The translations under genes and the position numbers were made by a program. The notes under the pieces were generated by a model. The model did no database searches. It saw nothing but the letters and a program-made list of their open reading frames with translations, and was not told the origin of the DNA. Shown piece by piece: positions 1 through 64,000 of a DNA stretch of 64,000 bases (positions within the stretch are counted from its first letter, which is position 1; each line of letters opens with the position of its first letter). Source of the DNA: Dissophora ornata (taxonomy: Eukaryota > Mortierellomycota > Mortierellomycetes > Mortierellales > Mortierellaceae); NCBI GenBank assembly GCA_025201705.1, contig MU616614.1, forward strand, positions 17,939 through 81,938, given 5' to 3'.

Positions 1-474
1 TTGATTTTACACTTCTGCATATTATTTTAATCAGAAAAAAAGAGGAGAGCAAAATAAGGGGGCAAGGAGTCCCGGTTCTCAGGACATGGCACTGGCGCCA
101 GACTTTTTGTTCTTGGGAGATATATGCATGTGTGCGATTACAGTATGGCTCTGCCTGCAATGATGAAATCGCCTTCGTATAATGGTGACATCCTATTACG
201 GGTCTTGCAGGTAGCAAGGAAGGAATTGAGTTCTGCGGAGCGTTTGTTCCGCCACCTGGTTGTGTGGGCGTATGCAAGGCGCATAAAGATCGTCCGCGGG
301 TCCGTCTATTTTTGTCGAGAGAGATTTTTTTTTTTTTTTTAATGGGCGCATTTGTTTATTATTGAAAGACCCTTCTCTGTGTTCAGGTCTAGTCCTCGCT
401 CTGTCGCCACTGATTGTGGCATTTTCAGCATCCGCCCACTTCGATGACATAAGAATCGCGCAACATGTGTCTAA

Positions 475-1382
475 AGTCGACTGCAATCGGCTCCGAGTCT
501 AACCAAATTCTCAACGTTTCTTACGCCGATAGCGCGCTCTAAACAACAACTCCGTGGGTTTCTCCTGGGTATCTGGCTCGGATGCTTAATGGGTCTTCTG
601 ATCGTGCAGCAAACAGCCGCCAAGGTCTACATCCCTATCCATCTCGCAAGGTAAGAAGAGCAATACACAATCACATCTACACAGACGCGTCGGTGAGCTC
701 TGCGCCATTCAACAACAAACAATATCAGGGCATAAACAGACGCTCACACCCGTGGTTTACGAATGTTACCGACAAAAGCCTCCAAAAAAGGAACTTCAAA
801 GAGAAGATTCCGACCCGACCTCGCCGCCACTTTCCTCCGCCCCTGTCTACACTCCTGCTCTCTTTTTCTCCAAGGAGGCAGCCCTTTCGAGATAGCATCA
901 GCGAATCAGATGCTTGGGATCGTCAACATGTCTTGTCGCTCCAGGGCATCCTGCACCCAAGTTGCTGCAGCAAAGATACGCTTATGCACTCAAACCTTCA
1001 TCAACTTAACTTTACACCCTCTAAAAAATCAACCATGCATGCACTGCATCATCTGCATCTGCATATTACGCATCAACTTGCAATGCACCGGGCTATAATA
1101 TTCCAAATGTATTTATCCATTATACTGACTGTTTTTATTAACTTTTTTACTGTTCTCTACTTATCTAGACGCGACACATCGCCATTGTTACTGTTCATGG
1201 TCTTCATGAGCTGCTTCGCCGCCGTAAGGTCGGGCACGCGTTGCATGGTTGCAGCCATCGCGACGTGTGCAGCGGTCCTTACTTGCTTTGCGACCCTGAT
1301 CGCCAACCACTCTGTCGAGTTCGGGGTCTACAAGTCCGTCCAAGGATCTTCCTTCCGATCGACTTCGAACGAGTCGCCTTAA
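475..1382 (+). CDS. 3' part of a small multi-pass membrane protein (5' exons unresolved)
   Basis: Two exons join in phase. The first is an open stretch ending at 650 (donor GTAAGA at 651); the second is 1169-1382 (acceptor TTATCTAG), ending in TAA. The joined frame encodes hydrophobic segments around GIWLGCLMGLLIV, then TSPLLLFMVFMSCFAAV, then AAIATCAAVLTCFATLIA, followed by a polar Ser-rich tail. This predicts three membrane spans and a cytosolic or luminal tail. The intron would be 518 bp, long for this genome. An alternative upstream splice (donor near 499, acceptor GTGCAG at ~610) is also phase-compatible and would remove the first hydrophobic segment. I could not place a start codon with confidence; the gene may begin in earlier exons or left of the window. 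I do not recognise the family. AATAAA-like signals lie near 1706. Confidence 0.45.
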
Positions 1383-4300
1383 AGCAGCAACAAAAAAAGG
1401 GCAATCTCCTTGTTTATATGTCCATTCTATTTCCCTTCAACACACATTTTTGTTATACATCCTCCTATCATCATTTACTTGTACACACAACTCTCCCCCC
1501 TCTCCCGACCATCTTCCTCTCCTAAGAAGACCTGTATTCTTTATTCTGCTCTCTATATGGGGTGGTCTCCCACTTTACTTCACATCTATCCACGGTCCTT
1601 GTGGCAAACCTTTTCATCTAGAATTTGTATATAACCCTTCCCATCTTACACCTAGCCTTCCGCACTAAACCTCCCCATGTAATATAATATTATTAAGCCG
1701 CCCGTAAATAAAAAGAAAAAAAAAGACAGTTGGCGGTCTTTAATTTGCACAGACAGTTGTACAAATTTATGGGAACAAGATAAGAAAGAATGCGTTGTTG
1801 AGAAGCTCTCTGGAGGTGATACAACGCTGACTACTAGTGACTAGTAAACAAAGCAAGGTGCGTTGGTCAGCAGTGCTCGAAATAAGAGGAGTTCTCAAAT
1901 AAGAGAGTGACGACCATGTGTCGCATTTTACCGACGAGAGGGAGGGGCTGGATAGGACTGCTCTCTTGTTTCCCCGAAACAGATCGCAGTAGCCAGAATA
2001 ATGAAAGAGGAGGGCGGTGAGACGCGATACCGTGTGCTGTCAGACAATTCTCGCGTTTTGTGGTCGGGTGAACTTCGCCCTGGGATGGGCCCTTTGTGCT
2101 GTCATATCCGTTTCGAGTTCCCTCGCAATCGGTGCGTTGGGCTGTGGCGAACCGCTGGCGAAGAATCGTGACTGCTTTTAAAGTCGACAAGTGTGGAATA
2201 TAGTTTAACTTAGCGTGTCTCCTTGAGTTAAGGTAAGTCACAGTTACGGGTTCCACCCACCTTTGCAAGTGAGAGAGACGGGCACTTTGAGCATATGATC
2301 TGTGTGCGTGGCACACGTCCCTCCAATCGCTTGTTACAGGCATACAGTCACTGCTACTATTACTCAAGGGAGGGAGGCGAGGGGGGTTGGAGTCTTTCAT
2401 CCAGGGTTAGGAGGCGCCTACTGCATTCGACATCGAAAATAAGGAACGCGGGGAACGGGAACCACATTCTATTTTTTTGAGAGCACAGTTTCTCAAGAGA
2501 AGGGCGAAGTCAAGGGATCTTCTGACCAATGCCGCCCAATGCTTTCTGCGCTCTTTTTCCATAGCCGTTTTGCCAACACACTTCACATGTAGTCGCTAGT
2601 CGTCATTGCTTCATCGCTGTTGTTTATCATGACCTCGACAACTTTTGCTAGGGTCCGGATGAATCAGTATAATAAACCCCTCACTGGGTGCTACTTGAGC
2701 AATAGCACATCGTGGCCATGCAGATTGCATTAAAGACAATTGTCTGCCGGAGGATGCGTGCTCAGATGAATGGCCCGTTTTGAAACAGGGCGTTCCTTTC
2801 CTTGACCACGATGTCATCCATTCTTTCTCCACGTAGAATTGGGCTGTAGTCTTGCCGTTCGTTGTGTCACCACTCTATTCAGCATTCTCGTGTGAGAGTA
2901 TTTACCGCATTCCTCAACGCTCGAACTTACTCTCACACAACACACACAACACACACACACACACACACACTCTCTCTCTCTCTCTCTCTGTCTCTCTGTC
3001 TCTCTGTCTCTCCTGGCCTGGCGGTTTGTTTGTCCATTGCGAACAATACATCTATTCGCTCGCGTCAGAGGGCTGAGCCGAGGCAATCGATCAGTCTGTG
3101 AGAGACATGTCGTCATGGCTATCGTCTCTGAGAACACTCCACAATGACTCTGGTGGTGCGAGACCAAGACGTGGCAGTGCCGATCCTGAAAAAAAAGTGC
3201 GGCGTCAAACGATTTATTCTAGCTCATTCGCTCCGAATTCGGTAAACAATCGAAATGAATAACATGATCCTGAACCGGTGATCTCATAGTTCCTTTCCAC
3301 AAGGCCAATGGCGCTCTGCAGTTTCATTGTGCTGGAATGGATGCTGTGGACTCGCAATTAAGCATCGTTCCTCTTTGATTTGCTCCCTCGTGGCATGGAG
3401 GGCAACCCACGCGTGGTTATGCAGGTGTATTAGCCGCATGGCCAAACGGCCCCGTACATCTTCTATCTCGTGCTACCTCGGACGTTTCTACCACGCATGG
3501 ATCATTGAGCGCGATTGTCCATGCAAGGGTTCGGGTGCGTCGACTTTGATCTTTGATCTTTGAACTTTGCCATTGAAAAAAAGGGGCGAGGGGGGTGCGT
3601 GAAGAGAGGGTGATGTTCGAATGCTGAGGCAGAAGGGGTGTGTGGCTGATCATACTCGGCCAAGAGTCCTTAATAGGAAGTTCCCTCTGTCCTCTTGTTT
3701 TCGTTTTCTTCCGAGGGACTCGACTCAAGGGTTTCTCCCATTCGGTGAAGAGCAAGTGATACAACCGGGCAAACCCAACATAAGGAGAGCATGGCAGGTC
3801 TGGGTGTTTCCCTTGCGACAGCCAGCGCAAAACAAATGCGCGAATAAAAAAAAAAGAAAAAAGACTGAGCTCATGATTTAAGCGCACGGGGTTATTTCTC
3901 GTGCGCAAGTTAACTTAACAATTGAGATTTACTCAAACCTAAACCGCAGCGCAGGCCAGAACACTTAAAAAGAAACAGCTTGGCATTTCCCCCTCTCCGT
4001 TTTTCTTTCCATTCCTACATCTGCATTCACATTCTTGACAAGTAAATCGTTTGAACAGTTGTGCCGTCGCCCTCAACATCATCGTATCGTACACCCTTGT
4101 TCGCCTCTCTGACAGCTATTTCCTCTGACGACTTCCAGCCCTCGCCGAAACGACTCTGCGGCCCTCTCCACTCTATTTTTTGAGCTCCTTTGATCTGATC
4201 ATCTGGGCAACTCCGGACCAAAAACCAATAAAAGATTACGCTTGAGCGACCCGACAACACATTAGTGGCAATACTAGACCCTCTTTCAGCGCCTCCTTGC

Positions 4301-4493
4301 CCGCCCCTCGGTCGTTACCCTTGCTACATCCGCTCTTTGTCTTTGCAAGCAGGCCTTTTGTTGGATATTACAATTATCCAACTTTAAATCCTCAGCCAAT
4401 CGCAGCAGTTCCGTCGTTCCCAGCACAGGTGCTGAACCTCCACCATTTTCAACTTGCAAAACACGAATACACACGCGCAGAAACAACAGACAG
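1383..4493. other. Gene-poor interval
   Basis: About 3.1 kb with no gene I can support. Open frames on both strands are short, lack family resemblance and show no splice-linked extension. It holds a CA/CT microsatellite and many homopolymer runs. The last ~500 bp, pyrimidine-rich and free of long frames, probably form the promoter and leader of the zinc-cluster regulator that starts at 4494. Confidence 0.5.
2933..3012. repeat. Compound (CA)n-(CT)n microsatellite
   Basis: An uninterrupted run of CA dinucleotides passes directly into CT dinucleotides and then into CTGT-type variants. It accounts for the low-complexity open frames that cross this position on both strands. Confidence 0.95.
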
Positions 4494-6441
4494 ATGCCGA
4501 TGCAAGTCTTTGAGTTCCAGGCGGACAGTTCAGTCAGTCTCGCCAGCACCGCAGCCATCAACCGCAAGAGTTGTGATCACTGCTTCCTGAACAGAAAGAC
4601 CTGCGACAAGGTCCGGACGGCGGCCGACTCAGGCGAGAAGTGCAAGCGCTGTGCCAAAGATGACCGCCCCTGTACATTCACCCCAACGGTCCATCTTTAT
4701 CATATCGCAGACTGCGTGGGTCGCCACCAATGTCGCGCCAAGGTGATTCAATCAATGGGTGGTCGCAAGAAAGAGGTCAAGTTCAAGACGATCGAGATCT
4801 CCATTGTTTGTGACATGGATTCGGAACTTGATCAAGCCTTGTACGAGAACATCCTGAGACAGCCCAACTTGCTTGCTTACAATAACAGGATAAAGTCTTT
4901 CCTTGCCCAAGACGTAAGCCTGCTTTCAAAAGCCCGCTTCCACACGAGATACTCTCGATAGAAAGTGTACAGGTCTAACTGTATCCCTCTCGTCATCAAA
5001 TATAGATGCTTGGACTTACAGAAGAGCAAGAGGACCGCATGTCATCTACGCACACTGACCAAGGCGTACCAGACTCTGTAAGAAATCACGGCATTGACAC
5101 TGCAAGTTTGCCTTGTTGAAAAGTTCGCCGATGACGTTCTAACCTCCTGTTTATGTGTCGTAGACCTCTGAGTCGCCCACCCATGGTTCAAAGCGATCGT
5201 TCGAAGCAGAAGTGAGTGGGATCAAAGATGAAGCTGGCAACACCTCGCTTGCCTCTCCCACACAAGGGCCTCACAAATTCAGAATCATGGCATTGATTGA
5301 CGCTCACCAGAACCAGAATCAGCTGCAACAACAGCAACAACAGCTGCAACAGCAGCAGCAACCGCAGCAAAATTTGTATCAAGTCCCCCATTCTGGAAAC
5401 AGTCCAGGGGTCTCTCCCTTGGACACGATGCAGTTCAACCCTCCGCTCCCAAGCCCCAACACGCTTAGTCCTAACGACGCTATGAGCACTCACCAGAGAC
5501 GTCTCTCGGAAACTCTGGCTGCATCAGCATTGCCCTCGCTGACCTCCGTGGGCCAGTATGGTGCAAGCTATCAAAATACGGTACAGCAACAGCAGAACCC
5601 GTACCAGCAGCAGCAGCACCACTACGCTCAGCATAACCATCCACAGGCTTCGATATACGGTCAGCAGCAGCAGTTCCAACAGCAGCAGCAGATGATGATG
5701 CAAAGCAGCTATCGAGGCTCCAGCCCGATGCCGCACAGCCCTCTTGGGCACAGTCCTACGCGACACTCTCCTCAGCCTCCTAGCCCTTTGGAGCTTTCGC
5801 TTAGCATCAACACCAACTTTGGAAACCTGAACAGCAGCCACCAAAACCTCCCAAGCCTCTTCGATAGTACTCTGACAATGTCTACCCAGCAGCATCAGCA
5901 GCAGCAGCAGGAACAACAGATGCCAACCAGGACTAGCGTCGGCACGTCTACTTCGCCACAGATGGGCTCGGAAAGCAATCTGGCCAACCTTCCTGCACCG
6001 CCGCCACTGGTTATCACCACCACGAACGAAGACGGAAACGAAGTTGGGTTCTATTATGCCGTCCCCAATGTTAACCTGAATCCAGCCTACAGTGATGCAG
6101 ATCTGTTCCAGGATTTCACCATGATGGATCCTCTTGGCGAAGACTTTGTGTGGATCCAGAATTTGTTCGATGACCCTACACCCGAGGAAGAAGTCGCTAA
6201 TATGGCTGCAATGTCTGTCGCCGCTGCCGCCGGCTCTCCTGTCAATAGCAGTCCCTCATCGACATCGGCACCAGCTGGTGCCGACAATGCCGCGTCGGAC
6301 GTGACTGCTGTGGGCACAGCGATGAGCGCCAACGATGATGTGTCGATGGTGTCTGCAAACTTTGGGCAGTTGTCTGATAGTGGCTCACAGCAGCAGCAAT
6401 CATGGATGAACCAGGGCTATTCGCACACTATGCAGGGTTAA
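4494..6441 (+). CDS. Zn(II)2Cys6 (Gal4-type) transcription factor with glutamine-rich tail
   Basis: Three exons: 4494-4913, 5006-5077 and 5164-6441, all joined in phase 0 (donors GTAAGC and GTAAGA, acceptors ATATAG and TCGTAG), giving 589 aa. Residues ~27-61 form a classic binuclear zinc cluster with spacing C-x2-C-x6-C-x12-C-x2-C-x6-C; in this family it binds two zinc ions and contacts CGG half-sites. A short Cys/His-containing segment follows (HIADCVGRHQC). The third exon is dominated by poly-Q tracts and Ser/Pro-rich repeats (SPMPHSPLGHSPTRHSP), then an acidic, hydrophobic C-terminal part that looks like an activation region. It is presumably nuclear. No fungal_trans middle homology domain was recognised. 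The start was chosen because it is the first ATG before the zinc cluster and an in-frame second ATG follows at once. Target genes cannot be inferred. Confidence 0.85.
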
Positions 6442-7122
6442 GAGGTGGTTGAGGTGGGATATCTTGAGTTTTTATTTCTTCACTTCTGTACACCTATTGT
6501 ATTTTTAATCTCTTCTTAGTAGATACCATTCTGGCGCAGGGTATTCAATCCTGTTGTAAATAGTTCGCTCACTGCCAACCCTTTGGCTCCATATATCGTA
6601 ATAAACAGAAGACAGCTTGGAAACAAGCTGCACAGACAGTGCCCCGCAACTGACTTTGGCGTGGATGTTGATCGATGAGAGCGCACTCGCGCTGTGGCAG
6701 CACAATGAGAAACCTTGTTATTTGACAAGACTCAGACACGCTGGATGTGTTGTTGTGCCAGACGCGTTTTCCTGCAGCGAATGGGGTCGCCGTAATTATA
6801 GATCGCAAAATATTTTTTTCTTTGTGAAACGAATGTTCGGATTCAGCTCTGCGCGTACGGCCAATAACAAGAACCGCGATTAGATCCATCCAGTCTTGGA
6901 ACAGTTGCTGAAGAAAGGGTTCCCCGCAGAACTATTAAAGTCCTCGACGATCTCCAACCTCTCTCCGACTTTTCTATTCTTTATTTTTCTCCCTTCGAAA
7001 CCACACTGTCTTCCATTACGCGACAAAAAAAACGATTACTTGCCCTTTCGTTTGCGTCTCGCCGCTAATTCCTCCCTTCAACCACATCTGCTGCTGTTCC
7101 TTTTCTCTGCTCCGATTCCAAA

Positions 7123-8194
7123 ATGGATAGAAATACAGACATGAAATCGTCTGCCCGTGGGTGGCTCATACAGTCATTTGCAGAATTCGTCGGCACTGCA
7201 ATGTTCTTGTATCTTGCCATTGGAGGTGCCGATGCCGTCGAGCTGGGAGTCCCTCCAGGCGACAGTTATCTCGGGACATCGTTCGGCTTCGGCATCGCGC
7301 TCATGGTCGTCGCTTGGTCCTTTTTCCACATTAGTGGAAGTCACTTCAACCCCGCCATCTCCTTCAGCTCGTTCATCACGGGCCACATCCCGCTCCCCAA
7401 GTTTATATTGTACTTTATCGCTCAGTTCTTGGGAGCCTTGGTCGGCGTTGCCTTGGTCCGCGGAACGACACCGTCAAGTGAGACGACTGCACAGGTCATG
7501 ACTCTCGTAAGTCTTTTTTGGCGATGAAATGAATGTCTGAGATGATATGCGACATTCATGGAATGCGATTACAAAATTCCTGAACCATCTCACGTTTTTT
7601 TTGTTTATTCCATTTGCAGGCGCACGGCGAGAGTATTACTCGCGGTTTCTTCCTTGAGTTCTTCTTGACGGCGATGCTGTGCTTCGTGTACCACATGACG
7701 ATCCATGAAAAGAACCGCTCGACCTTCATGGCAGCCATCCCCGTCGGGTTCACCCTATTCGCATGCCATCTTCTTGCCGCCCGCTACACTAACGGAGGTT
7801 TTAACCCTGCCCGTGCATTTGCCACATCGGCCGTAACCAACTCCTTTACTTCGTATCAATGGATCTTCTGGTTTGGGTACGTCGAAAACCATAAACACGC
7901 GCATTTTTTTTTTTTTTTTGGTTCGTTGAGAAACTGGTGTCTAACAATATAAAATTTTTTCTTGCACGTCTCGTCCGGTGTCATTTGACGCCATACTTTT
8001 ATAGCCCCTTGTGCGGATCCATCCTCGCTGCTGCTTTGCACATCCTCTTCCGGTTCTTGGACTATGACAAGTACACGGCTGGCATCGATGCCGAGAACGC
8101 TGCCCAGTACGAGCGTGCTCAGGCTGCCGTCCTCGAAGGCGAAAACTACCGTGGCTCTAGCGGCACAACCGGCAATAACACCCTCCCTCGCTAA
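7123..8194 (+). CDS. Aquaporin / aquaglyceroporin (MIP family)
   Basis: Three exons: 7123-7506, 7620-7876 and 8005-8194, with phases 0 and 2 matching across the introns; 276 aa. Both MIP hallmark loops are present: NPA at residues 76-78 in SGSHFNPAIS, and NPAR at 190-193 in GGFNPARAFA. The arginine after the second NPA is the usual selectivity-filter arginine. The hydrophobic profile fits six membrane spans with short N- and C-terminal tails, so it should sit in the plasma or an internal membrane and conduct water or small solutes. The last exon starts in a conserved-looking WFGPLCG segment of helix six, which confirms the second splice. The C-terminal tail is short and polar. Whether it carries water only or also glycerol cannot be decided from sequence by eye. 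Confidence 0.9.
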
Positions 8195-10338
8195 AAAAAG
8201 AACAGCTCTCTTCATAGCTGAAAAACGGATATTCTGAAATTGCGTTTGTTTGTTCGTTTATCTGTTCCCGCAACAAATGTTCATTGCTAGTTTATACTGT
8301 AGTCAACCTAATAATAATCAAAAAGAAAAAGAACCCCTCCTCCTTTCTACGTCGTTGCCCATTTGAGAGGCGTTGATCTAGTACTAGACAGTTCGTGAAG
8401 CATCTGAGGATGACGCGACTAAAAAGAATGAAGAAGACAGCCAACAGCAGCGTGTTTGACATTTAGCAATACGGCTCCCTCTGTGGCATCTCCTATTTCG
8501 AAATAGGAAGCAATAATAGCTTGTTACTGCTCCCAAACCACAGACGGATTGTTTTCTGTAATGCATGGGTAGGTGCTTGAAAACAGGACTGAGATAACAT
8601 AGTGTAGCGAACTTGAGACAATTCCTCGGCGATCCTGACTGCAGACAAGGATCCGTTGAATTTTTTTATTTATTCTAGAATTGCCTCTGATCTCGCTCTC
8701 TTTAATCTGCAGACAAGGATCCGTTGAAGTCTTGTTGATGTGGCGTGATGACATGGGTTGGATAAGGCACTTGCATCACAGATGATAGTTGATACCAAGA
8801 CTTTTCATAGATATACATCTGATTCTCGGTGTTGTCCTTCTTCCAGCAACCCTTGAAGTTTAATACATGGACGTATCGTGGTGTCGTCCTTGATATGGCC
8901 CTGAAAGATGGATAACAAGGCCGTTAGGAAATGTCATAGCCTTGTACTTCATTCGTTGGCGGCTACTGTCAGCCTTATCTCTCAACAGCCCCAGCACCCG
9001 TCCTTTTTGCCTTGAAACGTGTCGGTGATTTTTTTTATTGAGAAAGCCAGAATCAGTAGCGTTCGCTTCAGTAAAAAGGGGGTGTACCTATTTTGAGTGG
9101 ATCTAACTCACGTCATGTCCTCCAGAATGCCATGTCTAAACGTCGATCGTCCATTTGACTCTCCCGTTTATATGTCGCCCTGGGGGTTGCTCGTAACGCC
9201 CTCTCGCTACCCTCTCGTTACCCATTCCTCGTTCGTACGCCCGTCCCATCCACTGTCAGTTTGGTACCGCCAAAATTCTCTGGATTCACAGCATGCACGA
9301 GTTTGTATCGCCGTTGGCAGGGCCACATCCGTGTGCAAAGTACCGGGGACAACCCATCCTCCTTTTGTTTGGCGCCTCGGCTTGGCGTCGAAGTATGCAA
9401 GCATGGTGGGGACGTATAATTTCATATCAAATTTCATTCGAGGGATTATACTCCGATGGCCATTTTTACCCACTTGGCTGTTGTAAAATTCCAGGGGCCA
9501 TGCATGAACAAGATGACCTCTTTGTGTGCATAACTATACTCCTTCTTCATACACCACCCCAGGCGGTACTCCAATACTGTACTCTGCTCCTGTTGTCGTC
9601 GTTTGGGTTCGAATAGACTATGGATGCTGAACGAGGACGGATTTTTTCAGCTCACAGGGCTCTCACTATTCGTCTTTTTTTTGGTACGGCTCTTGCCCGG
9701 GATTGACAACCCAAAATGAATTTTTGAACTTTGTCACGCATCTCCCGGTATTTTTGTACCTGGTGGACAAAAAAAATTCGCTCGAACTCTGAACGTTACT
9801 GCTTTACTGCTCCTACAGCACTTCATATTCGCTATTCTCTGCGACAGTTTCGCGAGCAATGAGCCAGGCAATTTAAACAATGAGAAGTGACAGGTCAAAA
9901 GGCGACGCTGAGAGAGGACAGGTGAGACAGAGAGAGAACAGGTGAGACAGAGAGAGAAGGTGAGCGAGTAAGGTGGATGTAGTTGAGTTGCTACAGGAGG
10001 ATGAGGGGGATTAATGGTTGCATAACAGAGCTACCCAGGCATTAGTAAACAGATGCATTTCCTTTTTTTCACAAATCCATGAGACCACATTTTGCTCCTT
10101 TTATGTTAGACTGGGGGAGAGCTACATTCCTGCATTGCTTTCTAAATTTGATATTTTGATATAAGTAGTGTCTGTCACCCCACCCCTGTAGCGTTTTTTC
10201 TTTTCTCGTTGTCAATCTAACACCTCCTTCCACAAGCACTACCTTTGCCCCCACCACCACCGCCCTTTCACCTCCTTCCGCCTTTCGCCCCAAACCCCCC
10301 CCCTGTCATCTACACCTCTACAAACCGACATATCAACA
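8195..10338. other. Intergenic interval without a supported gene
   Basis: About 2.1 kb between the aquaporin and the LPMO. It contains a 22-bp direct repeat near 8.6-8.7 kb and GACAGGTGAGACAGAGAGAGA-type tandem repeats around 9917-9965. A segment at about 9585-9715 recurs at the left edge of each tandem unit further right (see 14.55 kb). No open frame here shows family resemblance. Confidence 0.5.
8639..8728. repeat. 22-bp direct repeat pair
   Basis: The same 22 bp, starting CTGCAGACAAGGATCC, occurs at 8639-8660 and 8707-8728, separated by 46 bp of AT-rich sequence. Identity is exact. The function is unknown; it could be a slippage footprint or a short target-site-like duplication. Confidence 0.85.
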
Positions 10339-11619
10339 ATGGCTGCATATTCGACTACTATGAAGGCATCCTGGATCATGTGCCTGGGACTCTTGATCCT
10401 CGCCCTCTTGGCACCCCAGCAGTCTGAGGCCCACATGGCTATGCTCTACCCCACCCCTCGTGGCGGATATGGCACCAAGGCCTTTGACTGGAAAATCCAC
10501 ACCTTCATCGGATACGAAGGACTCAAGTTCCCATGCGGTGGATACCCCAAGGGACCCAACACCAGTACGATACAGTAGATTCACCATGCATATTGTGAAG
10601 CTCCTCTGCAATTTCTTTGTCTAACTGATACTACTACCCTTTCTTGCTTTGTGAATTTAGACCTCAAGGCTGGTCAGGTCGTCCCTGTCCGCTTCTGGAC
10701 CCCTAAGTTGACCAACACCAACTCGTTGCCCAAGAACAAGATCAGCGAGGCCCGTCACGGCGGTGGTTTGTGCGAGTTCTCGCTCTCGTACGATGGTGGA
10801 AAGACTTTCCACGTCATCGGATCCTACACCAAGACCTGCCCTGATGGTAAACCAAAAAAAAAAAAAAAAAAAAAAAAAAAATAGAACATGATCGCAATGC
10901 GATACTGTTGCATTGGCCTCGAATCTCAATGCAATTGATGCTGATGTGCTCTTGTGTCTTGCGTCTTTTCCGTTAGCTTACTACGAGTGGCCCGTCAGAA
11001 TTCCAGACAATATTCCTTCCTGCAACAACCCTGGTAATGCAACATTCCTGTCCTCCACATGCTTTTTTTAGAGTGTTAATTTCATTTGCTTGGAGCCCTT
11101 TACCAAGGGGTTGTCCACAAGTGACGCGAAAAACCCAAAAAAAAAAGACGAGGGCTCACAAATTTGTTGCGATTGGTTCATTCATTGTCCCCACAACGGG
11201 GGCACGTTTAACAAAACAAATGCGTACAATGTTCATGTACTCATCACCTGCCTGCCCTGCGCTCTTGATGATGTTTAGGCAAGTGCCTCTTCTCCTGGTC
11301 GTGGACTGCTAACCTCGTCCCCCAGTACTACCACAAGTAAGATTGCTCATCATCGTCGTCATCTTTTTTCGATATGCATCGTGGTTGGCGCGAAAAGAAG
11401 TGTGAAAGCTAACGGAAGCATTCCTTTCTCCTGTAAAACAGCTGTGCTGACGTCACCATCACCGGTGTCAAGAACGGCAAGTTGCCATCGAAGATGATGC
11501 AGGTCTATGACTTCAAGGGCGTGAAGCAGGGCAAGACCTTCCCTGGCGATGGTCACTCCCAGGACCGTGGCCCAGGCCCCATCAAGAGCGAGATCACCAC
11601 CAACACTCGCAAGGCATAA
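10339..11619 (+). CDS. Secreted AA11-like lytic polysaccharide monooxygenase
   Basis: Five exons: 10339-10564, 10661-10846, 10977-11033, 11279-11336 and 11442-11619, with phase kept at all four introns; 234 aa. Residues 1-31 form a signal peptide ending SEA. Cleavage would expose His32 as the N-terminal histidine of the copper histidine brace. The second brace histidine is His108 in ARHGGG, and the axial tyrosine is probably in QYYHNCADVTI (Tyr173/174). The HGGGxC, SLSYD and NCADVTI blocks match the AA11 type, whose known substrate is chitin. The enzyme would act outside the cell or in the wall. No carbohydrate-binding module is attached; the tail after residue ~186 is short and basic. This is the only complete copy in the window; truncated relatives lie at 14.6, 18.0 and 21.6 kb. 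Its nearest intact right-hand neighbour by ancestry appears to be the P5C reductase gene. Confidence 0.82.
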
Positions 11620-12042
11620 TTAATAAAAGCGAGCGCAAGAATTAGAGCAGTTACAGCGGACAATCAGTTGTGCAGAATGAACTGAAGGAGAATAGAAAAA
11701 AAGTGGGCGCCGGTCGTTCTTTTTCTCCGTCATCTTGTTTAGACGCGTGAATTGTCTAGTTGGTTGATTTCATGTGGGACAAGAATAAAAGCGAACAAAC
11801 AAACGCGTCTCCACTTGATTAATGCTGCATGTCCAAGACCTACCATAAACACAGCCACAAACAACTCAAACACGAGGTCATATCTACAACCTCGGCGCTC
11901 ACACCATCGCGACGAAAATGTATGAATGTTTACAAATGAACGTGAAGAAGTGTATGATATGTAACAAGTCGGATGAGAACAGTCGAGTTCTACTATGGAA
12001 GGGGTGCGCTGTGTGTAATTTGTATAGATGGGTGGGATGGAC

Positions 12043-12114
12043 CTACAGCTTTGTCGAAAGCTCTTTGCCGCTTAATTCCACAAGCGAGCTCTCACTCCTC
12101 ATTTCTGCGGCCTT
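12043..12114 (-). pseudogene. Duplicated 3' end of P5C reductase gene (unit 1)
   Basis: On the minus strand this reads as about 25 codons similar to the last codons of the intact reductase at 21989, including the stop (ending ELSTKL). Similarity stops abruptly upstream at the GTTGCGCAG boundary, so only the extreme C-terminus was carried along in the duplication. It is not a gene in its own right. Confidence 0.75.
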
Positions 12115-12263
12115 GGTTGCGCAGTGGAGTGTGGATGTGGGAGTGCCACACCACCTCCATCTAGTTAAAGAAATTAGCGCTCCTTGCTACAGCGGCACAT
12201 GGCATTGACATCGGTTCGAAGGCTAGGCCATCAAACTTTTATTTTTAAAAAATGGGTTGCAGT

Positions 12264-13832
12264 CTACACACTCGACTTTTCAAGCTCAAACGTTGGTCCA
12301 TCATCGCCATGATCCTCGCGGATTATCCTCAAGACCTCACCATCACTCCTCGGCTCGCTCACGATGAACCTCGAATAGCAAAGGTTGATGATGTACTCTC
12401 GAGCATCCACATGGAACTTGTATGAGAGCCATTTTCCGTCGTTCATGAACAACTTGACGGCAACAACGGCATATGGGACGAGGAATACAATGGTAACCAA
12501 CAACAATGGGATTGCCAACACCAGCTTGATGGAGATGACGGGTGTGATGACACCGGCTTGTTCGTATCCCTTGATCATGCCAATGGGTCGTGTTTGGGAG
12601 ACAGCCATGGTGAAGCACGTAGTGATGTAGCTGAGAAAGTCTCCATTGTTAGCCGTTGACGAAGAGTCATGGCCATTGGCCATATCTTGTATAGCGGCTT
12701 GTAGATCTCTGCCATAGTCCAATAGGACGCCAATGTTGCCCCGTAGATTACGTAACGTGGCATTTAATACCTCGTCCGCATCAACGCGTTTTATCTGCCT
12801 GATATCGGTGAACTTGGAGAACTCGAGTTGGTTGACAATTCCTTGGTTTCGGGATACGAGCGTGACATTTGTCGCAGCCAGCCAACTTTGGTGGTAGATT
12901 ACCCCGTAGTAGGTTGCTTTCGTTACGTAGTTGCTCGTATCATTGCTCGTAAGATGACCATATGCCTCAAGTATCGACTGCGCATTCCCAAAGTTGCTGG
13001 AGATGGATGAACCAAGTAACATATTAATCCCGACAGTGGTAACCGCAGTCAATGAGAACTTCTTTGTATCCCAATCGCTGAACGTACTGTTCAAGGAAGG
13101 AAAATCTTCCATGCTCCATCCACCAACTCCTACTACGCTGTAGTTGTAGACAGTTGTCATTCCTGGCGTCAAGTATACGAAGGTACCGTTCGCATACTCC
13201 AATCCCATTGAGAACGCGGTAACCATCACGCTGTCATATATCCCGGAATACTCGATGCTTCTTCCCAATCTTTCCAATGGAAGTTGGTATACCGCCAGTG
13301 GCACGTTTGCGGCCACAATGGATCTCGTGTTACTTCCTCCCCATGGTAAACCCGTCGTTAATGTACTGTTCATGGGTTGGAGTACAAAGTTGTTCATCGA
13401 CGAAAACTCGGAAGTCTCTGTCGGAGGAATGGTCGTGATGTTGGTGTACCCTTGCAGTAAATCTTGCCCAATTCCGGTAGAGAAGCATTGGTTCTTGGTG
13501 CACAAGTCCATGGGGATATTTTTGGTACCAACGACAAGACCCGAGAACGCATGTCCAAGTACACCAATGGTCATGAGCAGCAAGACGGCAAACATTGGGA
13601 ATCCACCAAGAAGGTTGAACAAATTAAGCACATCCAGATACGATCCACCACGAGATGTTGCCATGACGTATAATTTGCCCCGGTTCTTGGGGAAATACTT
13701 GAAGAGCCAAAAGGTTATCCCTTCTCTGGAACTTTGGACGATGATGAAGAAAAATCCACCCACGATGGCCAGTAGCATGCTCGTGACGATGCCCCTAAGG
13801 ACATCATCCTTGATAACGATTTGGATATCCAT
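12264..13832 (-). CDS. Three-TM glycoprotein of unknown function, array copy 1
   Basis: Intronless frame of 522 aa. Residues ~14-34 and ~77-100 are hydrophobic spans separated by a basic, cytosol-like loop. A region of more than 300 residues follows with many N-x-S/T sequons (NIT, NST, NGT, NYS, NDT, NVT, NAT) and few charges, best read as an extracellular or luminal domain. A third span lies at ~436-461 (IPLLLVTIVFLVPYAVVAV), followed by a ~60-residue acidic tail (REDHGDDGP). No signal peptide is apparent beyond the first span. I do not recognise the family. Two close paralogs in the same orientation lie at 15754 and 19354. The start ATG is shared by all three copies, and the sequence upstream of it diverges between copies, which supports it. 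Confidence 0.8.
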   Translation of the reverse strand: MDIQIVIKDDVLRGIVTSMLLAIVGGFFFIIVQSSREGITFWLFKYFPKNRGKLYVMATSRGGSYLDVLNLFNLLGGFPMFAVLLLMTIGVLGHAFSGLVVGTKNIPMDLCTKNQCFSTGIGQDLLQGYTNITTIPPTETSEFSSMNNFVLQPMNSTLTTGLPWGGSNTRSIVAANVPLAVYQLPLERLGRSIEYSGIYDSVMVTAFSMGLEYANGTFVYLTPGMTTVYNYSVVGVGGWSMEDFPSLNSTFSDWDTKKFSLTAVTTVGINMLLGSSISSNFGNAQSILEAYGHLTSNDTSNYVTKATYYGVIYHQSWLAATNVTLVSRNQGIVNQLEFSKFTDIRQIKRVDADEVLNATLRNLRGNIGVLLDYGRDLQAAIQDMANGHDSSSTANNGDFLSYITTCFTMAVSQTRPIGMIKGYEQAGVITPVISIKLVLAIPLLLVTIVFLVPYAVVAVKLFMNDGKWLSYKFHVDAREYIINLCYSRFIVSEPRSDGEVLRIIREDHGDDGPTFELEKSSV

Positions 13833-14599
13833 TGTAGTTCAGACGTCGTAGGGTTGTCAACAAAAATGTCGGAAGGCGTAACAAAACTGTTGGGCTCTCG
13901 CTCTCAGAGTCGGAAGTGAGGAAAATGTCGGCCTTGCCGCGGGCGTCAGCAATAGCAGTGTCGATACGAGCTTGGGGTTGTTGACAGAAGCACAAGCAAA
14001 AAGCACTGTGTGGGGAAAAGTTGCCGAGGAAAACTTCGAACGGATGCGTCGACAGTGAAAGCGAAAACGTCGCAGTGCGGTAGTATTGCTAAACGAAGCA
14101 ATGCAAAACACGACGTGTGAGTAAGAGCGGGAGCTTATGACAAACGATGCTTTGCTCCCATTGACGTGCGGGGCGCAGCCTATCAACGGTAGAGCCACTC
14201 ACCCGCAACTGGTCTCGCTAAAACGGAAGTGAGTGTCGGGAACTCTTGGAAGCCGGCCGAGTGAATTTTCAATGGACACTCTCTGAACTGAGCAGCAGAG
14301 AGAAAGCAATATGACTGAAGAAAGAGTTCTATTAGCCTTAGTCGTCTCTGTCTGTACATGAGCTGTCCATTATATCTAAAGTTGTCATACCTGAATAGCT
14401 GAGAGAAAGCAACAGGATTGTAGAAAAGAGTGTCAGGGTCAGAGCAGGCACAGGTGAGCAAGAAGAGGAAGAGGTGAGGACAGAAAACAAAGAATACTAG
14501 GGACAAGGAAATGTATTTATTGCCGACTGGATTGTGCAAGGAGATTACTGTTGTCGGATTTTTTCAGCTCACGGGGATTTTTTTGTTGCGGCTCTTGCC

Positions 14600-15177
14600 C
14601 GGGATTAACAACCCAGAAGGTTCCCTCCTGCAATAACCCTGGTAAGGCAACATCCTGAGTACTCCAACATCCTTGTCCTCCACGTGCTCTTTCCGAGGGG
14701 TCGCCAAAGAAAAAAAGAAAAAAAGAAAAAAAAGGACGAGGGCTCACAAATTTGTTGGCGATTGGTCCCCCCAACGGACACATTCAACAAAACAAATATG
14801 TGCCGCGTTCTTGCGCTCATCACCTGCCTGTCCTGCGCTCTTGGTCGTGGACCGCTAACCTCGTCCCCCAGCACTGCCACAAGTAAGATTGCTCGTCGCC
14901 GTCGTTATCTTATTTCGATATGCATCGTGGTCGGCGCGAAAAGACGTGTGAAAACTAACGGAAACGAATCAAGGTATTTCTTTCCCCTGTAAAAAACAGT
15001 TGTGCTGATGTGACCATCGTCGGCGTCAAGAGCGGCAAGTTGCCATCGGAGATGAGGCAGGTCTATGACTTCAAGGGCGTGAAGCAGGGCAAGACCTTCC
15101 CAGGCGATGGCCATTCCCAGGACCGCAGCTCAGGCCTCATCAAGGGCGAGATCACTGCCAACACTCGCAAGTCATAA
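14600..15177 (+). pseudogene. Truncated LPMO copy 2
   Basis: Exon 3 survives only as a fragment near 14608-14643, still followed by a donor-like GGTAAGG. The intron 3/exon 4 junction has a deletion that removes the acceptor and the first codons of exon 4; the rest of exon 4 is visible near 14845-14890 (GTGGACCGCTAACCTCGTCC). Exon 5 (about 15000-15177) is intact and ends in TAA. With no signal peptide, no N-terminal His and no HGGG segment, no LPMO can be made. The flanking sequence is clearly homologous to the complete gene at 10339. Confidence 0.85.
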
Positions 15178-15549
15178 TTAAAAACAAATGAGAGCGAGAA
15201 TGAGAGATAGAGCGGACAAGCAGTTGCGCAGAATGCACTGAAAGAGAATATAAAAAAAAGGGGGCGTCAGTCATTCTTTTTTTTTTTTCGTCATCTTGTT
15301 TAAACGCGTTGTTCTAGTTGGTTGATTGTTTCTCCTAGGAATGTGGGATAAGAGCCAAACAAACAAACGCGTCTCCACTTGGTTAATGCAAACAGTTCAA
15401 GCAACTCAAACACGAGACCACATCTACAACCTCGCTGGTTTCACCATCGCAACGAAAATGTATGAATGTTTACAAATGAACGAAGAAGTGTATGATATAT
15501 TACAATTCGGAAGAGAAAAGCCGTGTTCTACAATGGAAGGGTGGGGTGG

Positions 15550-15624
15550 ACCTAGAGATTTGTAGAAAGCTCCTTGCCGCTTAATTCCACAGCCGAGCTC
15601 TCACTCCTCATTTCTGCAGCCTTG
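15550..15624 (-). pseudogene. Duplicated 3' end of P5C reductase gene (unit 2)
   Basis: The minus strand encodes a short reductase-like C-terminus, as in unit 1, with a few substitutions. Similarity ends at the same GTTGCGCAG boundary, so all units share one ancestral breakpoint. Confidence 0.75.
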
Positions 15625-15753
15625 GTTGCGCAGGGGAGAGTGGATGTAGAGGCGTCATGCCAAGCGACACCCCTTACAACAGCGGCACATGGCATTGACA
15701 TCGGTTCCATGGCTAGGACATCAAACTTTTATTTATAAAACATGGGTCGCAGT

Positions 15754-17271
15754 CTACGCACGCAACTTTTCCAGCTCAAACATTGGCCCATCATCGCCAT
15801 GATCTTCGAGGATTATCCTCAGGACCTCACCATCACTCCTCGGCTCGCTCACGATGAAACTCGAATGGCAAAGGTTGATGATGTACTCTCGAGCATCCAC
15901 ATGGAACTTGTATGACAGCCATTTTCCGTCGTTCATGAACAACTTGACGGCAACAACGGCATATGGGACGAGGAATACAATGGTAACCAACAACAATGGG
16001 ATTGCCCACGCCAGATTGATAGAGATGACGGGTGTGGGGACACCAGCTTGCTCGTATCCCTTGATCATGCCAATGGGTTGCGTTTGAGAGACAGCCATGG
16101 TGAAGCACGTAGCGATGTAGCTGAGAAAGTCTCCGTTGTTGGCCGTTGACGTCATGTCAATACAATTCGCCCCACCTTGGGAAGAGGCTTGCAGCTCTCG
16201 ACCATAGTCCAACAGGACGCCAACGTTGTCCCGTAGATTATGTAAAGTGGCATTTAATACATCGTCCGCATCAACGCGTTTTATCAGCTTGAGGCTGGTG
16301 ACACCGGAGATCTCAAGTTGGGTGACATTTCCTTGGTTTTGAGATATGAGCGTGACATTTGCCGCAGCTAGCCAACTTTGGTAGTTGATTGTTCCATAGT
16401 AGGTTGCTTTCGTTGCATTGCTGCTCGATTTACCGCTCGGGACACCAAAGTCGTTGAGCAACATATTAATCCCGTCAAGGGTAACTTCAGTCAAGGAGAG
16501 TTTCTTCGCATACCAACAACTGGGCGTACTGTCGCAGGAAGAATAATATTCCATGATCCATCCATCAACTCCTACGCTGTCGTTGCGGGTAGTTGTCGCT
16601 CTGCGAGTCAAGCATTCGCCGGTACCGTCCGCATATCCAATCCTATTGCGAACATGGTAACCGCCAAGCGGTAGAAAGGCCCGGAATACTCGATGCTTTC
16701 TTCCCAATCTTTCCAATGGAAGTTGGTATACCGCCAGTGGCACGTTTGCAGCCACAATGAATCTCATGTTACTTCCTCCCCATGGCAACCCCGCCGTTAT
16801 TGTACTGGTCATAGGTTGGAGTACAAAATTGTTCATCAACGAAAACCCGGAAGTCTTTGTTGAAGGAATGGTCGTGATGTTGGTGTACCCTTGCAGTGAA
16901 TCTTGCCCAATTCCGGTAGAGAAGCATTGGTTATCGGTGCACAAGTCCGTGGGGATATTTTTGGTGGTAATTACAAGACCCGAGAACGCATGCCCAAGTA
17001 CGCCGATGGTCATGAGCAGAAAGACGGCAAACATTGGGAATCCGCCAAGCAGGTTGAACAAATTAAGCACATCCAGATACGATCCACCACGAGATGTTGC
17101 CATGACGTACAATTTGCCTCGATTCTTAGGGAAATGCTTGAAGAGCCAAAAGGTTATCCCTTCTCTGGCGCTTTGGACGATTATGAAGAAAAATCCACCC
17201 ACGATGGCCAGTAGCATGCTCGTGACGATGCCCCTAAGGACATCATCCTTGATAGGGATATGGATATCCAT
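15754..17271 (-). CDS. Three-TM glycoprotein of unknown function, array copy 2 (diverged)
   Basis: The single open frame of 505 aa is collinear with copies 1 and 3 at both ends, including all three membrane spans and the acidic tail. The central luminal region differs. After QLPLERLG about 23 codons are read in another frame relative to the paralogs, because of an extra T near 16693 and a missing base near 16634 that restores the frame. A deletion of about 17 codons follows further on (around LLNDFGVPSGKSS). Several sequons of the other copies are lost in this stretch. The frame remains open throughout, so the copy may still make protein, but the altered luminal segment could have changed or lost function. 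The family is unknown. Confidence 0.7.
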   Translation of the reverse strand: MDIHIPIKDDVLRGIVTSMLLAIVGGFFFIIVQSAREGITFWLFKHFPKNRGKLYVMATSRGGSYLDVLNLFNLLGGFPMFAVFLLMTIGVLGHAFSGLVITTKNIPTDLCTDNQCFSTGIGQDSLQGYTNITTIPSTKTSGFSLMNNFVLQPMTSTITAGLPWGGSNMRFIVAANVPLAVYQLPLERLGRKHRVFRAFLPLGGYHVRNRIGYADGTGECLTRRATTTRNDSVGVDGWIMEYYSSCDSTPSCWYAKKLSLTEVTLDGINMLLNDFGVPSGKSSSNATKATYYGTINYQSWLAAANVTLISQNQGNVTQLEISGVTSLKLIKRVDADDVLNATLHNLRDNVGVLLDYGRELQASSQGGANCIDMTSTANNGDFLSYIATCFTMAVSQTQPIGMIKGYEQAGVPTPVISINLAWAIPLLLVTIVFLVPYAVVAVKLFMNDGKWLSYKFHVDAREYIINLCHSSFIVSEPRSDGEVLRIILEDHGDDGPMFELEKLRA

Positions 17272-18039
17272 TGTAATTCAGAAGGCGTAGGGTTGTCAAC
17301 AAAAATGTCGGAAGGCGTAACAAAACTGTTGGGCTCTCGCTCTCAGAGTCGGAAGTGAGGAAAATGTCGGCCTTGCCGCGGGCGTCAGCAATAGCAGTGT
17401 CGATACGAGCTTGGGGTTGTTGACAGAAGCACAAGCAAAAAGCACTGTGTGGGGAAAAGTTGTCGATGAAAACTTCGAACGGATGGATGCACAGTGATAG
17501 CGAAAACGTCGCGGTACGGTAATTTTGTTAAACGAAGCAATGCAAAAACACGACGTGTGAGTAAGAGCAGGAGCTTAGGACAAACGAGGCTTTGCTACCA
17601 TTGACGTGCGGGGCGCAGCCTATCAACGGTAGAGCCACTCACCTGCAACTGGTCTCGCTAAAACGGAAGCGAGTATCGGGAACTCTTGGAAGCCGATCGA
17701 GTGAATCTTCGGTGGATACACTCTGAACTGAGCAGCATAGAGAAAGCAACATGATTGAAGAAAGAGTTCTATTAGCCTTAGTTGTCTATATCTGTACATG
17801 ATCTGTCCATTCCATCTAAAGTTATAATACCTGGACAGCAAAGAGAAAGTAACAGGATTGAGGAAAAGGGTGTCAGGGTCAGAGCAGGCACAGGTGAGCA
17901 AGAAGAGGAAGAGGAAGAGGTGAGGACTGGGAGCAAGGAATACTGGAGTCAAGGAAATTTATTTATTGCAGACTGGACTGTACAAGAGGATATTACTGCT
18001 GACATGCACTCTGCCTGTTGTCGTTTGGGTTCAGCTTTT

Positions 18040-18840
18040 TTTTTTTTTGCGGCCCTTGCCGGGATTTTACCCAAAAGGTTCCTTCCTGCAATAATTCTGG
18101 AAAGGAAACACTCTTGTATGGCTCGGTTCCAGCGAACAGGACGCGAAATGCTAAAAAAAAAAAAAGCGATTGGTTCATTCGTCGTCACCACAGCCGCTGG
18201 GCACATTCAACAAATTAAATTCGTGCTTCGTTCATGTGCATGAACATACACAGCATTTCCCGATATACTAATTGGTCAACTTCAAGGCGGTCCATCCTGC
18301 GGCTGGATTTCGAGCGCGCGTTTGACATCGAGTACGGATTGGAAAGTTTCGAAGATGCGCTTCCTTGTCTTCTTGCCTACGAGGTAGCCCGTGAACGTGG
18401 GGATCTTCAAATCCGGCCACAAAATTTAACCCAACTATATCGGGAAATGCTGTACTCATCACCTGTCCTGCGCTCTTGATGATGGTTAGGCAGGCGCCTC
18501 TTCTCTTGGTCGTGGATCGCTAAATTCGTCTCCCAGTACTACCACAAGTAAGATTGCTCGTCATCGTCGTCATCTTATTACGATATGCATTGTAGTCGGC
18601 GCGAAATGAAGTGTGAAAGCTAAAGGAAACGTATCAACTTATTTCTTTCCCCTGTAAAACAGCTGTGCTGATGTGACCATCGTCGGTGCCGAGAACGGCA
18701 ATTTGCCATCGAAGATGAGGCAAGTCTATAGCTTCAAGGGTGTTAAGCAGGGTAAGACCTTCCCTGGCGATGGCCGCTCTCAGAGCCGCGGCCCTGGCCC
18801 CATCAAGGGCGAGATCACCGCCAACACTCGCACGCCATAA
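18040..18840 (+). pseudogene. Truncated LPMO copy 3, interrupted by an inverted-repeat element
   Basis: A short exon 3 relic lies near 18070-18105. Exons 4 and 5 are intact and splice-competent: the acceptor GGTTAG precedes a segment encoding LFSWSWIAKFVSQYYHN, the donor GTAAGA is at about 18548, and the last exon ends in TAA at 18840 after TITANT-like codons. Exons 1-2 are missing, so there is no secretion signal and no copper brace. A 204-bp element (18250-18453) sits in the relic of intron 3. Confidence 0.82.
18250..18453. mobile_element. MITE-like element with 18-bp terminal inverted repeats
   Basis: ACAGCATTTCCCGATATA at 18250-18267 is exactly inverted at 18436-18453. The 204-bp segment is absent at the homologous place in unit 1, where GTTCATGTACTCATCACC runs through uninterrupted. 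Flanks suggest at most a 2-bp duplication (AC or TA). A weak open frame crosses it on both strands but no transposase motif was recognised, so it is best seen as a non-autonomous DNA element. Confidence 0.7.
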
Positions 18841-19131
18841 TTAAAAAAGACGAGTGCAAGAATGAGAGATAGAGCGGACAAGCAGTTGCGCAGAATAAAC
18901 TGAAGGAGAATAGAAAACCTTTTTTTTCTGTCACCTTGTTTAGACGCGTTGTTCTAGTTGGTTGATTATTGTTTCTCCTTTGTGGAATAAAAAGCCAAAC
19001 AAACAAACGCGTCTCAAACACGCCGCAACCTCGCCGCTCTCACTATCGCAACGAAAAAACGTATAAATGAACGTGAAGAAGTGTATTACAATTCGGAAGA
19101 GAAAAGCCGTGTTCTACAATGGAAGGGTGGG

Positions 19132-19209
19132 GTTGACCTACAGATTTGTAGAAAGCTCCTCGCCGCTTAATTCCAGAGCCGAGCTCTCACTCCTCATTTC
19201 TGCAGCCTT
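19132..19209 (-). pseudogene. Duplicated 3' end of P5C reductase gene (unit 3)
   Basis: Same ~25-codon relic as in units 1 and 2, with the same breakpoint next to GTTGCGCAG. Confidence 0.75.
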
Positions 19210-19353
19210 GGTTGCGCAGGGGAGAGTTGATGAAGAGGCGCCACATCACCCGGCCGAAAGGAATTGATACTCCTTACAACAGCGGCACATGGCATTGACA
19301 TCGGTTCGACAGCTAGGCCACCAAACTTTTATTTTTAAAAAATGGGTCGTAGT

Positions 19354-20922
19354 CTACGCACGCAACTTTTCCAGCTCAAACATTGGTCCATCATCGCCAT
19401 GATCTTCGAGGATTATCCTCAGGACCTCACCATCACTCCTCGGCTCGCTCACGATGAAACTCGAATGGCAAAGGTTGATGATGTACTCTCGAGCATCTAC
19501 ATGGGACTTGTATGACAGCCATTTTCCGTCGTTCATGTACAACTTGATGGCGACAATGGTATATGGGACGAGGAATACAATGGTAACCAACAACAATGGG
19601 ATTGCCCACACCAGATTGATAGAGATGACGGGTGTGATGACATCAGCTTGTTCGTATCCCTTGATCATGCCAATGGGTCGCGTTTGGGAGACAGCCATGG
19701 TGAAGCACGTAGCGATGTAGCTGAGAAAGTCTCCGTTGTTGGCCGTTGACGTAATGACAATTGGATTCGCCCCACCTTGGGAAGAGGCTTGCAGATCTTG
19801 ACCATAGTCCAACAGGACGCCAACGTTGTCCCGTAGGTTACGTAAAGTGGCATTGAATACCTTGTCCGCATCAACGCGTTTTATCAACGTGAGGTTGGCA
19901 ATAGTGGAGATCTCCAGTTGGTTGACATTTCCTTGGTTTCGGGATACGAGCGTGACATTTGTCGCAGCCAGCCAACTTTGGTGGTAGATTACCCCGTAGT
20001 AGGTTGCTTTCGTTACGTAGCTGCTCGTATCATTGCTCGCGAGATGACCATATGCCTCAAGTAACGACTGCGCATTCCCAAAGTTGCTGGAGATGGATGA
20101 ACCAAGTAACATATTAATCTCGACAGTGGTAACTGCAGTCAATGAGAACTCCTTCGTATCCCAACCACTGAACGTACTGTTCAAGGAAGGAAAATCTTCC
20201 ATGCTCCATCCATCAACTCCTACTACGCTGTAGTTGTAGGCAGTTGTCACTCCGGGCGTCAAGTATACGAAGGTACCGTTCGCATACTCCAATCCCATTG
20301 AGGACGCGGTAACCATCACGCTGTCATATATCCCGGAATACTGGATGCTTCTTCCCAATCTTTCCAATGGAAGTTGGTATACCGCCAGTGGCACGTTTGC
20401 GGCCACAATGGATCTCGTGTTACTTCCTCCCCATGGTAAACCCGTCGTTAATGTACTGTTCATGGGTTGGAGTACAAAGTTGTTCATCGACGAAAACTCG
20501 AAAGTCTTTGTTGGAGGAATGGTCGTGATGTTGGTGTATCCCTGCAGTAAATCTTGCCCAATTCCGGTAGAGAAGCATTGGTTCTTGGTGCACAAGTCCA
20601 TGGGGATATTTTTGGTACCAACGACAAGACCCGAGAACGCATGTCCAAGTACGCCGATGGTCATGAGCAGAAAGACGGCAAACATTGGGAATCCACCAAG
20701 AAGGTTGAACAAATTAAGCACATCCAGATACGATCCACCACGAGATGTTGCCATGACGTATAATTTGCCCCGGTTCTTGGGGAAATGCTTGAAGAGCCAA
20801 AAGGTTATCCCTTCTCTGGCACTTTGGACGATTATGAAGAAAAATCCACCCACGATGGCCAGTAGCATGCTCGTGACGATGCCCCTAAGGACATCATCCT
20901 TGATAGGGATATGGATATCCAT
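19354..20922 (-). CDS. Three-TM glycoprotein of unknown function, array copy 3
   Basis: Intronless, 522 aa, collinear over its full length with copy 1: two N-terminal spans, a large sequon-rich luminal region, one C-terminal span and an acidic tail. Its N-terminal ~95 residues and its last ~150 residues carry the variants seen in copy 2 (MDIHIPIKDD, SSQGGAN, FELEKLRA). Its middle carries those of copy 1 (VVGTKNIPMDLC, SIVAANVP, YGVIYHQSW). This mosaic suggests gene conversion or unequal crossover between copies. The sequence directly upstream of the ATG is not shared with copies 1 and 2, so its promoter may differ. No function is assigned. Confidence 0.8.
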   Translation of the reverse strand: MDIHIPIKDDVLRGIVTSMLLAIVGGFFFIIVQSAREGITFWLFKHFPKNRGKLYVMATSRGGSYLDVLNLFNLLGGFPMFAVFLLMTIGVLGHAFSGLVVGTKNIPMDLCTKNQCFSTGIGQDLLQGYTNITTIPPTKTFEFSSMNNFVLQPMNSTLTTGLPWGGSNTRSIVAANVPLAVYQLPLERLGRSIQYSGIYDSVMVTASSMGLEYANGTFVYLTPGVTTAYNYSVVGVDGWSMEDFPSLNSTFSGWDTKEFSLTAVTTVEINMLLGSSISSNFGNAQSLLEAYGHLASNDTSSYVTKATYYGVIYHQSWLAATNVTLVSRNQGNVNQLEISTIANLTLIKRVDADKVFNATLRNLRDNVGVLLDYGQDLQASSQGGANPIVITSTANNGDFLSYIATCFTMAVSQTRPIGMIKGYEQADVITPVISINLVWAIPLLLVTIVFLVPYTIVAIKLYMNDGKWLSYKSHVDAREYIINLCHSSFIVSEPRSDGEVLRIILEDHGDDGPMFELEKLRA

Positions 20923-21600
20923 TGTAATTCAGAAGGCGTAGGGTTGCCAACAAAGACGTCTGAAAGACTAGGTTGGGGTATCACTGCAGGAGTATCGTCG
21001 TCCGCCTTGTTGAAGCCGAAGGGTGTTTTGTTGACAGGAGAAAGAAATAAGCACTGTGTGAGAAAAAGTTGTCGATGAAAACTTCGAACGGATGGATGCA
21101 CAGTGATAGCGAAAACGTCGCGGTACGGTAATTTTGTTAAACGAAGCAATGCAAAAACACGACGTGTGAGTAAGAGCAGGAGCTTAGGACAAACGAGGCT
21201 TTGCTACCATTGACGTACGGGGCGCAGCCTATCAACGGTAGAGCCACTCACCTGCAACTGGTCTCGCTAAAACGGAAGCGAGTATCGGGAACTCTTGGAA
21301 GCCGATCGAGTGAATCTTCGGTGGATACACTCTGAACTGAGCAGCAGAGAGAAAGCAACATGTTTGAAGAAAGAGTTCTATTAGCCTTAGTCGTCTATGT
21401 CTGTACATGATCTGTCCATTCTATTAAAGTTGTCATACCTGAACAGCAGAGAGAAAGTAACAGGATTGAAGAAAAGAGTGTCAGGGCCAGAGCAGGCACA
21501 GGTGAGCAAAAAGAGGAAGAGGTGAGGACAGGGAACAAGGGATACTTAAGTCAAGGAAATGTATTTATTGCAGACTGGATTGTATAAGAGGAGACTACTG

Positions 21601-21985
21601 TTGACATGTACTCTGCTTCAGGCCTTTTTTTTATTGCGGCTCTTACAATATTGCAATAACCCTGACAAGGCTAGGCTCGAATCCACATGGATTTTGTCAA
21701 TTGCCAATGCCAGCTTCTACCAGGACGGTTCTTAAGGGTTTACCGACGAAAAAAAAGAGGAGTGCAAGAATGAGAGACAGAGCGGACGCGCAGAATTTTG
21801 TTCTTGGACAAACGCTATTCCGCTTGGTTAATGCACTGCCCAAAAGTGAGGCTACATCTTCAACCTCGCTGATCTCACCATCGTAACGAAAATGCATGGA
21901 TGTTTATAAATGATAAATTACAGTTCGGAAGAGGACAGCGAGTTCTATTATGGAAGGGGCGCACTGTGTATAGATGGGTGGGATG
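21601..21985. repeat. Partial fourth array unit
   Basis: Remnants occur in array order: the unit-edge sequence and an exon 3 scrap (TTGCAATAACCCTGACAAGG) near 21645-21670, LPMO 3'-flank sequence (AGTGCAAGAATGAGAGACAG) near 21758, and the ACGAAAATG...TGTTTATAAATG stretch near 21885. LPMO exons 4-5 are gone. It runs straight into the intact P5CR gene, which marks the right edge of the array. Confidence 0.7.
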
Positions 21986-21988
21986 GGC

Positions 21989-22966
21989 CTACAGCTTTGT
22001 TGTAAGCTCCTTGCCGCCTAATTCCACAGCCAAGCTCTTACTCCTCATATCTGCAGCCTTGACACTCTCGTAAACGAGCTCTCGGAGACCGCCGCTCTCG
22101 AGCGTCTTGATCGCGGCATCTGTGGTTCCATGTGGCGACGTGACCTTTACTCTCAATGTCTTGAGGTCATCGCTGCTCGATTGTGCCATCTTGGCTGCGC
22201 CCAAACAGGTCTGGATAGTCAACGCCTTGGCTGTCTCCCGATCCATGCCCAACCTGACAGCAGCGTCCTCCATGGCCTCCATCATCAAGAAGAAATAGGC
22301 GGGCCCCGATCCAGAGACTCCAGTGACAGTATCGATCAAGCCTTCACGGTCGACCCACGAAACCTGCTTCGAGACCGCGGCCATTAACGATTCCGCGACA
22401 TGACGTTGATCCTGTGTCGCATCTGCGGTAGCATATAATCCTGCTGCGCCTTCGTTCACAAGCGAGGGCGTATTGGGCATGACTCTAATGACGGGCGGCA
22501 TGTCTTTGGGCTGGAAGCTCGTCCCCTCGGTCATGAAGTTCGCGATCGCACTGGTCTCGATTCCTGCGGCGATTGATATGATAAGAGGCTGGCGCGTACG
22601 CAGGACCGAGCTCAAATCGTTGACAACGCTCTTGAGGACTTGAGGCTTGACGGCGAGAATGATCACCTCGGCTGGTGCAAAGTTTATGGAAGTAGCGGTG
22701 GTGGGGCTGATATGAACAGATCCTTCAGTGATCATAGCAGCTGTTTTTGAAGGCGAGGTAGAGCCGTTGACAGCGAGCTGGTTCGCCTGAGGGCCGGAGA
22801 GGACCTGAAGACCAGGGTATTTTTTGTATAGAAATTCATAGCGGGCTTGCAGTGGCTCTGAAATGACACATTGGGAGAGAGGGTAGCCGCAGGCTAGGAG
22901 ACCGCCTAGGATAGCCTCAGCCATGTTGCCGCCTCCAATGAATGCGATTCTTGATTGCAACGTCAT
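21989..22966 (-). CDS. PRO3: Pyrroline-5-carboxylate reductase
   Basis: Intronless, 325 aa when started at the ATG just before the nucleotide fold (MTLQSRIAF). A longer in-frame start exists at 23080, but the extra 38 residues resemble leader sequence rather than the family. Residues 9-16 (FIGGGNMA) form the NAD(P)H-binding loop and MPNTP lies mid-protein. The C-terminal half carries the family signature around GVSGSGPAYFF...EAMEDAAVRLG and TSPHGTTDAAI. It catalyses the last step of proline synthesis, pyrroline-5-carboxylate to proline. The length is somewhat above bacterial ProC (~270 aa) and typical for fungi. Its last ~25 codons are duplicated three times to the left, tail-to-tail with LPMO remnants, which shows it was the ancestral right-hand neighbour of the LPMO gene. 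Confidence 0.93.
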   Translation of the reverse strand: MTLQSRIAFIGGGNMAEAILGGLLACGYPLSQCVISEPLQARYEFLYKKYPGLQVLSGPQANQLAVNGSTSPSKTAAMITEGSVHISPTTATSINFAPAEVIILAVKPQVLKSVVNDLSSVLRTRQPLIISIAAGIETSAIANFMTEGTSFQPKDMPPVIRVMPNTPSLVNEGAAGLYATADATQDQRHVAESLMAAVSKQVSWVDREGLIDTVTGVSGSGPAYFFLMMEAMEDAAVRLGMDRETAKALTIQTCLGAAKMAQSSSDDLKTLRVKVTSPHGTTDAAIKTLESGGLRELVYESVKAADMRSKSLAVELGGKELTTKL

Positions 22967-23979
22967 GCTGTGTGTATGCTGTGGGTGGTAGAAGTTGAAC
23001 AGAAGGCAACGTTGTGGGATGAAGCGAAGTGTGTCTGTGCTCGTTTTGTGCAACAAAGAGTGCGATGTGTTTAAAAGCACTGGCGCTTAAAAAGAGATGC
23101 TGGTTTTTGTAGGATGTCGAATGCGGTGCACCGTGAATTAGGGATGGCATTGTCCACAACGGACCCTGATCACATTGGTCCCTCCATTGTCGTCAGTGTT
23201 CCTGCAAGCGCAACTCCGAAGTATATACATGATTCACAGCTTATCTTTTTTGAGTCGATTGCCCGTCTTATTGAATAAAGAGGACTTGACTCCATGACAT
23301 AAAATGACATCACGTGTACGGTGGGCCCCAGCTTATTTTGGCCGTCTATGAGAATTCCCAGCGCCTTTCCACCAGGAAGTCCATCCATTCCCGGCAATGC
23401 GGGGTTGATAATCTCAGAGAATGTCGTGTCGAGTTTTAGTGCCGTTCTAACGACTACTGCGTATAACCCCGCACGAGTACTTTGCGACTTACTATACTAT
23501 TCTATTACTAGCATGTACCTTCGGCCGCCACGTTTAGTCTTCTCTCATTGTAGTATCCAACCGACGCCAGCCTTGAATAGCGATGGATCTAGTTTTGCGG
23601 TCAATGCGGTCTACTCTTATCTTTGAGGCATTATTGAGCGAGTCTAGCTAAATTTGCACTTGGTCCAAGGGAGGAAGGGGATGGTGATGGCAACGATAGC
23701 AGGAGTCTTGTCACAACTAGCAGTACTCATGGGAGAGGACAGCGATGTCACCACAACTACCACGACGACCACAGAAGTGACATTTCCAACAAGCGATCTC
23801 CAGCGCGACAAATAGAGAGAGATCGAGGTGTAGCAGTCATTCAGTACGCATACTTGACTACAAAAAACCTCTCATGCCTTTGTTTGACATACCTTTCATT
23901 CTTTCCGTACGCTCTTTATTATTCTGTCACAATATTATTCCATGCGTGTCCCCCCCACGCGTTTTTTTTTCAGTCTGCT
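22967..23979. other. Intergenic interval
   Basis: About 1 kb with no supported gene. It includes the P5CR upstream region and a short TCACAACTA/CCACAACTACCACGACGACC repeat-like tract near 23715-23775. Confidence 0.5.
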
Positions 23980-24258
23980 TTAGACCTCGCGCTCGAGATC
24001 ACCCTTGACTTCGTCGCCGTGTCCCTTAGCCTCCATGGAGGTGTTTCCGGTGAGGGATCGGACAGTCTGCTAGACCTGTTCCTGGACCTTGTGGCCCAGT
24101 CTTTCGGCGTGGGTCTTGGCATCGGCATCAGCCTAGGCCTTCTGCTGAGCACCGGAGGCAGCGAGGTCACTGTAGCTGAGAGTCCCGCCGACGGTCTGCT
24201 TGGCACCTCCGAGGCAGGAGTTGGCGGTGTTGGAGATCTTGTCGGTGATGTCCGACAT
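23980..24258 (-). pseudogene. CsbD-like / cruciform-DNA-binding-type small stress protein, broken
   Basis: The minus strand from the ATG at 24258 reads MSDITDKISNTANSCLGGAK, continues through DLAASGAQQKA and SLTGNTSMEAKG, and ends in TAA at 23980 (92 codons). It strongly resembles small fungal CsbD-like proteins (often annotated as mismatch- or cruciform-DNA recognition proteins). Two in-frame TAG codons interrupt it at codons 42 and 63, each where the family has glutamine, so each is a single CAG-to-TAG change. The frame is otherwise kept. It is best read as a recent pseudogene; stop-codon reassignment is excluded because neighbouring genes use TAG as a normal stop. Confidence 0.8.
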
Positions 24259-24439
24259 CTTTGGTTTTGCGTATCGTGTCCGTTACTATGGACGCGTTCT
24301 AACGAGAGCCCGCCGACGAGACAGCAAAAAAAAAGGAGTATTGAGCGGAAAGACTTTATATGCGAGGAGAGGAGGTTTAATAAATCATGATAATAGTTTC
24401 AATAGTTTCAGTAAGAGTGAGCTAAAGAAAAAAACTTAC

Positions 24440-24712
24440 AGGGGTCATGGGCTTTTCATGAAGCTCCTCGTCCTCCTCTAGCTCTCCGCCCCTACCAGGG
24501 CTGTTGTTGTTTCTGCGATTCGAAGGCGTGGGAAAATAGGCAGATTGCTCTGCATCCGAAGAGAAGTCATCGTTCACGTCATTCGGTTCACTGTCGGTAT
24601 CGTCAGCACTATTGCGCCTTCTCCTTCCAGGACTTCTTCGATGCGAGCGGCGAACTCTGTTGCTAGGGGCTGCATTACGCACGCTGGCTTGGCTATCGTC
24701 CGAGTCATGCAT
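24440..24712 (-). pseudogene. Orphan acidic/Arg-Ser-rich first exon, possible truncated gene
   Basis: The minus strand encodes 91 residues from the ATG at 24712 to a consensus donor GTAAGT at 24439. The protein is rich in Asp/Ser followed by RRSHRRSPGRRRRN and an acidic GELEEDEELHEKP. It has the look of an intrinsically disordered N-terminus such as that of MCM2-type replication proteins, but no domain is available to prove this. Downstream on the same strand there is no acceptor leading to a domain-bearing exon; within 200 bp the broken CsbD-like gene begins. It is therefore either a gene fragment or the first exon of a gene whose remaining exons I could not see. A short GA-rich tract (about 24770-24870) lies in its 5' flank. 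Confidence 0.35.
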
Positions 24713-25056
24713 TTTAACAGTGCATGCTGGGTATGTGTATGTTGGACAGAGGATGAAGGGTGGGAGAGAGAAGGAAAGAGAGAGAGAGAGAGAAAAAGAA
24801 GGGAAGAGCGAGAAAAGATGTGTGCGTATGTCCAGATGAAAGAAGATAGAGAGGGAGAAAGGGAGAAAAAAGACAGAGTGGGAGGACAAGAGTCGATGCT
24901 ACTGTTGCAACATGCCTGAGCTGATCTTCTTTAATTGCAAGATGCTGTCCTATAGTACGAACTAGACTAAAATAATGCTACAGCCCCCAGTTTGGGCCAC
25001 TCTCCATGCTGCATACGACGCTTTTGAACTCGCGGGTTGACAGGCGGCTGGTCCGA

Positions 25057-28000
25057 TCAAGTTTGGATCGCGTTCATCACGTTGGTCGGCGTAATGAGAT
25101 CGAACACTACCGTCTCAGGAATCGCAGTAGCACCGGGCCGCGAGCTTAGGTATTTCGCTGTATCCCTGGCCTGCCGCGCAGCAATAGCTTCACCGATCTT
25201 CACGACGTCTTGGTAGTACTTGAACACGACGTCCCGAAGCTCTGTTGTGACGAAACCGTAGCTGTCCTGCAAGAAGTCGATCGAAGGCTCCAGCACGCCG
25301 CGGCCCAGTACCGTTTCTGGATAAGGGCCTTGGCCAGTCAGCGACGCATTAATCTGAATGTCCTTAAATGTCATTTTGCCGATTTGATCATACGTATGAG
25401 TTTGCGAGGGAAGACAGGCCAGTACGTCGTCCGACGTCCAGTGTGAGGACAGCTTTCCTTGCGGCAATGGATACATCAGGAACGAGGCGTTGGGCACGAA
25501 CGCCCCGTGATTATAAGAGCCATCGTTCACCACTGTATGCTGCACTGTGAACTGCCATATGAACATTGTAAGCACTTCGTGTAGCTTCTCGACGGTCTTG
25601 ACCTTATCCGGAAAGCGATGCGCGACCCTCTCGTCCTCACCCTCATCCGGAAGGCGATGCGCGACACTCTGGTCGTTGACATGGTTGAATGCCGGAGTCA
25701 GCTTGCTGAAGAAGCGCTGGAGCTGGATATCCTCCGCAACCGCCTGATCGCTTTGGCGATATTGAATTGCGATGAAATTTTTGACGAAGTCTGAAATCGC
25801 ATCATACCAAAGACGGGCGTCGTGAATATACGCATAGGAGAACGGAGTTTGCTCGACGCCGCGACGTTCGGCGTTGATTGGAATTGCCAGATCCAGGAAG
25901 CGAAATTTATCATTGTCGTTGTACATCTTGTCCTGCAGCTGATAGTTGCCGATTCGACCACAGGAGAAAATCAGGTCGTAGATGAAGCCGACGTTGTACA
26001 CCCCTGGAGCACCATTGAGCACGCGGGTGTCGGGGAAGGATTGGGCATGAGGGCGGTAGTCTTGGTTGTAGATATTCTTTTGGAACTCCAAGGCTTTCAC
26101 CAGGTGCGGCCGCAGCAACTTGAACACGGGGTGTTGCTGAAACTCCTCGCGAGATTGGGGCGATGTGGTTGGATTGAAGACCTCTTGCGAGAAAAGAGCG
26201 ATCGAAACCATCGCGCAGATCTGATGCGTATGCAGCTGATGGAAGCCTACATCGTGCAGCGTCTGGCCTGCGCAATTGGTCTGCATCTTGGCCAGCAGCC
26301 AGGCATTTTCGGCATTGATCATGTTCGGCGTGAACAACTCGCCGTCTTCCTCAAGCTGTATGCCGACTGGCATCAGCTCATTATTGTCGTTAACGGTGAA
26401 AAGGACGAGAGGCTTGGCAAGATAATGGCCCACCGGAGTTATTGTGCAGGCATTGAGATAGTGCCGGTAGTCGGCCACGTATTTCACCGTTTCTAGCCCT
26501 CCAGGAATATGCGCTGGGTCAATGCGTGCCTCCCTCAGCAGCCGGTTGAAATTCAAATTCGACACATTCTGTAGTAAATTCGGCATAAAGCCCGCCAATT
26601 GTTGTCGGGCAAACTCATCGTCGTCCTTCAGCCAGAATTTCGGTGCCGGGATCGTCTGAAAGTTGTTGCCATAGTAAATGGCCTCCAACTTCCTCACCGA
26701 GCTATCTGTATCCGCGACCTGGACTGGCGGCAGCTTGTCACGCCGGGTGACATTTTCATTCCAGGTCGCATTCAGCATGGCCAACACCTGCTTATCCCGC
26801 GTGGAGGACTTCATGGATTGCGGCACCGTGTCGTACTTCTTCACGAACGCGGGAACTTCCCCTTCGAAGACGTAGTCCTCCTCGCTATAGATGCTTGGGC
26901 CTCCGCTCGGTGGCAGTGTTGCAGCTTTGCGGTCATCCGGGTTGTACTGATACTCATAGTGCATTATGTTGGCTGTTGCCGGGTCGCCCATTATATCCGG
27001 TACCGTGAATGTCCCCCAGGTCTTCGTCATCTGTTTAATTTTCTCGTCCTCTCCAGCATGCCCCAGGATGTTCAGCACCGCGTTATAGGCCGAATCCAAC
27101 GCCCCAACTATCCAGCCGTGATGGACTGAGCAGCACTCCCCGGCAAAGTTCAGGCGGCCGTCAAACTCGGGCGTCAACAGAGAGGGGTAGAGGTACTTGA
27201 ACTGTCCTGGCTTGAACAAGGCGAACGCGCCTCCGCCTGCATGCTGGTCCCAGAACCAGGTCTTGGCCGTGCTGGCGTAGTCCCGGGGATTCGGTAAAAC
27301 GTCGTCCATTTTAATGTGGGGATATAGATACTGAATGCTCTTGAGACATTCTTGGATGCGCTCCTCTTCGCCGAGCGCCCCCAACTTGCGCGCATCTTCA
27401 CCCCAACAGTACACCTGAAGCACACCCCCCGTCGCGTTGTAGCCATACGACGGAAAGACGATCTGCCTGATGGGGCGGTCCGTTGTTGCCACACCGCCCT
27501 TTATGCCCCTGTCGCTCCAGAACTGCCGCGTGAAGGTTATGAAGGCCTTGAATGAGGACATGTAGTTGCTACTGCGTAAAGCCTGTGCCTTCGCGAAGGA
27601 AACGTCTTCTTCCAGCAGGTTCGAATAAGCGCTGTTGGGCAATGTGGTGATGACATACGGGTAGGTTCGCACTTCGGTGCTACCATTGATGGCCAGTGTT
27701 ACCTGCATGCCACTGAGGCGTTGCATCTGGTCCCGAACAGGACGCATGGCGGTCACTTTGTGTGAAGTGTACACGCGCTGTCTGCGCACAATTTCTTCAT
27801 AGCTAGTCGCGATACCCAAACGCTCGACGGGGTGCAAATCCCATTCATCCTGCAGGAGGTTGGGCGGGTCATACTTGTAGCGACCATCCGATTGCGGCAA
27901 CATGCCCACATCACGCTGAGCGTCTTGACCTTCGCTTATTGTGACAGAGCCGTTCATATCGAGTACCAGCCTACATGCATCCGGGAGGTTCTGCATCCCC

Positions 28001-29154
28001 TTGTTCACCGTCAGCATATGGATATTGGGGTCTTTCGGCTCATACGGGTTTTTGCTACCGCCCCAATCATAGACGGCGATTACCATCTCCACGAAAGATA
28101 CGGAGTACATCCCAGTTCCCGCGTTGGTAGTCTCGAGGAAATTGACAACGGACCATGGCAGCGGATCGCTCTTTATCCCCATTTCCGGATCGTAGTACTT
28201 GCCCAGGTCTCCGAGGCGGAACTGAGTGGTCAGGTAATCCCACATTGAATATTGATCGAACTGCATTAGCAGCTCGAAGCCCTCAGCGAACAACCGGTTG
28301 ATGGCCTCCAGGAACGGCGCGTTCACCATATCCAGCACCTTGTGGATCGGTAGGTAATCCTGGCCATCTTCCTGCTTTGCAGTCAACCAGACCATAGGCA
28401 CGTTGCCGCCCTTCTTCACGTCGAAGTTGAGGCTCCCCAGCTTCGCCTCTTCGGCAGTCGTGGGCTCGCTCATGTTATTATAACGCAGCGGTTGCATTGG
28501 TGAATCGTAATAGAACTTTCGCCAGTACACTTTCTGATCGTCCATGCCTTTGCGGTGCAGCACCGCATTCACCGCCAGAGCCATCTGCTGCACCGGCAGC
28601 ATGTCCTCCGAATACTTTGGCAGGCGCATCCCACCTACTTCTCCATACAAGCAGGCATTGTTCTCGACTAGCGCATTGTAGTTGCCGGGCGAGTACCAAG
28701 TGTAAATTCGTCCGCCCACGCGTTCCGATGACTCCAACACCTCGAACTCGACATTGAGCGACTGAAGGATCAATCCTGCAAATAGGCCCGCCATACCGGC
28801 ACCCACGATCCCGACCTGGGCCTTTTCCGTGTGGGCAGGCAACCCGGCAGTGTATTTCCCCTCGATGGCTTCACGATCCCTGCGGTATATGTCACTCTCT
28901 ATAGGAATTTCATCGTCCTTGAGCTGTTTGTCACTCTCCTTGCGAAATTCAAGCTCCTCCTGTTTTTTTTTATGAGTTGCCTCGTGATGAGAACGATCCA
29001 AGCGGGCAGTGTCACGCTGTTGCTTGAGCTTGGCACGGTGTTCGGCTCCAAAATTCTCCAATACCCAGCGTGCGTACGCTTTGCGGAAAGAACCCCGATT
29101 CTGATAGTCGCGCTGGAGGGACCCGGTCGTGGGATTGAGATCAAGATAGCTCAT
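25057..29154 (-). CDS. L-amino-acid-oxidase-like flavoenzyme fused to lipoxygenase domain
   Basis: A single uninterrupted frame of 1365 aa with no intron, unlike most neighbours. Residues 1-110 are charged and possibly helical. Residues ~112-740 form a flavin amine-oxidase domain: the dinucleotide loop VGIVGAGMAG (GxGxxG at 118-123), GGR at 147-149, GEVGGMRLP, and a C-terminal FAD segment AGECCSVHHGWIVGAL, as in L-amino-acid oxidases. Residues ~800-1365 match lipoxygenases: WLKDDDEFARQQLAG near 841, FHQLHTH (His972, His977), HPVFKLLRPH, LWYDAISDF, and QHTVVN (His1206, Asn1210). The canonical second iron histidine position holds Met982, and the C-terminal residue is Thr rather than Ile. A coupled reaction is conceivable, for example H2O2 from amino-acid oxidation beside fatty-acid dioxygenation, but is not shown. 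Base composition looks more GC-rich than the flanks. Together with the absence of introns this suggests horizontal acquisition, which is inference. Confidence 0.85.
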   Translation of the reverse strand: MSYLDLNPTTGSLQRDYQNRGSFRKAYARWVLENFGAEHRAKLKQQRDTARLDRSHHEATHKKKQEELEFRKESDKQLKDDEIPIESDIYRRDREAIEGKYTAGLPAHTEKAQVGIVGAGMAGLFAGLILQSLNVEFEVLESSERVGGRIYTWYSPGNYNALVENNACLYGEVGGMRLPKYSEDMLPVQQMALAVNAVLHRKGMDDQKVYWRKFYYDSPMQPLRYNNMSEPTTAEEAKLGSLNFDVKKGGNVPMVWLTAKQEDGQDYLPIHKVLDMVNAPFLEAINRLFAEGFELLMQFDQYSMWDYLTTQFRLGDLGKYYDPEMGIKSDPLPWSVVNFLETTNAGTGMYSVSFVEMVIAVYDWGGSKNPYEPKDPNIHMLTVNKGMQNLPDACRLVLDMNGSVTISEGQDAQRDVGMLPQSDGRYKYDPPNLLQDEWDLHPVERLGIATSYEEIVRRQRVYTSHKVTAMRPVRDQMQRLSGMQVTLAINGSTEVRTYPYVITTLPNSAYSNLLEEDVSFAKAQALRSSNYMSSFKAFITFTRQFWSDRGIKGGVATTDRPIRQIVFPSYGYNATGGVLQVYCWGEDARKLGALGEEERIQECLKSIQYLYPHIKMDDVLPNPRDYASTAKTWFWDQHAGGGAFALFKPGQFKYLYPSLLTPEFDGRLNFAGECCSVHHGWIVGALDSAYNAVLNILGHAGEDEKIKQMTKTWGTFTVPDIMGDPATANIMHYEYQYNPDDRKAATLPPSGGPSIYSEEDYVFEGEVPAFVKKYDTVPQSMKSSTRDKQVLAMLNATWNENVTRRDKLPPVQVADTDSSVRKLEAIYYGNNFQTIPAPKFWLKDDDEFARQQLAGFMPNLLQNVSNLNFNRLLREARIDPAHIPGGLETVKYVADYRHYLNACTITPVGHYLAKPLVLFTVNDNNELMPVGIQLEEDGELFTPNMINAENAWLLAKMQTNCAGQTLHDVGFHQLHTHQICAMVSIALFSQEVFNPTTSPQSREEFQQHPVFKLLRPHLVKALEFQKNIYNQDYRPHAQSFPDTRVLNGAPGVYNVGFIYDLIFSCGRIGNYQLQDKMYNDNDKFRFLDLAIPINAERRGVEQTPFSYAYIHDARLWYDAISDFVKNFIAIQYRQSDQAVAEDIQLQRFFSKLTPAFNHVNDQSVAHRLPDEGEDERVAHRFPDKVKTVEKLHEVLTMFIWQFTVQHTVVNDGSYNHGAFVPNASFLMYPLPQGKLSSHWTSDDVLACLPSQTHTYDQIGKMTFKDIQINASLTGQGPYPETVLGRGVLEPSIDFLQDSYGFVTTELRDVVFKYYQDVVKIGEAIAARQARDTAKYLSSRPGATAIPETVVFDLITPTNVMNAIQT
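25607..25684. repeat. 39-bp in-frame tandem duplication inside the lipoxygenase domain
   Basis: Two near-identical copies of TCCGGAA(A/G)GCGATGCGCGAC follow each other at a 39-bp period, giving the peptide repeat VAHRLPDEGEDER / VAHRFPDKV at residues ~1164-1185. The period is a multiple of three, so the frame is kept. Confidence 0.85.
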
Positions 29155-29914
29155 GATGGGTCTTCAATAACGAAAAACTATTGTAAAAAGCTGTATGAAA
29201 CGAGTTGAAGGACCGAGAAGCAGTAATGATTGTCAGAAGTTGCTGGTATGCAATCTCGATAGGCAAACCCCACCACCGCAACAAAAGTCACTCATGAATC
29301 GAAGAACAGTGAAATGGCAGACACCGAAATAACAAAATTTTCTATACACATCGTGTGTCAATTTTTCTAGCACACTTCGTGGGATTCCATGAAATATGGA
29401 CCTTCAGCGTTCGTAGGAGTACCACTGCAAACCATTGGTTTGTAAGAGCCCAGATGCGGATGAAGAGGAGGATGAGAGTACCTCAGAGGATGATGAATAC
29501 CGTTCCAGACACGCTTATGGCCCGTGCGAAACCGTGCCAGCTGTGCTTGCCTCCATTGCGCGCTCAAATTATTTTTTTCCTTTTAATCCTCACAAGAGCC
29601 TTCACACATGTGTTCTCCTTTGCGAGCAGTTCTTTTTTTTTTCAGTGTTCATTTTTTCGGCCAAAATGCCTCATCATCATTATAATAATGATTCGCAGAT
29701 TTCCACGGGAAGTTTTGACCAGAGACCTCCACTTACCCTTTAAAAAAGTTTTGATATTCCTATGCAGTTAATTCTTGTGTCTGAGTTGGCCTTTGTCAAG
29801 GCAGGGTCGAGGATTTAGGGAGAATTGGATGGGAAAGAGAAGCGGAAGGTGAGGATCACTGTATTAAAGCTAAGGACTACATATATAACTTTTCAACCGG
29901 GCCCGTGCGCATGG

Positions 29915-30305
29915 AAAGAGTTGAGCGTAGGGCGCGGAGCCACTGTCGTGTTTCTCAAACATGCCATGGACAGCACACCAATCAAAGAAGATGGAGAGCA
30001 GGGCAACCAATTGATAGTCTATGCAAATCGCTTGTGCAACATAAAGAAAAGAAAATTTCACGGTCATCTGTAAGATCAAGAGTTGAGTGTGGAGCGAACA
30101 TCATGTTTCTCAAACATACCATGCACAGTGCATAAATCAAACAAAAGGGAGAGCCTTACCAAGCGCAGGGTAAACAAAATGATATACAAATCACTTGTGC
30201 AACATAAAGAAAAGAAGAGTTGGGTGTGGAGCGAACATCGATGCGTGTTTCTCAAACATACCATGCACAGCGCATAAATCAAACAATAGGGAGAGCCTCA
30301 CCAAG
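29915..30305. repeat. Three degenerate ~150-bp tandem repeats
   Basis: A block running AAGAGTTG(A/G)G...GTTTCTCAAACAT(A/G)CCATG(C/G)ACAG...AATCAAA...GGGAGAGC begins at about 29917, 30072 and 30217, so the period is roughly 145-155 bp. The second and third copies are closer to each other than to the first. Confidence 0.8.
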
Positions 30306-30439
30306 CTTGTCTATAATCGTAAAGCAAAGAACATTCTGTCTATTCCACCATCTACACATCCATCTCTTTGTTCACATCTCCAAAACGTGATTTATGCATC
30401 AAAACGTGATTTAGGTGACTACCCTTTTCCCCGCGGAAA

Positions 30440-30535
30440 GCAAGAAAGTAGGTCAAAAGGTTATCGCGACGTGCACTATTGAGAGTGAATGCCAGCGACA
30501 AATGAACAACGATGTGCCACCGAGATCAACGCTTG
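30440..30535. repeat. Dispersed direct repeat, copy A
   Basis: The sequence around GGTTATCGCGACGTGCACT...GAGAGTGAATGCC...GACAAATGAACAA...CACCGAGATC recurs at about 31490-31605 with small changes. Each copy is followed within a few hundred bp by a GTTCGAGGC-type array, so the two together look like one duplicated module. Confidence 0.75.
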
Positions 30536-30740
30536 ACTGCACCATGGAGAGGATTGGAGGATACAGTTTTGGTCGATGTCTTCAAATTTTTAACACCCTG
30601 ACGAGGGGTGGCAGTAATTGCGTGGGTCCATCGAGTTAGCCCATGGGAACGCGACTGGTTATATAGCGTTGGTGGATACCTTCATTGCAAAGGGGGACAT
30701 TATTCGTAGATTCCTACCTACATATGATTTTGGCAAAGTT

Positions 30741-30850
30741 GTTGGAGCTGTCCGAAAGTTGTTCTAGGCGTTCGAAAGTTGTTCTAGGCGTTCGAAAGTT
30801 GTTCTAGGCGTTCGAAAGTTGTTCGAGGCGTTCCAGGCGTTCGACCTGTT
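30741..30850. repeat. 20-bp tandem repeat array (GTTCTAGGCGTTCGAAAGTT)
   Basis: Exact 20-bp copies occupy 30761-30780, 30781-30800 and 30801-30820, with degenerate copies on both sides (GTTGGAGCTGTCCGAAAGTT before, GTTCGAGGCGTTCCAGGCGT after). The centre of the unit contains the palindrome TTCGAA. Confidence 0.95.
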
Positions 30851-31489
30851 AAGTACATATTAGGTCTGTTGTTATCTGCTATGCAAACACTCGTGTGTCC
30901 AAAGCAAGAGAGGCAGCCGGTTACCATTCAGCATTGCCCAGCGTGTCGCCCGGTCTTTCTGTTGTTTTATCGAGAAGGAGACCCGCGAGCGTCTATGGAA
31001 ACCAAGGTGCACAGCAACGGTGGTATGGGAAAAATCCAACAGGGTCACGGAGAAGAAGAAGCGGAACTGACCAGAGGGTCAGCAAGCGCGACCGTGGAAG
31101 CAGATATACGGCTGGAGCCCTCGAGCGAACGAGTGTTTATGCGGCAAGTCTCCAACGGAGCACGAAAATGAGCAGTGCCCTGGCGAGCAACCAGACCCCC
31201 GAGTTGCCGATCGGGCTGTGCTAGCGAGCCTCAAGGGTTTGCAGTACCTAGGAGTGATGGAAAGGAGAGGATATATGGCAATCGAGCTGTTCAGGGAGGA
31301 CTAGACTTCCTTGAACTTGCCTCCACGAAGGGCGGCAAGGGTCATCCGGGGTTAAGCGCACCCAGTGTGTCGTAGAGAACGGATTGTGTCTCCTCAAGTG
31401 CTGGCAACCATTCTTACACTTCCAAAAACGGATTAAACTTGACGTCAATAAAAAAAAAAAAAGGAAAGAAAAAAAAAAAAAAAAAAGGT

Positions 31490-31605
31490 CAAAGAGGGGT
31501 TATCGCGAACATGGCATGGCACAGGAGTGCGACGCGCACTGTTGAGAGTGAATGCCGATGACAAATGAACAATGATGTGTCAAAATCAAAACCACCGAGA
31601 TCGAT
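31490..31605. repeat. Dispersed direct repeat, copy B
   Basis: Second copy of the module described at 30440-30535, here with a small insertion (CAAAATCAAAA) before CACCGAGATCGATGC. Confidence 0.75.
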
Positions 31606-31656
31606 GCAAGAAATCGCTTACTACATTTTTATTGACTTGCGCGACTGGACCACCAT

Positions 31657-31727
31657 GTTCGAAAGTTGTTCGAGCCGTTCGAGGCGTTCAACTTGTTCGA
31701 GGCGTTCGAGGCGTTCGACCTGTTCGT
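31657..31727. repeat. GTTCGAGGC-type array, second site
   Basis: Repeats of GTTCGA followed by GGC, GCC or ACCT, starting GTTCGAAAGTT as in the array near 30.8 kb but with a shorter and less regular period. Confidence 0.85.
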
Positions 31728-31869
31728 AGGGGGTGTCCAACCATATTTACCATGTTAGGAAAACGAGCAGCGCAGGGGGCCAACACGCCGAACAGAAATT
31801 CTTCTTGGTTCAAATTTCAGGATCAGAGTACTTGACCTGAAAGACTTGATTCTCGTCCCAAATACTTCA

Positions 31870-34684
31870 GGATCCTCTCTGAGCAAATAAAAAGAAAGTG
31901 TGCTGTAAGAGGCTCAGGCCATGCACGCTGCCCTATGAACCGCAAGAGAGCACGTCTCCAATCCCCGTCTGCGTCTATTTCGCTTGACGTTGAGGGCCAA
32001 GCTGACATGGACAACGGTCGAATGCCTGAAGTCGGCGAAAGAGATATCGAAACCGAGACTTCTCATAACCGCACTCAGCGGTGTGCATCTTGCAAGAATT
32101 TTGGCCACGCTCGCTCAAACCATAGTCACTGCCCTATGAATCCCAAGAGAGCACGTCTCCAAGTTCCGTCTACGTCAATTTCGCTTGATGCTGAGTACCA
32201 AGCTGACATGGAGAATGGTCGAGTCCCTGAGACATGCCAGTGAGTTTCTGCGCCATGGTCAACGCACCGATATAAAAAAATAGAAAAACGCACTCTAATA
32301 TTCATTCCATTTTTCCGCTTCTTGACAGGGCCCAACGACAGCAAAGGAACACCGATATGTATTCTGTGAGAAACGGGGCCATTTAAATCGCAAGCACGGT
32401 AGTTGTAACTTCAATCGCCAAAAGTACGCCGCTCTGTCCGCATGCACATTCAGGTCGCAATTGTCATCAATTATCACTCTAATCTGCCTTCTCACTGTCA
32501 GGTTACAGCAAAGGGAATAAAACGCTCAAAATATTGCCAGCAATCATCTTCACGACCCTGCGGGGCCATCCATCAACACCTCTGTTGATACCCTGGCTCC
32601 TCCCAACGTACCTGTCGACCCGCCTGCCCCCCTTGCCCTTCCTGTCGACGATCCTGCGCCTCCTGCCGTCGAACCCGCTGCCTCTCCTGTCCAAGTCCTT
32701 GCCCCTATCGCCCGAAGGGCATTCATCGAGGACTTGATCAAGAGCAAGCACGTCAGTGACCATCGACACTACGCTGGGGAAATAGTTACATGCCGTCACT
32801 GCAAAGCACGCATGTTGATCCAAGAACGATCCCTGATTGTAGGCCCCACGGTCACCGCCCCACTGTTTAATCTCTGCTGTGGCAACGGCACTATTCTCCC
32901 CCCCCCAAAAAAAAAAAAAATTGATCATGAGCCGATTATCTTGGATCTCCTCCGAGGCCCTCACAGAACCATTTTCGTACACACATCAGGAGGTACAGTG
33001 TACTGTCTTTCACGTCCACTGGCGCCATAGTCGACGAAAGCTACGCCACCCAGCCAGGCCCCTACATCTATCGCATCGGAGGAGACTTTTTCTACCGTCC
33101 TGGGTCTTTGTTACTGCCAGGAGAGCTGCAGATTGACCTTAACGACCCAGCTCAGCGCGAACGGCTGAAAGGTTTGTTCGCCCAAGTTTGGATCTATGAT
33201 CCATCTGTCCAGACTGCCCGTCGCATGGATATCGCCAATGGAGACTTAAAGGAGGAGATCCTCAATCAGCTTCAGGTGCTCTTCGAATGCATCAACTCGT
33301 TTTGCTAGGCATACAGGTCCATGCGGGAACAGCTTCAGAACGGCGAGAACGTTGACGAGTACAACCTCTTTCGGTGTCAGTATAATCTTCCGGCATCGAC
33401 CGAGGTTTCTTTGATCATTCCTGGAGAAGCCATCACCGCTGCCAGCAGGGATATCATCATCCAGGGCAGAGATGGCCCTTTCAACCGGGTCTTTGAGACC
33501 TCCCCCATCTTTGATCCCTTACATTTTGTCCTTTTGCATCCGCATGTCGAACACGGCTGGACATTCAAGGTCATTCCCAGGCACGACCCTGCAGCTGGAA
33601 ATGACGGTGGTGACGATGGCGAGGAGATCCAAGTCGAGGAGGGGGAGCTGAAGGTGGAGGGGCAAGCCGACGACGGTGTCGAGATCGATCGTGGGACAAC
33701 AGGCAACAAGTGGGTGACGCTTGCCCAATTCACTAGCTTTCGCCTTATGATCCCATTGATTTTCTGCTTCACATTGGAGAGGCATTGAACCAACAGTCGC
33801 AGTCGGAGACCACAGCGATTACATTTGCATACCGCTACAAGTCCTCTTTGCCCCTCTCCCCTCGACCACCCACGGTTCACCTGAAAAGCAGCTCATCAAA
33901 GCCATCTATCCCACCATTGACACTGCTCCACTGGACCCTGACCTCTTCATGAGTAGTATCATCTCGACGCCCCGTAACAAGGATGTTGCCACGTCGAACA
34001 GCATGGCCACCGATATGCTGTATCGCGGGCAAGACAGGACTCTGTCTCGGACCCAGAGTCATCAGGTCGGTATCCCATCGAATACTTGAACTCACTCGAC
34101 CCCTCGGGATTAGCGCCCTATGAACTGCGGTTGAAGATCGGACAGCCTGTGGTTCTCATACTCAATATGAACGCCAAGCAGGGTCTTTACAATGGCATAC
34201 GGCTCATTATCAGGTACCTTGGGAGAAAGGTAATGCACGCAAACATTCTCTTTAGCGCACACAGAGGTAAGTGCGTCTTTCTCCCTCGCATCCCTCTGAC
34301 CACTGTCGATGATGGCACATGCCCTGTCATGTTCACAAGGCGTCAGTTCTCAGTCAAGCCCGCCTTCGCTATGACCATCAGTTAGGCCCAAGGGCAGACA
34401 CTCAACTCCGTTGGCGTTTACCTCTCAGAGCCTGTGTTCGGTCATGGTCAACTCTATGTCGCGCTTTCCCGATGCACAGATCCTCGCCGTCTGAAGGTCC
34501 TTATCAGCAACAGCACCTTCAAGGAAGGGATGGCACGCATACCCGCAATATAGTCTACAAATCCATATTGTAATCATATAGAATACCCGCGTTATACCCG
34601 CGATATTGTTAGAAGATCCGGGTTGTAATAAAGCCATCACTCCTCCATTCATCACCCGTGCGTGAGCCACGGGCTTTTGCTGGT
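31870..34684 (+). mobile_element. Decayed Helitron remnant (Rep/helicase transposon)
   Basis: Pieces of a Helitron protein appear in order on the plus strand but in several frames. First come zinc-knuckle motifs (CASCKNFGHARSNHSHC, then CEKRGHLNRKHGSC). Next is the CRHCKARM...LCCGNG region near 32790-32890, and then the N-terminal helitron-like domain (VWIYDPSVQTARR, STEVSLIIPGEAITAASRDIII) at ~33020-33600. Finally, after an internal deletion around 33.8 kb, comes the C-terminal Pif1-like helicase end (KIGQPVVLILNMN, AQGQTLNSVGVYL, GHGQLYVALSRCTDP) at ~34080-34540. The Rep HUH core and most of the helicase are missing, and a TAG interrupts just before AQGQTL. The right end has a 6-bp-stem hairpin (CCCGTG...CACGGG, 34656-34674) followed by CTGG at 34681-34684 and a T, as expected of Helitrons. 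The left TC end was not located. It cannot move on its own. Confidence 0.8.
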
Positions 34685-35727
34685 CAGCTTGCATAAAACC
34701 ACATTTTCAACGAAATAGAAAATGTAAGGGTCCACAAAAGGGAAGGACCTTTTCTGACAAAGAGTTCTTCAAAAAGAAAAAAAAAAAAAAAAAAAACTCG
34801 AGTTGCTTCTTTCTAAACAAGGGGCTGAAGATGAAGGCCGCGCAAATGAGAGCTCCCCCCGGGTCTCTATTTTTTCGCTGGGGTCGGTCCAATAATCAGT
34901 CTTTGCCAGGATATACTTTTTTTCAGAACTTTGGGTGAACGTTCAAGACTGGTCGTTTGGACTTGCGGTGGCCTCATTTCGTATGCTGTAACGAAACTCA
35001 GGTCGAGGAGTAAAGCGCACGAGCCAGGCAGAAGGGCCGAGTTTCAGTGCCGATCAGACAAGAGGAAAAAGGGAGTGACGACTAAAGGGGAGGGAGAACT
35101 GGCAGTTTCAAGAACCACCATTTTCCAGGAGATGTTGCGGTTGCTGCAATTCTAAACGGCCCAGGTTCAGAACTTAACTAATGAACCCAAGGGCAAGGGC
35201 AGGCAGGTAGGGGGCTGCGACGGGTTTGAGGAAGACGACAATAAAAAAAAAAATTGGCAAAAATGGAAATGATCTAAGGAATATCACCTAGAACTACGCC
35301 AAAAAAGCAACAGCAGCGTTGAGCATCATCACCGTCATCGACCGAACGGGTCATGTGCGACACCAATGATGGAGCTAGGCAATTTACAAAGGGACTAGTC
35401 TACAATAAGGTGTACATTCGCCCGACTCTTGCATTGCCTCGCCATGTTATCTTGGCGTGCGATAAGTGTAATTGAGAAATGACAGGTTTGGACACAGAAG
35501 CGATGCATGGCCTCCTTGATGTTTATTACTGCAGCAGGCTGCGTTCGACTGCATGCTTGCGCGCAAGTGTAACAGAGGCTTCCCCTCAAAGGGCGGTGAT
35601 TCAACTCATTAATGAAAATCGGGTAACAGGAGCTGAGACCAGCATAAATACCACGCAGTTTGTTTGTTATTGCTCCTCACTTTTTCTCATTTCATTCAGC
35701 ATCTTTCATTCAGCACTTGCAACAGCC
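34685..35727. other. Intergenic interval
   Basis: About 1 kb with no supported gene. Poly-A runs lie near 34777. The last ~150 bp before the cyclophilin start include an AT-rich CATAAATA motif at about 35643. Confidence 0.5.
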
Positions 35728-36689
35728 ATGACCAACGGCAACATCAGCAGCACCAACGCCAGCAGCGGAGACACGCTCGTCTACCTCGACATCGAAATCG
35801 GCGACCAAGAATTCAAGGCCACCTCGTGGGATCTGTATGTATATTGTTGACATGTATTTTAAGCCGGGTTCCTGATATTTCCATGTCACTCATAGCATAC
35901 TGTGTTTGAATACGATGTCTTTTACATAGCTATCGCCGCGGACAAGCCTTCTTCGCGACACACGGCTCCCTCTACGGCTACGCAGGCATGACTCTCGAAC
36001 AACTTGAGCCAGAAGACAAACAAAATCTGCAAGAGATCTACGACTCGAACCCAGTTCTCACTAAAGGCGGGTCCATCACCTTGAACGAACCAGCGCCTCT
36101 TCCCGGCGGACGTCTTATCATCAAACTCGATGCGGAGGGATGTCCTAAAACTAGCCAGAACTTTTTGAATTTCGTGGAGTCGATATATACGAACAAGGTC
36201 CAAGAGGCAACATATGTTCACACGAGGTTCTTTAGACTGGTTAAGGATCATATCATCCAAGGAGGGGATTTCACAAAGAACAATGGGTCGGGCGGATTCT
36301 CGAGCTACCCGAGCATAGAGAACCCGAAACCGTTTGCGGATGAGCGACATGGACTGAGGAAGGGCGTGTTCAAGAAGGCAGGCGTGTTGGCGATGGCGAA
36401 CAGGGGGAAGAACACGAATGGATCACAGTTCTTTTTGACAATTGGACAAGGCGCCCGGTGGACCAAGGCTCTGGAAGGAAGCTATGTTGCGTTTGGAGAG
36501 GTTGTGGACGAGGAAGACGAGAAGAAGAAAACGGAGCAGAACGCAAGTGGACTATCGGGCACACCGAGCAATAATGGGTTGACATGTGTGGATGGATTGG
36601 CGTTGCTGGACAAGCTGAACAAGATCCCGACGGATGAAGAGGAGCGACCGATCCAGGCCATCACCGTTATTGGGTGCGGGCGCCTTTAA
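35728..36689 (+). CDS. Cyclophilin-type peptidyl-prolyl cis-trans isomerase with N-terminal extension
   Basis: Two exons, 35728-35834 and 35930-36689, joined in phase 2 to restore DLYRRGQAFF; 288 aa. The C-terminal ~190 residues are a cyclophilin domain: FFRLVKDHIIQGGDFT, GVLAMANRGKNTNGSQFFLTI and GSYVAFGEVV. The Q-G-G-D-F and S-Q-F-F-L-T-I blocks of the active site are kept. The usual cyclosporin-contact tryptophan context is altered, which may reduce drug binding. A ~70-residue N-terminal segment (LDIEIGDQEFKATSWDL, GYAGMTLEQLEPEDKQN) precedes the domain and is not a targeting peptide. The enzyme is expected in cytosol or nucleus and catalyses proline isomerisation during folding. Its 3' end lies about 170 bp upstream of the next gene on the same strand. 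Confidence 0.9.
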
Positions 36690-36861
36690 AAATAACAGCG
36701 TGAATATCTATCTCTTCATACCCATTGAACCAGCCATGTCTCACTCCATCCTCATATACCATTGCAATAAACCACACGTGATATTGTTACCTATGAGCTA
36801 CGGCCTCCGTTGGCAAGCGATCTTCTTCCTCATTCAAACGATTCTGAGGGAAGAGCAAGCA

Positions 36862-38007
36862 ATGTCCAGACTATTCACCTCAGGCAGAGCGTGCATGGCT
36901 AAGATTGGTGGGGGAATGCACCCTCGTCATGTTGCGCTCTCACCATGCGCTGCCTCAGGAGCACCAGTTGCATGGACCCGATCATTCGCGTTCTTCCGGG
37001 CACCTGTTTTGCCCTTCAAAGCAAGTATGCGGGTTATTCCTCGCAAAGGGGATTTATACTCTACCGCTCGTCTCAACACCACATCGCTCGAAAATGGAGA
37101 CCACAGCAACACGGCTTCTTACAAGAACCTACGAAGCTCGTCATCAATTGCTGCAACCCACTTTGATCTCTCTCAGATCGATCCCTCCGAACACTCTCAG
37201 ATCCTACGGAATTTTATTATCATCCCGGACTATCTCTCGCCAACCGAACACGACATGCTTATGGAAGCCGCGACCAAGAAGCTCAAGCGCGCACTTGGAA
37301 AGCAGGTGCGATATGAGGACGGACATTTCGACGGAGTCATCACCCGATACAGAGAATGTTCTGCCACAGATTGGGGATCTGGACCAGAGTCAACGGCCGC
37401 AGAATCATTACCAACATCTTCTCAAACCTCCGCCGGCAACAAAGACACGCCCGCGCCTCGACCTGAGAGAATATCACCACGGGAGATCATGCACTCGATC
37501 AAACAAGAGTTTTTCCCACACCACTGGAAATGGGTCGCGCCTCACATCTTGGAGCTCGAGCCTGGAAAGGGTGGGATCAAACCTCATGTGGACCATCTCG
37601 ATGCCTCGGGAGAGGTTGTCGCAGGACTCTGCCTGGGTTCTACAGCCGTTATGGAATTGATCCACGAGACTGACCCCAACAAACAATTCAGGGTCCTGTT
37701 GCCAAAGGGCTGCTTTTACTTCCAAAGAGATGGTGTTCGGTACCATTACAAACATGGAATCCCTATACTGAAAGAAGACCATCAGTTCAAAGGCATTATC
37801 ATTCCAAAGGAGAAACGCATCTCGGTCATGTTGAGGGTATGTTGTATCTGAGAGTTGTAAGTCTCTGTTGGACCTGCCAAACGACGTGAATGTCCTTCGA
37901 CTAACAATATTCTTGATCTACCCTCTCCGTCCTTTCCCGAGCAGAATGCACTAGATCCTTCGGTGCGCGGCGGTCAGACGAGCAACTCGTCGTATTACAG
38001 AGAATAG
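36862..38007 (+). CDS. ALKBH7-like Fe(II)/2-oxoglutarate dioxygenase, probably mitochondrial
   Basis: Two exons, 36862-37836 and 37945-38007, joined in phase 0 (SVMLR to NALDPS); 345 aa. The N-terminal ~80 residues are rich in Arg, Ser and Ala and nearly free of acidic residues, consistent with a mitochondrial presequence. The double-stranded beta-helix motif HVD (His242, Asp244), His298 in RYHYKHGI, and Arg325 in ISVMLR give the iron triad and the 2-oxoglutarate arginine. GLCLGSTAVMELIH and LLPKGCFYF match the ALKBH7 branch of AlkB proteins, which acts in mitochondria rather than in classical DNA repair. A ~50-residue Ser/Pro-rich insertion (TAAESLPTSSQTSAG) breaks the domain. The open frame extends upstream to 36634, but that part overlaps the cyclophilin gene, so the later ATG was chosen. 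A slightly earlier ATG cannot be excluded. Confidence 0.85.
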
Positions 38008-38174
38008 AATAGGAAACACACTATAGAAGTCCGGTTGCAATTCGTTCGTTTACTATTCATTTCTTTTTCTTTGGATTGATTATACGCGAATGCTTCAAAG
38101 TACAGGCAAAGAGAGGGAGTACATAAATAGCAAAGACGCGGAGAGAGTCGATTCATCGACGCTTGGGAGACCAC

Positions 38175-41100
38175 CTACTTCTTGCGAGTGGGTTTTCGCT
38201 CAGAAGTCTCCTGCGACGCCGAGTCAGAGTGTTTAGCCCTGCTCTTCGTTGCCTTGGTTGCAGGTGCCTCAACGGCCACTGAAGAATCTGCAGTGTCATG
38301 TACCGTGCCATCATCGTCAGTCGTCTCTTTTTCTTCATCCGTTTGAGTCGCTTTGACCTTGGATGGCTTCCGTCGAAGAGCTGCCTTGGATTTAGACGTG
38401 ATATCGCCTTCAGCGACCTTTCTCCGCACCACATGACTACTTTTAGTCGCCGACGTGCTTGTAGACTCCTCCTGCGATACCTCACTGCCGCCTGTGGTGC
38501 TCTTCATTCTTGTAGGGGGAAGAGCAGCACGCGACCCTCCTTTAGTTGTTTTGGCCGTCGATGACGACGACAGGTACGTCGAGTATGATGTAGCAACCTG
38601 TAGCGCTGCTACAGATTCCTCGGATTCCATTCTCGAAAGGATACTTTCTGTCGTAGATACAGTGCTCAACGATCTGGAGACCGCGCGAGGTATCCGTGCC
38701 GCTGCAACTGCCTTGCCTTTCGATGTAGACTTTGGGAGCGTGAACATGCTATCCCTACTGATATCAGGGTCGTCGCCATCGTTGTCCTCATCATCATCGT
38801 GATCGCCGTCATCGCCGTCATTCACAGTCTCGTTCTCCGCATCTGCTAGTTCGTGATCGGCGAGTTCGATCTTGTGCCTGATATATAGTGATGTTTAGAA
38901 CGGTTAGAGGCGATTTTAAATTGTCTGCAAAGAAAGAAACAACCTTGTAACCTGGTAAACCTAGCAATGACACATACGTTGAATATTCAGGGTCTTGGTA
39001 AAGGATAGTGTTCCAGATGAACTCTCTCTTCATTACTCTGAAGTTGCGTTTGATGAATGATTGAGTTGTGGCACAGTAGGCGTCTGGTCCAATGATGATG
39101 ACATTCTCCACCTCGTCATCCTGTGGAGGTCTTCTTTTGGCCTATCATGAATCGCAACAGAGTAAGAGGCAAGTCATTTAGCCAAACCCATGCAAAAGTG
39201 TTTTGATAGGAAAAATGCTCTATCTCCTTGATCACAACTCGTCTTACCCATACTTTCCCGCCACAGACTTCAATCATCGGCTTCACCTGAGAAACTGTCT
39301 CTCGTGTAATATATCCCTGCTCCACTAGGCTTTTGCCCTTTCCTTTCACGGTGACGAAATAAAAACTCAGATCCCTGAAAAGCGCGACGTTGTTACGCAT
39401 GTTCATTCTTGCCCGTTCGCAGGATTCTGCTAGGCTTATTCCATATCTCTCTTCCATGAACGATCCTTGGAACTGGCAACCTTCCCCTGTTTGGCATACG
39501 AATGATAAAATGAGGATGAATAAAGGAGGTCATTCAGCGTATATTTGAGCTTGTAACAATAATGTATACTGTATACTTACAGGGCACAAATCGACCTTTG
39601 TCTTTTGACTTTTCGAGCCACTGTAGGGTCACGATCGGGATGCATCGCACAATGGCGCACATCAGTTTCCAAGTCCTTGTAGTACTATCAAAGACGAGGA
39701 TCGTTGGTTCCTTGTAATCATTGTCATTACAAGACCCACCAGCAGCCATGATGATTTTTTTGTAGTACTCCTGGAAACAGATACCAAACGTTAGTTGAGG
39801 TACCTTCAGCACTACATCATGCCGAGTAAGAAACTTGGATGCGCAAGCTGTGTACATGCCTTTTTGATATTATCCAGACCTGGGGCGCTGATCTGCACCA
39901 CGTGCCGTTGCGACTCAAGTTCAACAGTGGAACGTCTGCTCAGTTGCCGGGAAGACGTCGTACGTACAAATGACGGAGACGGCGTAGTCGTTTTCATACT
40001 CTCAGTTCTGATCAGCTTGGCAGGCTTTGGCGACCTCTCTTCAGGGTCACTGTCTATGCTATGCTTTGGAGAGCCCTCCCTTGAAGATTGCGTGATAGCC
40101 TCATGTACAGTAGTTCCGATTACTTGCGAGGAGGTTTCGTCAAGTTGTTGCGAAGAAGTCACAGGTTCCTGGCTGTCCTTCAAGATCGGTCGCGACCGTC
40201 GTCGGTTGCGCCGTCTCGGAAGTTCATCATCGTCATCATCATCTGCATCCTCTGACACTCCATGATCAACTTCGTCGGCGCAGGCAATTGGTCCTCTGTT
40301 CCTTCGAGACTTTCCTTTGTCCTCTTTACCATCCCCATGACCCTGTTCGTTGTCAGACGACGTAGTGGACCCTCCTTTCTCGCCTGACGCCATACGAGTC
40401 GTTTTTGACAATGTTGTCCTGATGATATGATCGTTATGCCGCCTCGCTCCGAGTGAGTCCGTCATATATTGTGAGTCTCGACTTTCGCCATGTATGCTAC
40501 CAGAATCGGAGTCCAATGAACCTCCCAGCGAATCTGCTTGCGGCGCCAATGAGCGTCGGATATCAATAGTAGATGCATCGGACATGATAGAGTGCCTCTT
40601 ATATTCCGGGGTCTGAGGTACCTCGTCCTCGTATGCTTGTTTCTTGGAATTCCTTCTCTCTTCAGCATCCTGGCTTGCCTCCACGTTGTCGGGATTGGTG
40701 CTGCGTACCAATGTCGTATCGGCAATCAACTCTAGAGGTGTTGCAGGGATACGTTCTTGATAAACCTGAGAAAGCTCTTGTGATGCTGTCTCTGGTGATG
40801 CCTGACTAGAGCGAGTTAATGGTTGCGTATTCTGAGCTTCGTCCTGCTGTGTAAATTGCGTCTCGCAAACCATTTCCTGGTCCCTGTCAGATGCATCCTC
40901 AGACTTGATCTTTTGCGAGGAGGCGGTCAGCTGGAGGAGCTGTCTCTTTGGTTCGGATTCGTCTAGGACGCCCTGCGAGTCAGCAGGCTGAGAGATGGAG
41001 TCGTCAAATGACAGACTCTGAATGTCGCCGGGCTCCAATAGTTGAGTAGGGGCATCTGGGTCGACGTATGGCTCCGATTGAGGACCCAAATGCAAATCTT

Positions 41101-42316
41101 GATCCTCTGTGCTGATATCATTTTCCTCGTGGAGAGCGTCTAATTGTGATAAGTGTTGGGTAGGAGTCGAGCTCGATGATATACAAGGACTAGCACCTCG
41201 CTTTGTAAACTCCTTAGGCAGAATGTTCTTATCAATAGTCAGCGTTGCCGGGATACTATTGTCACTGTTGCTCTCCAAACTGCTGGATTGATCTCCGAAA
41301 CATGTTAACGTCGGGGTCGGGTCTTGCATGGTATATGTACACGGCATCGAGTCTTCCTCTGGAACATTTTCGCCTTCGTCGAGCTTATCTGGTTGATCCT
41401 GAACTGGTACTAGTTGCGTTGGAGCATCGTCGTTCGACGCACTGTCTGCAGTGTCGGTGTGTGGCTCTTGTGTCGCTGATGCAGACTTCTGAGCTATTTC
41501 CGCCCTGCGCGCTTCTTTGATTACTTTATGGACTTCATTCTATGAAGAAAGTTATTGACAAGCTCTGAGTAACATCGCAGTGCACAGTGCCGCCAATCTC
41601 GAGTTTTTCTTTGTGCCAGTTGCTTACCCGTGGCGGCAAGGTATTTCTTTTATCAAGGGGAATCGGCATATACTCGAAGAATATATTGCCCATTACAGTG
41701 AGTTGCTATGCCGTTTTCAATAAAGTTAGAAGGCAATGAAATAGGCAACACCGTCGAGTTAATGAGTTGGTGTGAGTAAAGTCAAGCACTCAACATACCC
41801 TTCCTCTAGACAGCTCGTAAAACGTGCCGCTCTTCAATTCGAGACCGTCGATTTTGGCCCTGAACGGAGTCTATTAGTGTGCAATGTATGTCTAGCATTT
41901 GTCAATCTAGCACTCTATAGCCAGAACATCCGTCAAATAACAAGGAAATTGCGCGGCACGTAAGGGGAAGCATGTACAAACATACGGCTGGAGACAACAC
42001 GTCCCTGACAAAGGCCATTTCTTTTTCGCCAGTTTCTATATCATGAACACAACATCGCAAACAGAGGGAAGCAATTTCAGCATCAAATTAGGTGGCCAAA
42101 CTGCAGAATGCTTCTACAGAGACGGTTGGCGTTATTACCAATGAGTAGGTGGCATGGGGCAAAGCCCCTGTCGCGTGGAATGTATGCCTCGACATTCCAA
42201 GGGTCGCTTCCGATGCGGTTAAGGCCCTCGTATATGTAGTAGACCTCCGGGATGCTTCTCCTTCCCAGCTTGACCAATAGCTTCCCGACGGGGAAGTTGT
42301 CGTCGGGGGGTTGCAT
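38175..42316 (-). CDS. FHA and tandem-BRCT checkpoint mediator (MDC1-like)
   Basis: Nine exons on the minus strand: 42316-42139, 42035-41986, 41870-41799, 41705-41628, 41539-39860, 39770-39581, 39486-39248, 39141-38978 and 38877-38175. All phases match; 1117 aa. Residues ~10-115 form an FHA-like domain (EGLNRIGSDPW, FAPCHLLIG, AKIDGLELKSGTFYEL). Residues 127-670 are disordered and rich in SQ/TQ sites (ETQFTQQDEAQNTQ, SSQQLDETSSQ), the usual targets of ATM/ATR-type kinases. Two BRCT-like repeats follow, at about 665-760 (VVQISAPGLDNI, TWKLMCAIVRCIPIVTLQWLEKS) and 780-880 (LSFYFVTVKGK, VENVIIIGPDAY, MKREFIWNTILYQD). The tail is basic/acidic. This architecture is that of MDC1-type mediators that bind phosphorylated H2A at DNA breaks. 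Intron 5 needs a GC-AG splice (donor GCATGT at 39859). The start ATG is preceded by a TTTCAG acceptor-like site, so a non-coding first exon is possible. Confidence 0.82.
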
Positions 42317-42443
42317 GCCTGAAATGGGAGGTGAATGGAATGAATTTGACAAAGAGACGAAAGCAGACGGACAAGTCGTTCTCCCTTTTTGTGCAATTGC
42401 CAAACAAGGATATTTTATTTAATTGCCTCCAATCCGAGCTCCA

Positions 42444-44459
42444 TTAATCTGACTTGTCAGTCTTGCCCTCCTTACTGGCCCGACGCGCCTCCTTCCTCCT
42501 CTTCTTCTTGCACTTGTGGCACATGCAGATCTCTCCAATATCGCTTTCGCTCTCTGTCGAGCTCATGTCGTCGCTCGAATCCGAGCTCGACGAGCTGCTG
42601 GAGCTGCTATCGTCAGTGGACATGCGAAGCATCGGAACATACGCAAGGGACCTACATTTATCCAGCAGGTCCTTGTAGAAGCACCGTCCTGTCTTGACAT
42701 GCAGACGCTCAATCTCAGACTGAAGCTTCTTCGCCAATTTTGGTCGAGCATGGCGCGTGTTCAGCCACACCGACTCAAAGTTGGTGGGCGAACAAAAGTT
42801 CTGCGTGATCGCGATCGTAAAGTCTGCCACCGGTGACAAAGACAAGGATATAGTTAGAAAATGAGAAAAAAAAAAATCCTTGGGATATCGAAACCGGATG
42901 TGTCATTACATATTGTCCATACCCAAATTCATCACAATGTGCGGCCAGCCTCCTGGCACAAACATGGTCTCTCCAGGGCCCTGGATGACTTGGATCATGC
43001 CATACTTCTTGCCCAACTCAAAATCATTTTCTACGAAACGGGGGTAGACATGGTGGAACCACGAGACGGCCTCGCGATCAAAGGGTTTCATGGGCGGGTC
43101 ATAAACGCTTTTCGGTATTCCCGGCGGAAATAGACACCATCGCTTGTGTCCAGTAGTTAGTGTATTCCAAGCAGAGGTTCCTAAAGCAATACAAAACGGT
43201 ATCGTTAGATTAAGCGCCAAGAAAATAAAATAAAATAAAATAGATTGAGGTCGATAATAAGGTGCTTACCAAGAGGGTCAATGTGAATGCCGGTGCCACT
43301 CCTGGCCCCCCCAACAACAAACCAGCGATAAGGCGGTCTCCTTCGATCACCCGCAAGCCTAAAAGAAAGTATCAGAGACATGGTTAGGATGTCAATCTCC
43401 TCACTGATGATAGACAGACAACAGCGCATTTCAGTTGGAATAGCATCTTACTGGAACAAATCATCCTTAAAGTACTTTGGCACCATGTAGTCGTTCAACA
43501 AAGTACTTGCGTGTTCCTCTTCGCGTTTGGAAACTCGTTCCTTAGAAGCTTCTGTAGATCCTGATCTGCTATTGGTGCTGTCACTAGCACCAGGGCTGAC
43601 TCTCTTTCCAAAGACGCGAATAATCTTCCTGGAAGTGGCTGTTGGAGACTTTGATCCAGAGCGAGCCCTCTTGCTCCCGACGGCTCCTGCTTCGTCTCCG
43701 CTACTAGACGATTCCTCCTTGGATTTGGGCGACCTTTTCAGCTTTCGCTCGGAAGATGACGAGGAAGATGAAGAGGAGCCCGAGCCCGTGATGCGTCTCT
43801 TCTGAACGGGGGTCAGCTTGCGCTTGACAAACCCGGAATCAAAGATATAAAGTGGAGAGTCATCCTTGAGCCCATCCGTCTCGGCGTACTTTAAGAAGTA
43901 TTTCATCTTGACGTAGACATTGTTGCCATCGTCGTCCTCGCCCACTTTGAATGGCTGTGAATAGTATTTCTTTAAAAAGGTCTATCGGGAATTGCAATAG
44001 TGGTGTTGTTAGGATATCGCAGCTCGTTGATGCGATTATTTTCTTCTACTCAAAGACGTGCTACTCGCAACCGTTCCGTGTCAAAGGATGTATATATACC
44101 TCAGAGTTCCAGTTCTTGCAAGACCCCCAATCCTCGGTCACTCCTCTGATCACAACGGGCAGATATTTTTCCTCGAATTGCTCGATAAACTCCTCCCTGG
44201 AAACCTTGTCATAGTCGATTCTCTGAAGAGTATCGTGTGATTCGGGGATAGTGAATTCCTGCTTCGCAAACTGATGCTTGTCCCATTGAAAAATGTCGAG
44301 CTCTAGTTTGACGTAGCAAAAAAAAAAAAAAGTTTAGTTTAGTTTAGTTTTTTGACACATGCAAAATGCATTCCTTTGGGTTTGGATGCTAGTGTTGTGC
44401 GAACCTGATCTCGCTCTCAATTTGGCTCGCCTGATCCGCCGGTGCTGGCGGGTCATCAT
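42444..44459 (-). CDS. JMJD6-type JmjC oxygenase (lysyl hydroxylase family)
   Basis: Six exons on the minus strand: 44459-44405, 44302-44100, 43981-43452, 43358-43270, 43180-42923 and 42823-42444, with phases matching; 504 aa. The N-terminus [15 protein letters not shown] is the basic segment typical of JMJD6. The JmjC core has the iron triad His287-x-Asp289 ([13 protein letters not shown]) and His372 ([13 protein letters not shown]), and Lys304 in GHKRWCLFP fits the 2-oxoglutarate lysine. JMJD6 proteins hydroxylate lysines of RNA-processing factors in the nucleus. Two features are unusual: a ~105-residue Ser/Lys-rich insertion (about 140-243) between YIFDS and the NDYMVPKYF segment, and a C-terminal poly-Ser/acidic stretch followed by a [16 protein letters not shown] tail. 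The ATG at 44459 gives the family-like start; in-frame ATGs at 44471 and 44522 would add 4 or 21 residues. Confidence 0.88.
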
Positions 44460-44564
44460 GGGGGGCTGCATTTTCAGTTCCGATGTGATCGATGTGATGA
44501 GGCAGGAAGGCGAAGCAAGCAAGCATCAAAAAATAAAACACAATAATGAAAGCAGTCATAACAT

Positions 44565-47172
44565 TTATTGCTCACAGAAAGCGGAAGGTGCCTCGTACTT
44601 CACCGCGTTGCTGTTGCGCTCCGTGAGGAGCAGAGACTCCTCTATCCTGCGAACCTCCCTCTGTAGTAATTCTGGATTCAGATACAGCACATTGCTGGCA
44701 TGGCTCAGAACCCTCGCATAGTTGCCAAGGTACACGCCCTCATTGTCATTCCTGTAAAGCACATAGCCCTCCCCTGGCCTCAAAGGCGGCGGCTCTAACC
44801 CACCGTCATCTCTGCTGCTCTCAGGAGGAGCCACTCCAGAATGCAGATTTCTAATAAACGCCTCAATCCCTGGCGATATGTCTTGCTTGTAACTGCATTC
44901 ACCTGCCTTTTGGGCATACTCGGTCGTTTCAAAGGCTGTGAGCAAATCACCGAACTCTACAGTAAAGATCGAGTGATGAAAGAAGATAAGTAAGCTTGTT
45001 ACGCGTGTCCCTCCCCCAACTGTCCACACCTAGACCAAGACGCACCTGGCTTTGAGACTGGCATTACTTCCTCTTTGAAGTATTCGCTATAGAGGTCAGG
45101 ATTGACCTGGATGAGCTCCTCAAACTCCCTAATGTCACATAGAAGAAAGGGGGATTAGCCAGGAACTCGTGTTTTAGAATCAGTAGAGTCAACTCTCCCT
45201 GAGACAGCGTCGTACCCGAGCAATATTGGTATCTTCGTTTGGCTTTGCACACTGTCAAAAATATCGAGCGACTTGATCCACTGCTGCTCCTTGGGTAGTG
45301 CATTGATCCAAGACAGTCGATCGGCTGGTGATCTATTGAAATCAAGAGTAAACACCATGGTTGAGTACAGGTGAGGTAGAATAGGCAATCTAAGGTGGTT
45401 GCTCTTTAAATGCAACATATACGCACCTATTCTTTCCGTCCAAGCCAAAGAACATCTTCGCTACGACAATCACTAAAGCCATGGCGATGGTTGGGCCCTT
45501 CACTGTACGGTGACGAAAGTGGTAAATGTCCAAAGAGCTTTCTGGCTGGCCAGCACTCGGTGTTTTAATCTCGAATAAGATCTGTGATAGCCTCAGCGCG
45601 CAAGGGTAGACCTCGACTACAGGGTAAAAAAAAAAAAAAAAGAGTCAGCAACAGGTAGCAGTGTATGAGACGTAGCCTTAAAAGCAAATGTGTCTTACTT
45701 GGCAACATCAACTCTTGCGTGAATCGAAAGATAAGTAGTGGAATATTTGGCATATCAGGATATAATCCAAACGACTGCCGCAATAGCATGAGAAGGTTTC
45801 TCGTGAGGACAAGGAACATTCCCGTTCTCCTATACTGTAGTTTGACGGAGAAGAGCATGAGATCGTGTCCAATAAAAATACCACTCTTCAACAAAGGCTT
45901 GATTATGGCTTACATTGGGTCGGAGAGCTCCGGGGAAGGGAACCTTAAGTTTCATATCTGCTGGTAGATGCTGCATCGCGTTGAAATAAGGAAGCCTCCG
46001 ATCCATGGCCCACCTGCATGAGAAATTGGCGGAAGGCACTTTGTTAAGCATTATGCTCCACCAAGCGCCACATTTGACGCCGAGTAGAAATCGATCCATC
46101 ATTTTTCACAAACGCCTACCGATTAAAATCGCCCATGGTGACCGGGAGCTGTAGGTGTACCGCTGCGAGATAGCAGATGGCGACAGTGAATCCTATATTC
46201 AGCCGCCTGGGGTCCTCATCTGCTGGGCATTTCGCCCGCCTCTCTGTCGATGGATCACCGCCTCGCTCATCTTCGTTCGATTCTACGTCGTCATTGTCGC
46301 CTGTCTGTAGCTCCTGATCCGAGTCGATCTCACTGTCGTCTTCTGACGAATTGCTATGTTCACTGTTGTCATTTTGAAACACTTCCAACTTGTCCAATTC
46401 ATCTGGATCTTTTCCCGGCACCTTTGTCTTGTCCCGGAACGTTGACTGATTTGTCCTCTTGGCAGATCTTGTTGCAAGCGTGTCTCCTCCCTCTGGCGTC
46501 AAATGAGTTTCTTCATCGTCAGGTTCTCTATCGTCCGTATTTCCAGTTTCGCTCTCCTCAACGTTTCGAGAATACGCTGGCTCCGTTGTAGGTTTCGATG
46601 TATCCTGGTATGTCTTCTGACATGATATGTAAAGTGTCCAATACTCCTGGGCGACCTGCTCAATCTCAGGAGGAAATCCCAGGTCATGCACGAGGGCGTA
46701 CAATTGCTTCCTTAGGATCAATTGCATAGCTTGAAGAAGTAAATCTTCCGCATTCGCACCATAGTAATCTAGCGGTCCGAAATGTGCAATAGAGTCATGA
46801 GTCGACTGCGATTTGAATACCGAAAGTAGTTGAAAGTGTCCGTCATATTTCTATCGACGATATAGTCCTGTGCGTGCAATGCAAACAAGTCCTTACGTTG
46901 AGCCTTCTTTGTCTTCCGTTTCCGTTTTGGCCCCCTCAATTGTCTGCGATGCATAGACCCCAAGGAAGCATCGAACTCACCCTCCTCCTCTTGATGGCCC
47001 TATTTTAAGCTTATGCTGATCAGTCTCAATCCCGTGTCTTGACCGAATCACAAAGAGATCTTGGGCGATGTCATACCTCGAGTTGGTGTCCGAACTCGCA
47101 GATATAGAACCCAAGGCTGTTCTTCCTCCATTTCTTACTACGGCAGATCCGACATGGCGGCTTTTTCACCAT
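44565..47172 (-). CDS. RRN7: RNA polymerase I initiation factor Rrn7 / TAF1B (TFIIB-like)
   Basis: Nine exons on the minus strand: 47172-47077, 46999-46897, 46768-46120, 46013-45914, 45834-45699, 45616-45427, 45332-45216, 45128-45046 and 44956-44565. All phases match; 621 aa. Residues 7-29 form the zinc ribbon (Cys7, Cys10, Cys25, His29) and lead into GHQEEEGEFDASLGS and a Lys/Arg-rich linker. A first cyclin-like fold follows (MQLILRKQLYALVHDLGFPPEIE). After a ~120-residue acidic insertion comes a second (GFTVAICYLAAVHLQLPVTMGDFNRW, RLPYFNAMQHLPADMKLK). Rrn7 is the core-factor subunit that recruits Pol I to the rDNA promoter in the nucleolus. The DNA reads as a complete gene; the 5' ends of this gene and the Sds22 gene face each other across ~225 bp that contains a 21-bp poly-A run. 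Confidence 0.88.
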
Positions 47173-47397
47173 GCTGATGCTTGCTTGGCGATGAAATAGT
47201 TCTCGATGCAAATGACAAATCTATGGTGCAGGACCAAAAAAAAAAAAAAAAAAAAGCAGAATGCAGGCACCTCGAAACAGTCACTGTAAACTCTAAAAAT
47301 TATCCGCTGTAACGTGCTGTGCATTTCCATTGCAGCGTGAATTTCATTCTTCCATTATTCTCCCAAAACTCATTGCGAGCGACAAAACACATTCATC
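47173..47397. promoter_or_regulatory. Divergent promoter region between RRN7 and SDS22
   Basis: About 225 bp between two divergent start codons, with a 21-A homopolymer at about 47236-47256. It must hold both core promoters. No recognisable operator was seen. Confidence 0.5.
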
Positions 47398-49383
47398 ATG
47401 TCTGGGAAACGCGTACAGCTCGATGCGGATGAGCAGAACAAACTCTTCCAGGACGCCAAGAACAGCGGCGGAGACCAGCAGCACCTCCACGACGACTCGG
47501 GTGACGAGAGCACTGAAGAGACCGGCGTCGTTCAACGCGGTATCCCAGACGGCGAGCCTCAGATCCCTGAAGGAGGTAACGGAAAGAAAAACGCCAAACA
47601 GTGGCAATTCCTTTTCCACAGGTGTTTGAGACGATAGGCGCTCACCATTATCTCCGTTCACATCGCTCAGATTTCTTGTCCGATTTTCCTGACGACACAG
47701 AGGTACACACACTCTCCCAGTCGACCTTCTCGTAAAAAAAAACACGCGCATTGGGACTCGCATACTAAATTGCAATGGCCCCTCGTATATTCCTGGACTA
47801 TGAAACAGGAACTCGAGCTGACACACCTTAGGATCGACAATGTCCCCGCTCTACATCTCGAGCGCTTCAAGAATCTTCAGGTGCACTTCGGGATTCACGT
47901 TCATCACAACTGCGCATTCGCTCCAGCGATGGAAGGCTAACCCATGATTGCCTTCTTCACGCCCAACGCAATGGAATATGCGCAGAAACTCTCTTTCCGC
48001 CAAAACCTCATCCCTAAGATCGAAGGACTCGAGGCGCTCACAGCCCTGAAGGATCTCGATCTTTACGACAACCGGTTCAGCAAGATCGAAGGACTCGACA
48101 CATTGACCGAGCTGACGTAAGGAACTAATGATATCATGATGAGTGGTTGTTTTTATATGTAATACAGTTGTGTGGTGCCACTGAGGCGATATCTTCTCCT
48201 TTCGCTCATGATCTACATTCTTGTTTTTAAATTAGGTCGTTGGATTTGAGCTTCAACGGCATTCGTCACATCAAGCACATCAGCCATCTAGTAAAGCTGA
48301 CGGATCTGTACTTTGTCAGCAACAAGATTACGGTCATTGAGAATCTGGACACGCTGGTGAACATTACTAATCTCGAGCTGGGATCTAACCGCATCAGGGT
48401 ACAGATTTGGCTGCAGCCTTCGACTGGCAGTGGAGACTTTTCAAAGGTGTTATCGATCTCTGCTGACGATAACATACGCAATCTTGTTTCTGATACAGGT
48501 GATCGAGAACCTGGATTGCTTGGTTAACTTGGAACAACTCTGGCTCGGAAAAAATAAGATCACACGTTTGCAGGTCGGTTAGCACGGCGGATAAGTGCCT
48601 ATATAATGGTACTCTAAATACTGCGGACTACGCCTTCCGAGATAACCTGCTAACACTCGCGCCGCGTCCCAACTCAATGTAGAATCTGTCCTGTTTGAAG
48701 AAACTCAAAATTCTGAGCATTCAGTCCAATCGACTGACGGTCATTGAAGGATTAGAAGACTTGGAGAATCTGGAGGAAATTTACCTGAGCCATAACGGCA
48801 TTGTCAAGATCGAGGGACTTGAGAGAAATGTAAGATTTATTTTTTTAGCATATGTTTTCGCAAGAATCGGGATGGAGATAGTTAAGCCTTACCTAACTTT
48901 GGATCTGCATCAACCTGTCCGTTTTTTAGACTAAACTGACCACAGTCGACATCAGCAGCAACCAGATCTCGAAACTCGAAAACCTCAGACACCTGGCCCA
49001 CCTGCAGGAGTTGTGGGTATGTCCGCCGGTGAATACACAGGATGTACTTTTTACACGGACATGTAATTTTGACACTCTTTTTTCGAATGTGATTTGATTC
49101 TGCTCTAGGCAAGCGGCAATCAACTGGATTCATTTGAAGACTTTGAGGCGGAGCTGAAAGATAGCTGTCCTGATCTCGAAACGGTCTACGCAGAAGGGAA
49201 CCCTCTCCAGGCCAACAACTACACGACCTACCGACTGAAGATGAAGATCATGTTGCCTCAGCTTAAGCAGATCGATGCTCAGTAAGTAGTAGCATTGATT
49301 TAATATTTGTGTGGAGAATTTACCGTCCATGGACTAATGATGAACCGATGGTTGATCGCCTGTTTAGGATGGTTCGCCCATAG
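47398..49383 (+). CDS. SDS22: Protein phosphatase 1 regulatory subunit Sds22 (leucine-rich repeats)
   Basis: Ten exons: 47398-47575, 47671-47702, 47809-47880, 47986-48116, 48236-48398, 48499-48573, 48683-48829, 48930-49016, 49109-49281 and 49368-49383. All phases match; 357 aa. After a ~60-residue acidic N-terminus comes DDTEELELTHLRI and then about eleven tandem 22-residue leucine-rich repeats of the SDS22 type (LxxLxxLxLxxNxIxxIEGL; for example NLIPKIEGLEAL, NKITVIENLDTL, NRLTVIEGLEDL). The LRR-cap (NYTTYRLKMKIMLPQLKQID) ends the protein as in the family. Sds22 binds PP1 catalytic subunit and controls mitotic exit and chromosome segregation; it acts mostly in the nucleus. The second exon is only 32 nt, and the last adds four residues. 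Introns tend to fall near repeat boundaries, which fits growth by repeat duplication. Confidence 0.93.
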
Positions 49384-50380
49384 ATTCACACTGCACAGCA
49401 AGCAGGCGCCAAATACCAGCTCTTGCTTCTACAAACTACACATTTCATGATCAGCATGGAGCAACGACTCTGAATAAATCGCGCGTAATTGAAATTTATA
49501 ACTTAATTTGGGCGAAGCAATAGGCTGTTCGATGTGGACGAGAAAAAAACTTGTTGAACTCATGGAGCGTTTTTTTTTTGAATGTCGAATAGAAGTCATG
49601 GAGCTTCTCTGGGAGGAGACCTCGTCTCGTTTTTCAGGGGCTGAAGGTACACGTGACACCTAGCAACAAACTCCGCAAGCCTGGGCTGTATGCATGTGCC
49701 AAGGAACGTGGCTATTGCGTGTCCCTGTGCGTCCCTGTGCTGTCCCTGTGAGTCCCTGTGCTGTTCCTGTACTGCCCCTGCTCCGCCGGAGGTGACTTCG
49801 AGAACCGCGGGCATCTTCACGACGACGGGACAGACAGTTTTTGCTTGGCGCCTTGGCGAAAGACCGCGGAACAACACTGAGGCAGGCCCCACAATTGGCC
49901 GCGAGTCATCAACTCCATATCACACACACAGTTCGGAGGTTGCACCTCATCTCGAAAAACTTTATTCAAATGGAATGGACAATGAAGCTTCATGTGCTGT
50001 CTGTTCCCACCCAGCAATATTTTTTCCCATCTCTAGAAAAGAGAGAGCGGTGTTGGCATTCCGCACATCTTTCTTCCTCAAACCCCCCTTCCTTTCGCTC
50101 CTACACCCAAGGACGCCACTACCTCGTGCCTTGACTGCTCTCTACCTCTTTTTCTCCCCTTTCTTTTTTCTCTTTCGTCTTCGCCGACTTCTTTCCTTAT
50201 TTTTTACGTTTACCACAGGAACCACCAATCAACCCTCACTTCCCTTCCTCTCAACACCTAGTACCTGCTTGGAGGTGTGAATAAGATCACCACCAACGGA
50301 GTCTCTAAACTAAACGCTGCGCCGGTGACCAAAGGACTCTTCCCCTCGCAACTTCAATCGCCTGACCGACTGTATCAGTC
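49384..50380. other. Intergenic interval and leader of the sterol glucosyltransferase gene
   Basis: About 1 kb with no supported gene. It has a short GTCCCTGT(G/A) tandem repeat at 49720-49780 and a long pyrimidine-rich tract (50080-50220), as often found upstream of fungal transcription starts. Confidence 0.5.
49720..49780. repeat. GTCCCTGT tandem repeat
   Basis: Repeated GTCCCTGTG(C/A) and CTGTTCCTGTACTG units of about 10-16 bp in a row, imperfect. Confidence 0.8.
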
Positions 50381-53300
50381 ATGAGTCTTGACGCCAAGAT
50401 GACCAAACCAGCAACGAGCGGGTCTGCCCTGTTGCAGTTTGTCGCGGCTGCCCTGCGCCAGGTAAATAATACACCGAATCCCCCTACGAATCCCCTGGAA
50501 AGTAGTTCGGCAGCTTTATCTCGACCTGGAGAAAATGAAAAAAGGTCCAAAAGGAGGAAAGGGCAGAGACTTTCAGGGGGATATCACAAAAAAAAAAAAA
50601 AAAAAAAAAGAGGCGAGCTGTTAAATAATCATGGAGACACGGGAAAGTCCACGGACAAGCATCATATGCCAACAACACCGTGCAAAAATCGACCGATCAC
50701 ATTTTGATTTTCTTTGAGCGGCAACATGTTGTCCCGGATGGGTGTTGTAAGCTACTAGCTAGAATACGAGTCTAGAATGCACTCTTTTTTTTTTCGTTGG
50801 GGCAAAAAGCGTCACCAAATTTCTGCATCAAGAACAAGAAGAAATGGGACTATAAGATGAAGGGCTTGATAGCGTGGAAACAGTAGTGATGAACATTGGG
50901 CTGAACTAGTGTTGACCTAATCGTCTTTTTTTTCCTCTACGGCTTCTTATAGGAAAACATGATTGGCTCTCAGCAAATGTCCGACTTTGGGTCCGAAGAG
51001 GACGACGACATGGTCCACGTGAACGACGAGGGTAAGGAAGAACGAACGACAAACCAATCATGTAGACTCCGTCTATTTTACTGTTCGCTAGCTATCAGTC
51101 GATCTTGAAGCTGGATAGTCCAGACAACACTGACATAACATGGAACCCATTCTGATTCGTCCGGATACGAATTCTTACATTGGGCCCTGCTTTACATAGA
51201 CAAGGACCATGCGCCCCGCAGGATGTTGTTCCGACAAGAGTCGACTCATGGATTGGGTATTCACTCGGAGGGCGAGGATGAGGACTTCAGTGATGACGAA
51301 GGCCCTCATCATCGCCAACAAGAAGAGCCCGATACTCCAGATGGAGAGAGCGCCGTGAGCGAAGATGGTGAAATCTCAAAATCCACCAGCGCAATTTCGT
51401 ATGGCTCCCCGCGCGACAAGAAAACTATTGCTCAAAAGTTGCAGGCAGCGTTCGGTTACCCGGAAGTGGAGGAATTCATTGGAGGTAAGAGTCACTTGAA
51501 AAGGCCTACACTTGCTTAAATCAAAAGATGCCCGAGTTTTTAGCTGTCGCTAGCGTGATGAAACTGGTTTGATTTCTAAGATGTGTCGTTGCTTCCTTAG
51601 AGTACTCCTGTTGGCTCGCACGTTCAGTCCTTCTCCCTGGATATATGTACTTGACGGTGAACCACATCTGCTTCTACGCCAATCTTCCCAGCAATCTGGA
51701 TGTCATTCAGAAGGAAGGATTTTTCTCCAAAAAATCGAAAACCACTAAGCAGTTCACTCGTCATTGGTTCATCCTCAAAAACGACGTGCTAAGCTACTAT
51801 GGCAACCAAACCGTAAGTAAATTACACAACTTACTGGAGTCGAAGCTTTGGCACTCCATGCTGATCGCACTCTATTGACTTCCAATACAACATATCTGGT
51901 CAATAGGATGTGTATTACCCTATCAACACGATTGATCTGAAGCATGCACTCTCAGCCGAGCCTTCGCCCAACAACGATCAAAACTTCGACATCTTTACCA
52001 ACAATCGCAAGTACACTTTCAAAACAGACTCTGGGTTGTCGAGATTGGACTGGGTGAAGGCTATTCAAAAATCTATCTTCCACGCCAAGATGGAGGGAGA
52101 CAAAGTCAAGGTGAGATATGCTGCCTTTTTAAAGGGTTAATCTGGAATGACAAATATAACGCAGCTGACCACCACGATCGCATCCGCGTTGTAGATCTCG
52201 ATTCCTCTCGGTAATGTTCTGGATGTGGAGATGAACGCCATGGCATTTGCAGAGGCTATCCAGATCAAGGTGGTGGAAAGCGACGAGCTTGCCGTCGAAG
52301 AGGTACGTTGCCACCATGCATGGCGAAGCAGAAAGTATCGAACATTCGCGAACCTTTCTTACTGACTGCGCCTTTTTTTCCTTTCTACTTCACCAGTATT
52401 ATTTCGCGTACTTCAACGACACCGCCAAGACGCTTGCCACCTTGAAGGCTCAGACTTTAAATTATCAACAGACAAAGTTGCAACATCCGAACCGCGACCA
52501 CAGGATCTTCGACAGCACCTCACTCAACGTAAGCTCGTCCAGAAAGATGCCATCGACCACTCACACGCCAGTGGCGGATACCTCGAGTCGCCCCTCACGC
52601 TCATCTCTGCTACCTGGAGTACTCAATATACTTCATCCTGGTCAGAACAAGTCAGCCTCAAGGAGCAGCAGCCCCAGTAGGCCGCAGTCGGCGTCTGACA
52701 TAGAGGGCAATGACAAGGAGAAATCGCGCCTTGCGCTCTCGTTCTCCATCCGAGGTACCACCAGCTGGATCACTGACAGATCCGATTCTGCCTCGGCGAG
52801 TGACGCTATAACCTCGAATGAAAAGGAGCAGGAGGCGTTCAGAAACGAGTTTTCGCTGCCTGACTCTGAGGGTCTTAGTGCAGTAGTTTCGGGATATTTG
52901 CTTCGTATTCTTCCACTTTATGGACACGTCTATCTATCTGACAACTACATCTGCTTCAAGTCAAAGTTCTATGGAACTCGTACCAAAGTTATCGTGCCGC
53001 TTACTGATGTTCAAGAGGTGGATAAGCACAAGGGTACGCGTTTCTACACCCACGGATTGAGCGTGCTCACTAAGCGGGACGAGGAGATTTTCTTTGAGTT
53101 CTCCACAACCGAGACTCGCGATACAATTCTGAACACACTTCTCGACCGTACCACACCAGAAGCTCAGGACCGCCGATTAAAGCTTCGCGCTCAGTCTGTT
53201 GCAGAGACCCCATCTATGGAACTGGATGACCCTATTGGACCACGTGTCACGGATTCGTTGTTGCTGCGCGAGGAGCCAGTTCATATTGAGCCAATGTCAT

Positions 53301-55560
53301 GGGCATCTCATTCTAGCTTCAAAGGTTCGCGGCCGATGCACATCACTTGTTTGACGATCGGTAGTCGTGGCGATGTACAGCCATACATTGCTCTGTGCAA
53401 GAGGTTGATGAAGGATGGACACAAGTGCCGTATTTCAACTCACGGAGAATACAAGGACTGGATCGAAGGTCACGGAATCGAGTTTGGTTTTGTTGGGGTA
53501 AGCATGGCGATCAGTCCTTGGATCTGTAATGACTTTGGTATTTGGGGATGAAGAGATATTATTGAAAGTGTATACTTATCCATGTCACGAATATCTGTTC
53601 TCCGCACTGACAGGGCGATCCTGGAGAGCTGATCGAGCTTTGTGTAGAGAATGGAATGTTCACAGTGTCCTTCATTCGTGAGGGCCTTAAGCGATTCCGT
53701 GGATGGTTGGACGAGCTCCTAGAGACGGCCTGGCAGAGTTGTCAGGGTACGGATGTCTTGATTGAGTCGCCTTCGGCCATGGCTGGAATCCATATTGCCG
53801 AGAAGCTTGACATTCCCTACTTCAGGGCGTTCCCTTTCCCCTGGACACGCACCCGGGCATTCCCTCACCCGTTTGCAGTGCCAGAGCACAACCTCGGTCG
53901 CTCGTATAACTATATGACCTATGTGATGATTGAGCAGGTTTTCTGGAAGGGAATCTCTGGTCAAGTGAACCGCTGGCGGAAAGAGAGCATGGGATTGGGA
54001 CCCACCAGTCTAGAAAAGATGGATGCCCACAGAGTTCCCAGTTTGTACTCCTGGAGTCCCAACCTTGTACCAGCACCTAGTGACTGGCACTCTTGGATCC
54101 ATGTCACTGGATACTGGTTCCTCGATAACCCCGATTTGTCCTGGACACCACCTGACGATCTGATTGCGTTCTTGGATGCGGACCCAAAGAACAAGCCTGT
54201 CTACATTGGCTTTGGATCAATGGTTGTACCCGATCCCGATGGCATGACACGCGCTATTATTGAAGCTGTTGTCAAGTCGGGAGTCCGAGTCATCATCTCC
54301 AAGGGGTGGTCCGATCGCCTGACTAGCCAGGACGATCCTACCGCAACCAAGAAGACCCCAAGCGAAGAGCTCGTCATCCCATCAAGCGTCTACATGCTCA
54401 AGTCTGTCCCCCATGACTGGCTTTTCCCAAGGCTTGCGGGATGTGTCCATCACGGAGGTGCTGGTACAGTTGCCGCTGGTTTGCGCGCAGGTATCCCCAC
54501 GGTGATCAAGCCTTTCTTTGGAGACCAATTCTTCTGGGCTCAGCGAGTCGAGGAGGCTGGTGTTGGTGTTTGGTGCCATGACTTGAGTGTCAAGAAGCTC
54601 ACGTCGGCGCTGGTTACTATCACCACGGACGAGAAGATGATTAAGAAGGCCCAGGCTATGGGAGAGAAGATCCGATCGGAGGATGGAGTGGGTATGGCTA
54701 TCCACTACTTCTACCACGATCTAGAGCTGGCAAAGCAACGCCTCCACAAGCACCGCAGGGAAAAGTCGGAGGATACACCCGTCAAGTTCCAGGTTCAGAA
54801 AGGTGAAGATGACTGGTGGTTTGTTCAGCCATCGTCGGCTGCCAATGCCAGCGGAGCAACGTCTGGAGGCGAAGGGTCTGAGAGTACTACAGGGCTGAAC
54901 GTTTTGTCCTACAGTGACGAGGATATGATCTCGACGCCTTCGGAACACACGACTCCTCGTCTTGGAGCTTTTACAGAGCTACATCCATCGAGGTCATTCC
55001 AGGAAGGACACTCCAGAACAGGATCTGAACCCTTCTCACATATTTTGCAGACATCTGCGACGGAGCCAGGTCCCGATCGCGCCACAGAGATGATCAGCCA
55101 CAACGATGCAACGGCTGAGGAACTCGCAGCTCAGTTTGAGGCGATGAACCCGTCCAGCAAGAGTCCAGCGACATTCTTTGCTAATGCCGTTAGGGAAGGA
55201 GATGGTGTACATGACACCGACAAAGATAAGGCGGGCAATGGGAAGGCTTCCAAGAGGACGTCGACTGCGCGCAAGATGATCGACACGCTGACAACGAAGG
55301 CATCGCACGTGACCGGGTACTTTAGCCCGGTCAGCCTTCAGCCTCAAAGTTTAAGGCGGGCTACACCACCACCACCAGCATCGTTGACTGACGCTCAACG
55401 GCCACCCAGTATTGCTATCTCCGAACGTAGTGGGCAGCAGCTAGGCGAAGGGGAGGTGCGACCCGCATCTAGAAATTCTCAAAAGTCGACGGCGTCGTTT
55501 GACGCCAAGGATGTGTCGAAGACTACGATCAATCTGTCTACGGCGCACACGCTGCGATAA
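50381..55560 (+). CDS. ATG26: Sterol 3-beta-glucosyltransferase (UGT51/Atg26 type)
   Basis: Eight exons: 50381-50461, 50953-51031, 51200-51484, 51601-51812, 51907-52110, 52195-52302, 52397-53497 and 53614-55560, phases matching; 1338 aa. Order of domains: acidic N-terminus; first GRAM-like segment (about 148-190, LLPGYMYLTVNHICFYANLP); PH domain (about 195-320, GFFSKKSKTTKQFTRHWF, SRLDWVKAIQKS); second GRAM segment (about 480-570, LLRILPLYGHVYLSDNYICF); glycosyltransferase-28 donor/acceptor halves from 637 (TIGSRGDVQPYIALCKRL) with the UDP-sugar motif HHGGAGT at 969-975 and FFGDQFFWAQRVEEAG. The enzyme transfers glucose from UDP-glucose to ergosterol-like sterols at membranes. GRAM/PH parts bind phosphoinositides, and in some yeasts the protein is needed for pexophagy. 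A ~200-residue Ser/Thr-rich tail follows the catalytic part. The length is usual for fungal Atg26. Confidence 0.95.
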
Positions 55561-55996
55561 AGGGAAACGATAGACATTCAAACATTCATTTATATAGTCA
55601 GTAGTCCCTCTTATTTTATAAATACGATTGAAGAGACAAGGAGAAATGATCATGCTTAGGAAGAGAGAGGTCGGCCTAGGGCGATGGGAAGGATATTTGG
55701 CAAAAAAGAGCCACAACACATTTCACATGAAGCATGAGCGGATGTGCGCTTTTGGGGGCAAGCGCAGCCCTGAATTTGCGTTTGCGCCTTAATAATACAC
55801 AATTTGCGTTTGCGCACACAGCACACAGCCTCTCACGTATTGTCGCAATCTTTTTCGCAATGTCGCGAAAAACACAGATGGTCATCTCATCAGCCAGCTG
55901 ATTTCTTCTTCTTCAACTACCTCTCAGTGTCTGCGCAATCGACTGAATGTAAATCTCGTTTCTCGTCTGATCACCAACGAAAAACTGCGTATAAAT

Positions 55997-56762
55997 ATGA
56001 GTCGTCTTGTTTTACGAGCCGCTTCATTTTCCTCTTCTCACTCAACAGCATCCACAGCTTCTTATTCACTCTCTCGCCTCTCCTGCTCTCGCCGTCCACT
56101 AGCAGCGACAGCGTCAAGTCTACCAAGAGCTCAACCCTCCACCCGATCATATTCGTTCTTCTCTTCCAAGAAGAGCGCCATCGACACCAAATCACTTCAA
56201 CAAACCAAATCCGCCACCACGGGTAATACCACTTCCGCCACTGCAGCCGCCACACCGGCCTTCGACAACGCAAACATGACCCAGCCGAAATCCGAGGAGG
56301 AGTGGCGTGCAGTGCTTAACCCTGAGCAATTCCGTATCCTCCGTCAGAAGGGCACAGAAATGGCCTATACAGGCGAATACACAAAGAACAAGGATCAAGG
56401 AGTGTACCGTTGTGCGGGATGTCAGACGCCGCTGTATACTTCGTCGACCAAGTTTGATGCCTGCGGCTGGTGTTCCTTCTACGATGCCGTTCCAGGTAAC
56501 AGAGAGGGACAAGAAAGCGGAAACGAAACGAGCTGATACCTTCTGCGACTAATTTTTTTCCATCTTCATGTTACTTTATGGCGTTTGGATAGGCGCCGTT
56601 GGACGCCACCCCGATCCTGATGGTCGCAGAGTCGAGATTGTGTGCAATGCCTGCGGAGGTCACCTGGGACACGTTTTCAAGGGCGAGGGCTATGGGAACC
56701 CAACAGACGAGCGTCACTGCGTGAACAGCATCTCGCTCAAGTTCCAGCCTGGCGATGTTTAA
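55997..56762 (+). CDS. Peptide methionine-R-sulfoxide reductase MsrB
   Basis: Two exons, 55997-56495 and 56593-56762, joined in phase 1; 222 aa. The first ~90 residues are Ser/Ala/Arg-rich with almost no acidic residue and look like a mitochondrial presequence. An internal ATG (Met94, [14 protein letters not shown]) lies exactly at the start of the conserved domain, so a cytosolic form by alternative start is possible. The zinc-binding CxxC pairs are Cys139/Cys142 (YRCAGCQ) and Cys184/Cys187 ([13 protein letters not shown]). The catalytic cysteine is Cys209 in RHCVNS. The family motif CGWPSF appears here as CGWCSF (Cys156, Cys159), which adds a cysteine that might act as a resolving residue. 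It reduces methionine-R-sulfoxide in proteins. A thioredoxin partner is expected from the family. Confidence 0.92.
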
Positions 56763-57336
56763 ATAATCAAGCGAGGAAAATAGTTCGGGGGGTCAAGGAC
56801 AGAGTTGTTTTTCATATATGCAGTCGAGAAAGCCAACTCTTCGAGTCTGATGTTTAGCATGTCAAAGTGGCAATAAAATAAAGGGTTTATTGGCCTATGC
56901 TTGGTTTTCAGGGCGTTGCTTTGCTCAGCCTGCCTTCTCGCGCATTCCATCATCGCAGCCACACAGCCAGCAACACACAAGTGTGTGCAGTGCAATCGAA
57001 ATCATCAGGTGCACTTGCTTGCCAAGAACAGAAATAGATTTTTTTTCAAGCTTTTTTGGAGTGTGCGTGGAAGATGTGTCTGCTCGCTCTGGCTCATGCT
57101 CAAGCCAGCAGAGGGGCTCACAACAGCCCTCAATGTCGTTCATCGCACATAATTTTCCTCGTGGACAGATGTTTTATCTTTCCACCTCTTCTTCGTTTTC
57201 CATTTTCCCACAGCCTCACTTCAAACTCGCCTCTTCGACTTGTATCCACCATCCCTTCCCTCCCACCAACAGGCGCTATACCTACACCCAGCACATAAAC
57301 AACCACCAGGAGACACAGACAGACAGACAGACAGAC

Positions 57337-60300
57337 ATGGATATTCTAGGCACGCATTTCCAGGAGAGTGCCCGACGAGCCGCAGGTTCATTCCTCAGCC
57401 CGCTGACGAATGCCATGGGGGAGCAGCGTCGGCTAGTCGAGAGTCTAGGAGTCGTCTCAAAAATCCGCGTCGAGGAGTGTAAGCACATGATGCTCTGGAG
57501 CAAGTCCCAGGTACAGCAAAAACTAAATCTGACACACCAAACACCTGCGGGTCGCCTTTTTTTCCGAAATGACCCATGAGGACTTGCCACTAACTTTAGA
57601 CAAATGCATTGGTATGCATTGTCATTCTCGCTGTTTGGTCAATTGCTCTCCTTGTGCAGACTGAAGATCTCGGTGTAAGTAAAGGGGGCGCAACTCCAAC
57701 TGTTCTCTGGGCAAAATACGAGAAGAGCAACCATAGAATCCCCCCCTGACACTGGTCATCTCGCTCTTTCTCTCAATGTTTTACAGGACGTACTGATAAA
57801 GCTGAACCTGCTGATTCGCAAGATCAGTGACTATGAGATCCGATTCGGAACTCAATACGATTCGTTTCGCGAAAAGATAAAGTTCCTCCGCACCAAGGAT
57901 GATTCGCTTTGCGAGTTGGGTCGTCGCCAGACAGACCTCCAGAACAAGATCTTGGATGTCTCAAAGAATCGACTGCGGTCCGCCAAGGCTCTGCTCCTCC
58001 AGAAGGAACTCGATGATATTCAAAAGGAGAGTGGGCCAACCGAGACGAAGCTACAGATCCTGAAGCGACAGGTCGTCAAGGGTGCTTACACAGAGCAATT
58101 GAATGCGGTTATTGAGTTGGGCAAGAAGATGATTATTATTGGCGAGCACGGCAAACAGATGCTCGAGCATATTGACCTGCCAGCCGCTGTCGAAGATGGT
58201 AATGTAAACGACATCTTTGCTGTGGGCATAATATCAAATCGCAACATCAAAATATTCACAGACAAAGCATGTTACTGTCTTATATAATCGTAGGTCGCAA
58301 GACGGAGGATATTCTTCAGGCTGCGCGTATGGCCCTCGAGAACTGGGACAAATTTGTGATGGTCGACCCTCAATCAATCGTGGTGCATCCTCCGCCTCCA
58401 CCCCCAAGGCCAAGGTCTATGTCAGACCTTTCTATCGATGATGTCCAGACTCTCGCTGTCTCGGAGACACATGTGGCGTCAGACTCAGAGTCGGACTCCG
58501 ACGAAGAGGATTTCATGCCAGCGCTTTCCTCGCCCTTGAAGTCCAAGCCATCCATTTCGCTGACAAAACCGGATACCATCTTAGCATCAGAGACCATCCT
58601 AGCATCAGAGAATGAAATGGTGACAGCAGCACACGTCGAGAAAGATACGCCGGAGGAGGAGGAGGAGGAAGACGACGACGTCCAGACGCCCAAACAAGAA
58701 ATGCACCTGTCGCCCTTCGGATCCACACTCGTCCCAAAGCTGACGCTGTCTCCCAGCAAACCCACGACACCGATAGTTGCACCTTCGCCCCTTCCACGTA
58801 CATCTGATTGGGCTTCGGAAGCCACTGAAGCTTTGGCTAGTGTGCAGGGCAAGAAACTCGAGGATATTATAAGGGAAGAGGACACATCTGCTTCCGAGGC
58901 GGAGACACTGCGACGCCTGGAAGAGTTAGAGATCAAGCAAGCTCTAGAGCTCAGCTTGGCTGAGGCCAGCAAGCCCGCGGAGACCGCCCAGCCTGCAGAT
59001 CTCCAACTGACAGCCGAGGAGCTGCGTTTCGTTATGGGAGATGTGGTTCCCAAGAGATCGACCAAGGTCGTTAGGAGACAGGCCAGGGCCCCAGAGACAA
59101 CCGATGGCTCGTCGCCCGTCATTGTTGTGCGTGCCAGTAGGAGAGCCAAGAGGACCAAGTCTATCACGGTCGATACAGACAAGGCTGCATCTGATTCTGC
59201 TCATACTGATACAGAATCTGAGCAGGACCTAGAGACGCCCAAGGCTTCTAAGCCAGCTCGAGTTGTTCGTGGACCTCAGGCTGCTGGACCTGAAAGCAAC
59301 AAGCTGTCGCAACAGGGACCTCGACCATGGAATCCAGAGGAGGGCGATGAGGATGAAGACGACGATAGTCACTCAGAAACGTCGACCGTAGATCTTGATG
59401 GACCGGAAGAGCTTGCCAGCGCATCTCATGTCGCCGAAACGATGGGTGAGGAACCCGTTATGAAGACATCATCCAAGAAGGCGAGCTCTTCGAGGGTTAT
59501 GGAAAGCCTGGGCTCTGAGCCAGAGATGCCATTGGAGAGTATGGGTCCAGAGCCCGAAAGACTGCTCGAGAGCATGGGACCGGAGCCTGAGACAACCCTT
59601 GAGAGCATGGGGCCGGAGCCTGAGACAGCCCTTGAGAGTATGGGAGATGATGGCCCAGACGATACCCCAGCTGCTCCCTTTGTCCCCATGCCACAGATGC
59701 CGTCGATGGATGAGATCCGTCAGCAAAAGCTTTTCGAGAAGAAACAACATGAGCAACAGCAGCTGGCGGCCTTTGGCGTCTCTCCTGAGCTGCGATACCT
59801 TCAGCTGCAGAACTCCCCACAGTCTATGAACCAGCAGTTGCAAGGGTCACCCCAGATTTCACAGGGTTCACTCAGTGGTTCATCGCCTGGTCAGGCGTAT
59901 GCTCAATTGCAGTCCCCGATCCCGTACAGACCTTCGACAGCATATGTCCCTCAGACGCCCAAGCAACAGAACCGACTCTCCGGATCTCATACCCCAACAC
60001 GCCAGGGATCTCCCAGTTCGTCCCCACTTCCTCAGCATCAGCAACAGTACCAGCAGCAGCAGCAGCAGCAGCAGCAGCCGAGCATTTACTCTGCGCAGTA
60101 TCTGCAGCAACATCAACAGCAGCAACAGCAGCAGTATGTTCGTCAGCAACAGCAACAACTCCAGGATTTCTACTACTCGCCCCAGGAGCAGGAGTACCAA
60201 CAGCAGCAGTACCAGCTGTACCATCAGCAGTTGAGGGAACAGCAACGTCAACATCAAAGAATGGACTCGGTGTCGTCGGTGTCGTCAACAGGGAGCAGTG

Positions 60301-60434
60301 CTAGCGCTGCTAATATTGGCATTGCGCCACTTGGTTGGGCCTTGCCGGGAATGGCACCTCCACAGGTTACGGAAGCGGATGTGCATTATTACAATGAGCA
60401 ACACAGAAACCAGCACCAGCACCAGCCCCAACAC

Positions 60435-60466
<32 letters not shown>

Positions 60467-60494
60467 GCAGCAACAGCAGCAACAGCAGTACCAA

Positions 60495-60530
<36 letters not shown>

Positions 60531-60830
60531 CAGTACCAGCAACAGCAGCAACAACAGCAACAGCAGCAACAGCAGCAACAATATCAGCAACAGCAACAGT
60601 ACCAGCAACAGCAACAGCAACAGCTCCACGACCGCACGAATTCTGTAGCGGGATCTGCCTATGGTGGCGATGGCTACCAGTCGTCGGCAGCTCCTTCTCC
60701 ATCACCATCCCATATCTCACTAGTTTCAGATCACAGTGCCTCGCCAGCGGTGGCACCGGCTGCGGTCACTGGTGCGAAGAAGACGCCGTTGACCCCCAAT
60801 CCTGACGACTACAAGGTGGAAGTGAAATAA
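57337..60830 (+). CDS. Eisosome Pil1/Lsp1-like BAR protein with very long Q-rich tail
   Basis: Four exons: 57337-57510, 57660-57674 (a 15-nt micro-exon encoding TEDLG), 57787-58198 and 58294-60830, phases matching; 1045 aa. Residues 1-~230 match the Pil1/Lsp1 BAR domain: ARRAAGSFLSPL at the N-terminus, RRLVESLGVVSKIRVEECKHMMLW, LNLLIRKISDYEIRFG, and LQILKRQVVKGAYTEQLNAVIELGKKM. Such proteins form the scaffold of eisosomes under the plasma membrane. Pil1 homologs are usually ~300-400 aa. Here about 800 extra residues follow: an acidic Ser/Thr-rich part, four to five repeats of LESMGPEPE (around 59505-59650), then poly-Q with interspersed Tyr and His (60040-60630). The tail is low complexity and unlikely to be folded. 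The start is supported by the family N-terminus and by the ACAGAC-rich leader directly before it. Confidence 0.88.
59505..59650 (+). repeat. 11-codon repeats (LESMGPEPE) in the Pil1-like tail
   Basis: Four to five consecutive units of about 33 bp, each encoding ESMGPEPE followed by two or three variable residues, then LESMGDDGP. The period is in frame. Confidence 0.9.
60040..60630 (+). repeat. CAG/CAA tract encoding poly-glutamine
   Basis: Long runs of CAG and CAA interrupted by TAC, CAC and a few other codons. Mixed CAG/CAA usage would limit slippage compared with a pure CAG repeat. The reverse strand shows matching poly-Leu open frames that are shadows. Confidence 0.95.
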
Positions 60831-61084
60831 ATGTGGTCGCTACAAATATGTAGATACCGCGAAGATCGCCATTTTGATCGTCGTTTACAAATCAAGCAAG
60901 CATCATATCAATAAAGCAGTCTCTCTCCGATCATGATACGTGGCTGTTTGTCACCACCAATTTTTAAGATTATGCTGACTTTATCCACTATTGGAACAAT
61001 ATCGGGAGGTTTTTTTATTTCACATTCACAAGCTGTCGAATTTGGGGAGAGAGACCTAAACAATGGAGCAATGGGAGTTACTAT
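60831..61084. terminator. Shared 3' region of two convergent genes
   Basis: About 250 bp between the stop codons of the Pil1-like gene (plus) and the MICOS-like gene (minus). AATAAA at about 60911 is a plausible polyadenylation signal for the plus-strand gene. Confidence 0.5.
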
Positions 61085-62599
61085 TTACATAGCACGCTCG
61101 CCGCCACGGACATTCGCCTCTTCCTTCAATGACTGCTGGTGCCAGAAATCAGCCTCCTCCTGCAGAGCCTTCTGGATCTTCTTATCAAGACTATGCTCGA
61201 TATGCTCGACGCCGTCGTACAACATATGAGCGCGCTTGTCCAGATTCTTCAGTCCGTGGTCATCCTTCCTAACGCTTCCTCGTCTGACTCGTTTTGGTAG
61301 CGCATCCTTGTTGGCTTCATCGCTGGTCTTTTTCACAATGAACTGACCGTCCTGAAGGTCACTCTGCGAGGCTTGGCGCGAGATCTCGAGAAAGTGTTTT
61401 TCGTTCGGGGTTTGACGATCGCGTGGCAAGGCTGCGTCGACGACGTTATCATGGACTTTTATGGCAGATTCTTCAGCGTTTTTGCCGACCAGTGATGTGC
61501 GGTTGATGAGACGGTCGTGGCCCTTGATGGCAGCAGAGGAGACGGCCTTGTCGATGACGATCTTCTCGGGCTTGGTGGAGGTGGCGTCGGCGGAGGGGCG
61601 TCTTACCATAGGCTTGTTCTTGTCAGAAGTGGAGGTATGCTTATGAATAGCGGAATCCAATTCCGACTTTGAAGCCACGTTATCGGAGGTCTTCCACCAA
61701 GACCATCGAGATGACGATGGATTCTCTGGGACCTGTTGAGAGGAGATGTTCTTGTCATGATGAGGAATCTGTGATAACTTGGACGATGTCGACGATAACG
61801 CCAAGGCAGCCTCATGCAACAACTTGTCAGCCTCTGTTTTTTGTTTATCTAGCCAGGATTGAACTTCGTGGGTGGAAGTCTCCACGACCTTGTTCACTTG
61901 ATCCTGACCTACATCACGGTAAGCGCCCGCAAGATTTTCGCCCTTGAGTTTGATATCGTCCCAAGTGGCCTGACTCTGTTGCGTGAGGTCTTCGATGGTC
62001 TCGAGGGTCTTGTCACGGAGATCGAGGGCAGTCTCGTTAGCAGATTGCTGTAGATCACGCATGGAGGTAGGATTAGAGGTAGAGGTGGTGGCAGTGGCGT
62101 CGGTAGGAGAAGAAGAGAGCATCCAAGAGGGCTTGAGAAGGTCGGTGTGAGCGGGGAGGAAGTAGGATCCGGCGACAGCAGCCATCGCAAGTGGGGTCAC
62201 GATCTTGACCGGCATGCTTCCTGAGCATTGTTTTTATTTTTTTTTTTTAAAAAAAAATAGAAAAAAGAAAAAAGTATGGGTTAGTTGAGGAGTAACCCAT
62301 CATGCGAAACGCGAAGAACGTTGTGAGTTTGCTTGCAGTTGTTCTTCCAAGGACATTGATTAAACAAACTTACGGGCGCGGTTGACGAGAGCAGAACTGC
62401 CAATGGCAGCAACTCCGACGTAGGCGAGACCGGGCATCCAGGACTCTTGGTCCGCCTTCATACGTCGGTATGTTTTCTAATGGTTTTTCGTTCCAAGTAG
62501 GATGATCGTTTAAAAAATAAAGCTACCAAAAGACTGCGTTGATTAGTAAAGTAAAAGGAGTGGAGTTGATTTCCTTACGTCGTTTGATTGTTGGGCCAT
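61085..62599 (-). CDS. MICOS subunit Mic26/Mic27-like (apolipoprotein O family)
   Basis: Three exons on the minus strand: 62599-62579 (7 codons, MAQQSND), 62476-62374 and 62220-61085, phases matching; 419 aa. Residues ~24-45 (MPGLAYVGVAAIGSSALVNRAR) and ~46-65 (MPVKIVTPLAMAAVAGSYFLPAH) form two closely spaced membrane segments joined by a short basic turn, the layout of ApoO-type MICOS proteins of the inner mitochondrial membrane. These help shape cristae junctions. The long remainder is hydrophilic and helical (LRDKTLETIEDLTQQSQATWDDI; HLEISR; DKRAHMLYDGVEHIEHSLDKKIQKAL), much longer than in yeast Mic27. Family assignment rests on the membrane pair and is moderately certain. Another inner-membrane protein with coiled-coil tail is the alternative. 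Confidence 0.65.
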
Positions 62600-62684
62600 T
62601 TTAGGGGGGAGGGGGGATTTCAATGAGAGAGTAGAGAGTTGAAAAGATGGAGAGTAGAAGAAACTGAAGAACTGAGGGGGTTGA

Positions 62685-62780
62685 GGAATTGAAGACTTGA
62701 AGACTTGAAAAATTGAAGAATTGAAGAGTTGAAGAGTTGAAAAGTTGAAGAGTTGAAGAATTGAAGAGTTGAAGAGTGGC
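62685..62780. repeat. 10-bp minisatellite (TTGAAGAGTTGAAGA-type)
   Basis: About ten imperfect copies of TTGAAGA(G/A/C)TTGAA with a 10-bp spacing lie upstream of the MICOS-like gene. Open frames across it on the minus strand (FQLFNSS repeats) are a product of the repeat. Confidence 0.9.
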
Positions 62781-63120
62781 GTGGGAGAGAAAGAGGTGAC
62801 AAATGTACTGAATGTGGAGGAGGTCAAGTGCATTGTCGGGCTTGACAGCTTCCGGTGAGCCGATTCGTGTCTCGCACGCCTAGCATTATATAATGCAGCG
62901 TGTGGCTGGAGTGGAAAAGCTATCGTCTGGGCGAGAGAAGACCGAATGCGGGGGGCGCCGTGGACGTGGAGCAAGTGGTGTTTGACGCAGGCCAGCAAGT
63001 GCGCTCAGTCACACCTGACCTGAAGATGAGTTGATGAAAAGAAACACGAAAAAAAAGAGAAACAGGCCCGTCCCCCCGTTTGTGTGCAGAACGCGTAAAC
63101 AGTGTGTCTGCAGAGCTGTC

Positions 63121-63156
<36 letters not shown>

Positions 63157-63913
63157 AGACTTGTCACACAGACCTCTGTTGTGTGGTTGTGGTTGTGGTT
63201 GCTTGCAGGTGAGGACATGCACACTCGGACGCGTGAGGTCATTGCACATGCTCACATGCTATCACTTTTCTTCATGCTCTTGCGCATACGCTGCACAGGC
63301 AAGGAGTGTCCTGTTCATGTCCATGCCGTATTTCAGCCTCAAGCCTTTCGGTGCTGTAGCCGAGCCATAGTGCTACCACTCTCAGTCCCTTCTTCTTGTC
63401 TGGCAGATCATTTCTGTAAGACATCACCATGATACGACAATCATGACGTGAACGCAGTAACTGAAAAAAGGTGCCTCTCTGTCCGGGTCAGTGCGTCCAG
63501 AGGAGGCCGAGTCTGCATCCATCCTCATCCCACAGCTCAGTCATATGCAAATCACAGTCACCGCTAAATCCATTTGGGTGTCCCCCCCTCTCCCGCGCTG
63601 CTACGCCAAAGTCATAAAACTACAGTATTACAGTGGCATACAATAATTGTAACTTTTTGCATCAACTACTTTCGTCCCATTCTCCACTTCTTCCTTTCTA
63701 CAATTCCACCTCATTTACATTCCCCTCTTCTGTACTTTACGACTCTCAACTTTTGTGTGTGTGTGTATCTGAATATCATTTTGTCATACGATTCCCTCCC
63801 TCCGTCCCTCCCTCCCTCCCACTCCACACAGCCCAACTCTCTTTGCAACACCTTTATTTTTTAACCAGACATCAACCAACAGTGAGACTGACTGACTGAA
63901 AAAAACTACCGCC
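62781..63913. other. Intergenic region and long leader of the Snf1-like kinase gene
   Basis: About 1.1 kb with no supported gene. It has the GA microsatellite, short GTTGTGGTT repeats, a CCCTCCCTCCGTCCC-type pyrimidine tract near 63790-63820, and a purine-rich end before the ATG at 63914. Confidence 0.5.
63127..63153. repeat. (GA)n microsatellite
   Basis: A perfect run of AG/GA dinucleotides. Confidence 0.95.
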
Positions 63914-64000
63914 ATGTCGTCCAACATCAAGATCGGCCATTACATGCTGCTCGAGACCCTTGGTGTCGGTTCATTCGGCAAAGTCAAACGTAAGGGAGAA
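63914..64000 (+). CDS. SNF1: Snf1/AMPK catalytic subunit, first exon (cut by window end)
   Basis: The exon 63914-63989 encodes 25 codons: MSSNIKIGHYMLLETLGVG and onward to SFGKVK. A donor GTAAGG starts at 63990, so the last 11 bases are intron. KIGHY followed by the glycine-rich loop LGVGSFGKVK is the start of the AMPK/Snf1 alpha-subunit kinase domain, which is activated by low energy and controls carbon-source adaptation. The ATG context (CCGCCATGTC) fits. The rest of the kinase and the regulatory half lie beyond the window. Confidence 0.85.
   Translation, partial: MSSNIKIGHYMLLETLGVGSFGKVKRKGE

Follow-up and report, generated by a model that had tools for sequence, protein, structure and literature searches.

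Natural fusions of lipoxygenases (LOXs) with other enzymes are, to our knowledge, few, and in the known examples the partner is a haem enzyme for which the LOX product is the substrate. In the coral allene oxide synthase-LOX (PDB 3dy5, 3fg1), the LOX domain shares a single chain with another oxidative enzyme, a haem-containing, catalase-related allene oxide synthase acting on the LOX product, while a LOX of Acaryochloris was reportedly described by Gao et al. in 2010 within a fusion protein, its partner being catalase-like. LOXs end in Ile or Val, the carboxylate of which serves as a metal ligand (PMC13059375, PMC5422543, PMC10653942), and bacterial LOXs consisting of a single domain are known (PMC6612559). 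The locus analysed here resembles the coral protein in its architecture and, by description rather than by sequence, the Acaryochloris protein as a LOX domain of bacterial type within a fusion, but the partner is a flavin amine-oxidase-type enzyme instead of an allene oxide synthase. Among the best matches listed for the open-access literature, titles and abstract openings do not describe a combination of such an oxidase with a LOX.

The window, a stretch of 64,000 nucleotides from a contig of the fungus Dissophora ornata, contains the fusion gene as a single unbroken ORF of 1365 amino acids at positions 25057-29154 on the minus strand (Table 1), which confirmed the intronless 1365-codon frame of an earlier sequence-only reading and added the strand that had been absent from it. 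Around it, the window holds genes for pyrroline-5-carboxylate reductase (P5CR), a GRAM-type glucosyltransferase (apparently of two exons), Rrn7, PIL1 and cyclophilin. The same reading had placed the gene between pseudogenes and a Helitron; one real pseudogene was found, a short frame with stops that we take to be CsbD-like, whereas no Helitron family was detected in the 20 ORFs scanned of the 50 ORFs of at least 150 aa in the window. Inspected by eye, the N-terminus of the fusion shows no obvious signal peptide. The 36-bp insertion is a partial repeat of the adjoining VAHRFPD segment.

Table 1 Features of the fusion gene and its neighbour, in window coordinates.
Feature	Position	Strand	Basis or remark
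Whole fusion gene	25057..29154	-	1365 codons plus stop; Pfam, ORF, homologue alignment
N-terminal stretch, residues 54-101	28852..28995	-	Alignment; 54-68 and 76-101 gapped in >70% of 59 rows
L-amino-acid-oxidase-type flavoenzyme domain, residues about 110-715	27010..28827	-	Pfam, PDB searches
FAD dinucleotide-binding motif GAGMAG, residues 118-123	28786..28803	-	Each Gly in 58/59 rows
Arg177	28624..28626	-	Aligned with Arg of GAMR motif of solved L-amino-acid oxidases; 59/59 rows
Lys536	27547..27549	-	Aligned with conserved Lys of solved L-amino-acid oxidases; 59/59 rows
Tyr582	27409..27411	-	Opposite a Tyr in L-amino-acid oxidases of known structure; 59/59 rows
Trp681 in VHHGW	27112..27114	-	Motif aligns to VHHAW or VRHAW in oxidases of known structure; 59/59 rows
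Linker between domains, residues about 716-825	26680..27009	-	Borders by eye; conserved across fusions
LOX catalytic domain, residues about 826-1365	25060..26679	-	Border by eye; Pfam, PDB, alignment
His972-x4-His977, predicted metal ligands 1 and 2	26224..26241	-	Alignment; 59/59 and 58/59 rows
36-bp in-frame insertion, residues 1163-1174	25633..25668	-	Gapped in >70% of rows
His1206 and Asn1210 (HTVVN), predicted ligand 3 and second-sphere Asn	25525..25539	-	59/59 and 58/59 rows
C-terminal Thr1365, at the canonical Ile/Val position	25060..25062	-	Alignment ends
Neighbouring pseudogene	starts 24258		Short, presumably CsbD-like frame with stops

The flavin amine-oxidase domain proposed from the sequence was recovered by Pfam as Amino_oxidase (PF01593, 3.6e-40; 139 bits against a cut-off of 19.8), accompanied by a match to NAD_binding_8 above its cut-off (8.9e-08), and a phmmer search of the PDB returned L-amino acid oxidase 4 (9enh, 6.4e-45). 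The motifs ascribed to the domain are likewise in place, as the GxGxxG at residues 118-123 reads GAGMAG and AGECCSVHHGWIVGAL closes the domain. For comparisons across the family, an alignment of 59 rows was used, comprising the window's own protein and 58 homologues of more than 1200 aa. By sequence, the oxidase half falls into the flavin amine-oxidase family together with LAAO4 (9enh), L-lysine alpha-oxidase (7c3i/7d4c) and L-amino-acid oxidase (1f8r), and the Arg, Lys, Tyr and Trp of the substrate site in these solved enzymes are all matched, each in 59/59 rows, in local alignments that skip the middle of the oxidase domain. The counterpart of Arg177 is taken by us to have a substrate-carboxylate role in L-amino-acid oxidases, and the equivalents of Lys536, Tyr582 and Trp681 presumably have active-site roles there. 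Unlike the solved enzymes, the fusion possesses an N-terminal extension and the C-terminal LOX. Stand-alone oxidases with about 48-57% identity to the oxidase half occur in the marine Bacteroidetes Kordia, Polaribacter and Dokdonia; their N-terminal start resembles that of the fusion by eye, but they stop just past the oxidase and have no LOX half. In the genome of K. algicida, the LOX half found no match at E 0.001. The retention of the Bacteroidetes oxidase without a LOX is an observation that speaks against coupling of the two activities.

The LOX that had been assigned to the region behind the oxidase was identified by Pfam as Lipoxygenase (PF00305, 7.7e-18; 64.8 bits against a cut-off of 23.6), within a domain of about residues 826-1365 that includes the QHTVVN motif, while a PLAT domain of the eukaryotic LOX type was not matched in the fusion by Pfam at E 0.001. 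The coral allene oxide synthase-LOX, returned by the phmmer search above at 1.5e-19, also ranked among the best PDB matches of this half, yet the similarity is remote. In the alignment, the three His ligands and the second-sphere Asn/His of LOXs are present; the C-terminal Ile or Val that would supply the carboxylate ligand is not, a Thr standing in its place. This terminal Thr occurs in 58 of the 60 rows longer than 1150 aa, the remaining two being labelled partial, and in 14/14 of the shorter family members extending to the end of the LOX. The last position of the fusion is best aligned opposite the Ile in which distant LOXs and the separate-gene relatives described below terminate, with one of three comparisons being a near tie. 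Because Thr lies at the predicted terminal ligand position, the C-terminal half is, as judged from these alignments, a variant kind of LOX-like domain. Fungal LOXs with a C-terminal Val, including Mn-lipoxygenase, share the WL-L/F-AK motif with the fusion (WLLAK; PMC5422543) and likewise end in a residue other than Ile (PMC5422543, PMC13059375), whereas the fusion ends in Thr instead of Val and resembles them only weakly (5fno, 7.9e-11); the Val-type fungal LOXs also bear signal peptides (PMC5422543).

The 58 homologues align over 91-100% of the fusion length, far more than chance could explain, and its carriers include Burkholderia, Chitinimonas, Massilia, Microcystis and Sorangium, as well as two further Mortierellaceae fungi in two other genera. 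Since many bacteria and two other fungal genera share it, the fusion, judging from this distribution, was not formed in D. ornata. Excluding known fungal rows leaves 56, in which 343 columns are invariant; the window's protein retains 327 of these, although its nearest homologue shows an identity of only 67%. A search with the LOX half alone yielded 18 proteins, three of them distant LOXs (25-27% identity) and the other 15 either fusions or shorter pieces, the contigs being mostly below 5 kb; among the short ones, P0071 is a cut fusion since it starts inside the oxidase. A search of phages with the LOX half found no match, and of 231 matching plasmid records one, from Burkholderia stagnalis, covered 80% or more of the query.

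In the tree of full-length fusion proteins, the three fungal sequences form one clade (bootstrap/SH-aLRT 100/99) that is nested in a Burkholderia-Paraburkholderia group (97/98), and a further tree agrees with the nesting among bacteria. As the three fungi constitute one clade inside the Burkholderiales group, a bacterial origin of the fusion followed by a single acquisition into fungi is probable. Phylogeny thus supports the acquisition from bacteria that had been put forward earlier, whereas the GC content cited in its favour does not: the fusion gene (GC 0.540, GC3 0.67) is hardly distinguishable from the adjacent P5CR gene (GC 0.538, GC3 0.62), and the GC argument was dropped. The intronless state alone is weak evidence of a foreign origin as well, because P5CR also appears as one unbroken frame. 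LOX-half trees place the fungi inside the Burkholderiales group whether or not the D. ornata protein is included. When that protein is left out of the oxidase-half tree, the one fungal row, from Entomortierella, joins the Burkholderiales group as the sister of its four bacterial rows and does not nest among them, which speaks against the nesting; when it is included and an outgroup sets the root, the root falls on its long branch and was flagged as long branches meeting, rooting by distant relatives being unstable. Both fungal carriers identified by name are members of the Mortierellomycota, and Burkholderiales are named among the main donors of foreign genes to this phylum (PMC11291939).

An ancestral stand-alone oxidase with later addition of the LOX found no support, as the Bacteroidetes stand-alone oxidases fall among the fusions. 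In the oxidase-half trees they are close to, or joined by, a Crocinitomicaceae fusion, with the rooting unsure, and because they branch among fusions, loss of the LOX half in these oxidases is at least as likely as its later addition.

Related genes that are not fused offer a clue to function. In one Burkholderiaceae genome (G327), separate genes for the oxidase, a LOX ending in Ile, and a ThDP enzyme follow one another in that order on the same strand. An ATG lies 48 bases past the oxidase stop, with another in-frame ATG farther upstream, 15 bases ahead of that stop, and the third gene, which is 2-oxo-acid-decarboxylase-like and whose product has pyruvate and other 2-oxo-acid decarboxylases as its nearest solved relatives, begins 16 bases past the LOX stop. 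In a second genome (G635), the gene after a related LOX encodes a ThDP decarboxylase-like protein that shares 57% identity with its G327 counterpart across 642 positions, so that the order oxidase-LOX-ThDP is known from one genome and LOX-ThDP from one. These neighbourhoods with a 2-oxo-acid-decarboxylase-like gene suggest that oxidase, LOX and decarboxylase-like enzyme may act in one amino-acid-derived pathway, and they would favour a shared 2-oxo-acid pathway at least as much as a link through peroxide. Some fused copies, too, have genes of amino-acid or 2-oxo-acid metabolism nearby, namely LodA in Undibacterium crateris and two octopine/nopaline dehydrogenases in B. stagnalis. Against a shared pathway, a ThDP decarboxylase was found neither among 26 annotated features around the fused copy of B. 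stagnalis nor among eight Pfam-scanned neighbours of other fused copies, and the neighbours of fused copies vary by lineage.

We lean, with slightly better than even confidence, towards an enzyme with two oxidative functions that came from bacteria, is under selection in the fungus and carries out two steps within a 2-oxo-acid pathway. Homology and active-site residues suggest that the N-terminal flavoenzyme would convert an L-amino acid to the 2-oxo acid, ammonia and H2O2. The C-terminal LOX would add O2 to another substrate, in the simplest case a polyunsaturated fatty acid, at a putative metal site of three His and a terminal carboxylate, with Thr replacing Ile/Val. More tentatively, both steps may belong to one pathway consuming the amino-acid-derived 2-oxo acid, a coupling proposed because, in the separate-gene relative, the two genes and the one for the 2-oxo-acid-decarboxylase-like protein look like one operon.

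In addition, H2O2 released by the adjoining oxidase domain could turn the resting ferrous LOX into its active ferric form, and a coupling of peroxide to oxylipin formation by the fusion is possible. Taken on its own, as an enzyme in which oxidase-derived H2O2 converts Fe2+ to Fe3+ and free amino acids gate fatty-acid oxygenation with no shared pathway, this explanation seems unlikely to us. It draws on the precedent of a LOX joined to an oxidative enzyme in the coral protein (3dy5) and on the need of the LOX, inactive at rest, for oxidation to the ferric form by peroxide (PMC13059375); the review in question attributes this activation to fatty acid hydroperoxide, and its main text does not name hydrogen peroxide or H2O2 (PMC13059375). 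The 2-oxo-acid-decarboxylase-like gene following the LOX in both separate-gene relatives would be needless for such priming.

The two oxidases might instead be merely tethered and act independently, with H2O2, ammonia and lipid peroxides damaging competitors or grazers. The fused copy of Undibacterium crateris adjoins genes for LodA, tyrosinase and multicopper oxidase, and in Kordia, including K. algicida, the oxidase stands alone beside a patatin-like phospholipase gene, both of which fit this idea. We nevertheless hold it to be distinctly improbable, given that the N-terminus lacks an obvious signal peptide and that no neighbourhood is common across lineages: the neighbours of fused copies differ even inside Undibacterium, where U. 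flavidum has no LodA group, unlike U. crateris and, going by ORF starts, U. rugosum. Of similarly low probability, we consider, is a third class of LOX, Thr-ended and oxygenating, rather than free fatty acids, what its own oxidase domain produces, be it the 2-oxo acid itself or a conjugate derived from it, with the product passing to the neighbouring decarboxylase-like enzyme in the separate-gene relatives and one member taken up by a fungal lineage; in chemical terms, aryl-2-oxo acids have an activated CH2 that resembles the bis-allylic CH2 of fatty acids.

That the LOX half has ceased to be a LOX and serves as a structural or regulatory domain is very unlikely: the terminal residue departs from the Ile/Val rule, but the three His and the Asn persist in at least 58/59 rows, and the exact protein end is kept to an extent unexpected for a dead domain. 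An assembly artefact or bacterial contaminant contig, which the mostly bacterial named relatives might bring to mind, is scarcely credible in view of the P5CR, glucosyltransferase, Rrn7, PIL1 and cyclophilin genes in the same window, the chitin synthases of the same genome and the single clade formed with the genes of two other fungi.

An amino-acid oxidase as the fusion partner would tie nitrogen metabolism to oxylipin-type chemistry in one chain. The family-wide Thr terminus departs from the Ile/Val rule for LOXs, and as an Ile/Val terminus has been used in screening for LOX genes (PMC10653942), such screens would miss the LOXs of these fusions. Since no LOX other than the fusion was found in this D. 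ornata genome, the fungal case would provide a single-gene test.

Examination of the minus strand revealed a single open frame of 1365 codons in which a flavin amine oxidase and a lipoxygenase (LOX) both passed the Pfam cut-offs, while searches against solved structures led from the first half to L-amino acid oxidases and from the second to LOXs. The proposal of the sequence-only reading that one frame joins an amine-oxidase-type flavoenzyme to a LOX was thereby confirmed. Arg177, Lys536, Tyr582 and Trp681 of the oxidase half align with their counterparts in solved amino-acid oxidases and occur in all 59 sequences of the family alignment; in the LOX half His972 and His1206 (59/59) as well as His977 and Asn1210 (58/59) are retained, the His register being that of the multiple alignment, as phmmer placed the His cluster five residues off.

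The surrounding genes are of eukaryotic, in part fungal, type and encode a pyrroline-5-carboxylate reductase, a GRAM-type glucosyltransferase (apparently two exons), a cyclophilin, Rrn7 and the eisosome protein PIL1. With a GC3 of 0.67, the fusion gene resembles its window neighbours (0.56 to 0.62) rather than Burkholderia stagnalis (0.92). A second LOX was not found in the six frames of the host assembly (31.4 Mb, 968 contigs), a search ignoring introns that an intron-rich gene could escape; chitin synthase gave ten matches in the same genome.

Fusion gene, repeats and broken frame in the window.
Feature	Position	Strand	Remark
Oxidase-LOX fusion	29154 to 25057	minus	single open frame
Tandem repeats	11236-22061		units of ~3.5 kb, pieces about 81-93% identical
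Long frame inside repeats	12264-13838	minus	scanned, no Pfam match
Long frame inside repeats	15754-17277	minus	scanned, no Pfam match
Long frame inside repeats	19354-20928	minus	
Short frame	23992-24258	minus	CsbD-like; broken by stop codons

A search of 5.8 billion proteins yielded 70 homologues among 7999 scored candidates, and 59 sequences, the window's own among them, exceed 1200 aa and align over 91-100% of the window protein's length. Named bacterial sources are Burkholderia, Paraburkholderia, Chitinimonas, Massilia, Pseudoduganella, Microcystis, Sorangium and a Crocinitomicaceae bacterium, together with a partial sequence of 1158 aa from a Verrucomicrobia bacterium; many further homologues are metagenome proteins without a species name. 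The two other fungal carriers are Mortierellaceae: Entomortierella chlamydospora, at 67% identity, and Modicella reniformis, at 63% and with an entry labelled partial. Scanning of species genomes added fusion loci from three Undibacterium, one Paraburkholderia and one Microcystis, as well as seven Bacteroidetes loci matching the oxidase half alone. The distribution is patchy: of 398 genomes sampled from one Burkholderiaceae family, 77 match at E 0.001, but only six contain the full-length fusion (69-70% identity), the remaining matches being mostly weak and to the oxidase half. One plasmid, from B. stagnalis, carries the fusion. In G322 (L049, 4230-4355), one of the matching genomes of this Burkholderiaceae sample, a 12-kb stretch spanning the match contained no more of a fusion than its last 42 residues, which are 79% identical to the window protein and 83% to the homologue P0005. 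The open frames of this region resemble by eye the neighbours of intact carriers; a loss of the gene is probable. Two shorter homologues (P0066 and P0067, 889 and 858 aa) contain the whole oxidase but break off early in the LOX, and are either truncated genes or contig edges. Those members that carry a name in public databases are called FAD-dependent oxidoreductase, (mono)amine oxidase or hypothetical protein; both Pfam domains are nevertheless recorded there.

Full-length protein trees united the three fungal sequences in one clade (ultrafast bootstrap 100, SH-aLRT 99; SH-aLRT 99 again in another tree), with Burkholderia and Paraburkholderia sequences beside it (97/98) and a larger bacterial group including Chitinimonas enclosing both (100/100). 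This nested position supports a single acquisition by a fungal ancestor from a donor of Burkholderiales type, in line with the bacterial origin suggested from the sequence alone. Burkholderiales are reported to be among the chief sources of foreign genes in Mortierellomycota (PMC11291939), in a main text that does not mention lipoxygenase. LOX-half trees likewise placed the fungi inside the Burkholderiales-type group. Rooting by distant outgroups was poor: one oxidase-half tree was rooted on the long window branch, and with the window copy omitted the Entomortierella protein was sister to the group's four bacterial sequences. The window copy evolves fast, its end branch measuring 0.55, against 0.08 and 0.18 in its two fungal relatives. 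Of the 343 columns invariant among 56 sequences without a known fungal source it nevertheless retains 327, which makes it very likely to be functional.

The LOX metal is reported to be coordinated by three His together with the C-terminal carboxylate, the terminal residue being Ile as a rule and Val in fungal Mn enzymes (PMC13059375, PMC5422543); a published screen (PMC10653942) used terminal Ile or Val as a criterion. In the fused family Thr is the last residue in 58 of 60 sequences longer than 1150 aa (IQT 47, ILT 9, VQT 1, IET 1), the other two being labelled partial by their source, and in 14 shorter ones reaching the LOX end. The alternative, a 14-residue tail beyond the canonical position, was the alignment picked by MAFFT. 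Ungapped comparison of the last 15 residues with three distant LOXs gave mean BLOSUM62 scores of 15.1, 5.5 and 14.2 for Thr placed on the canonical Ile vs -2.8, 4.5 and 1.3 for the tail, the two being nearly equal for one LOX, and -9 to -14 for shuffled ends. The unfused LOXs of two bacterial genomes, G327 and G635, both end in CIQI, and the G327 end scored 14.5 on average against fused ends (shuffles -12). The simplest reading is that the terminal Ile was changed to Thr in the fused family. A metagenomic protein of 1509 aa (P0070) combines domains of the C2, FAD-binding (PF01565, PF09129) and lipoxygenase types and terminates in SINL, making it a further fusion of a flavoprotein with a LOX whose last residue is not Ile.

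These two genomes provided the separate-gene loci whose neighbours were examined. G327, found among 65 genomes of its genus, which also includes five fusion carriers, has a divergent oxidase (617-codon open frame) and a LOX (675-codon open frame) adjoining on one strand. An ATG preceded by GAGGA lies 48 bases past the oxidase stop, with a further in-frame ATG 15 bases before it. A third gene begins 16 bases after the LOX stop; sequence comparison identified its product as a ThDP enzyme whose closest relatives of known structure are the pyruvate, branched-chain 2-oxo-acid, phenylpyruvate and indolepyruvate decarboxylases. In G635, found among 399 genomes of an order plus six of its family, a LOX sharing 44% identity with the G327 enzyme precedes a ThDP enzyme that shares 57% with its G327 counterpart; an oxidase gene was not found in the 10 kb around this LOX. 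Weaker LOX matches also occurred in these genus, order and family searches, and a screen of 369 genomes from the class gave others, the best among the latter being in G1074 (30% identity).

Among the loci compared, no neighbour is common to all fused copies, yet an amino-acid/2-oxo-acid theme recurs. The Undibacterium crateris fusion lies near a multicopper oxidase, a tyrosinase, LodA and a LodB-like flavoprotein of the Trp_halogenase type; U. rugosum has similar open frames, U. flavidum lacks them. In B. stagnalis a tyrosinase, two octopine/nopaline dehydrogenases (opine-type) and a phytanoyl-CoA dioxygenase are neighbours. This plasmid region (L015) also contains DUF692 and ATP-grasp genes and a pyridoxal-dependent decarboxylase, and looks like a biosynthetic cluster. 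In six Kordia loci (L009-L014) a stand-alone oxidase is followed by a gene with a similar-looking start, which in K. algicida (L014) encodes a patatin-like phospholipase by Pfam.

Fusions of LOXs are already known; among the open-access matches listed, none was described with an amino-acid oxidase partner or a Thr terminus, and no title or opening of an abstract reports this combination. The oxidase half would oxidise an L-amino acid, yielding a 2-oxo acid, ammonia and H2O2, and the LOX half would add O2 to a second substrate. The neighbourhood of the separate-gene relatives suggests that both activities serve one pathway consuming the 2-oxo acid, and H2O2 from the oxidase may additionally convert the ferrous LOX to its active form. 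Arachidonic acid, for which M. alpina is named as a source, would be an obvious LOX substrate in Mortierella-type fungi; the ordinary LOX of B. thailandensis is reported to oxygenate it.
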